Below, one piece after another: positions 1 to 35,948 of a stretch of DNA of 35,948 nt. The notes beneath the pieces are model-generated. The model was given only the letters and a program-made list of their open reading frames with translations. It had not been told where the DNA came from and searched no databases. The DNA lies in assembly GCA_016879935.1 (NCBI GenBank), contig JAACJQ010000299.1:1-35948 (forward strand). The letters are read 5' to 3'. A program made the position numbers and the translations under genes. This DNA comes from Archangiaceae bacterium (GTDB taxonomy: Bacteria; Myxococcota; Myxococcia; Myxococcales; Myxococcaceae). Numbering within the stretch: the first letter of the stretch is position 1; every line of letters starts with the position of its first letter.

Positions 1-2
1 CG

Positions 3-1400
3 CCGGGCCGGCTGGTGCTCTCACCGACAACGGGGATCAACTTCGGCATTGCGATGGCAGCTGGAGCGATCGTCGGAGACTCCAAGTCCGACTTGATCGT
101 TGGCGCATCGGCTCGAGGGACCAATATCGGCTCTGTGTTCGTTTACACAGGAGGCACCATCGACGGCGGTGCCTGCGGGGCGGGATGTCAGGAGCTTCAG
201 CCTCCTACGCCTGAGCCCGGTTTGTACGGCACCGATGTTTCGACCGGCGGCAACGTCGGAAATGTCGCTGCGGAAACGCTGCCAGACCTCGTCGTGGCCC
301 AGCCCACCTGGCCCACGAACGTGACGTCGACTGCGCAGGGGCGTGTCTTCATCTACTTCGGCACGAGCAACTCCACGCTCGACACCGTCAACTTCATCGA
401 GATTCGAGGAGTCGCAGGAGAGGCATTCGGCTCGACAGCTCAGATCATCAAGGACATCGACAACGATGGTCTCGACGAACTGGCGATCTCCGCCCACTCT
501 CAGGGCGGAGGCCAGGGCCGGGTGTACATCTTCAGAGGCCGCTCAGCGAACCCCACTGGCACCCCCGCCAACGCGAATGACAACTGGTACACGAGTCGGA
601 GTGGCGGCTTTGTGAGTTCATCTGCTGCAAACTGGATTCTCGCCGGTCCAACGCCTGTGGCATCTGGCGGCAATGAATTCGGTCGGCTGCGTTGGGGCGT
701 TACGCAACTCGGCGATGTTGACAACGATGGGCGTCAGGACTTCGCAATTCCGATGTCAAAGCTGGCGAGAAATCGCTTGGTTGCATTCTCGGGTGCGCGC
801 GTCGCAGCGACCAACACCGGTCTTCCCAATCCAGCATCCACCTCATTGGTGGTCGACATCGTGGCTCCCCGCTCACTCACCGTCGATGGCTACCAAGTCC
901 TGCTTGCTCCAAGTGGAGAGAGCACTGGCAATAGCGTCGATGGTTTCGCCCGCCGAGCCATCGGGAATCTGACCGTGCAAGGGTCACGGGCCCTCGTGGT
1001 CAGCAACCCCAATGCAAACGCCGTCTATGTGTACACAGGTGTAACGGGTTCGGTGCCCACGATGCCAACGGCGACCATCGTCGGAGCGGTGACGTTCGGA
1101 TTCAACGCCTCAGCTGGGGACTTGAACGCGGACGGGCTTTCAGATCTCGTGGTCACTGAAAACTCCGTGGCCAACGCCAACAACTTCGTCGTCTACCAGC
1201 GCGGCATTGGTGCTCCGTTCGAAACCGCAGCCCAGATCACTCCCGTTCCAGGTCCTGCCAAGTCCTGGCTCTCACGAATCGTCGGGCCGCCTTCGGGCCG
1301 CCTTGGACGAGTCAACCTCATTCATGACGTTGATGGGGATGGCCGACCTGAGTTGATTCTTGGTGATGAGGGCAACAGCCAAGTCGTACTGTGGAGATAA
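3..1400 (+). CDS. FG-GAP/VCBS repeat exoprotein, 5' partial
   Basis: This is the C-terminal part of a secreted or surface beta-propeller protein of the FG-GAP (integrin-alpha-like) type; the frame is open to the left edge, so the true start lies outside the window. The GTG at 15 is probably internal. Calcium-binding loops of the form DxDxDG follow one another: DIDNDGLDELAIS near 452, DVDNDGRQDFAIP near 713, DLNADGLSDLVVT near 1118 and DVDGDGRPELIL near 1326. Each is followed by the hydrophobic strand typical of a propeller blade. Phrases such as GRVFIYFG and GRVYIFRG are blade cores of the same family. It probably acts outside the cell in adhesion or ligand binding, but no partner can be named. 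Codons are less GC-biased than in the ABC operon downstream. The stop lies 2 bases before the start of the small Cys-rich peptide gene. Confidence 0.85.
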   Translation, partial: PGRLVLSPTTGINFGIAMAAGAIVGDSKSDLIVGASARGTNIGSVFVYTGGTIDGGACGAGCQELQPPTPEPGLYGTDVSTGGNVGNVAAETLPDLVVAQPTWPTNVTSTAQGRVFIYFGTSNSTLDTVNFIEIRGVAGEAFGSTAQIIKDIDNDGLDELAISAHSQGGGQGRVYIFRGRSANPTGTPANANDNWYTSRSGGFVSSSAANWILAGPTPVASGGNEFGRLRWGVTQLGDVDNDGRQDFAIPMSKLARNRLVAFSGARVAATNTGLPNPASTSLVVDIVAPRSLTVDGYQVLLAPSGESTGNSVDGFARRAIGNLTVQGSRALVVSNPNANAVYVYTGVTGSVPTMPTATIVGAVTFGFNASAGDLNADGLSDLVVTENSVANANNFVVYQRGIGAPFETAAQITPVPGPAKSWLSRIVGPPSGRLGRVNLIHDVDGDGRPELILGDEGNSQVVLWR

Positions 1401-1402
1401 CT

Positions 1403-1579
1403 ATGGCGTCATCGAAGAAGCCCTACGTCACCCCTTCCGTCAAATCAGCATCGGTTGGAGAAAAAAGCGTGTTGCTGGCGTGCACTCCCCTCTTCTGTGG
1501 TGCTCTTGAGTGCTGCGGACCGGGCACGGCAAACGAGGGCAGCTGCCAGCCTCCCGGTGAGTGCGACGCTCCTCCATGA
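1403..1579 (+). CDS. Small Cys-rich peptide, RiPP-precursor-like
   Basis: A 58-residue peptide. ATG at 1403 is preferred over the in-frame GTG at 1391 because GGAG (1393-1396) sits 6 bases upstream of the ATG. The N-terminal half is charged and carries KKPYVTPSV, a YxxP motif like that in leader peptides of several RiPP precursor families, followed by EKSVLLAC. The C-terminal half holds six cysteines, with spacing C-x5-C-x4-CC-x9-C-x5-C, and many Gly and Pro. There is no signal peptide. It lies 2 bases after the FG-GAP gene and 14 bases before an EamA transporter, so all three may be co-transcribed. No radical SAM, YcaO, lanthionine synthetase or peptidase gene is visible nearby, so a modified product is only an inference. 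It could instead be a small metal-binding or structural protein. Real coding is likely because of the good ribosome site and tight packing. Confidence 0.6.
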   Translation: MASSKKPYVTPSVKSASVGEKSVLLACTPLFCGALECCGPGTANEGSCQPPGECDAPP

Positions 1580-1593
1580 CTTCCGTCTGACCC

Positions 1594-2481
1594 GTGCCCG
1601 GCAAACTGGGAAGCCCGGGCGCGAGAGCCTTGGGGTTGTGCACGCTCATCTGGGGGCTGACGTTCGTGGTCGTGAAAGACGCGCTCAACGCGTCTGACTC
1701 GTTCACCTTCCTCGCATTTCGGTTCGCGCTCGGCGCCGTCGCCAGTCTGCTCTGGGCGCGGCGCCGTGCTTTTGAGCGCGCGACGATCACCAACGGACTT
1801 GGCCTCGGGCTGGTGCTCTTTGCGGGCTACGCGTTTCAGACCTTCGGGCTCGAGAGCACCACACCGTCGCGCTCCGCGTTTCTGACCGGGCTCGCGGTCA
1901 TCGGAGTGCCCTTTGTCTCCTGGGTGCTCTTTCGGCGCGCGCCGTCGTGGGCATCGGCTGCTGGAGCCCTCGTCGCCATCGCCGGTCTCGCGCGCCTCAC
2001 TGGCTTCGGTCTTGGCGATGCGCTGAGCCGCGGAGACCTGCTCACGCTCGGGTGTGCGGTCGCGTACGCGCTCCACATCGCGCTCACCGAGAAGTTCGCG
2101 AAGGGAGGGGCGTCGGTGGGGCTCGTCGCAGTCCAGCTGCTCACGGTGGCGGCGCTGTCGGCCATCTGCATCCCGCTCGGGACGCCACGGTTCCAGCCAA
2201 CGTCTGCCTGGTGGGGCGCCGTCGCGACCACGGGCCTCATTGCGTCTGCTCTCGCCATTTCGATTCAGACCTGGGCACAGACCCGAACTTCGGCTGTGCG
2301 TGCCGCCGTCATCTTCTCGCTCGAGCCCGTCATCGCGCTTACGGCATCAGTCGTTCTCGGCCGTGAGTCGCCAGGCGCCCCCGAGCTGCTCGGCGGTGGC
2401 CTCATCGTCGCTGGCGTGCTCGTCTCCGAGGTCGGCACCTCGATCGCCCGAAGCAGACCCGTTCAGATCGCGCAGACATGA
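1594..2481 (+). CDS. EamA-family (DMT superfamily) transporter
   Basis: A 295-residue inner-membrane protein with about ten hydrophobic segments arranged as two EamA halves, the usual size for the drug/metabolite transporter superfamily. Family hallmarks are visible: LIWGLTFVVVKDAL in the first membrane span, the FRFALGA segment, TPSRSAFLTGL near residue 90, and SLEPVIALTASVVLGE-like text (SLEPVIALTASVVLGRE) near residue 245. The start is set at GTG 1594 because a stop in this frame at 1588 rules out the ATG at 1576. No clear ribosome site precedes it, so translation may be coupled to the peptide gene. The substrate is unknown: relatives export amino acids, metabolites or drugs. Its place directly after a RiPP-like peptide gene makes peptide-related export a possibility, but EamA proteins are not established peptide exporters. 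Confidence 0.88.
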   Translation: MPGKLGSPGARALGLCTLIWGLTFVVVKDALNASDSFTFLAFRFALGAVASLLWARRRAFERATITNGLGLGLVLFAGYAFQTFGLESTTPSRSAFLTGLAVIGVPFVSWVLFRRAPSWASAAGALVAIAGLARLTGFGLGDALSRGDLLTLGCAVAYALHIALTEKFAKGGASVGLVAVQLLTVAALSAICIPLGTPRFQPTSAWWGAVATTGLIASALAISIQTWAQTRTSAVRAAVIFSLEPVIALTASVVLGRESPGAPELLGGGLIVAGVLVSEVGTSIARSRPVQIAQT

Positions 2482-2795
2482 AGGTGAGAACCAGCACCTG
2501 GGTCTTGCTGGTGATGCTCGCAGCGAACACGGTCGTCGCTGCGCGACCACGGTTCTTCATGCCGGCTGCGTGGTTCCGTCCACTCCCGCATCAGGAGTAC
2601 GGCTTCACCACCGCCGACTTCGCGCTGATTGTGCTGCTGGTCGCGCTGACGGTGTTGGCCGTCGTCATTCTGCTCTACGCCGTGATTCGCGCTGCGCTTC
2701 GGCCTGACTTTCGACGCGACGCACTGATACTGGGAATGGCCATCGTGCTGAACGGTGCGGGGTGGTTCCTCGCCTCGTGGCTCAATCAGCGCTGA
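2478..2795 (+). CDS. Small membrane protein, unknown
   Basis: A 105-residue protein whose ATG overlaps the stop of the EamA transporter gene in an ATGA arrangement, so the two are probably translationally coupled. It has an N-terminal hydrophobic segment (STWVLLVMLAANTVVAA, perhaps a signal or first span), a strong central span (ADFALIVLLVALTVLAVVIL), a basic loop (RAALRPDFRRD) and a third span ending ASWLNQR. I do not recognise a family. The topology suggests an inner-membrane protein with three spans. The overlap suggests a shared role with the transporter, but nothing in the sequence defines it. Confidence 0.65.
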   Translation: MKVRTSTWVLLVMLAANTVVAARPRFFMPAAWFRPLPHQEYGFTTADFALIVLLVALTVLAVVILLYAVIRAALRPDFRRDALILGMAIVLNGAGWFLASWLNQR

Positions 2796-2814
2796 CGCGC
2801 TCCCGGCGTTCACG

Positions 2815-3221
2815 GAGACGTTCTGTTCCGGTGGGATGTGCACATCGGGTAGCGCGTCGGGCGGCTCCGCGTCGGGCGGCTCCGCGTCGGGTGGCTCCGC
2901 GTCGGGTGGCTCTGCGTCGGGCGGCTCCGCGTCGGGTGGCTCCGCGTCGGGTGGCTCCGCGTCGGGTGGCTCCACGTCGGGTGGCTCCGCGTCGGGTGGC
3001 TCCGCGTCGGGTGGCTCCGCGGCGGGTGGCTCCGCGGCAGGCGGCTCGGCGGCAGGCAGTTCGGCGTCTGGAGGCTCGGCCGCAGGAGGCTCAGCCGCAG
3101 GCGGTTCGGCGGCAGGAGGCTCGGCTGGGGAGACCCTTGTCCGAACCAGTACAATTGCGAGCCTGAGGTTGGCTATCAGTGTTGCCAGCCGAGTCCCGAC
3201 AGTTGCTTCATCAACTGCTGA
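2815..3221 (+). pseudogene. Decapitated, frameshifted linker-type lipoprotein remnant
   Basis: This stretch reads as the middle and end of a linker lipoprotein without its beginning. Frame 1 gives FTETFCSGGMCTSG, like the end of the Cys-rich heads seen at 18900 and 35407, then a long (GSASG)n linker to about 3129. The frame then runs into unlikely sequence, while frame 0 gives a convincing Cys-rich tail, DPCPNQYNC, then a CCQPSPDSC block, ending in CFINC and a stop at 3219-3221. Adding one G to the GGGG run at 3127-3130 would join both parts as GGSAGGDPCPNQYNC. No signal peptide, lipobox or ribosome site precedes it; the upstream DNA is taken by the small membrane protein gene. I read it as a lipoprotein gene that lost its head and one base. 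A sequencing error in the G run, or a separate secreted peptide, are alternatives. Confidence 0.6.
2848..3117 (+). repeat. 15-bp tandem repeat, about 18 copies (GSASG linker)
   Basis: The unit is close to GGCTCCGCGTCGGGT, encoding Gly-Ser-Ala-Ser-Gly. About eleven units at the left are nearly identical, differing mostly at synonymous sites (one has Thr for Ala). The last seven diverge toward GSAAG with different codons. This gradient suggests recent expansion at the left side. A 15-bp unit changes linker length without changing frame. Confidence 0.9.
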
Positions 3222-3333
3222 GACCCCGCTCCGACCAGATTGGTGACAGGACGGCCCCATCAGAAACGTCGTCTTGGACTCGGCAGATGACGCGCCTTGA
3301 CACCTGATCGACGCGTATTAACCACCCCGGCCG

Positions 3334-4266
3334 ATGATCCAGGTCGACGGTCTGAGCAAGTACTACGGCGAACACGCCGCCATCAAAGGCCTGTCCTTCA
3401 CCATTCAGTCCGGTGAGGTGGTGGGCTTTCTCGGTCTCAACGGCGCGGGCAAGACGACGACGCTCAAGGTGCTGGGGTGCGTGCTGCTCCCCACCTCCGG
3501 GCGTGTCATCGTCGACGGCTTCGACGTCACGCGAGACCCGCACGAGATTCGCAAGCGCATCGGCTACCTGCCCGACACGCCGCCGGTCTACGACGAGATG
3601 ACCGTCGGGTCGTACCTCGCCTTCGTCGCGAAGCTGCGAGGCGTCGCCGATGCCAACGTCGCCAACTTCGTCGCCGATGCCGAGAAGAAGACGGCCATCA
3701 CCGACAAACACGACGACATCATCTCCACGCTTTCGCACGGCTACCAGCAGCGCGTCGGCCTGGCCCAGGCGCTGGTGCACAAGCCGAAGCTGCTCATCCT
3801 CGACGAGCCCACGGGCGGTCTCGACCCCGTGCAGATCGTCGAGATGCGCGAGGTCATCAAGGCGCTCAAAGGCGAGCACACCGTGCTCGTCTCGAGCCAC
3901 ATCCTCGGAGAGATCTCCCAGGTCTGCGATCGCTACCTCGTCATTCAAGGCGGCGAGCTCATCGCGCAGGGCACCGAGGCCGAGCTCTCGAACAAGCTCG
4001 GCTCAGGCGGGCCCATCGAGATCGATTGCGTCGGAGCGGCCGGCCCCGTCATCGAGCTCCTCAAGAAGGTCGACGGCGTCGTCGACATCACGATGGTGAA
4101 GCTCGACGGCCAGAACCTCTCGCTCCACGTCGACGCGAAGAACGACATCAGGCCCCAGCTCGTGAAAGCCCTCGTGCAGGCCGACATCGGCGTCTTGCGC
4201 GTCGATCGCGCCGCGCACCGCCTCGAGAACATCTTCCTCAAGCTGACCCACGGAAAGGACGCGTGA
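3334..4266 (+). CDS. ABC transporter ATPase, GldA-like
   Basis: A 310-residue ATP-binding subunit that would energise the permease encoded next to it. Visible motifs are Walker A GLNGAGKTT (residues 34-42), signature LSHGYQQR (133-140), Walker B LLILDEP (153-159), D-loop GLD (162-164) and the H-loop His189 in SSHI. The Q-loop region reads GYLPDTPPVY, as in GldA-type ATPases, instead of having a Gln. A C-terminal domain of about 90 residues follows the nucleotide-binding domain, also usual in this group. It begins the four-gene set ATPase, permease, auxiliary protein, DUF4340 protein. Its stop codon overlaps the next start by one base. The similarity to flavobacterial GldA does not prove a role in gliding: this transporter type is widespread in organisms that do not glide that way. 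Confidence 0.93.
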   Translation: MIQVDGLSKYYGEHAAIKGLSFTIQSGEVVGFLGLNGAGKTTTLKVLGCVLLPTSGRVIVDGFDVTRDPHEIRKRIGYLPDTPPVYDEMTVGSYLAFVAKLRGVADANVANFVADAEKKTAITDKHDDIISTLSHGYQQRVGLAQALVHKPKLLILDEPTGGLDPVQIVEMREVIKALKGEHTVLVSSHILGEISQVCDRYLVIQGGELIAQGTEAELSNKLGSGGPIEIDCVGAAGPVIELLKKVDGVVDITMVKLDGQNLSLHVDAKNDIRPQLVKALVQADIGVLRVDRAAHRLENIFLKLTHGKDA

Positions 4267-4988
4267 TGAACACCGTGCTGCTCATCGCCCGCCGAGAGCT
4301 GGGCGCCTACCTGCGCACCATGAGCGGGTACGTCATCATCGCGGTGCTGCTCTTCCTCGACGGCCTCGCCTTCAACGCCTTCGCTGTCGCCGGCACTGCC
4401 AAGAAGTCCTCCGAGGTGCTCGCCGACTTCTTCTTCTGGACCTCGGGCATCGGCATGGCCGGCGCCGTGTTCCTCTCGATGCGCCTCATCGCCGAGGAGC
4501 GTCAGACCGGCACCGTGCAGCTGCTCTACTCGTCGCCCGTGCACGATCGCGAGATCGTCGCCGGCAAGTTCCTCGCGGCGCTCGCGTTCCTCTGTCTCTT
4601 CTACGCGGGCACTGCGTACATGCCGATTCTCGTCGCCGTGTACGGGAAGATCTCCCTGGGCCACGTGCTCTCGGGCTACCTCGGCCTCATCTTCGTCGGA
4701 GCGGCGAGCCTCGCGGTCGGCCTCTTCGGCAGCGCGCTCACCAAGAGCCAGGTCGTCGCGGCCGTCAGCTCGGGCGTCATGTGCGTCGCGCTCACCATGT
4801 GCTGGATCGTCGCGAAGGTCGTCGACCGGCCCTTCACCGAGATCATCACCGGCCTCGCCTGGTTCGGGCACTTCGAGCCGTTCCGTCAGGGCCTCGTGCA
4901 CCTCAAACACTCCGTCTATTTCGGGCTGGTCACCTTCGTCGCGCTCTTCGCCGCCACGCGCGTGCTGGAAGCGCGGAGGTGGAGGTAA
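4266..4988 (+). CDS. ABC-2 permease, GldF-like
   Basis: A 240-residue membrane subunit with six hydrophobic spans. The ATG at 4266 shares its A with the stop of the ATPase gene and has GGAAAGGA upstream, so the open frame that extends further left is not used. It contains MRLIAEERQTGTVQLLYSSPV near residues 75-95, matching the conserved EExxGTxxLLxxxP region between spans 2 and 3 of ABC-2/NosY permeases. The C-terminus RRWR is a short cytoplasmic tail. Two copies should pair with the ATPase in the inner membrane. The substrate is unknown. The next gene begins 3 bases later after a GGAGG ribosome site. Confidence 0.9.
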   Translation: MNTVLLIARRELGAYLRTMSGYVIIAVLLFLDGLAFNAFAVAGTAKKSSEVLADFFFWTSGIGMAGAVFLSMRLIAEERQTGTVQLLYSSPVHDREIVAGKFLAALAFLCLFYAGTAYMPILVAVYGKISLGHVLSGYLGLIFVGAASLAVGLFGSALTKSQVVAAVSSGVMCVALTMCWIVAKVVDRPFTEIITGLAWFGHFEPFRQGLVHLKHSVYFGLVTFVALFAATRVLEARRWR

Positions 4989-4991
4989 GCC

Positions 4992-6836
4992 ATGCTCAAG
5001 AAAAGCTGGATTCTCTCGCTGCTCGTCGGCGCCGGCCTGCTCTCGGTGTGGATCGGCGAGCGCATCGTCGACGGTGACACCCGCACCATCTTCACCGCTG
5101 GCGGCGCGGTGCTCATGGCCCTCGCCATCGGCCTGCGCTTCATGCGCGTGAACGTCGCCAACTCGGGGCAGATCGAAAAGACGCTCCTCGGCCTGCACGG
5201 CCTCACCTTCCTCTCGGTCGGCCTCTACGTCTGGCAGTCGGACCTGTGGGCGAAGGTCGCGGGCCAGACGCTCGAGACCGACTGGCCGAAGCTCGCAGGG
5301 GTCGTCGCCGTCCTCGTCCCCGCCGTGCTGGTGCTCGCGCTCATTCCCACGCTGCTGGTGGAGCTCTCGTACGCCGCGATGGCGAAGGCGCCGGTGATGG
5401 AGATCGGCCGCATTCAAGAGGCCACGAACGCCGGCCTCGGCCTGGGCTTCGTGCTCATCTTCGCGTTCTCGGTGCAGTACGTCGTCACCGAGCGCGACGT
5501 GAAGAAGGACTTCTCGTACTTCCGCGCGGCGCGCCCCGGAGACGCCACCAAGCGCCTCATCAACTCCCTCGACGAGCCGCTCGAGGTCTTCCTCTTCTTC
5601 CCGCCCGCCTCCGACGCGTCAGCGTTCGTGCAGGCGTACTTCGACGAGCTCAAAGAGGGCTCCTCGATGCTGAAGGTGCAGCTGCTCGACCAGGCGCTCG
5701 AGCCCATCAAGTCGAAAGACCTGGGCGTCAGCAACAACGGCTCGGTCGTCATCAAGAAGGGCGCGCGCAAAGAGACGCTCTTCCTCGGCACCGAGGCCGA
5801 GAAGGCCCGCACGCAGCTGCGCGGCCTCGACGTCGAGATTCAGAAGCGCGTGCTGCAGATCGCCAAGAGCAAGCGCACCGTCTACATGACGTCGGGCCAC
5901 GGCGAGCGCACGCAAGACCCCATCGCCAACGAGCAGCGCGCCAACATCGACATTCTCTGGCGCTCCCTGCAGGACCAGAACTTCGAGGTGCGCACGCTCT
6001 CGGCCGCCGAAGGCCTTGGTCAGGATGTGCCCCGTGACGCCGCCGCGGTGTTCGTCATCGGCCCCACGCGCGCCTTCACGCCGCCCGAAGCCCAGGCCCT
6101 GGTGGAGTACGGCAAACGAGGCGGCAAGCTCTTCATCGCACTCGACCCCGAAGCGGGCCCGTCGTTCGAAGAGCTGCTCACGCCGCTGGGCCTCTCGTTC
6201 AAGCCCGAGATTCTCACCGACGACAAGAGCTTCGCCCGCATGCGCGCGCAGGCCAGCCCGTCTGATCGCCGCAACATCGGCACGCGCACTTTCTCGTCGC
6301 ACCCGTCGGTGAACTACCTCTCGCGCTCCCAGCAGCCGGTGCTGCTCGTCGGCTCGGGCGCCATCACCGAGCTGCAGACGCACCCGGCCGATCTCGTCAT
6401 CGACATGGCGCTGCGCTCGCAGTCGACGACGTGGAACGACGTGAACAACAACTTCGAATACGACGCGCCGACCGAGGTGCGTCAGGCCTACGGCGTGCTC
6501 TCGGCCGTCACGCGCCGCGCCGCCAGCAACAAGCTCGAAGACGAGCTGCGCGTGCTGGTGCTGGGAGACTCCGACGGCATCGCCGATGACGTGCTGCCGC
6601 TGCTCCAGGGCAACCAGTACCTCGTCGTCGACGGCCTCAAATGGCTGCTCGGTGAAGAGCAGCTGCAGGGGAACACCAACAGCGAGCTCGACGTGCCGAT
6701 GACGCGCACGCGCAAGGAAGACTCCGTGTGGTTCTACGGCACGACGTTCCTCGCGCCGGTCGCGGTGCTGGCGCTGGGCTTCGTCATGCGGCGGCGCACG
6801 AGCCGGCCGCGCAAGCAGCAGGAGGTGAAGTCGTGA
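4992..6836 (+). CDS. GldG-like ABC auxiliary protein
   Basis: A 614-residue protein with four to five N-terminal membrane spans (roughly residues 5-160), a large domain of the ABC_transp_aux (GldG) type, and a last span near residues 585-605 followed by RRRTSRPRKQ at the cytoplasmic face. The family-like start of the soluble part is DFSYFRAARPGDATKRLINS and EPLEVFLFFP near residues 175-205. Further on come VYMTSGHGER and GGKLFIALDPE, typical of the domain. The extra N-terminal spans make it longer than a minimal GldG. It probably sits in the inner membrane with the permease and faces the periplasm. The stop overlaps the next start (GTGA), supporting one transcript and coupled translation. Confidence 0.88.
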   Translation: MLKKSWILSLLVGAGLLSVWIGERIVDGDTRTIFTAGGAVLMALAIGLRFMRVNVANSGQIEKTLLGLHGLTFLSVGLYVWQSDLWAKVAGQTLETDWPKLAGVVAVLVPAVLVLALIPTLLVELSYAAMAKAPVMEIGRIQEATNAGLGLGFVLIFAFSVQYVVTERDVKKDFSYFRAARPGDATKRLINSLDEPLEVFLFFPPASDASAFVQAYFDELKEGSSMLKVQLLDQALEPIKSKDLGVSNNGSVVIKKGARKETLFLGTEAEKARTQLRGLDVEIQKRVLQIAKSKRTVYMTSGHGERTQDPIANEQRANIDILWRSLQDQNFEVRTLSAAEGLGQDVPRDAAAVFVIGPTRAFTPPEAQALVEYGKRGGKLFIALDPEAGPSFEELLTPLGLSFKPEILTDDKSFARMRAQASPSDRRNIGTRTFSSHPSVNYLSRSQQPVLLVGSGAITELQTHPADLVIDMALRSQSTTWNDVNNNFEYDAPTEVRQAYGVLSAVTRRAASNKLEDELRVLVLGDSDGIADDVLPLLQGNQYLVVDGLKWLLGEEQLQGNTNSELDVPMTRTRKEDSVWFYGTTFLAPVAVLALGFVMRRRTSRPRKQQEVKS

Positions 6837-7909
6837 AGGCCCGAAGCGTCGCGATGACGGGAGCGCTGGCGGGGCTGGGTCTGCTCGCCGCGTACACCAC
6901 GTGGCAGCGCCCGAAAGAGACGGCGGCGGCCTCGACGAACGTGAAGGTGCTCGACGCCAGCAAGCAGTCGCTGGAGTCGGTGAAGTACGAAGACGGCCAG
7001 CGCTTCCTCTCGCTCAAACGCGTCGAAGGTGAGCTCTGGGTCACCTCGGGGTGGATTCCCGGCAAGGAGCCCGCGCCGCCCGACGCCGGCGTGACGACGA
7101 CGTTCGTTCCCGCCGACGGTGGGCTCGATGCCGATGGTGGCGTCATCGACGCGGGCTTCATCGAGGTGTCGAGGAAGGCGCCGAAGGTGGCTCCCACGCG
7201 CGAGGTGAAAGCGAACGAGCGTGCCGAGACGGCGCTGCAGAAGTTCATGCCGTTCGAGGCGACGCGGGCGCTGGGCTCGCTGACCGACGAGAAGCTCGCC
7301 GAGCTGGGCCTCACGGGAACCGATCGCAAGCTCGAGCTGATGGTCGCGAGCACCGCGCGCGTGTTCAAGGTGGCGAAGACGCTGCCCGGCATCTTCGGCA
7401 CGTACATTCAGGAAGAGCGCACGGGTGAGGTGTACCTGCTGCCCGGCTCGCTGCTGTCGGACTTCGACCCGCAGTCGCAGGTGCTCGTCGACCGCCGCCT
7501 GCACGTCTTCAAGCAGAGCGAGTTCGACGCCTTCACCGTGAAGTCAGAGGGCAAAGAAGCCTCGTTCGTGCAGACGAACGCCGAGATTCCCACGACGGCG
7601 AAGGTCGCGCGCGCGGCCACTCCGGACAAACCCGACGAGCTCGTGAAGAACTGGCACGACAAGGTCTGGGGCCGCCTCATCGTCACCGAGGTGCTGGGCA
7701 AGGGTGAGCTGCCGAACGGCAAGGAGCCGACCGTCGCGCTGCGCCTCGACTATTCGCAGAAGGGCAAGGCGAAGGGGTTCCTCGAGCTGGCCATCGGCGA
7801 CGGCGTGTCGATGTGGGCGCGCACCGAGAACACGGCCTCGTGGGTGTCGGTGCACCAGGGAAGTGACGAGCTGCTCATCGAAGCGAAGAAGCTGGTGCTC
7901 GAGCAGTAA
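6833..7909 (+). CDS. DUF4340 domain protein
   Basis: A 358-residue protein starting at GTG 6833. This start is chosen over the longer open frame because it overlaps the upstream stop (GTGA) and has a perfect AGGAGGTGA at 6820-6828. It has one N-terminal membrane anchor (AMTGALAGLGLLAAYTTW, residues 7-24) and then a mostly periplasmic domain. DUF4340 features are seen in LESVKYEDGQRFLSLKR near residue 45 and in the AEIGLTG-like text LAELGLTGTDRKLELMV near residues 155-170. A Pro/Asp/Gly-rich insert (about 80-115) separates the two parts. DUF4340 proteins commonly accompany GldAFG-type transporters, so it is probably the fourth subunit. Its biochemical role is unknown. Confidence 0.88.
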   Translation: MKARSVAMTGALAGLGLLAAYTTWQRPKETAAASTNVKVLDASKQSLESVKYEDGQRFLSLKRVEGELWVTSGWIPGKEPAPPDAGVTTTFVPADGGLDADGGVIDAGFIEVSRKAPKVAPTREVKANERAETALQKFMPFEATRALGSLTDEKLAELGLTGTDRKLELMVASTARVFKVAKTLPGIFGTYIQEERTGEVYLLPGSLLSDFDPQSQVLVDRRLHVFKQSEFDAFTVKSEGKEASFVQTNAEIPTTAKVARAATPDKPDELVKNWHDKVWGRLIVTEVLGKGELPNGKEPTVALRLDYSQKGKAKGFLELAIGDGVSMWARTENTASWVSVHQGSDELLIEAKKLVLEQ

Positions 7910-7920
7910 CGACGAAGCGC

Positions 7921-9564
7921 ATGTCCCTCGACCAGGCGAAGCGGGCGCTCGAGTCGGGAAAGCTGAGCGAAGGTGTCGTCGCGCTGCTCGAGGCGTGGCG
8001 GGCGGTGCCTGCCCCTCGTATCGCCGACGTGCTCGACGGGCTGTCGAAGCGCAGCCCTCGCGGCCCGATTCAGGGAAAGAACCAGGCCGAGCTGACGCGC
8101 GCGTTTCTGGAGCGTGTGGCCGAGAAGAACCCGCTCGACCCGCCGCGCCTCGCGGAGGTCATCGGCACCACGCGTTCGCAGCAGATGGTGGAGCAGCTCG
8201 AGGCCCTGCTCGACTGGCCAGCGGACCCGCGTTGGACGACGCCGTTCCTCCGGCTGCTCACGAATCCTCCGTTCACCGGCTCGGGCACCCAGTCGGCGTG
8301 GCGACGACTGTTCAAGCTGCTGCAGCAGACGGCGGACCCTCGCCTGCTCGAGCGGCTCCCCGCCCTCGACTTCGCGGCGCTGCTGGTGAGACCAGGCCAG
8401 GCGAACGTGGAGGCCTTCGCAGCCGAGTTCTTCACCGAGCGGAGAGATGCGGTGCTCGCGGCGGTGCGCAAGAAGCACAAGGCAGGTGCTCCACGAATCG
8501 GAGCAGCCGACGAAGCGACGCTGGCCGCCATCGAACGCCTCGTGGCGACCGACACCGTGACGCAGCTCGAGGCACAGGTCTTCGCGGCGCCCCAGTCGGA
8601 GGCACCCGCGGTGCTCACGGACTACCTGCTCGAGAAGGGGGACGAGCGCGGCGAGTTCATGGCGCTGCAGCAGCAACGGCTCGTGGGCCGCCTCAGCGAA
8701 GAGCAGGAAGCACGTGAAGAGGCGCTGCTCGAGAAGCACGCGACGACGTGGCTCGGCGCGCTGGCGACGGTGGTGGAGCCGACGACGGTTCGGTTCGAGC
8801 GCGGCTTCCCCGCGGCGTGCGAGCTCACGACGGGCCAACCGGCGCTGCTCGCTTCGGTGGCGAATGACCCGGCCTGGGCCACCGTGCGTCACCTGCATCT
8901 GCATAGCGACGTGCCGCAGACGCTCCTGCGATCTCCGGCGCTCAAGCAGCTCGAGGCCGTGACGCTCATTCGGGAGGCGGCTGCACGCGCGATGTTGAAC
9001 GCGCCCGAGGCGTGGCCGTGGCGGCAGGTGGCGCTCGATCTGCCGTCGTACCAGTCGCGGAGCGCAGACGTGGCGCTGCTGCAGCGCAGGCTGACCGCCA
9101 CGTTCCCCAACCTCACCTCACTCGCGCTCGACGGCTATCAGAATGCGGACGACGCGTTCGACTGGGTGACGAGTTTGCCGGTGATGGCGCAGCTGCGGTG
9201 GTTTGGCGTGAACTTCACCCACAGCTCGAGGCTCGCGGCGACGCTCGACCGGCTGCTGAAGCGCGTGCCGCCCACCGTGGACCTCGACCTGAGCTTTTGC
9301 TGCCACCAGGGCTACCGGTTCAGGCTGCACCGCTCGACGGAGCGGCGAGTGCTCGAGCTCGCGGGGCGCGGGTACCAGGGCACGACGAGCGTGCCGAACG
9401 ACGTGCTCCTCGAAGCGGCGGCGCCACTCGCTGGAACGCTCCATGAAGTCTGCTTCACCTCGCGCGCGACGAAGGCCCACCGCGCGAAGGCCGAGGCGCT
9501 GCTCGCGAGCGGCGGCGTGGTTCGGGTATCGAAGGAAGGCGCTCGGGTGCCGCTGCCAGACTGA
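7921..9564 (+). CDS. TIGR02996 repeat-companion protein
   Basis: A 547-residue, apparently cytoplasmic protein 11 bases after the transporter operon. Residues about 220-270 hold the TIGR02996 (myxobacterial repeat-companion) signature: TDYLLEKGDERGEFMALQQQ followed by REEALLEKHATTWLGAL and a PTTVRFERGFPAACEL strand. This module is typically found before leucine-rich-like repeats, and the rest of the protein has irregular units such as VRHLHLHSD, LEAVTLIREA, LTSLALDGY and LRWFGVNF that fit such repeats. The N-terminal 200 residues are helical and not recognised. No enzyme motif is present. A protein-interaction role is likely, but no partner can be named. The lack of a strong ribosome site leaves the exact start uncertain. 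Confidence 0.8.
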   Translation: MSLDQAKRALESGKLSEGVVALLEAWRAVPAPRIADVLDGLSKRSPRGPIQGKNQAELTRAFLERVAEKNPLDPPRLAEVIGTTRSQQMVEQLEALLDWPADPRWTTPFLRLLTNPPFTGSGTQSAWRRLFKLLQQTADPRLLERLPALDFAALLVRPGQANVEAFAAEFFTERRDAVLAAVRKKHKAGAPRIGAADEATLAAIERLVATDTVTQLEAQVFAAPQSEAPAVLTDYLLEKGDERGEFMALQQQRLVGRLSEEQEAREEALLEKHATTWLGALATVVEPTTVRFERGFPAACELTTGQPALLASVANDPAWATVRHLHLHSDVPQTLLRSPALKQLEAVTLIREAAARAMLNAPEAWPWRQVALDLPSYQSRSADVALLQRRLTATFPNLTSLALDGYQNADDAFDWVTSLPVMAQLRWFGVNFTHSSRLAATLDRLLKRVPPTVDLDLSFCCHQGYRFRLHRSTERRVLELAGRGYQGTTSVPNDVLLEAAAPLAGTLHEVCFTSRATKAHRAKAEALLASGGVVRVSKEGARVPLPD

Positions 9565-9577
9565 AGTCTCAGCGCGC

Positions 9578-10684
9578 TCAGTACTCGCACCACCTCGCGC
9601 AGAAGTCGCTCACCTGCCTTCGATTCTGCAAGGCGCGGCAGGCGCTGGGCGAACACCGGCCCTCGACGCAGCCGTGAAACGGCGGACAGTCGCTGTTCTC
9701 GTTGCATCCGCAACGGCCCGAGACGCCGAGCTCGGGGCCGCAGCCCAGGGGGTAGGTCGCGTCGTTGCACAGGAACGAGCCCGTGCAGGCCACGCCGCAG
9801 CCGCCGCAGTTGCCGCGGCTGTAGGAAATGTCGACGCACGAACCACCACAACAGCGTTCAGACTCGACGGTTGCTCCCGTGCATTGGGTGCCATCGCTCT
9901 TCGACTTGTACTGGCATTGGCCCGTCGACCGATTGCAGGTGCCGTTCGGGTCGTCGCAGCGGCCTGGCGACGGGTTGCGACACGACTTCGTGGTGCCGAC
10001 GCACCGGCCGTCGGTCGAGCACCGATCGCCCGTGGTGCATGGGTTGTCGTCTGAACACGCGCCGCCGACGTTCACCGCCGCGTAGACACAGCCACGCGAG
10101 GGGTCGCAGGTGGCGGTGGCGGCCATGCATTCCGGCTCGGAAGGCGCTCCACAGACGACCGGCGCACCGCCAACACACGCACGTTGCGAACACCGTTTTC
10201 CGGTGATGCAGGCGTTGCCGTCGGAACACAGCCCCGCTTCGCAATCAGGGTCTGCGCAGTCGATCAGGCCATCGGTGTCGTTGTCGGCACGGTCTGCACA
10301 GTCGCCCTCGGTGGTCGCAGGCACCTTGATCTGAACCAGCGTCTCGCCGCTCGCCTCCTTCGCACCGCTCTTCCACACGGCGGTGATGGTGGCTGACTTC
10401 CCGCTCAGGCAGCGTTCGTCTTCGGTCGCCGCGCAGGTGAAGTCGACGAAGGCGGAGCCGAACGAATCGAGTTGAACGGTGACAGGCGTACGAAGACTCC
10501 CGTGTGAGGACACGACCGTCACCGAGCCGGTGCCGACGTTGTCTTCGGGCGTTCGCGCACGAATCTCGATCTCCGAGCTCGTACCCAAGACGCTGACCGT
10601 CCCTGGTGTTGGAATGAGATCGAGCGTTCCGGCTGGACCGCTGCACCCCATCACCCCAACAAAAACAATGCTGAGCCCTCGCAT
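9578..10684 (-). CDS. Cys-rich lipoprotein with Ca-binding-like motif
   Basis: A 368-residue predicted lipoprotein. The ATG at 10684 is chosen because it gives a short signal peptide ending in the lipobox VMGC (Cys14) and has GGGGGAG just upstream; twelve more codons are open before it. Residues about 20-130 look like one Ig-like beta domain (TVSVLGTSSEIEIRA, SFGSAFVDFTC). Then comes DNDTDGLIDCADPDC, a DxDxDG-type motif common in myxobacterial surface proteins, and a Cys-rich region with pieces such as CSDDNPCTTGDRCSTDGRC and CGGCGVACTG. It is probably anchored at the cell surface or in the outer membrane. It is convergent with the TIGR02996 gene, 13 bases away. It lies 48 bases after the kinase gene on the same strand, so it could be transcribed with that operon. 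Confidence 0.8.
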   Translation of the reverse strand: MRGLSIVFVGVMGCSGPAGTLDLIPTPGTVSVLGTSSEIEIRARTPEDNVGTGSVTVVSSHGSLRTPVTVQLDSFGSAFVDFTCAATEDERCLSGKSATITAVWKSGAKEASGETLVQIKVPATTEGDCADRADNDTDGLIDCADPDCEAGLCSDGNACITGKRCSQRACVGGAPVVCGAPSEPECMAATATCDPSRGCVYAAVNVGGACSDDNPCTTGDRCSTDGRCVGTTKSCRNPSPGRCDDPNGTCNRSTGQCQYKSKSDGTQCTGATVESERCCGGSCVDISYSRGNCGGCGVACTGSFLCNDATYPLGCGPELGVSGRCGCNENSDCPPFHGCVEGRCSPSACRALQNRRQVSDFCARWCEY

Positions 10685-10732
10685 GTGCTCCCCCTTGGGC
10701 GCGAGGGGAGCAAGAACCAAACCAGGTGGCCG

Positions 10733-12505
10733 TCAGCTCTTCTTCACGGGCAGCCGCATGATGAACGTCGCGCCCTGCCCGACGGTGGATTCGGCGGTGA
10801 GCGTGCCGCGGTGGGCCTCGATGATGCTGCGCGACACCGAGAGCCCGAGGCCCGTGCCGAGCCCGCGCCGTTTGGTGGTGAAGAACGGCTTGAACAGGTT
10901 CTGCATCACCTCGGGAGGAATGCCCGGGCCCGTGTCCGAGACGAGCACCTTCACGAAGTCGCCGTCGGCCGCCGTCGCCACCGTCACCCGCTTCGTCGGT
11001 GACTCGGCCATCGCCTGGCCCGCGTTCATCATCAGGTTGAGGAGCACCTGCCGCAGCTGGTTGTTGTTGCCGAGAATGCCACCGAGCCCGTCTCCGAACG
11101 CGGTCTCGACCTTCACGCCCTGCATCTGCAGCTGATGCCGGCACAGCGTCAGCGCGCCCTGGAGCACCTCGTTCACGACGAGCGGCTCCATCTCCATCTC
11201 GGGCGGCCGTGCGAACTCGAGCAGGTTCTGCAGAATCTTGTTCGCGCGCTGCGTGTCCGACTCGATGAGGCCGAAGTACTCCTTCGCTTCGACCATGGTG
11301 TCTGCCTCTTTGCCGAGCTGTGCGAAGCCGAGGATGCCCACCATCGGGTTCTTCACCTCGTGCGCGACACTGGCAGCGAGCTCTCCGACGGCCGACAGCT
11401 TCTCGGACTGCACGAGGTTGTTGTGCGCGCGCTGCAGGTCGTCGCTGCGCCGAATCAACTCGCGGCTCATCTCGTTGAGCGCCGTGCCGACCGACCGAAT
11501 CTCGGGCGCCCCTTCGACGGGTACTTCGACGCCGTACTCGCCCTTCGAGATGACGGCCATGGTGTCACTGAGCCGACGCAGCGGCGCGGTGAGCGCACGT
11601 GAGAGGAAGACGGCCAGCACGAGCGCGAGCGCCACGATGCCTGCCGCGAACAAGAAGGAGCGACTCGACAACTCACGGGTCGCCCCGAACACCTCGGCGA
11701 CCGGCACCTCGGCCACGACGGCCGCGAGCCCCTGCCCCACGCGCGCATAGCTGGCCAGGCGCTGCTCGCCTTCGCCGTCGTACTGCTCGGCCCCGCGCGC
11801 CGCCTTGCCGCTGAGCGCGCTCTTCACCGGCGTCAGCCCCGAGAAGTCTTCGTGCGCGATGACCTTCGAGGCATCACGATGCGCGAGCACACGGCCGATG
11901 GCGTCGACGAGGAACACCCGCGTCACGCTGCCGGTGTTGACGGTGCGCAGCAGCCGCTCGGGCCGAAGATCGGCGGTGATGATGGCCTTGCCGTCGGCGG
12001 TGACGACCGAGAGGCGCAGCAGCGCGAGGTCGGGCGCGAGGCTGGCGTTCTGCAGCAACACTCCCGACTTCCGCACCACGTCGAACGGCACCGGGGTCTG
12101 TTTGCGCGCCAGCAGAATGTCTTCACGCTCGATGTTCAACGTCGAGAGGCGGTCGGCGTCGACGAAGAGAAAGGCGCGCTCGACACCGGCCTCCGAGACG
12201 GTGTCGACCTCGAGCGAGAGCACTTCGTCATCGGCCGAGAACAACGACTTCGCGCGGCGCTCGGCGTCACCCGGCGTGCTGGCGTACTCCTGACCGAAGT
12301 AGCGCAGCTTGTCGGTGAAGCCATCGACGGTGGTCTCGACCTGGTCGGCCACGGCGCCAGCGACGAGCGCGTTGACGTCATAGACGGTCGCCTCTTTGTC
12401 TCGCGTGACGATGCGGGTCGCGAGTGTGAGGTAGAGCGCCATCGCCGCCGTCAGCAGCAGGCTGATGAGCAGCACCACCTGGGCGCGAATCGACAGTCGA
12501 GTCAT
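10733..12505 (-). CDS. Membrane sensor histidine kinase (Cache-HAMP-HisKA-HATPase)
   Basis: A 590-residue kinase. Spans at residues about 8-28 and 283-303 bracket a 250-residue periplasmic sensor region. It fits a double-Cache fold; FLVDAIGRVLAHRDA (198-212) is typical of the distal Cache repeat. HAMP follows (about 301-352), then the dimerisation domain with phosphoacceptor His382 in ASVAHEVKNPM. The catalytic domain has an N-box around Asn490-Asn494, G1 DTGPGIP (524-530) and G2 GLGTGLGLS (548-556). All residues needed for phosphotransfer are present. It has no attached receiver. The start codon directly abuts the stop of the Fn3-like gene, making it the last gene of a five-gene operon with two stand-alone receivers, its probable partners. 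The ligand is unknown; extracytoplasmic proteins of the same operon are candidates for signal delivery. Confidence 0.93.
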   Translation of the reverse strand: MTRLSIRAQVVLLISLLLTAAMALYLTLATRIVTRDKEATVYDVNALVAGAVADQVETTVDGFTDKLRYFGQEYASTPGDAERRAKSLFSADDEVLSLEVDTVSEAGVERAFLFVDADRLSTLNIEREDILLARKQTPVPFDVVRKSGVLLQNASLAPDLALLRLSVVTADGKAIITADLRPERLLRTVNTGSVTRVFLVDAIGRVLAHRDASKVIAHEDFSGLTPVKSALSGKAARGAEQYDGEGEQRLASYARVGQGLAAVVAEVPVAEVFGATRELSSRSFLFAAGIVALALVLAVFLSRALTAPLRRLSDTMAVISKGEYGVEVPVEGAPEIRSVGTALNEMSRELIRRSDDLQRAHNNLVQSEKLSAVGELAASVAHEVKNPMVGILGFAQLGKEADTMVEAKEYFGLIESDTQRANKILQNLLEFARPPEMEMEPLVVNEVLQGALTLCRHQLQMQGVKVETAFGDGLGGILGNNNQLRQVLLNLMMNAGQAMAESPTKRVTVATAADGDFVKVLVSDTGPGIPPEVMQNLFKPFFTTKRRGLGTGLGLSVSRSIIEAHRGTLTAESTVGQGATFIMRLPVKKS

Positions 12506-14617
12506 TCAGGGACCTCCCAGCTCGAACGAATACCCCACCCGCAACCCCAGCCCGCTCGTCGAGACCTTCGCGAGCTGCCCATCGAGAGTTCCGAACAGCC
12601 CCGAGAGCTCGACCTCGAGGTGCCCTGGGCCCAGCTTGCGGCCGATGGCGAAGGCGAGCTCGAGGTCGCCGACGACGCGGGTCTCACGCGCGTTGCCGAC
12701 GGTGAGCAGCGCGAGCTGGAACGCAGGGCCGATGCCACCGTGCAGCACGAAGGCGCCGACAGGCTGGTGCCAGCCGACGAGCACGCTGAAGGGGAACACC
12801 CAGGCTCGGGCCTCGATCTGCTCAGGGCCGAAGTCGACCGAGCGCGACGCGGTGTAGACGCCCGCGCGCGCCTCGACGCCGAGCCGCCGCGACAAGACCG
12901 GGAGCCGAACGGTGAGCCCGAGCGTGGCAGTTGGAGAGGTCACCGACGAGAAGTTGAACAGGCCGCCGGCACGCGCCGCGATCGAGACGACGGGCGGGAG
13001 CGGACGGAAGAGGTCGAGCTCGGTGGTGAACTCGCGCTCTTCGATGCGCAGCACGTCTTCGCCATCACCCGGCGGAGACCACTTCGCCGAGAAGAAGCCA
13101 TCGTGGGGAACGGGCGCGTCGATGAGGCCCTTCTGCACTGACAGGCGCGGCGCGATGTCCATCACGGGCCTGCCCTTGCCGTCTCGCATCACCAGCCGAA
13201 CCTCGTCACCGACGAGCGTGACCTCGGCGCGCGCGACGGGCGGAACGCCGACGAAGATCTCCCTCGGCTCGGTCCACGACGAGACCCGGCTCGCGTTGCC
13301 CTTCGCGCGAATTCGAACGCTGTGCGCGCCTTCGGAGAGGTCGTTCAGCGTCTTGGGCGCCGACGGCACCTGCAGAATCTGCCCATCGACCTCGAGCTCG
13401 TAGAACACGGCCTTGTCGACGCGGCTCCACGCCACCTCGACGGGCTCACCCGGCTTCACGACGACGTCCTGCTCGGGCGCAATCCAGATGACGTTGGCGA
13501 GCGGGTCGGGGGCGACGACGTCGACGGCTCTGGGCTCGCTGAAGAGCGAGGTGTGGCTCTTGTCGTCACGGGCCTGCACGCGCCACCAGACCTTGCCGGG
13601 GGGCACGTCGGTCGCGCGGAACTGCGAGGCGTTGACGACGCCCGACGAGACGACGGTCTTGAAGTCACGCTCGGTGGCGATCTCCACGCGGTACTGCGAG
13701 GCCCCGACGACGGGTGTCCACGCGAGGTCGAGCTTGAGCGGCGTCGAAGAATCTCCGCGGGGCACTGGCGTCGCGAGGCGAACCTTGAAGACGCTCTCCT
13801 GGCTCCAGTCGCCGGGTGTGCCGCGCTCGTCGATGGCCGCGACGCGCCAGCGGTACTCACCCGCGGCGTTCGGCTTGAACGCGAGCGTCGTCGTGGTCGA
13901 GGTGAGCGAGACCTTCTCTTTCGTGTCGGTCGACGCCTCGAGCACCCAGGAGGCAGCGCAGGCGACCTCGCTCCACGCGAGCGTGACGGTGGGCGTACCG
14001 AGAATCACGTCGCCTGCGGCCTTCACCTTCGGAGCGCCCGGCCGAATCGTGAAGCGCCGCACGCCGGTCGACTCGCCCGTTCGCCCGCGCACGTCGACGG
14101 CCTTGGCGCGCCAGTACCAGGTGCCGGCCGAGACCTGCCCCAGCGAGACGCTCGGCGACTTCGAGGCGAGCTGACGGGCGGGCGCGAAGTCTTTCGACTG
14201 CGAGACCTCGACGACGAACTCGGTGATGAGTGGGGAGGCCTCGAACGAGAGCTCGACCGGCTGCGCGCAGGGCAGCAGCGCCTCGTCGAGCGGCAGCTTC
14301 GGAACGGGCACGGTCGACTCGAGCGCGACGGTGCGGGGCTGACTCCACTCGCTCGCGCGGCCTTCGGCGTCGAAGCTGCGCACCCGCCACCAGTGCGTCA
14401 CCGAGGGCAATTGCTCCCAGCGATAGGCAGGAGTCGGCACGCGCGTCTGCAGCACCACCTCGACGAACGCGGCGTCTTTGGCGATCTGCAGCTCGTAGCC
14501 CTTCGCGCCGGGCACGTCTTTCCACCGCAGCACGATGCGGGCGCTCTGGGCGAAGCCCATCAATGGCGTGAGGAGCAACAGCCCCACCACGGCGAGCCGG
14601 CGCGCGTCACTTCCCAC
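12506..14617 (-). CDS. Fn3-like repeat protein with C-terminal beta-barrel
   Basis: A 703-residue exported protein starting at GTG 14617, which overlaps the end of the FecR gene by 11 bases. A signal peptide (about residues 1-23, ending GFAQ) is followed by at least five fibronectin-III-like units. Each has an opening W (WKDVPGAKGYELQIA, LAWSEVACAASWVLEA, LAWTPVVGASQYRVEIA, VAWSRVDKAVFYELEV) and a closing WWRV or YRWRV strand. The last 160 residues alternate polar and hydrophobic residues in short strands and end GLGLRVGYSFELGGP, as in small outer-membrane barrels. I infer a barrel in the outer membrane with a periplasmic or surface Fn3 stalk. The same unit type occurs in the FecR-domain protein encoded just upstream, suggesting the two proteins touch or diverged from a shared module. 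Confidence 0.78.
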   Translation of the reverse strand: MGSDARRLAVVGLLLLTPLMGFAQSARIVLRWKDVPGAKGYELQIAKDAAFVEVVLQTRVPTPAYRWEQLPSVTHWWRVRSFDAEGRASEWSQPRTVALESTVPVPKLPLDEALLPCAQPVELSFEASPLITEFVVEVSQSKDFAPARQLASKSPSVSLGQVSAGTWYWRAKAVDVRGRTGESTGVRRFTIRPGAPKVKAAGDVILGTPTVTLAWSEVACAASWVLEASTDTKEKVSLTSTTTTLAFKPNAAGEYRWRVAAIDERGTPGDWSQESVFKVRLATPVPRGDSSTPLKLDLAWTPVVGASQYRVEIATERDFKTVVSSGVVNASQFRATDVPPGKVWWRVQARDDKSHTSLFSEPRAVDVVAPDPLANVIWIAPEQDVVVKPGEPVEVAWSRVDKAVFYELEVDGQILQVPSAPKTLNDLSEGAHSVRIRAKGNASRVSSWTEPREIFVGVPPVARAEVTLVGDEVRLVMRDGKGRPVMDIAPRLSVQKGLIDAPVPHDGFFSAKWSPPGDGEDVLRIEEREFTTELDLFRPLPPVVSIAARAGGLFNFSSVTSPTATLGLTVRLPVLSRRLGVEARAGVYTASRSVDFGPEQIEARAWVFPFSVLVGWHQPVGAFVLHGGIGPAFQLALLTVGNARETRVVGDLELAFAIGRKLGPGHLEVELSGLFGTLDGQLAKVSTSGLGLRVGYSFELGGP

Positions 14618-15827
14618 GGGCGGGCGTCACCTCGATCTCGGGGTTGAGCAGCTCGGGCGCTTCGGGAATCGCCTTGTGAATGATGCGAAAACGCGACGCT
14701 TCGGAGGGCAAGGCTTCACCGAGCGCGTCGTCGGCCGCACGCACGCGCCAGAACCAGCTGCCTTCGGCGAGCGACGAGACGAGCTTCACCTGCGTACCCG
14801 AGACCGTCTCGGAGACGGCGAGCGGCTCGAAGCTCTGCGAGGCGCTGACCTCGAGCAGGTAGCGCCCCACGCCGGGCAGCGGCGTCCACGCGTACTCGAG
14901 GCGGGTGCCGGGCGGAGCGAGCACGACCTCACCGGGCCGTGGCATGCGGTTGGCGGGCGACAGGTCCTCCACGAGCGAGAAGCGGCGCGCCTCCGAGAGC
15001 GGAACACCAGCCGAGTCGACGATGCGCCACCACGTCACGCCACCAGAAGGCGACGAGAGCTCTTTCTGCGAGCCGTCGACGGGAAGGTCGCTCGAGAGGA
15101 ACGCGAAGAGCCGATCTCGGGCGATCTGCAGCCGGGCGCCTTTGGGAGCCTCGCTCCAGCTGAGCGTCACGGTCGGCGGCGCGCCGTGGAACAGCTGGCG
15201 GTGCTGCGCTTCGGGCGCGAGGAGCGTCACCGGCCACGACGGCAAGAGCACCATCTCGTCCATCACCCGCGCGCGCGCCCCTGCGTCGACCCCCGTCGTC
15301 CTGCCCTTCGCCGAGACCTGCGCCGTGCCCTTCGTCACGTTGACGTCGAGCTGGCCCTTCGAGACGTCGACACGCGCAGACGCAGCAGGCGGCAGAGTGG
15401 CGGTGCCATCTTTCGTCGCGAGGGTGAGCGGCACCTGGCCTGCGACGCCGGCGATGGAGCCCTGCCGCAGCGTCACCGAGCGGCCCTGCCCGCGCTGCGG
15501 CTCGATGACGACGAGGCTGCGCTCATCGAGCTCGAGCACGGTGCCATCGAGGAACTCGACGCGCGCTTCGCTGCCGGGCGGCACGTAGACGGCGTCAGAC
15601 TCGTGCACGTCGTCACCGCGCGTGGCGGTCCCCCAGCCCAGCGTCTCGGCGGGCCGAACCTGCAGCGCTCCGACGGCGAGCTGAATGTGGCCGGCGACGG
15701 TGTTGGTGGTGCGCAGGTGGGGCGGCGTCGGCTTGAGCGCGGCCGTGAGCGACACGACCGCGATGAGCGCACCGACTCCAGCCACCACGACGTCACGGTA
15801 CGAGCGCGTCTCGGCCACGGTCGTCAC
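14607..15827 (-). CDS. FecR-domain membrane-anchored protein
   Basis: A 406-residue protein with one N-terminal anchor (VVVAGVGALIAVVSLTAAL, about residues 13-31) and the rest in the periplasm. The FecR domain spans about residues 40-165, with the family pattern of a glycine-rich strand ladder: GWGTATRGDDVHESDAVYV, then SEARVEFLDGTVLELDE, then VTLRQGSIAG. Two Fn3-like units follow, each ending in WWRI or WFWRVRA. In iron-siderophore systems FecR passes a signal to an anti-sigma or sigma factor. Here there is no sigma factor and no TonB receptor, but there are two receivers and a kinase, so the domain is likely used as a periplasmic binding module. The start overlaps the stop of the upstream receiver gene by 4 bases. 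Confidence 0.85.
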   Translation of the reverse strand: MTTVAETRSYRDVVVAGVGALIAVVSLTAALKPTPPHLRTTNTVAGHIQLAVGALQVRPAETLGWGTATRGDDVHESDAVYVPPGSEARVEFLDGTVLELDERSLVVIEPQRGQGRSVTLRQGSIAGVAGQVPLTLATKDGTATLPPAASARVDVSKGQLDVNVTKGTAQVSAKGRTTGVDAGARARVMDEMVLLPSWPVTLLAPEAQHRQLFHGAPPTVTLSWSEAPKGARLQIARDRLFAFLSSDLPVDGSQKELSSPSGGVTWWRIVDSAGVPLSEARRFSLVEDLSPANRMPRPGEVVLAPPGTRLEYAWTPLPGVGRYLLEVSASQSFEPLAVSETVSGTQVKLVSSLAEGSWFWRVRAADDALGEALPSEASRFRIIHKAIPEAPELLNPEIEVTPARGK

Positions 15828-16270
15828 TCACGCTTCCGCCGCAGCGGGGCGATCTCGGCGACGACCTGCGTGAGGGTCTCGCGCAGCGTGTCGACGGCCG
15901 AGGGCTGCTCGACGCTGGCGATGGCCATGGCAACGGCCTCTTCGATGGCCTGCAACGACTTGAACGGTTTTCCGAGAGTCACCTCGGGGCGCTCTTCGCC
16001 GAACGAGAACGGCTCGGGGTGACCGGTGATGAGCACGACGGGGAGCGTGGGCTGGCGACGACGCGCCTCGATCATCACCTCGCCGCCGTGCATGCCGGGG
16101 AGCATCTTGTCGACGACGAGACAATCGACGGGGCCGGTGTCGAGCAGCGAGAGCGCGGCTTCACCCGACTGCGCCGTGAGCACCTCGTAGCCGGCGCGAG
16201 TCAGGGTACGCGCCACCAGCACGCAGACCTCGGCCTCGTCATCGACGACGAGCACGCGACGCGACGTCAC
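15824..16270 (-). CDS. Stand-alone receiver (response regulator)
   Basis: A 148-residue single-domain receiver. The acidic pocket is VVDDEAE (Asp10, Asp11), the phosphoacceptor is Asp54 in LVVDKMLPGMHG, and the switch residues Thr82 and Lys101 are present (ITGHPEP, GKPF). The usual stretch between beta-4 and beta-5 is replaced by FSFGEERPEVTL, shorter than normal. A 35-residue C-terminal helix without any output domain follows. It should relay phosphate or act by protein contact. It overlaps both neighbours by 4 bases (ATGA type), so its expression is tied to the first receiver and to the FecR-domain gene. Confidence 0.9.
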   Translation of the reverse strand: MTSRRVLVVDDEAEVCVLVARTLTRAGYEVLTAQSGEAALSLLDTGPVDCLVVDKMLPGMHGGEVMIEARRRQPTLPVVLITGHPEPFSFGEERPEVTLGKPFKSLQAIEEAVAMAIASVEQPSAVDTLRETLTQVVAEIAPLRRKRE

Positions 16271-16671
16271 GCAGCGGCTCCACGCGACGCCCGAATGGCC
16301 GCTTCGCAGATGTCGAGAATGTCGTGAACGCCGAAGGGCTTCGTCACGTACGCATGCACGCCGAGGTCGTTCGCCGCCAGCTGCGTCTCGGGCGTGGGAA
16401 AGCCAGTGATGAGCAGCGCGCGCAAGTTGGGCCGCACCGAGCGGGCCTGCTTGAGCACCTCGAGGCCGTCGATGCCGGGCAGGTTCTTGTCGGTGACGAG
16501 CAGGTCGAATGGCTCGGCCTTCAGGCGAACCAGACCTTCTTCGGCGGTGTCGACGAGCGAGACGCTGTGGCCGGCGCGGGTCAACACACGCTCGAGCAGC
16601 ATGCGGGCCGAGCGGTCGTCGTCGATGACGAGAATTCGACCGGGGACCTTCGGAGCTACCGGGGCGCTCAT
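16267..16671 (-). CDS. Stand-alone receiver, first gene of sensory operon
   Basis: A 134-residue receiver with Asp17-19 (VIDDDR), phosphoacceptor Asp61 (LVTDKNLPGIDG), Thr90 and Lys112 (TKPFG), all in normal positions. It has no output domain. It differs from the second receiver but shares the rare DKxLPG around the phosphoacceptor, which suggests duplication. As the first gene of the operon, its promoter should lie in the 82 bases shared with the divergent DNA glycosylase gene. No Shine-Dalgarno sequence is seen ahead of the ATG, so a leaderless or weakly translated message is possible. Confidence 0.9.
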   Translation of the reverse strand: MSAPVAPKVPGRILVIDDDRSARMLLERVLTRAGHSVSLVDTAEEGLVRLKAEPFDLLVTDKNLPGIDGLEVLKQARSVRPNLRALLITGFPTPETQLAANDLGVHAYVTKPFGVHDILDICEAAIRASRGAAA

Positions 16672-16753
16672 GCGGCGGCGACTGTACCTCGTGGCGAGCC
16701 GGGGTGTGCCTGATTCCCTCGGTGGGGGTGGGTCAGGCGGCTACAGTGCCGTC
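16672..16753. other. Divergent intergenic region, receiver operon / glycosylase
   Basis: This 82-bp region must hold the start signals of both divergent units. I see no convincing -35/-10 pair. Two short inverted repeats are present: GCCTGA (16708-16713) with TCAGGC (16733-16738), and ACTGTA (16681-16686) with TACAGT (16742-16747). They are not concentric and are short enough to arise by chance. Confidence 0.4.
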
Positions 16754-17386
16754 GTGCCGAAAGCCACGTTCGCTTCCTCCTTGCGCACCGCCGAACGGGC
16801 GTTGGTGCGCGCCGACCCACGGTTCTCCTCCATCGTGAAGCGCGCAGGGCCGTGCACCCTCGAGCGCTCCGAGACGTTCGAGCCCTTCGAGGCCTTGTTG
16901 ACGTCGATCACCCACCAGCAACTGTCAGGCAAGGCGGCCGCGACGATTCTGGGGCGCGTCAAAGACAGGCTGAACGACGGCGACTTTCCGACGCCGAAGC
17001 AGGTGCTCTCGGTACGGGTGCCGACGCTGCGCAGCTGCGGGCTGTCACAGGCGAAGGCGCTGGCTGTGAAGGACCTCGCGGCGAAGACGCTGAATGGAAC
17101 GGTGCCGACGGCGCGCGAGCTGCACAGGCTCGAGAACGAAGTCATCATCGAGCGCATCACCGAGGTGAAGGGCATCGGGAAGTGGACGGTCGAGATGATG
17201 CTCATGTTCCGGCTGGGGCGGCTCGACGTGATGCCGGTCGACGACCTCGGCGTTCGTAAGGGCTACTCGGTGCTGACGAAGCAGGCGGGGCTCATCGCGC
17301 CGAAGGCGTTGCTGTTCGAGTCCGAGAAGTGGAAGCCGTACCGCTCGGTGGCGGCCTGGTACCTGTGGCGGGTGCTCGATGTCTGA
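16754..17386 (+). CDS. AlkA-type DNA-3-methyladenine glycosylase
   Basis: A 210-residue HhH-GPD base-excision repair enzyme that removes alkylated purines from DNA. The helix-hairpin-helix is EVKGIGKWTVE (residues 137-147), and the catalytic aspartate is the second Asp of MPVDDLG (Asp164). The ITHQQLSGKAA stretch (52-62) is the conserved second helix of this family. The start is taken as GTG 16754 because the residues before it in the open frame look non-coding and the family's N-terminal fold then fits. It lacks the N-terminal TBP-like domain of E. coli AlkA, so it is of the short type. It overlaps the permease gene by 8 bases, so the two are probably co-transcribed, an unusual pairing without an obvious functional link. 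Confidence 0.9.
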   Translation: MPKATFASSLRTAERALVRADPRFSSIVKRAGPCTLERSETFEPFEALLTSITHQQLSGKAAATILGRVKDRLNDGDFPTPKQVLSVRVPTLRSCGLSQAKALAVKDLAAKTLNGTVPTARELHRLENEVIIERITEVKGIGKWTVEMMLMFRLGRLDVMPVDDLGVRKGYSVLTKQAGLIAPKALLFESEKWKPYRSVAAWYLWRVLDV

Positions 17387-18812
17387 CGCGACCGAAGCGA
17401 ACGACCTCGCGTCACTCGGGTACAAGCAGGAGCTCAAACGAGACGTCAGCGCGTTTCAGAACTTCGCGCTCTCGTTCTCGGTCATCTCGGTGCTGACGGG
17501 AGCGGTGACGCTCTACGACCACGGCCTCACCTGGGGCGGGCCGTTCGCGATGACGGTGGGCTGGCCGCTGGTGGTGTTGGGAACGCTGTGCATCGCGACA
17601 TCGCTGGCAGAATTAGCATCGGCGTTTCCGACCGCCGGAGCGCTCTATCATTGGGCGTCGATTCTCGGAGGTACGGGCGCAGGCTGGGGCACTGCGTGGC
17701 TGAACACCCTGGGCCAGTTCGCGATCACTGCGGGCATCGACTACGGGCTCGCCGAGTTCCTCGCGCCGCTGCTGGGCATGGAGCCCGACCTCTCGCATGT
17801 CTTGCCGTTGTTCGTGTTGCTGCTGACGTCGCACGCGGTGCTGAACCACGTCGGCATCAAGGTGGTGGCGTTCTTCAACGTGGTCTCGGCCTGGTACCAC
17901 GTGGCGGGCGTGGTGGTGCTCGCCGGAGCGGTGTTGATTCTCGCCCCGAAGCAGCCGGTGTCGTTTCTCTTCGAGACGGTGACGCCGCCAACGGGCGCGT
18001 GGTTGCCGGGGTTCTTCGTGGCGCTCCTGCAGGCCGGGTGGACGTTCACTGGCTACGACGCATCGGCGCACGCGTCAGAGGAGACACACGATGCAGCCGT
18101 CAACGCGCCGAGAGGCATTCTCACGGCGGTCATCGCGAGCGCCATCGCAGGGTGGGTGCTCATCATCGGCGTGACGCTTGCGATTCCGTCGCTCCCGCAA
18201 GCGCTCGAGGCGCAGAACGCATTTCTGTTCGTGCTCGAACACAGTCTCGGCCGCTTCGGTACCGTGCTCGTCTGGGTCTGCGTCGGCGCGATGTGGTTCT
18301 GTGGGCTCGCGAGCGTCACCAGCAACTCGCGCATGCTGTGGGCCTTCGCACGTGACGGCGGGCTTCCCGGCTCCTCCCAGCTCTCGAAGGTCTCACCGAA
18401 GTGGCAGACGCCGCACGTGGCCATCTGGGTGTCGGTGGTGTGCGCGCTCGGTGTCGCGTTTCTCGCCGTCGGCCTCGGAACGTTCTTGAAGACGACGACC
18501 TCGTCTGCGCTCAGCACGGTCACTGCCGTGAGCACGGTCGCGCTGTATTCGAGTTATGGATTGCCGATTCTCATGGCGCTGCTCGCGCGCAAACGCGGCT
18601 GGCCGAGGAAGGGCCCGTGGACGCTCGGTCGTTACGGAGCGGCGCTGAACGTCGCGGCCATCGGGTGGATCGTCTTCATGTCGGTGCTGATGTCGCTGCC
18701 GCCGACGGGAGAAGTCGGCGTGACGATGGGAGCGATGGCAGTGGTGCTGGTGATCGCCTGGTTCGGTGGCGTGCGCCGGCACTTCAAGGGCCCCATCATT
18801 CCCACACACTGA
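17379..18812 (+). CDS. APC-superfamily amino acid/amine permease
   Basis: A 477-residue inner-membrane transporter with about twelve spans. The N-terminus has the family pattern LGYKQELKRDVSAFQNFALSF followed by SVLTGAVTLYDHGLTWGGP (span 1). The ELASAFPTAGALYHWA segment after span 2 is the conserved APC (GABA permease/UGA4-like) motif, and FTGYDASAHASEETHDA (about residues 225-240) is the span-6 substrate-binding region of the same group. The resemblance is to eukaryotic-like GABA/choline/polyamine permeases, so amino acids or amines are likely substrates. The exact one cannot be read. Its ATG lies inside the end of the glycosylase gene. A GC-rich inverted repeat follows the stop. Confidence 0.9.
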   Translation: MSDATEANDLASLGYKQELKRDVSAFQNFALSFSVISVLTGAVTLYDHGLTWGGPFAMTVGWPLVVLGTLCIATSLAELASAFPTAGALYHWASILGGTGAGWGTAWLNTLGQFAITAGIDYGLAEFLAPLLGMEPDLSHVLPLFVLLLTSHAVLNHVGIKVVAFFNVVSAWYHVAGVVVLAGAVLILAPKQPVSFLFETVTPPTGAWLPGFFVALLQAGWTFTGYDASAHASEETHDAAVNAPRGILTAVIASAIAGWVLIIGVTLAIPSLPQALEAQNAFLFVLEHSLGRFGTVLVWVCVGAMWFCGLASVTSNSRMLWAFARDGGLPGSSQLSKVSPKWQTPHVAIWVSVVCALGVAFLAVGLGTFLKTTTSSALSTVTAVSTVALYSSYGLPILMALLARKRGWPRKGPWTLGRYGAALNVAAIGWIVFMSVLMSLPPTGEVGVTMGAMAVVLVIAWFGGVRRHFKGPIIPTH

Positions 18813-18820
18813 GGTGTGCG

Positions 18821-18853
18821 CCCGGGTCGCACCCTGTCGAACGCGAGCCCGGG
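18821..18853 (+). terminator. GC-rich hairpin after permease gene
   Basis: CCCGGGTCG (18821-18829) pairs with CGA-G-CCCGGG (18844-18853) with one bulged G. A smaller CACAC/GTGTG stem lies over the stop codon just before. No T-run follows, so intrinsic termination is uncertain, as is common in high-GC genomes. Confidence 0.4.
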
Positions 18854-18861
18854 AAAGACGT

Positions 18862-18877
18862 GTGACACACTCGTCAC
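18862..18877 (+). promoter_or_regulatory. 16-bp palindrome GTGAC-N6-GTCAC
   Basis: GTGAC (18862-18866) and GTCAC (18873-18877) form a perfect inverted repeat with a 6-base centre, 22 bases before the ATG of the giant lipoprotein gene. Size and spacing fit a dimeric regulator site. It resembles but does not match the CRP consensus TGTGA-N6-TCACA. Confidence 0.3.
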
Positions 18878-18899
18878 GTTCGATCTCTGGAGTCGCCCC

Positions 18900-21800
18900 A
18901 TGAACCGCCTGCTTCTTTCTGTCACGCTGATGGCCGTGTCTGGCTGCGTGTGCGTCGACCCTTCGAAGGTGAGCACGTTCAAGTGTGGCGACGGCGACGC
19001 GTGCGGCGAAGGTCTGCAGTGCTGTGACGGCGTCTGTCGAACCAGCTGTACCGCGAGTGGAGGCGGCGGCAGTGCGACAGGAGGAGGCTCGGCCTCGGCC
19101 GGGGGCGCGACGATGGGCGGTGGCGCGGCGACCGGCGGCGGAAACGTCGCGGGAGGGCGCGCGGGTGGCTCGGCGGGCTGTCAAGACAACCAACCTTGTA
19201 CAGGAAATACCGGAGCCCCCTGCCGCACTGGCGTGACGTATTGCCAGAACGGCATGGCGTCGTGCATCGATGGGCCCGCCTCCGCAGCAGGCGTGAGCTG
19301 CGGAAACAACCTCGTCTGTCGTGGCGGGCTCTGCGTGACGTGCACGCCGGGAACGCCCTGCTCCACCAACAGCGATCAATGCGTCGAGGGTGAAACGGTG
19401 TGCGGCGCGGCCTCGTCGTGCGCCAACTCGACACGGCAGCGCCCTGCTGGCTCGTCGTGCGGAACCGGGCAGGTCTGCACGAGCACGGGTACCTGCATCA
19501 CGTGTGACGAAGGCGCGACGTGTTCTGGCAATCCCAGCTCGCCCTGCGTGCAGGGCGTCGTGCGCTGTAGCTCGGGTGCGGCGAGCTGCGTCGATGGACC
19601 GGCAGCACCGACGGGCATCGCCTGCGGCGTCGACCGGGTCTGCGTCGGCGGAAACTGTCTGCAGTGCCAGGCGAACGCGGCGTGCACGTCGAACCCGGGA
19701 GCGCCGTGCCGCCGCGGCCTCACCACCTGTGGCGCGACGCCCGGGTGCATCGATGGAACGAACGCTCCGGCGGGCAGCTCGTGCGGAAGCAATCAGGTCT
19801 GCAGCACGACCGGCACCTGCGTCGCGTGCACCGCGGGAGCGTCGTGCACCGCGAACCCCGGCTCGGCGTGCCGACGCGGCGTCGTCGACTGCTCGAGCGG
19901 CGCTCCAGTGTGTGTCGACGACGTCCTGAAGCCGGCGGGCACGGCGTGCGGTACCAATCAGGTCTGCACCGCCACCGGAATGTGCGTGGCGTGTACGGCG
20001 GGTGGGGCGTGCACCACCAACCCGGGCTCGGCGTGCCGACAGGGCGTCTTCTCGTGCGCGACGGGAGCGCAGGCGTGCGTCGATGGCGCTCCGAAGGCTG
20101 CGGGCACCAACTGCGGCGCGGGGCAGGTCTGCGACGCGAACGGCTTCTGCGGCATGTGCACTGCCGGCAATGCCTGTACATCGAACCCCGGCGCGCCCTG
20201 CAAGAGTGGCGTCATCGATTGCAGCACTGGCGCGACCCGATGTGTCGACTCCACGAACGTCACGCCTGGAACCTCGTGCGGCCCCGACCAGGTCTGCAAC
20301 GCGAGCGGCAGCTGCGTCGCGTGTGTGGCATCAACCGCGTGCACGACCAACCCGAACCCCGGCTGCAAGACGGGCCTCACGTCGTGTACGACCGGCGCAC
20401 AGACCTGTGTCGACTCGGGCAACCGGGCGGCGGGCACCTCGTGCGGAACGAACCAGGTCTGCAACGCCACCGGCGCGTGTGTGAGCTGTTCGGCCAACGT
20501 CGCCTGCACGATGAACCCCAACCCAGGCTGCCGCAACGGCATCACCGAGTGCAGCACCGGCGCACAACGGTGCGTCGATGGCAGCAACAAGGCCCCGGGA
20601 ACGAACTGTGGCTCTGGCCAGGTGTGTGACTCGAACGGCAACTGCGGGGCGTGCGTGGCGAACCAGCCGTGCTCGTCGAACCCCAGCGCGCCGTGCAAGA
20701 CGGGCCGAACCGATTGCTCGACGGGCAGCACGGTCTGCATGGACTCGACGAACGCGGCTGCAGGGCTTTCGTGCGGCGCCGGTCAGGTCTGCAACGGAAC
20801 AGGTGCCTGCATTGCGTGCAGTGCTGGCAACAGCTGCGGCACCAATACTGGCGTGTGCAAGAATGGAGTCACGGACTGTTCGACGGGGGCGCTGCGGTGC
20901 ATCGATGGTGGAAACAAGACGCCGGGAACGAGCTGTGGTTCTGGGCAGGTCTGCGACCCGACCGGAGCGTGTACCAACTGTGCCGCCGGCAGTTCGTGCA
21001 CACCGCCCAACCCGTGCCTCAACGGATCCATCGCATGTACGACCGGTCTGCCGGTGTGCACCAATGGTGCGCGCAAGGGCAACGGCGCGACGTGTGGCGT
21101 GAATCAGGTCTGCAACTCCCTGGACCAGTGCGTGGCCTGCACGCAGGGCGCCTCGTGCACGACGAACCCCGGTTCTGCCTGCAGGAATGGAACGGTCGAG
21201 TGCAGCAGCGGTACGCCCACCTGCGTCGATGGCACCAGCAAGGCCAACGGCACGGTCTGCGCGGGCGGCGTGTGCAACGCGGGCTCATGCAACGCGTGCA
21301 GCGACGGCGCGGCGTGTACGACCAACCCGAACAGCGCCTGCCGCAACGGCACCATCAGCTGCGCGTCTGGCAGCGCGGTGTGTGTCGATGGCAGTAACAA
21401 AGCGAACGGAACGACGTGCCCGACGGGCGTCTGCAACGCAGGCACGTGCGCCGCCTGCAGCGCAGGAGGGTCGTGCACGACGAACCCGAACTCGGCCTGC
21501 CGCAACGGAACGATCAACTGCGCGACTGGCAGTCCGGTGTGCGTCGATGGCAGCAACAAGGGCAACGGCACGGCGTGCCCGGGTGGCGTGTGTAGCGGTG
21601 GGTTCTGCAGCGCGTGCTCAGCCGGAAGCGGGTGCACCTCGAACCCGAGTGCCGCGTGCAAGAACGGCGTCATCGACTGCAGCACCGGCAGTGCGGTCTG
21701 CGTCGACGGCAGCAACAAGGGAAACGGCACCGCGTGCCTCGGCGGCGTGTGCAACGCGGGCGCCTGTAATCCCTGCAATGCCGGAGCCGGGTGCACGACC

Positions 21801-22385
21801 AACTCGAACCAGGCCTGTCAGAATGGCAGCATTGATTGCAGCTCGGGAAGTGCAGTCTGCGCGAATGGCGCGAACAAGATGAACGGCACGGCGTGTCCCG
21901 GCGGTGTGTGCAACGCAGGGTCGTGCAACCCCTGCAGCGCGGGAGCGAGTTGCAGCCCGGCGAACCCGTGCAAGACGGGGAGTATTGACTGCAACTCCGG
22001 CGCTGGCGTGTGCAACGAATCAGGCAACGTCGGCGATGGAACCTCGTGTCCTGGTGGTTCGTGTATTGGCGGCTCGTGTGTCGCCTGCAGTCCCGGTGGC
22101 ACCTGCGTAGGCAATGCAAACCCCTGCAAGGCCGGCGCCATTTCATGCGCGACAGGGAGCCCTGTTTGCGTAGATGGGGCCAATGTCGCCGACCTCTCCG
22201 CCTGCCCTGGCGGACGCTGTACGTCGGGAGCGTGTTGCACTGGCTGCATCAGAACCGGGGTGTGCTATTCTGGCTCAGCGCTGACAACATGTGGCACCGA
22301 TGGAAATAATTGCGTCAGATGCCCATTCGGATTTGACTGCAACTTTGGAGTCTGCGAGCAGGTTTGCAACCCAATCTGCAACTGA
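18900..22385 (+). CDS. Giant lipoprotein of 19 eight-cysteine repeats
   Basis: A 1161-residue lipoprotein. ATG 18900 is chosen because GGAG (18889-18892) lies 7 bases upstream and the product begins with a signal peptide ending in the lipobox VSGC (Cys16). A Cys-rich head (CGDGDACGEGLQCCDGVC) and a Gly/Ser/Ala linker (about residues 52-93) follow. Residues 94-1114 are 19 tandem repeats of about 54 residues. Most have eight cysteines in the order C-x5-C-x7-C-x6-C-x6-C-x11-C, then x5-C-x5-C in repeats 1-12 or x4-C-x4-C in repeats 13-19. A non-repeat Cys tail ends in CNPICN. The even cysteine count suggests disulfide-stapled modules forming a long fibre on the cell surface. I do not recognise a named family. 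Candidate roles are adhesion, matrix or predation. Its last about 140 bases are lower in GC than the repeats. Confidence 0.9.
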   Translation: MNRLLLSVTLMAVSGCVCVDPSKVSTFKCGDGDACGEGLQCCDGVCRTSCTASGGGGSATGGGSASAGGATMGGGAATGGGNVAGGRAGGSAGCQDNQPCTGNTGAPCRTGVTYCQNGMASCIDGPASAAGVSCGNNLVCRGGLCVTCTPGTPCSTNSDQCVEGETVCGAASSCANSTRQRPAGSSCGTGQVCTSTGTCITCDEGATCSGNPSSPCVQGVVRCSSGAASCVDGPAAPTGIACGVDRVCVGGNCLQCQANAACTSNPGAPCRRGLTTCGATPGCIDGTNAPAGSSCGSNQVCSTTGTCVACTAGASCTANPGSACRRGVVDCSSGAPVCVDDVLKPAGTACGTNQVCTATGMCVACTAGGACTTNPGSACRQGVFSCATGAQACVDGAPKAAGTNCGAGQVCDANGFCGMCTAGNACTSNPGAPCKSGVIDCSTGATRCVDSTNVTPGTSCGPDQVCNASGSCVACVASTACTTNPNPGCKTGLTSCTTGAQTCVDSGNRAAGTSCGTNQVCNATGACVSCSANVACTMNPNPGCRNGITECSTGAQRCVDGSNKAPGTNCGSGQVCDSNGNCGACVANQPCSSNPSAPCKTGRTDCSTGSTVCMDSTNAAAGLSCGAGQVCNGTGACIACSAGNSCGTNTGVCKNGVTDCSTGALRCIDGGNKTPGTSCGSGQVCDPTGACTNCAAGSSCTPPNPCLNGSIACTTGLPVCTNGARKGNGATCGVNQVCNSLDQCVACTQGASCTTNPGSACRNGTVECSSGTPTCVDGTSKANGTVCAGGVCNAGSCNACSDGAACTTNPNSACRNGTISCASGSAVCVDGSNKANGTTCPTGVCNAGTCAACSAGGSCTTNPNSACRNGTINCATGSPVCVDGSNKGNGTACPGGVCSGGFCSACSAGSGCTSNPSAACKNGVIDCSTGSAVCVDGSNKGNGTACLGGVCNAGACNPCNAGAGCTTNSNQACQNGSIDCSSGSAVCANGANKMNGTACPGGVCNAGSCNPCSAGASCSPANPCKTGSIDCNSGAGVCNESGNVGDGTSCPGGSCIGGSCVACSPGGTCVGNANPCKAGAISCATGSPVCVDGANVADLSACPGGRCTSGACCTGCIRTGVCYSGSALTTCGTDGNNCVRCPFGFDCNFGVCEQVCNPICN
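19179..22241 (+). repeat. 19 tandem coding repeats of about 161 bp
   Basis: Each unit starts at the first Cys of the pattern C-x5-C-x7-C and runs to two residues after the eighth Cys. Units 13-17 are the most alike (for example CRNGT, VDGSNK and GVCNAG recur), suggesting recent amplification at the 3' side. Units 2, 4, 11, 12, 18 and 19 carry small length changes in the second or third spacing. Confidence 0.9.
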
Positions 22386-22412
22386 ATTCGCTTCAGAAAC
22401 AATGGGGCATAG

Positions 22413-24077
22413 ATGCGCAAGACCCTGCCGACCATCGTCGTCCTCTGGCTTTCGTCCTGCACGGTCCCCATCGGCGATCGATGTGGCGACGCCCTTCCTC
22501 CTTGCCCCTCCGGCACAAGCTGCGAAGCGGGACTCTGTAGGCCCACAACCAACGCCGCCGGCGGTTCAGCGACTGGCGGCACAGATGCTGGTGGCGGCAC
22601 AGATGCTGGTGGCGTGGCAGGCCCGCACGATGCCGGGCTCGATGCGGGACTCAGTGTCGTGGATGCCGGCTCGAATGACGGGGGGGTGTTCGAAGGAGAC
22701 GCGGGAGCCGGTGACGGAGGCAACCAACGAGATGCTGGCCGGGTCTTGGTGGTGATCGACCAAGATCTTTATGCCCAACTCGATGCAGGAATCGATGCAT
22801 ACGCTCGACCTGGAGCATTGGTGAGCGCCCTGTTCTGGCAGTCTGATGGTGGGCTGCTGCGTCTGTCTTTGGTCAGTGATGGTGGAGGTGAATTCGTTCT
22901 TCAGAACGCCCCTGCTGGGCGTTGGATGGTTCAGTCGATTCGACAGAGCACGTCAGCTGTCTTGGTCGATACAGCTGACGACAACATTGACATCTCATAT
23001 GTCACATACTCCGGTCGTCCCGGCCCATTGATTCCCTCGAACACTCTCCTCAATCTGCAACTCGCGGTGCGGCCATGGGTGTCTACCGACCTCGTCGAAG
23101 TCAGTTCGGCCAGCGCCGGATGCCTCCTGTCTGCGGCCCCGATTACCAACGACGGAATCAGTCTTCTGTCTACGGCGGTTGCGCCTTATGGAGTCAGGGG
23201 GCAGGCCTTTTCAGCTGCAGACGAAGTTCGGATTTCCCAGTTGAGAAGCGTTGAACTCGACTCTGGCGTGATTGCCTATGTGGTCGCCTCGACCGCGACA
23301 GTCAATGGTATCTCGGGTCTTAGAACGCCAATCGCTGCGTCACTGATTGAGCCCACGAACACTGCTCACGCAAGTCTGAGACTGGACGGTGGCGCAATCA
23401 GCGCAATGCTGGGCCAATCTCCGACTGGATGCAGTTTTGAAGTCTATGAGAGCTTTCCCGCACACGTTGTCATCAATGAATCAACGCGCTTCCTTTCCGA
23501 CCTTCCCGCGATGGTCTGGTCATTGGATGTGGACTTCAGAACGACTGAAGAAGGCCAATTCAGAGCGAGGTCCTTCTGCTATCGATCTGAGCCGAGGCAG
23601 GTCCCTTCGGCCGACGGAGGCGTCGAGCGGGGCGCCACCGGAAGCGCCCTCATCGTCGGTCTGACCACGCTGGTCGAGGCAACGGACAAAGTCTCGAGCG
23701 ACGGTGGCCTGGTGGGTCCCGTTCCCAAACTCGGTGCCGTTTCAAACATCCTCATCGACGGGCAGCGGTCGACGCGCATCACATCCACCAGCCCAACCGT
23801 CTCCTGGTCGGCACCAACAAGTGGAACTCCGAGTGTCAGCGGTCTCGCCGTCGTAGAACTCGTTCGATCTGGGTCCTCGTTCCGGAAGGTGACGGTTGCG
23901 ACACTCTTCACCGACCAAAGCCAACTCAGAATCCCATCCGGCCTGCTGTTTGCGGGGCGTCCCTACATCGTCTCTGTCTTTGCGACGCAGTCGACCATCA
24001 GCGGAGGACGAGTCCTCGACGCACGCCTGCCCCTCCAGCGGTCTTCAGTCGACTCATCACCGTTCTGGGTGGAATAG
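22413..24077 (+). CDS. Linker-type lipoprotein, unknown
   Basis: A 554-residue predicted lipoprotein. The signal peptide ends in the lipobox LSSC (Cys16), followed by a short Cys head (CGDALPPCPSGTSCEAGLC) and an Asp/Gly/Ala-rich linker with GTDAGG and DAG repeats (about residues 47-108). The rest is beta-rich and has few cysteines. One part reads like a carboxypeptidase-regulatory/Ig-like strand set (FVLQNAPAGRWMVQSI), and a late section (STSPTVSWSAPTSGTPSVSGLAVVELV) resembles one Fn3-like unit. No enzyme motif is seen. The gene is 27 bases after the giant lipoprotein and on the same strand, so co-expression is likely. Its DNA is clearly lower in GC than its neighbours. No strong ribosome site precedes the ATG. 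Confidence 0.8.
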   Translation: MRKTLPTIVVLWLSSCTVPIGDRCGDALPPCPSGTSCEAGLCRPTTNAAGGSATGGTDAGGGTDAGGVAGPHDAGLDAGLSVVDAGSNDGGVFEGDAGAGDGGNQRDAGRVLVVIDQDLYAQLDAGIDAYARPGALVSALFWQSDGGLLRLSLVSDGGGEFVLQNAPAGRWMVQSIRQSTSAVLVDTADDNIDISYVTYSGRPGPLIPSNTLLNLQLAVRPWVSTDLVEVSSASAGCLLSAAPITNDGISLLSTAVAPYGVRGQAFSAADEVRISQLRSVELDSGVIAYVVASTATVNGISGLRTPIAASLIEPTNTAHASLRLDGGAISAMLGQSPTGCSFEVYESFPAHVVINESTRFLSDLPAMVWSLDVDFRTTEEGQFRARSFCYRSEPRQVPSADGGVERGATGSALIVGLTTLVEATDKVSSDGGLVGPVPKLGAVSNILIDGQRSTRITSTSPTVSWSAPTSGTPSVSGLAVVELVRSGSSFRKVTVATLFTDQSQLRIPSGLLFAGRPYIVSVFATQSTISGGRVLDARLPLQRSSVDSSPFWVE

Positions 24078-24100
24078 ACGCTCTGCTCACTCCTCCCAGC

Positions 24101-25363
24101 TCAGTCGGCCGACGGAATCTCGTCACCGACGGCGATCGAATCAGGCAACCGCCTCGGCTCACGGCCCGCGGCCAGCTCGAGCTGATGGAGCAGCTTCGGT
24201 GCGATCGCCTTGTGCTCCTCACGCAGCTTCTTCGCCCGGCTCGCAAAGCCCTGCTTCAGCGAGCGCAAGGTGAGCGACGCCGACGTCACTCCCGCCGCTT
24301 CGAGCACCAGCGCCGACATCGCATCAGGGTTCGGCTCGTACAGGCCCAGACGCTCGCGCTCGAGGACCTGCAGGTAGGGCGGCTCCGTACCGGGAATCAC
24401 CCGATGCACCAGCAGCGGCCCGCAGCGCATCTCGAGCATCTCCTGCAACGTCGAGTGCGCGATGCTGCCCATCACCGGTACATCGGTCAGCGCGTACAGT
24501 CTTGCCAACAACGGGTGCGGAATGAACCCGAGCACGAAGAAGCCCGGCTTGCCGCCGTGCAACGTCAGCAACTCCGTCTCGAACTGCGCGTCCCGCCCCG
24601 CGAGCACCACCATCGAGAACTTCGTGCCCAGGTCGGGGTGGTGAATCAGCCGATCGATGACTGGCCGACACCCCGACGCGAAGCCTGACCCGCCGAAGAA
24701 CGTCACCACCGGCTTCGACGCATCGAGGCGCAGCAGGTCGGGAATCGCCTCGGCGAGCTCACGTCGCCACTGGTCCTTGTGTGCTGCCGTGCGCGTCTCG
24801 ACCCCGAGCTCGTCGAACGCCTCGCTCACCAGCGTGCCGATGCGAAACACCTCGTTCGGCTCGGCCTTCGCGCTCACCACCTCGAAGGTGTCAGGCCCAT
24901 TCACCAGGGTCGCGTCGGCACGGAAGGCGCGAATCGACGGAAAGAAGGTGGGCGTCGGAGGCCCGTAGTCGGGAATCACGTTGATGATGCGCGTCTTGCT
25001 CTTGAGCAACCACCGCGCGAGCTGGAAGCACGCCGTCAACTGCACGTGCGTCGACACCACGATGTCGGGCTTCTGGGCTTTGAGGAGCGCGAACAGCTCC
25101 ATCATCAGGCGCGGGTTCAGCACCGTCGCGAACCACGCCGACAGCGAGAAGTTCGTCAGCCAGAACACGAGGCCCTGCAGCTTCCACTGCACGCAGAAGC
25201 GGTAGAACGTGTCGAAGCCGTTCGCCGCCGTCCACGCGATGGGCACGATGCGCTGCTGCTGGGGATCTTGCCGGGTGACGCTGCGCACGAGGGCGTCGCG
25301 AACCGTGTTGTGCCCGCCACCCGCGTGGACGGAGGCGAAGACCACTCGCAGCGGACCAGACAT
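24101..25363 (-). CDS. MGDG-synthase-like glycosyltransferase (GT28)
   Basis: A 420-residue glycosyltransferase of the MGDG_synth/GT28 group (plant MGD1, bacterial UgtP type), which transfers sugars to diacylglycerol or similar lipids at the membrane face. The N-terminal acceptor motif is AGGGH (residues 14-18). PDIVVSTHVQLTACFQ (99-114) is the conserved strand before the second half. The donor-binding half shows TFFGGSGFASG (221-231) and HSTLQEML plus IPGTEPPY (323-330), corresponding to the family's E-ablxG and PGQE region, with Thr for Gln. Convergent with the lipoprotein gene. It follows GtrA and the PAP2_C protein on the same strand after a 168-bp gap, so it may have its own promoter. 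Acceptor and sugar cannot be read from sequence. Confidence 0.88.
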   Translation of the reverse strand: MSGPLRVVFASVHAGGGHNTVRDALVRSVTRQDPQQQRIVPIAWTAANGFDTFYRFCVQWKLQGLVFWLTNFSLSAWFATVLNPRLMMELFALLKAQKPDIVVSTHVQLTACFQLARWLLKSKTRIINVIPDYGPPTPTFFPSIRAFRADATLVNGPDTFEVVSAKAEPNEVFRIGTLVSEAFDELGVETRTAAHKDQWRRELAEAIPDLLRLDASKPVVTFFGGSGFASGCRPVIDRLIHHPDLGTKFSMVVLAGRDAQFETELLTLHGGKPGFFVLGFIPHPLLARLYALTDVPVMGSIAHSTLQEMLEMRCGPLLVHRVIPGTEPPYLQVLERERLGLYEPNPDAMSALVLEAAGVTSASLTLRSLKQGFASRAKKLREEHKAIAPKLLHQLELAAGREPRRLPDSIAVGDEIPSAD

Positions 25364-25531
25364 CAGTGGACTCCCCTCCGGGTGCGGTGAGCCATGGGAA
25401 CCTCTACGACCGTCAGCCGTGTAGCGTCACAACCGCCACTTGGCCAACCTTTGCAGCGGGAAACAGACCCGGTCCGGCCTCGAAACGGAAAAACTGCTGG
25501 TTGCCGCGACGCTCAGAACCGATCGACCGAC
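25364..25531. other. Intergenic region upstream of glycosyltransferase gene
   Basis: 168 bases without a credible gene; the small open frames here lack ribosome sites and codon bias. GC is lower than in flanking genes, as expected for a promoter region of the minus-strand glycosyltransferase, but I see no -35/-10 pair I would defend and no hairpin. Confidence 0.5.
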
Positions 25532-25942
25532 TCACGTCTTCCCGGGTGCTTTCGGAAAGACGACGTACCGAAGGGCCAGCATCCACGCGGGGGTGACCAG
25601 AATCACGTCAGCGAATACCGCCGCGACCAGGTAGGGCCAGCCCAGCCCATCGCGTAGCCACACCACGACCTGGCCGTGACCAGCTCCGATGAGCACGACG
25701 AAGGTGAGGTACTTGAGGCTCGAACCCAGCACCGGTTGGGAGTGGTCTTTGAAGGTGAAGAGGCGGTGCGCGAAGTAGCTGAAGAGGGCGCCGGCTGCCT
25801 TCCCTCCTCCGGCGGCGACGCGAGTGGGCACTCCCAGGAACGCGAGCGTGACTCCGACGAGGTGGTCGATGACCGACGTCATCGCGCCCGCACCGAGCCC
25901 GCGCACCAGCCACGAGCTGCGCAGACGTTCGAGCAACGTCAC
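25532..25942 (-). CDS. GtrA-family membrane protein
   Basis: A 136-residue protein with four membrane spans, the usual GtrA size. Hallmarks are VRGLGAGAMTSVIDHLVG in the first span, the conserved GKAAGALFSYFAHRLFTFKD (about residues 47-66) between spans two and three, and ALRYVVFP at the end. GtrA proteins help move or use polyprenyl-linked sugars across the inner membrane for glycosylation of envelope polymers. Its ATG overlaps the stop of the PAP2_C gene by 4 bases, so the two are coupled. Together with the downstream glycosyltransferase this suggests work on an envelope glycolipid or polysaccharide. Confidence 0.88.
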   Translation of the reverse strand: MTLLERLRSSWLVRGLGAGAMTSVIDHLVGVTLAFLGVPTRVAAGGGKAAGALFSYFAHRLFTFKDHSQPVLGSSLKYLTFVVLIGAGHGQVVVWLRDGLGWPYLVAAVFADVILVTPAWMLALRYVVFPKAPGKT

Positions 25943-26589
25943 GCCGCCGCCCGCTTCGGCCAGCCTTCGCGCAGCACGAACAGGCTGAAGGTGATGGCGT
26001 ACGCGCCGATGACGTCGATGGTGTAGTGCAGGTGCGAGAGGAACACGCTCGCCACGACCAGCACGTGGGCCACCAGCATTGGCCAGCGCAGCCTGGTGTT
26101 CGGCCAGACGTAGAGGAGCAGCAGAAACGTCGTCGCCGTGTGGCCAGAGAAGAACAGGTCTTTCGTGAGGTACACGCGCGCGCCCGAATCAGGAGCGAAG
26201 AACGCCGGCGTCATCAACCCCTGGAACGCCGTCAGCCGCGTCTCGAAGCTCATGCCCGTGTGCAGGTCTGTGCCGCTGATGGGCCCGAGCCCCGTGACGG
26301 CGATGCACACGCCACGCACCAGCGCGACGAGGCCCGACGAGATCATGTACCGAACGAAGCGCGCGCCGTCGGTGACGAAGAAGAGCACCGCCACCGGCAC
26401 GTACGCGCCGATCCACACGATGTAGTTCCAGCGGTCGACCCACGCGACGTAGGGCACGTGCTCGAGCACCACGTCGGGCAGCGTCGGCGCGGGCCGCGCC
26501 TCGGCCCACAACGCCAGCCACACCATCACGCCGTAGCAGACGTAGCGGAAGACGAGGCTCAGCGCGGCTGCGGGCAGGTGACGGCGCAC
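25939..26589 (-). CDS. Sphingomyelin-synthase-like PAP2_C protein
   Basis: A 216-residue membrane protein with about six spans. Two short motifs identify the fold: KDLFFSGHTATT (residues 143-154, His150) and SHLHYTIDVIGAY (185-197, His188 and Asp192). They match motifs D3 and D4 of the sphingomyelin synthase / PAP2_C family, where the two His and the Asp form the catalytic triad for moving a phospho-headgroup between lipids. The usual Cys before the Gly-Asp of D3 is not present (the text is YLTKD). A phosphatase or phosphotransferase acting on a diacylglycerol- or ceramide-type lipid is therefore likely; the donor is unknown. It begins 12 bases after the oxidoreductase gene and overlaps gtrA. 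Confidence 0.8.
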   Translation of the reverse strand: MRRHLPAAALSLVFRYVCYGVMVWLALWAEARPAPTLPDVVLEHVPYVAWVDRWNYIVWIGAYVPVAVLFFVTDGARFVRYMISSGLVALVRGVCIAVTGLGPISGTDLHTGMSFETRLTAFQGLMTPAFFAPDSGARVYLTKDLFFSGHTATTFLLLLYVWPNTRLRWPMLVAHVLVVASVFLSHLHYTIDVIGAYAITFSLFVLREGWPKRAAA

Positions 26590-26601
26590 GAAGCAGCGGC
26601 A

Positions 26602-27477
26602 CTACGCGCTTTGGGCAGCGCGCGTCCACCGTTGCGTCGAACGGCCCAGGTACACGCGCAACGGCGTCGCCTCTCGACCGAGCAACGAGCGTTGCACGTC
26701 GTCGACCGCTTCGGCGTCACCCGATCGCAGCCCGACGTGGAGCACCGTCTGCACCACGACCTGCATCAACGGCAGGCGACGGTGACGCCACAGGTGCCAG
26801 GCGTACGAAGCGATGCTCGCGGGCCGGTAGGTGATGGACCGGCCGAGGGCGTCGGTGAGCAGCGTGGCGAGCTGATCGAACGTCACGGCCTCGGGGCCCG
26901 CGAGCCGATACGCCCGGCCTCGATGCAGGAGCGGGTTCTCGAGCACCTTCGCCACGACGTCACCCACGTCGACGACGTCGAGAAACGCCACCCTGCCCCG
27001 TGCAGCCGGCACGAAGAGCCGATCGTCTTCGACGAGGTCGCGAAGGTACGCGTCACCGAGGTTCTGCGCGAAGAAGCCGGGGCGAAGAATCGTCCACGCG
27101 GTGCCGGTCGCCTTCAGGTGATCTTCCACCTTGCGGTGCGGCACCCACGTCTTCGTCTCTGCGCCCGCGACCGAGAGGAAGACGACGTGCTTCACCTTCG
27201 CCGAGTACGCCGCGTCGACGCAGGGGTTGATCGTCGTCGACATGTGTCCGAGCGGAGGAGGCCGCAGCAGGAAAACGAAGTCGACCGAGTCGAGCGCACC
27301 AGCCCACGTCGCCCGCTTCGTGAAGTCGAACTCGACGGCCTCCACGTCGGGCCACCGCGCGTGAACCTTCGGCGGGGCTCCCGTCGCGCGAACGAGGAAG
27401 CCGGCCGAGCGACACGCACGCACCACCTCCTGGCCGACGTTGCCCAGCGCGCCAGTCACCAACACGCGGGCGGTCAT
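26602..27477 (-). CDS. NmrA-type NAD(P)-binding oxidoreductase
   Basis: A 291-residue atypical short-chain dehydrogenase. The Rossmann motif is VTGALGNVGQEVV (residues 7-19), of the TGxxGxxG type. FVFLLRPP and VKHVVFLSVAGAE (about 135-148 bases into the middle region) are the NmrA-like strands, and WTILRPGFFAQNL is the conserved loop after the substrate pocket. The classical YxxxK is absent at the expected place (HRKVEDHL stands there), as in NmrA/HSCARG-like proteins that sense NADP rather than catalyse. The start overlaps the stop of the TetR gene by 4 bases, so the two form an operon and the reductase is the likely output of that regulator. Confidence 0.87.
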   Translation of the reverse strand: MTARVLVTGALGNVGQEVVRACRSAGFLVRATGAPPKVHARWPDVEAVEFDFTKRATWAGALDSVDFVFLLRPPPLGHMSTTINPCVDAAYSAKVKHVVFLSVAGAETKTWVPHRKVEDHLKATGTAWTILRPGFFAQNLGDAYLRDLVEDDRLFVPAARGRVAFLDVVDVGDVVAKVLENPLLHRGRAYRLAGPEAVTFDQLATLLTDALGRSITYRPASIASYAWHLWRHRRLPLMQVVVQTVLHVGLRSGDAEAVDDVQRSLLGREATPLRVYLGRSTQRWTRAAQSA

Positions 27478-28034
27478 GACAGCACCGCCTCGAGCAACCC
27501 TTCGACGAACGCCGCGTCGGAGCCACGCACGAACGACGGCCCGCCGAGATACCGGTTGAAGGCACGCGCCTCGAGCGACGAGAGCAAGGCGTCGGCGGTC
27601 GCGGCCGGTCTGGGGAGCGTCGCGAGGCCACGAGCTCCAGCCGCCGTGAGGTAGCGCGTCAACGCGGCCCGGAGCGCCAGAGGTGGAGGCGGGCCCGCGC
27701 CCTCCATCGCAACCCCTGCGCCGCGCAGCACCATCAGCCCGGGAATCGCCACGTCGAGGAACTGCAGCAGAGACCGGAGCACCGGCGACAGCTGCCCGGC
27801 GAGCGGCCCATCGCTCGGGCCAGCCTGGAGCACGGCCACCGCCTGGGGAGCGCCCGGAGACAGCGCCCGCAACATCAACGCCTCTTTCGAGCCCGCGCGA
27901 TGAAACAGCGCCGCCTGTGTCACCCCGAGCCGACGCGCGATGTCCGACACGGGTGCAGCGGGGCCAAGCTCGAGGAACGCCTCGCGCGCCTTCGCCTCGA
28001 GCTCTTCATCGGTCACCTGTCGTGGTCGAGCCAT
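27474..28034 (-). CDS. TetR-family regulator
   Basis: A 186-residue repressor. The N-terminal helix-turn-helix is PVSDIARRLGVTQAALFHRAGSKEALML (about residues 28-54; shown by SDIARRLGVTQ and LFHRAGSKEAL). The ligand-binding half is helical and rich in Ala, Leu and Pro. TetR proteins usually repress their own operon and let go on binding a small ligand. A 30-bp inverted repeat lies 3-32 bases before its start codon and is the likely operator. The gene overlaps the NmrA-type oxidoreductase that it probably controls. The ligand is unknown. Confidence 0.9.
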   Translation of the reverse strand: MARPRQVTDEELEAKAREAFLELGPAAPVSDIARRLGVTQAALFHRAGSKEALMLRALSPGAPQAVAVLQAGPSDGPLAGQLSPVLRSLLQFLDVAIPGLMVLRGAGVAMEGAGPPPPLALRAALTRYLTAAGARGLATLPRPAATADALLSSLEARAFNRYLGGPSFVRGSDAAFVEGLLEAVLS

Positions 28035-28036
28035 GA

Positions 28037-28066
28037 CGAGTTACTCACCGCACACTCAGTAACTCG
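28037..28066. promoter_or_regulatory. Operator-like inverted repeat before TetR gene
   Basis: CGAGTTACT (28037-28045) and AGTAACTCG (28058-28066) are perfect 9-base inverted copies around a 12-base centre. The site covers the ribosome-binding region of the minus-strand TetR gene, and lies between its start and the ahpD stop. Position and size fit autorepression. Confidence 0.6.
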
Positions 28067-28077
28067 CCAGCCCTTCG

Positions 28078-28602
28078 TCAGATGGCCTCGAGCGCGACGG
28101 CCGCCGCGTTGATGGTCGCTGCGATGCGAATCGCGTCGTGCACCTGGTCTTCGGTGAGGCCACCTTCGAGCACCACGTGCTCGTGCGACTTGAGGCAGGC
28201 CTCGCAGAAGTTGATGGCCGAGACCGCCGCCGAGAAGAGCTCGAAGTCGACCTGGTTCGAGGCGACCTGCTTGAGCCGCAGCATGCGCAGGCGCGCGGGC
28301 TTCTGCTCGTACGACTCCTTCCCCATGACGTGGCGGAACCGGTAGTAGACGTTGTTCATGCCCATCATCACCGCGGCGGCCTTCGCGTCTTCGAGCACCG
28401 CGTCGGAGACGCCCTTCGCCTTCGCGTCGGCGACGAGCGCGTGGGTGAGCTGACGGTTTCGAGCAGCCCAGGCGCACGCAACGGCCACGCCCCACGTCTG
28501 CTCGAGGTTCAGCGTGCCGGGCTGCAGCACGTTCTGCAGGTTGATCTTGATGTCGCGCGCGGCGTCGGGAAACGAGTCACGCAGCTTGTCGGTGTTTTCC
28601 AT
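28078..28602 (-). CDS. ahpD: Alkylhydroperoxidase AhpD
   Basis: A 174-residue carboxymuconolactone-decarboxylase-fold protein that passes electrons to AhpC and has weak peroxidase activity itself. The active site is CEAC (Cys133, Cys136) followed by His140, with Glu121 upstream, in line with Glu118, Cys130, Cys133 and His137 of M. tuberculosis AhpD. The histidine inside the CxxC of that enzyme (His132) is Ala135 here. The length fits the mycobacterial enzyme (about 177). A ribosome site AAGGA sits 7 bases ahead of ATG 28602. It follows ahpC on the same strand after a 95-base gap containing a strong hairpin. Confidence 0.93.
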   Translation of the reverse strand: MENTDKLRDSFPDAARDIKINLQNVLQPGTLNLEQTWGVAVACAWAARNRQLTHALVADAKAKGVSDAVLEDAKAAAVMMGMNNVYYRFRHVMGKESYEQKPARLRMLRLKQVASNQVDFELFSAAVSAINFCEACLKSHEHVVLEGGLTEDQVHDAIRIAATINAAAVALEAI

Positions 28603-28633
28603 GGTCGTCCTTCACGAGGGGTTTCAGAAACAC

Positions 28634-28672
28634 CACGGGCGTGGCGGGAGCGCTCCCCACACCACGCCCGTG
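28634..28672 (-). terminator. Strong hairpin between ahpC and ahpD
   Basis: CACGGGCGTGG (28634-28644) pairs perfectly with CCACGCCCGTG (28662-28672), and the loop holds a second self-pairing GGGAGCGCTCCC (28646-28657). No T-run follows on the minus strand. It may end some ahpC transcripts or protect their 3' end, giving more AhpC than AhpD. Confidence 0.6.
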
Positions 28673-28697
28673 TTGCAGCTCGACTCGACTGAGTCGA

Positions 28698-29249
28698 TCA
28701 GCCGGCCTTCTTGATCTTCGCCGAGAGCGTCTCTTCGCCCTTCTTCCAGTTGCAGGCGCAGAGCTCTTCCGTCTGCAGGCCGTCGAGCACGCGGAGCACC
28801 TCGTCGACGTTGCGGCCGACCGAGAGGTCGTTGGCCGTCGCGTAACGAACGACGCCGTTGGGGTCGATGATGAACGTCGCACGGAGCGCGACCTCGGCCG
28901 ACGGGTGCAGCAGGCCGTACGCCTGCGCCATCGTCGCGTTGACGAAGAGCAGCGGGTGCTTGAGGCCCTTCAGGTCGGCGTGGTTGTTGCGCCAGGCGAG
29001 GTGCGAGTGCTCGTTGTCGGTCGAGCCGCCCAGCACGACCGCGCCGCGATCGCCAAAGTCCTTCAGCTTCTTGTCGAACTCGACGATCTCGGTCGGGCAG
29101 ACGAACGTGAAGTCCTTCGGGTACGTGTAGAGAACCACCCACTTGCCCGCGTTCTCCTTGAGGGAGACGTTCTTGAACTCCTTGCCCTTCTCGACGCTGA
29201 CGCAGGCGGGAACGTTGAACTCGGGGGCCTTCGAACCAGGAACCAACAT
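28698..29249 (-). CDS. ahpC: Peroxiredoxin AhpC (three-cysteine type)
   Basis: A 183-residue 2-Cys peroxiredoxin that reduces hydrogen peroxide and organic peroxides. The peroxidatic Cys51 lies in YPKDFTFVCPTE. The C-terminal part reads ELCACNWKKGEET, with resolving Cys164 and an extra Cys166. This C-x-C arrangement is that of M. tuberculosis AhpC (Cys61, Cys174, Cys176), which is recycled by AhpD instead of AhpF, and ahpD lies next to it here. The gene is 40 bases after the Irr-like regulator gene, so both are probably on one message. Confidence 0.95.
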   Translation of the reverse strand: MLVPGSKAPEFNVPACVSVEKGKEFKNVSLKENAGKWVVLYTYPKDFTFVCPTEIVEFDKKLKDFGDRGAVVLGGSTDNEHSHLAWRNNHADLKGLKHPLLFVNATMAQAYGLLHPSAEVALRATFIIDPNGVVRYATANDLSVGRNVDEVLRVLDGLQTEELCACNWKKGEETLSAKIKKAG

Positions 29250-29289
29250 GTGATGCTCGCTTTCGTGGTGCTGCGGTTGGAGGAACGAC

Positions 29290-29718
29290 TCAGCGTTTCT
29301 TGCTGCCAGTCTTGCGGGGCCCGCCGAGCCTTCGACCTCGCATGACGACCATGTACTCGGTGACTTCGAAACCTTCGAGCCGTGAAACGTCGCCGACGCG
29401 CACCGACTCCCAGGGAATGTCCTGAATGTGGCCGGTGTCGTCGTCGATGAAGTGGTGGTGTCGCTCGAGCTTCGGGTCGAACACCACCTTGCCCTCCGCC
29501 AGCACGAGCTGACGCAAGAGCCCCTTCTCTACGAACAGGTTGAGCGTGTTGTAGACGGTCGCGCGCGACAGCATCGGCACCAGCGACTGCACGCGGGCCA
29601 GCACCTGGTCGGCCGACGGGTGCTCCTCGGTCGACAAGACGTACTCGGCCACCGCGAGGCGCTGCGCCGAGGGCTGAATGCCTGCGTCTTTCAGCCGCTG
29701 GGGGAGGTCTGGACTCAT
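29290..29718 (-). CDS. Fur-family regulator, Irr-like, cysteine-free
   Basis: A 142-residue Fur-superfamily repressor or activator. ATG 29718 is chosen because the residues before it (MQGAGARCG...) look non-coding and overlap the divergent promoter region. The recognition helix is [12 protein letters not shown] (51-62). The metal region reads [23 protein letters not shown] with His87-89 together. It lacks the CxxC pairs that hold structural zinc in Fur, PerR and Zur; no cysteine occurs anywhere in the protein. The HHH motif followed by an acidic stretch and DIP is the pattern of Irr, the haem-responsive regulator of rhizobia. It heads the run regulator-ahpC(-ahpD) and is divergent from dps, with an ICE-like box between. 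A PerR-like peroxide role is also possible. Confidence 0.88.
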
Positions 29719-29724
29719 TTCGGG

Positions 29725-29741
29725 TTTAGACTTAATCCAGA
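29725..29741. promoter_or_regulatory. ICE/PerR-like box between regulator and dps
   Basis: TTTAGACTTAATCCAGA matches the rhizobial iron control element TTTAGAA-N3-TTCTAAA at 10 of 14 defined positions and is partly palindromic. It lies 7 bases before the regulator start. A TTGACA (29744-29749) follows on the plus strand and could be the -35 of dps, but no clear -10 is seen. Confidence 0.5.
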
Positions 29742-29826
29742 CTTTGACAGGCGCAACCCAAAAGAGACCGCAACGCGCGCCCGCGCCCTGCATCGAACTG
29801 GCACCTCATCGAACGGAGCAACGCAC

Positions 29827-30330
29827 ATGGCAAAGACCAGCAAGACCGCAGTGACCGCAGCACCCATCGTCGACATCGGCATCTCGACCACCGACCGCCG
29901 CGCCATCGCCGAGGGGCTCAACGCGCTGTTGGCCGACACCTACGCGCTCTACCAGAAGACCCACGCCTTCCACTGGAACGTCGAGGGCCCGATGTTCCAG
30001 ACGCTGCACCTGATGTTCGAGACCCACTACAACGAGCTGTGGCTGGCGACCGACCTCATCGCCGAGCGCATCCGCTCCCTCGGCTTTCCGGTGCGCGCGA
30101 CGTACTCCGAGCTGGCGAAGCTCTCGACGATTCCCGAGTCACCCGGCGTGCCGGCGGCGACCGACATGGTGAAGCTGCTCGTCGAGGGCCACCACGCAGC
30201 GTCGCGGACCGCGCGCAAGGTGTTCACGGTGGCCGAGAAGGCCGACGACCAGTCGACCGTCGACGTGCTCACGCAGCGGCTGCAGATTCACGAGAAGACC
30301 GCGTGGATGCTGCGCAGCCTGCTGGCCTGA
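29827..30330 (+). CDS. dps: Dps ferritin-like DNA-protection protein
   Basis: A 167-residue Dps/miniferritin that oxidises and stores iron using peroxide and shields DNA. ATG 29827 has CGGAG about 9 bases upstream. The longer open frame to the left is not used. All ferroxidase ligands are present at Dps spacing: His49 (FHWNVEG), His61, Glu65 (LHLMFETHY), Asp76 and Glu80 ([12 protein letters not shown]). The N-terminus is Lys/Thr-rich ([10 protein letters not shown]), as in Dps proteins that bind DNA through the tail. It is divergent from the Irr-like regulator and shares the box at 29725-29741 with it. manA begins 15 bases after its stop. Confidence 0.95.
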
Positions 30331-30345
30331 GGCATACCCACGGCC

Positions 30346-31491
30346 GTGCACCGGCTCGACAACACGACTCAGGCCTACGCGTGGGGCAGCACCACCGCGA
30401 TTCCGCAGCTCCTCGGGTTGCCCGAGACGAAGGCACCACAGGCCGAGCTCTGGCTGGGCGCGCACCCCTCGGCGCCCTCGAAGGTCGGGGGCCGTTCGCT
30501 CGAGGCGCTCATCACCGAGGCGCCGGCGGCGATGCTGGGGGCTTCGGTGCAGCAGCGGTTCGGAGCCCGGCTCCCCTTCCTGCTCAAGGTGCTCGCCGCC
30601 GCGAAGCCGCTCTCGCTCCAGGCGCACCCGAGCCTCGCGCAGGCGAAGGCGGGCTTCGCTCGTGAAGAGGCCTCGCACGTTCCGCTCACGGCCAATCACC
30701 GCAACTACAAAGACGCCAACCACAAGCCCGAGCTCATCTGCGCGCTGACGCCGTTTCGCGCGCTGTGCGGGTTTCGTGACGTCGCGCAGACGCGCACGCT
30801 GCTCGCGGGTCTCGAGGTTCCGGCGCTGGCCCCGCTCCTTCAGATGCTCGATCGCAAGGGCCTCGCGGGCTTCTTCGAGCAGGTGATGACGTTGCCGATG
30901 CAGGCTCGGGAGCCGCTGGTGAAGGCGGTGGTGCTGGCCTGCGGGCGAACGCCGGTGCCGGGCCTCGAAGCCGAGTGTCTCAACGCCGTCGCGCTCGAGA
31001 AGGCGTACCCCGGAGATGTAGGCGTCATCGGCGCGCTGCTGTTGAACCTCGTCGAGCTCAAACCCGGTGAAGCGCTCGCGCTCGGAGCGGGAAACCTGCA
31101 CGCCTACCTCGAGGGCACCGGCATCGAGCTGATGGCGAACTCCGACAACGTGCTGCGCGGTGGGCTGACGCCGAAACACGTCGACGTGCCCGAGCTGCTC
31201 CGCGTGCTCGACTTCTCGAATGGCCCGGTGCGCGTGGTGACGCCGACCACCGGTGCCGAGGCCGTGTACCCGACGCCGTTCCCCGACTTCAGGCTCTCGC
31301 GCCTCGACGTGAGCGCGCCCCTCGAGCTGCCGCGCCTCGGCCCCGACATCGTGCTCTGCACGGCGGGGAGCGTCACGGTGAACGGCCTCGTGCTCGAGCG
31401 GGGTGCTTCGGCCTTCGCCCCGTTCTCCGATGGAGCCCTGAAGGTCTCGGGCAACGGCACCCTCTTCCGCGCGACCGTCAACGACGCATGA
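30346..31491 (+). CDS. manA: Mannose-6-phosphate isomerase, class I
   Basis: A 381-residue zinc enzyme interconverting mannose 6-phosphate and fructose 6-phosphate, feeding GDP-mannose for envelope polysaccharides. Zinc ligands are Gln92 and His94 (LSLQAHPS), Glu129 (KPEL) and His252 (NLHAYLEG). The active-site stretch ELMANSDNVLRGGLTPKHVD (261-280) contains the catalytic Arg271. The length is normal for class I. The start is GTG 30346; no strong ribosome site is seen, and coupling to dps is possible. The stop overlaps the next start by 4 bases. Confidence 0.93.
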   Translation: MHRLDNTTQAYAWGSTTAIPQLLGLPETKAPQAELWLGAHPSAPSKVGGRSLEALITEAPAAMLGASVQQRFGARLPFLLKVLAAAKPLSLQAHPSLAQAKAGFAREEASHVPLTANHRNYKDANHKPELICALTPFRALCGFRDVAQTRTLLAGLEVPALAPLLQMLDRKGLAGFFEQVMTLPMQAREPLVKAVVLACGRTPVPGLEAECLNAVALEKAYPGDVGVIGALLLNLVELKPGEALALGAGNLHAYLEGTGIELMANSDNVLRGGLTPKHVDVPELLRVLDFSNGPVRVVTPTTGAEAVYPTPFPDFRLSRLDVSAPLELPRLGPDIVLCTAGSVTVNGLVLERGASAFAPFSDGALKVSGNGTLFRATVNDA

Positions 31492-32369
31492 AGCTCGCGC
31501 ACTTCTCCGACATTCACGTCACGCACTTTCCCCTCTCGGGAGGCTTCGCGCTCAAGCGGCTCGCGGCGGTGACGAGCTATTCCTTCGCCGGACGCGGCAA
31601 ACACTTCGAGGGCAGCGACCAGCGCATCGCCGCGCTGCTCGCGCACGTGGAGTCGCAGAACGTCGACCACGCCCTCTGCACGGGCGACCTCACCGGCGTC
31701 GCCACCGAGCGAGAGCTCGAGCGCGCGGCCGAGCTGTTCGGCGACCGGCTGCGGGAGCCCGACCGCTACACCGTCATTCCAGGCAATCACGATCGCTACG
31801 TCACCAGCGCTGCCGGCCTCTTCGAGAAGCACTTCGCGACGCTGTGTGAAGGCGCCTCGTTTCCGGCGGTGAAGCACCTGCCCTCGGGCGTGACGCTCGT
31901 GCTCCTCGATGCCGCGCGGCCCACGTCGCTCATCGACTCGTCGGGGCTCATCGGCGAGGCACAGCGCTCGAAGGCGCTCTCGATTCTCAGCGACCCGTCG
32001 CTGAAAGACCGCTTCGTCATCGTCGCCCTGCACTACGGGCTCTTGCGCATGACGGGCAAACGCGACTCGCGCCCGCACGGGCTTCGCGACGACGTCGAGG
32101 TGATGCACCTGCTCGATCGCGCCGACGTCTCCGTCGACCTCGTGCTGCACGGCCACCTCCATCGGCCGTTCACCATTCGCACGAAGCAGCGCCACATCAT
32201 CAACGCCGGCAGCGCGACCGACCTGCACATGCGCTGCGGGTACAACGTCTACGACATCGACGTGGCGGCGCGCCGCGTGGCCGTCACCCGGCACTGGTGG
32301 AACCGCGAGGCCGGGCGCTACGAGCCCGACACGAGCCACGCGCTCAACGTGACGCTCACCACGCGCTGA
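31488..32369 (+). CDS. Calcineurin-like metallophosphoesterase
   Basis: A 293-residue dinuclear-metal phosphoesterase. All family motifs are in order: DIH (Asp8, His10), GDLT (Asp67), GNHD (Asn100, His101), the single His182 in ALHYG, and GHLH (His223, His225). It has no signal peptide, so it works in the cytoplasm. The overall length and motif spacing are like CpdA/Icc-type enzymes, but the substrate (cyclic nucleotide, nucleotide sugar or phospholipid head) cannot be read. It is coupled to manA through an ATGA overlap. Confidence 0.9.
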   Translation: MKLAHFSDIHVTHFPLSGGFALKRLAAVTSYSFAGRGKHFEGSDQRIAALLAHVESQNVDHALCTGDLTGVATERELERAAELFGDRLREPDRYTVIPGNHDRYVTSAAGLFEKHFATLCEGASFPAVKHLPSGVTLVLLDAARPTSLIDSSGLIGEAQRSKALSILSDPSLKDRFVIVALHYGLLRMTGKRDSRPHGLRDDVEVMHLLDRADVSVDLVLHGHLHRPFTIRTKQRHIINAGSATDLHMRCGYNVYDIDVAARRVAVTRHWWNREAGRYEPDTSHALNVTLTTR

Positions 32370-32450
32370 CGCACGGAGACAGCTTCGTGACGTGATCAGC
32401 GCGACGCCGTTGGCTAGCGTTCGCCGCCTCTCGCAGTCACTGGAGCCCCC

Positions 32451-33050
32451 ATGCCGCCCGTGAACCTGAAGAAGCTCGTCGACGCGAAGCTCGCCCAGCC
32501 GAAGATCACGCCCGACGACGCGCGGGAAGTGCTCGAAGTGGTGAAGAAGGACAAGAAGTTCTCGGCCTCCGAGGTGAAGCAGCTCGAGCGCCTGGCCTCG
32601 CTGCCGAAGAGCCGCTTCGAGAAGCGCGACGAGTACATTCCCAACCCGTACGATCCCGAAGACGGCGTCACGGTGAAGGCCGACCCGAAGAAATGGATCG
32701 ATGGGACCCTCGAGCTCGCGACCGCGAAGCTGAACGTGGCCAGCTCGATTCCCGAGATCAGCGTGAAGCTCAGCGCACCCAAGGAGTTCGAGATCGAAGA
32801 CTGGGGCTCGCACCTCGCGCGCACGCTCGACGTCACCGTCTCGGGCAAGACCGCCTCGAAGGACGGCACCATCGCCTTCACCTACGGCTCGCGGAACATC
32901 TCGGTGCCGGTCAAGAAGGGGGAAGACCTCGAGAAGGTGATCAACCGGCTCGAGTCTGCGCTGCTGAAGAAGGAAGGCTCGCTCGAGATCGACGGCTGGT
33001 TCGACAAGAACAAGAGCGGCAAGCAGACCATCAAGTTCGAAGTGCTCTGA
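32451..33050 (+). CDS. Unrecognised 199-residue protein
   Basis: ATG 32451 follows CTGGAG with 5-6 bases spacing, so the start is well supported. Residues 1-50 are helical and Lys-rich (KLAQPKITPDDAREVLEVV, KKDKKFSASEVKQLERLAS), reminiscent of a degenerate EF-hand pair without the acidic loops. The remainder alternates strands: LDVTVSGKTASKDGTIAFTYG and ISVPVKKGEDLEKVINRLE. No cysteine, signal peptide or known motif is seen. It stands alone between the metallophosphoesterase and a convergent gene. I do not assign a function. Confidence 0.7.
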   Translation: MPPVNLKKLVDAKLAQPKITPDDAREVLEVVKKDKKFSASEVKQLERLASLPKSRFEKRDEYIPNPYDPEDGVTVKADPKKWIDGTLELATAKLNVASSIPEISVKLSAPKEFEIEDWGSHLARTLDVTVSGKTASKDGTIAFTYGSRNISVPVKKGEDLEKVINRLESALLKKEGSLEIDGWFDKNKSGKQTIKFEVL

Positions 33051-33058
33051 TCAGGCAC
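33042..33058. other. Convergent stops sharing a TGATCA palindrome
   Basis: The stop codons of two convergent genes abut as TGA|TCA, inside CTGATCAG, flanked by GTGC and GCAC. The stem has too small a loop to be a normal terminator, and there is no room for one between the genes. Confidence 0.5.
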
Positions 33059-33503
33059 CGTCTTTCCACCGGAGCCACTGCACGCGGGCGGCGTCGAGGT
33101 CGCCCATCGTGAGTGAGACCGCGGCGTCGTCGAGGCCCAGGGCCTTCAGCGCTTCGACGGCGCCCAGCTTTCGCAACGAGGTCGCCTCGTCGATCCACTC
33201 CGCGTGGCCGGGCGTGACCTCGAGGTACCGAAACCGGTTCACCTTCGGCTGAGGCCCGGCCACCGCGAACTGACGAGGGGTCATCGACTCGATCACGTAC
33301 AGCGAGGGTCTGAGCGTGGCGACGTACGGCTCCTGCTTCGGCCACGTCACGCGATCGTCGACCGATGGGTAGAGCGGTGAGCTGCCGTTCGCCGAGAGCC
33401 TCCGAATCAACGCGTGCGTGGTGCGCTCGTCGCTCTCGACCGTCACGCCGGGCGCGTTGGTGGTGACGATCGTTCCCTTCGGCAGCTCGACGCGCGCGCC
33501 CAT
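33051..33503 (-). CDS. Unrecognised 150-residue protein
   Basis: A soluble protein with the strand-rich start GARVELPKGTIVTTNAPGVTVES, then ATLRPSLYVIESMTPRQFAVAG, and a C-terminal helical section ending VQWLRWKDGA. The phrase RFRYLEVTPGHAEWIDEATSLRKLGAVEALKALGL has the charge pattern of a real protein. No family is recognised. It begins 4 bases after the stop of the DUF4388 regulator gene on the same strand, so it is probably the second gene of that operon and may be linked to its output. Confidence 0.65.
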   Translation of the reverse strand: MGARVELPKGTIVTTNAPGVTVESDERTTHALIRRLSANGSSPLYPSVDDRVTWPKQEPYVATLRPSLYVIESMTPRQFAVAGPQPKVNRFRYLEVTPGHAEWIDEATSLRKLGAVEALKALGLDDAAVSLTMGDLDAARVQWLRWKDGA

Positions 33504-33507
33504 CGGC

Positions 33508-35295
33508 TCACGACTGCAGCACGACCACGCCGCGCCGCAGAAGGTCCTTCACCACCGCGGCGACCTCCATCGGCGTCACCTGCAGGCGGTTGATCACCTC
33601 GACGGGCGTGAGCCGCTGCTCACACAGCAGGCGCGCCACGGGCAGCCACGCGGGCGGGCCCACGGTCAGGTACAGGCGATAGAGTTCTTCGTCGGGCACC
33701 AGTGACTTCGCCTTCGACAGCTGATCTTCCCGCGCCCGCTTCTGCTCGTCGTTGAGCCACGGCACCAGGCGCGCGAGCGTCGCGTCGGTGGAGTGCCGCG
33801 CGAACCCCTCCTCTGGCGCCCGCCCGTCACGGGCCAGCGAGCCCTCCGACTGCCTCGCCATGAGGAACGTACAGAGCGCGCGATCGCCGTTCATCGACGA
33901 CGTGCCCATCTTCGCCGTCATCTGCGCCAGCCGGCCGCCCTCGAACCACGCGCGCCAGATGCCCCAGGCGTCGCGCGCGTCGAGCTGCCCCGAGAACCGC
34001 GCGGCGGCGAGCGCCTTGAGCACCCACTGCGGGCCGAGCGCGCCGAACATGAACGAGAGGCCACCTTCGGGAGGCAGGTTGCGAAGGAAGCGGCGCCGTG
34101 GCTCCACCAACTCCTTCACCTGCGCCTCGAGCGCGGTCAGCCGCAACGTCTTCGGAAAGTAGGCCTGCGCGCCCGCGTGCAAGAGCCGCAACGACTCGCG
34201 GTAGTCGTCCTGCGCCGAGAAGAGCGCCACCGGAACTTCGTGCGTGCGTACGTCTTCACGAATGAGCCGCAAGAGGCCCCAGCCGTCGAGCCTCGGCATG
34301 TTGAGGTCGGCCACCACCACGTCGAAGGACTGCGCGGCGAGCAGGCTCAGCGCCTCGACGCCGTCACCGGCCGTCTTCACCGGGTAGCCCTTCTTGGTGA
34401 AGTAGCTCGCGAGCATGGTGACGACGGCAGGGTCGTCATCGACGAAGAGAATCGGCGTACGCGCGGCTTCGACGTCGACGGCCGGTGCAGGCGCAGGCGC
34501 CGGTGGCGCAGACGGTGGTGGCAGCGGCGTGCCCGCGAGAATCGGCGGCTCGGGCAACGCCTGAACGATGGGCACTTCGCCCGTCGTCGTGCGCGTGGGC
34601 ACCGTGTTCTCGCGGTACGTCATCATGTACGGGTCGCTGCCCGAGTCGCTCTCGAAGTCGACGACGCCCGCCGTCCCTTCGGCGCCTTCGGTGAACGTCC
34701 ACGCCACCTGGAGCCGTGACATCGCCGCCAGCGCGCTCTGCATCGTCTGCTGCTGGTACCGCGCGCTCTTCAACACGCCTCGCACGAAGAAGGCGCGGCC
34801 CTCGTCGTGACTGCCGACGACGAGGCCACCGGTTCTTCGCGCGCGCATCACGTGCTGCAACAGCCCGTTGATCTCGTTCGGCCCGCCGCGACCACGCACG
34901 ATGCCGGTGCGCTCGGGCAGTTCGGCCAACAACATGCGCAGCCGGGAGAGGTGCAGGCGGGCGTTGAAGGGCTCCTGCAACACCTCGACGACGCCAGTGC
35001 GCATCGGTCGCACGAAGGCCTCGTCCTGCGTGTCCTTGCAGAGCAGCGTCACGGGAACGCTCGCGGCGCCGGCGCTGTCGAGGCGTGCGAGCAGCGTCGC
35101 GAGCTGAGGGCTGCCGAGGTCGGCGTGCACCAGCAGCAGCGTCGGCGTGAAGTCGCGCGACATCGCCTGGAACTCCGACGGAGCGAACGTGCACCACGCG
35201 ACCTGAAAGCCGCCGTTGTCGATGGCAAGGCCGACCCGTTGAGCGGCATCTTGATCAGCGTCGACGATGAGAATGCGCGTTTCGCTCTTCGCCAT
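33508..35295 (-). CDS. Dual-receiver DUF4388 regulator
   Basis: A 595-residue cytoplasmic regulator; ATG 35295 is taken because the family-like receiver start (SETRILIVDAD) follows at once. Residues 1-125 form a degenerate receiver: the phosphoacceptor position in TLLLVHADLG is His57, with an Asp two places on. Residues about 140-215 and 410-490 look like two DUF4388-type parts (GGLVVGSHDEGRAFFVRGVL; GQLDARDAWGIWRAWFEGGRL). Between them lie a Pro/Ala linker (245-275) and a complete receiver (280-395) with Asp286-288, phosphoacceptor Asp330, Ser360 and Lys382. A helical end follows. DUF4388 receivers are a myxobacterial type whose outputs are poorly known. No kinase is adjacent. Confidence 0.85.
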   Translation of the reverse strand: MAKSETRILIVDADQDAAQRVGLAIDNGGFQVAWCTFAPSEFQAMSRDFTPTLLLVHADLGSPQLATLLARLDSAGAASVPVTLLCKDTQDEAFVRPMRTGVVEVLQEPFNARLHLSRLRMLLAELPERTGIVRGRGGPNEINGLLQHVMRARRTGGLVVGSHDEGRAFFVRGVLKSARYQQQTMQSALAAMSRLQVAWTFTEGAEGTAGVVDFESDSGSDPYMMTYRENTVPTRTTTGEVPIVQALPEPPILAGTPLPPPSAPPAPAPAPAVDVEAARTPILFVDDDPAVVTMLASYFTKKGYPVKTAGDGVEALSLLAAQSFDVVVADLNMPRLDGWGLLRLIREDVRTHEVPVALFSAQDDYRESLRLLHAGAQAYFPKTLRLTALEAQVKELVEPRRRFLRNLPPEGGLSFMFGALGPQWVLKALAAARFSGQLDARDAWGIWRAWFEGGRLAQMTAKMGTSSMNGDRALCTFLMARQSEGSLARDGRAPEEGFARHSTDATLARLVPWLNDEQKRAREDQLSKAKSLVPDEELYRLYLTVGPPAWLPVARLLCEQRLTPVEVINRLQVTPMEVAAVVKDLLRRGVVVLQS

Positions 35296-35406
35296 GCAGC
35301 CCGACGCTACAGCGAATCGGCCCGCTCGCCAGTTGATGGGAGGCACCTGAGCCACGCCTCGCCTCGTGCCATTGCTGGGCTAAGGTGCTCGCCCTCCGGA
35401 GAGCCC

Positions 35407-35948
35407 ATGAACCAGAAATTCGCGATCGTCGGCGTCGTCCTTTCGTTGTCGGTTTTCTCCTGCGCGCCGCCCGTTCCGAAGTGCACGGCCGCGACGTGCG
35501 CGAGCGGCTGCTGCTCCGCAACGGGAGCCTGTGAAACTGGCTCTTCGTCTTCGGCCTGCGGAAGGGGCGGAGCGACTTGCAGCAGCTGCACCATCGGCAA
35601 CGTCTGCAACGCGGGCGTTTGCATGCCGACGTCGACGGGTACGGGCGGTGGGTTCGTGAGCGGCGGCGGAAACGCGACGGGCGGCGGAAACGCGACGGCC
35701 GGCGGAAGCGCGACGGCTGGTGGAAACGCGACGGCTGGTGGAAACGCGACGGCTGGCGGAAACGCGACAGCAGGCGGAAATGCGACGGCTGGCGGATCCG
35801 CATCGGCTGGTGGTTCTGCGACGGCTGGCGGTTCCGCATCGGCTGGCGGTTCTGCGACGGCTGGCGGTTCGGCCTCGGCTGGCGGGTCAGCGACGGCTGG
35901 CGGGTCCGCGTCGGCTGGCGGGTCGGCGTCGGCCGGCGGTTCCGCGAC
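35407..35948 (+). CDS. Linker-type lipoprotein, 3' partial
   Basis: The first 180 codons of a lipoprotein that continues past the window edge. ATG 35407 follows CCGGAGAG. The signal peptide ends in VFSC (Cys19). A Cys-rich head (KCTAATCASGCCSATGAC, then CSSCTIGNVCNAGVC) is like that of the giant lipoprotein at 18900. From residue 87 on, a repetitive linker GGNATA/GGSATA/GGSASA begins and does not end within the window. The functional domain therefore lies outside. It is divergent from the DUF4388 regulator gene, 111 bases apart. Confidence 0.85.
   Translation, partial: MNQKFAIVGVVLSLSVFSCAPPVPKCTAATCASGCCSATGACETGSSSSACGRGGATCSSCTIGNVCNAGVCMPTSTGTGGGFVSGGGNATGGGNATAGGSATAGGNATAGGNATAGGNATAGGNATAGGSASAGGSATAGGSASAGGSATAGGSASAGGSATAGGSASAGGSASAGGSA
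35665..35948 (+). repeat. 18-bp tandem repeat, almost 16 copies (GGNATA/GGSASA)
   Basis: The unit is near GGCGGAAACGCGACGGCT. The first seven units mostly have Asn (GGNATA); later units alternate GGSATA and GGSASA. The array runs off the window edge. The 18-bp unit differs from the 15-bp unit at 2848, so the two arrays expanded independently. Confidence 0.9.

Follow-up and report, generated by a model that had tools for sequence, protein, structure and literature searches.

Five consecutive genes of an Archangiaceae bacterium place a FecR-domain protein next to a sensor histidine kinase and two receivers. The locus lies in the window, the stretch of 35,948 nucleotides that was analysed as a whole, and it raises the question of how a FecR protein could serve signalling when no sigma factor or TonB receptor stands beside it.

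Operon layout and the two-component proteins

The five ORFs encode, in order, two receivers (REC1 and REC2), the FecR protein, a Fn3-barrel protein (Fn3B) and a Cache-HAMP kinase (HK), and all were confirmed on the minus strand (Table 1). The junctions in the window are overlaps of 4 bp, 4 bp and 11 bp followed by one of 0 bp, where the genes abut, in agreement with the original prediction of overlapping or abutting genes on one strand. The further proposal that the five genes belong together is supported by their conserved order, their overlaps and their co-occurrence in relatives.

Table 1. Positions of the operon genes, their predicted domains and the fused ORFs of other lineages (window positions unless a locus is named).
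Feature	Positions	Strand	Description and basis
REC1	16267-16671	-	134 aa stand-alone receiver; Pfam Response_reg 80 bits
REC2	15824-16270	-	148 aa stand-alone receiver; Pfam Response_reg 66 bits
FecR protein	14607-15827	-	406 aa: short cytoplasmic N-terminus, one transmembrane segment (TM), FecR core, two Fn3-like domains, C-terminal tail; Pfam, alignment, models
FecR TM	15735-15791	-	residues 13-31; hydropathy
FecR core	15234-15605	-	residues about 75-198; VIA fold match to PupR and BDI_1681 anti-sigma regulator domains
FecR Fn3-like domains (two)	14676-15233	-	residues about 199-384; BLAST cross-matches to Fn3B, model
FecR C-terminal tail	14610-14675	-	HKAIPEAPELLNPEIEVTPARGK; predicted donor strand EIEVT; near-invariant in orthologues
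Fn3B	12506-14617	-	703 aa: signal peptide, Fn3-like array, Ig-like domain, predicted 8-strand barrel; AlphaFold2, VIA
Fn3B first Fn3	14318-14545	-	residues about 25-100; starts at strand B, without own A strand
Fn3B OmpA-like barrel	12509-12997	-	residues 541-703; C-terminal, 8 predicted transmembrane strands
HK	10733-12505	-	590 aa: TM 10-28, Cache-like periplasmic domain, TM 284-302, HAMP, HisKA (H382), HATPase_c; Pfam, alignment
Putative Cys-rich lipoprotein	9578-10684	-	48 bp downstream of HK; variable neighbour, probably outside the core
Fused ORF, L148	2436-5927
Fused ORF, L149	7042-10254
Fused ORF, L150	6820-9834
Fused ORF, L151	122-2920
Partial fused ORF, L213	1-2307		kinase also present
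Partial fused ORF, L218	3672-5309		kinase also present

Response_reg is the sole Pfam family in both receivers, which are output-less, with neither GGDEF nor EAL. The residues for phosphorylation are present in REC1 (acidic D17-19, the phospho-acceptor D61 in a DKNLP motif, T89 and K111) and in REC2 (D10/D11, D54, T82 and K101). REC1 is about 90% identical within the genus, and alignment showed that REC2 is shortened before beta-5 and carries a C-terminal extension. The Pfam matches of the kinase are HAMP, HisKA and HATPase_c, of which HisKA and HATPase_c lie over the cut-off, together with a sub-threshold dCache_1. Its catalytic residues are the phospho-acceptor H382, the N490 box, DTGPG at 524 and GTGLGL at 550, and aligned orthologues are 52-89% identical. 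As read from the sequences, the kinase and the receivers carry the residue set that marks a two-component system (His, ATP boxes, acidic pocket, Asp, Thr/Ser and Lys).

The putative Cys-rich lipoprotein gene that follows the kinase was considered as a sixth core member and rejected, as it is not kept downstream of HK in the orthologous loci examined; its product has no Pfam match. A protein weakly similar to it (27%) is encoded between Fn3B and the kinase in one relative (G014, L024 647-1486), possibly through shared Cys-rich repeats alone. The window also encodes a 1189-aa protein of many Cys-rich repeats of the CxxGxxCTxNPxxxCxxG type (18816-22385) and a 547-aa ORF without a Pfam match (7921-9564), to which a 302-aa ORF elsewhere in the genome is weakly similar (L068 12267-13175).

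The FecR protein and the Fn3-barrel protein

The third protein matches Pfam FecR with 27.8 bits (cut-off 24), and its core folds like PupR and BDI_1681 (VIA Z 17.1-17.2, r.m.s.d. 1.8-2.0 Å, 120-123 residues); comparison with the PupR cell-surface signalling domain 6ovk gave a Z of 17.1 and 2.0 Å over 123 residues. Only about 12 residues precede the transmembrane segment, leaving no space for a sigma-binding domain. Pfam searches found no sigma-binding or STN family in the operon proteins, and no sigma factor or TonB receptor among the five ORFs. The earlier reading of this FecR as one standing apart from both is borne out in the operon. The Fn3-like units that had been noticed in both the FecR protein and Fn3B are shared in sequence as well as in fold.

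Fn3B has an Ig/Fn3-like Pfam match, and a sequence search of solved structures returned Fn3-type or marginal matches alone. The AlphaFold2 model, built from 14 orthologues with a mean pLDDT of 85, shows an N-terminal signal peptide, an array of beta-sandwiches and eight long C-terminal strands at 543-701. Structural comparison with VIA-align placed residues 541-701 on the OmpA barrel (Z 17.4-18.6 in the best four rows, r.m.s.d. 2.3-2.5 Å); for OmpA 1qjp the predicted barrel gave a Z of 17.4 and 2.3 Å over 132 residues. Fibronectin type III arrays matched residues 100-372; for fibronectin Fn7B8 the aligned part was 101-371 (Z 16.1, 3.0 Å over 258 residues). Fn3B is predicted to end in an OmpA-type eight-strand barrel, so that the outer-membrane barrel originally proposed for its C-terminus stands as a structure prediction. 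The fold is that of the OmpA transmembrane domain (Z about 18) at about 10% identity; unlike in OmpA, the barrel is C-terminal, after the Fn3s, and the OmpA peptidoglycan-binding domain was not found in Fn3B with Pfam. A profile search with the Ig-like model of MtxA gave a marginal match to Fn3B (E 0.027).

The fold of the FecR core, shared with anti-sigma regulators, would suit a degenerate FecI-FecR-FecA system with its sigma factor encoded at another place in the genome and the kinase adjacent by chance. However, the short cytoplasmic N-terminus, the Pfam results and a barrel of 8 strands, not 22, speak against it, as does the presence of the kinase as a neighbour in lineage after lineage, and we regard this explanation as very improbable. 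Sigma-factor signalling of the FecIRA kind was accordingly rejected as the identity of the operon: sigma factor, sigma-binding region, STN domain and TonB receptor are all missing from it.

The FecR tail, the first Fn3 of Fn3B and the fused forms

Alignment of FecR orthologues showed that their C-termini read HKxIPxAPELLNPEIEVTP with very little variation. The motif APELLNPEIEV is present in all 24 FecR proteins of the system that were examined, whereas none of 18 distinct FecR-Fn3 paralogues without a Fn3-barrel partner has it. The tail resembles the linker and first strand that lie ahead of strand B in the repeats of FecR and Fn3B. Mature Fn3B begins directly at strand B (SARIVLRW), and in all 13 split orthologues tested the match between the first Fn3 and the Fn3 profile does not begin until about HMM position 20 of 95. 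One genome (G163) has a tail-bearing FecR without an adjacent Fn3B; a Fn3-barrel protein of 602 aa, likewise beginning at strand B, is encoded elsewhere in it.

The contact was modelled with residues 67-405 of the window FecR and 3-290 of Fn3B as one chain, joined by an artificial frame step that serves purely as a tether. Alignments A6, A7 and A8 were rejected for the complex model, the FecR and Fn3B rows being misaligned onto each other's Fn3 domains; in alignment A9 the placement of the rows was checked before use. In the tethered model EIEVT is a strand, strand B extends over 25-32 instead of 28-31, and the confidence of the first Fn3 rises in comparison with Fn3B alone; the pTM is 0.40, and only two sequences covered the FecR Fn3s and the tail. 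Residues 321-435 of the model, which comprise the tail and the first Fn3 with the signal-peptide tether skipped, align as one Fn3 to residues 652-739 of 5g56 (86 residues, 2.1 Å, Z 11.3). Scored against the profile as an A strand, the real tail, which is short for such a test, gave no significant gain: shuffled tails did equally well. The C-terminal strand of FecR is predicted by the model to supply the missing A strand of the first Fn3 of Fn3B.

FecR, the Fn3s and the barrel form one ORF of 932-1163 aa in four loci from other classes of the phylum (L148, L149, L150 and L151), and two partial fused ORFs were also found. A kinase of the same kind directly follows the fused ORF in L148, with a 4 bp overlap, and in L149; in L150 a kinase is found some 2 kb further downstream, where the contig ends, and L151 ends ahead of any kinase. 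A conserved, short hydrophobic segment that contains Trp and has AHA or AYA at its end separates the tail from the first Fn3 in all six fused ORFs (for example WLYWVIGSVAYA and LLWRLVGGVAHA). By sequence the segment resembles an internal signal-peptidase site, for which the topology after a periplasmic FecR part would be odd. It was rejected as an ordinary transmembrane segment, being short and, in L151, weakly hydrophobic. An internal translation start was likewise rejected as the explanation of the fused ORFs, since no plausible start codon lies near the segment in L149 and L151, although L148 and L150 have a Met there.

Since FecR and Fn3B are one ORF in several lineages, the tail is kept only with the partner and the tethered model places the tail in the first Fn3, the two proteins very likely touch each other. 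The manner of the contact could be different: FecR may be the regulator of the sensor without any shared strand, and Fn3B a separate outer-membrane receptor that uses a different surface to touch FecR, in the manner of STN domains in cell-surface signalling. Co-occurrence and fusion give association and not a binding mode, and a tail of this length is too short to match the profile significantly. The outer-membrane partner in FoxR/FoxA binds the FecR-family protein by beta-sheet extension, and binding in both FoxR/FoxA and PupR/PupB relies on a sheet formed between folded STN domains (PMC11637429). However, the absence of the tail from FecR-Fn3 proteins without the partner, the consistent lack of an A strand in mature Fn3B and the filling of the A-strand site in the tethered model all argue against another surface, which we consider quite unlikely. 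As a tentative proposal, donor-strand complementation may operate here: the inner-membrane FecR would complete the first Fn3 of the outer-membrane Fn3B, so that one beta-sandwich chain joins both membranes and reports to a histidine kinase, and other lineages would synthesise both parts as a single polyprotein, with a signal-peptide-like segment inside it.

Distribution, proposed signalling route and output

The search for the gene order in other Myxococcota, as had been suggested, identified 11 genomes from 4 genera in which a single contig carries all five genes in this order (G000, G001, G003, G005, G006, G018, G021, G023, G089, G091 and G092). Fn3B identity in these genomes is 44-78%, and the gene spacing is similarly tight in relatives. 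The locus is cut by contig ends in G004, G024 and G090; G014 and G015 have REC1 only, and G007 has REC2 only. The stable part is a three-gene core of FecR, Fn3-barrel protein and HK. A search of 60 relatives with Fn3B gave orthologues of 67-78% identity in the genus and 34-50% in other genera of the family, and no orthologue in several large genera of the family that were searched. The named records with an Fn3B orthologue are MAGs labelled Archangium, Myxococcaceae, Myxococcus or Myxococcales; the carriers are a group of mostly uncultured myxobacteria. Among 195 Myxococcota genomes, HK orthologues (E up to 1e-130) are present in 26 and FecR orthologues (E up to 1e-50) in 25, with both in 23 (Fisher p 1.6e-24, ignoring phylogeny). 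Within the family the locus keeps its neighbours, which is vertical inheritance. In other classes of the phylum the core is again present, with other genes on its flanks, and the persistence of the module amid different flanks is stronger evidence than conservation within the family. Given this recurrence and that in the 11 genomes, chance does not account for the order. Gene order, domain content, tail conservation and natural fusion are results of sequence analysis or computation.

Two loci in the same surroundings are free of FecR and Fn3B. G010 (L215 5644-8344) keeps REC-REC-HK, and G002 (L221 5959-7535) keeps one REC and a shortened kinase without the Cache part. From these loci the FecR/barrel part appears to be an add-on to a two-component core and not its obligatory input. 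The relay from barrel and Fn3 through FecR to the kinase, as first proposed, therefore holds in part: the FecR-Fn3B contact is favoured by the fusions, the partner-specific tail and the tethered model, whereas the step from FecR to the Cache domain of the kinase is hypothetical. The bridge is either an input module added to the two-component core or one that can be lost. The same two loci, and the kinase's own Cache-like domain, would fit an ordinary self-sufficient two-component system; FecR and Fn3B would then be structural partners under shared regulation, as an envelope tether or a surface protein, that send no signal to the kinase, and the operon would serve joint expression only. We hold this to be unlikely, given that FecR adjoins this kinase across classes with different flanks, often with overlaps of a few bases and even in a minimal set (L217), and that the co-occurrence of HK and FecR is nearly complete. 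A second such kinase was seen in L212 (G163:C52, about 2327-8810) near an 881-aa protein that resembles another barrel-ending outer-membrane protein, with a FecR match between them; this arrangement suggests that the barrel partner can vary.

The preferred reading, which we regard as moderately probable, is that the kinase and receivers form a two-component system to which a trans-envelope sensor is added as an accessory: a barrel-Fn3-FecR-TM bridge would be read by the Cache-HAMP kinase. Fn3B would sit in the outer membrane by its OmpA-like barrel, with the Fn3/Ig array extending into the periplasm, and FecR would be anchored in the inner membrane by its single TM, with the core and the two Fn3 domains periplasmic. 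Insertion of the EIEVT strand of the FecR tail as the A strand of the first Fn3 would make the bridge continuous. The state of the bridge (an outer-membrane ligand, tension, spacing or loss of the partner) would be read by the neighbouring kinase, which would phosphorylate REC1 and REC2; having no output domains, both receivers must act by protein contact. We infer the passage of the signal from the bridge to the kinase, the phosphotransfer and the output. Signal crossing from the outer membrane to an inner-membrane kinase is known for few systems, and the system of the window would couple a histidine kinase to the outer-membrane half of FecR cell-surface signalling. The proposed contact is defined and easily tested, as it comprises a tail of roughly 15 residues and one Fn3 domain, and the natural split and fused forms permit direct tests.

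Comparison with known systems showed both likenesses and differences. The Burkholderia BiofilmReg operon encodes a CreB-type response regulator, a LysM-FecR periplasmic protein, a CHASE2 kinase and a DUF4136 protein (PMC5192318). As in the window, its FecR-domain gene lies between the response regulator and the kinase, with no sigma factor. However, the window has a TM-anchored FecR with Fn3s, an OmpA-like barrel protein, a Cache-HAMP kinase and two output-less receivers, and LysM, CHASE2 and DNA-binding regulator domains are absent from the Pfam matches of its operon; the published description of BiofilmReg, with its LysM-FecR, DNA-binding regulator and CHASE2 kinase, includes no barrel protein. 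FecIRA-type signalling (FecR, PupR/PupB, FoxR/FoxA; PMC11637429, PMC9249621) similarly pairs an outer-membrane barrel protein with a single-TM protein that has a FecR core, but there the system has an ECF sigma factor, a sigma-binding N-terminus, an STN domain and a TonB receptor, and here the cytoplasmic partner is a histidine kinase. The CHASE2 adenylate cyclase clusters of Campylobacterota (PMC9239204) are likewise conserved and link a FecR-domain protein to a non-sigma signalling enzyme; they comprise a FecR-domain outer-membrane protein, an adenylate cyclase, a phosphodiesterase and a TPR protein in place of the kinase, receivers and Fn3-barrel protein. The mtxA cluster of magnetotactic bacteria (PMC4439547) likewise has a Fn3-like protein in an operon with signalling genes, but that Fn3-like/TPR protein lies beside a CHASE2 cyclase, with no kinase or barrel described. 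A FecR gene between a regulator and a kinase is already known; the Fn3-barrel partner and the predicted donor strand were not found described in the open-access papers searched. The combination of FecR and Fn3B with a kinase and receivers points to a route for signals across the bacterial envelope that has not been described before.

The DKN[LM]P motif is common to REC1 and most receivers linked to the module in distant relatives. REC-(PAS)-GGDEF(-EAL) regulators adjoin the module in L149, L150, L151, L152, L156 and L217; in L217, a REC-GGDEF protein, a FecR without Fn3 or barrel and the kinase form the minimal set, with overlapping genes, and in L149 and L151 a tandem-receiver protein directly precedes FecR. 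No c-di-GMP gene (GGDEF or EAL) is present at the window locus, such outputs being confined to the distant relatives. Because the linked receivers there carry GGDEF/EAL, the ancestral output was probably c-di-GMP, and these regulators point to a testable output. G006 encodes a REC-PAS-GGDEF-EAL protein (L191 5584-7650), unlinked to its FecR locus, that is 45% identical to one beside the fused module of G192. In G084 (L155 9416-10401), the strand opposite FecR encodes a REC protein and, after it, a KaiC-like ATPase.
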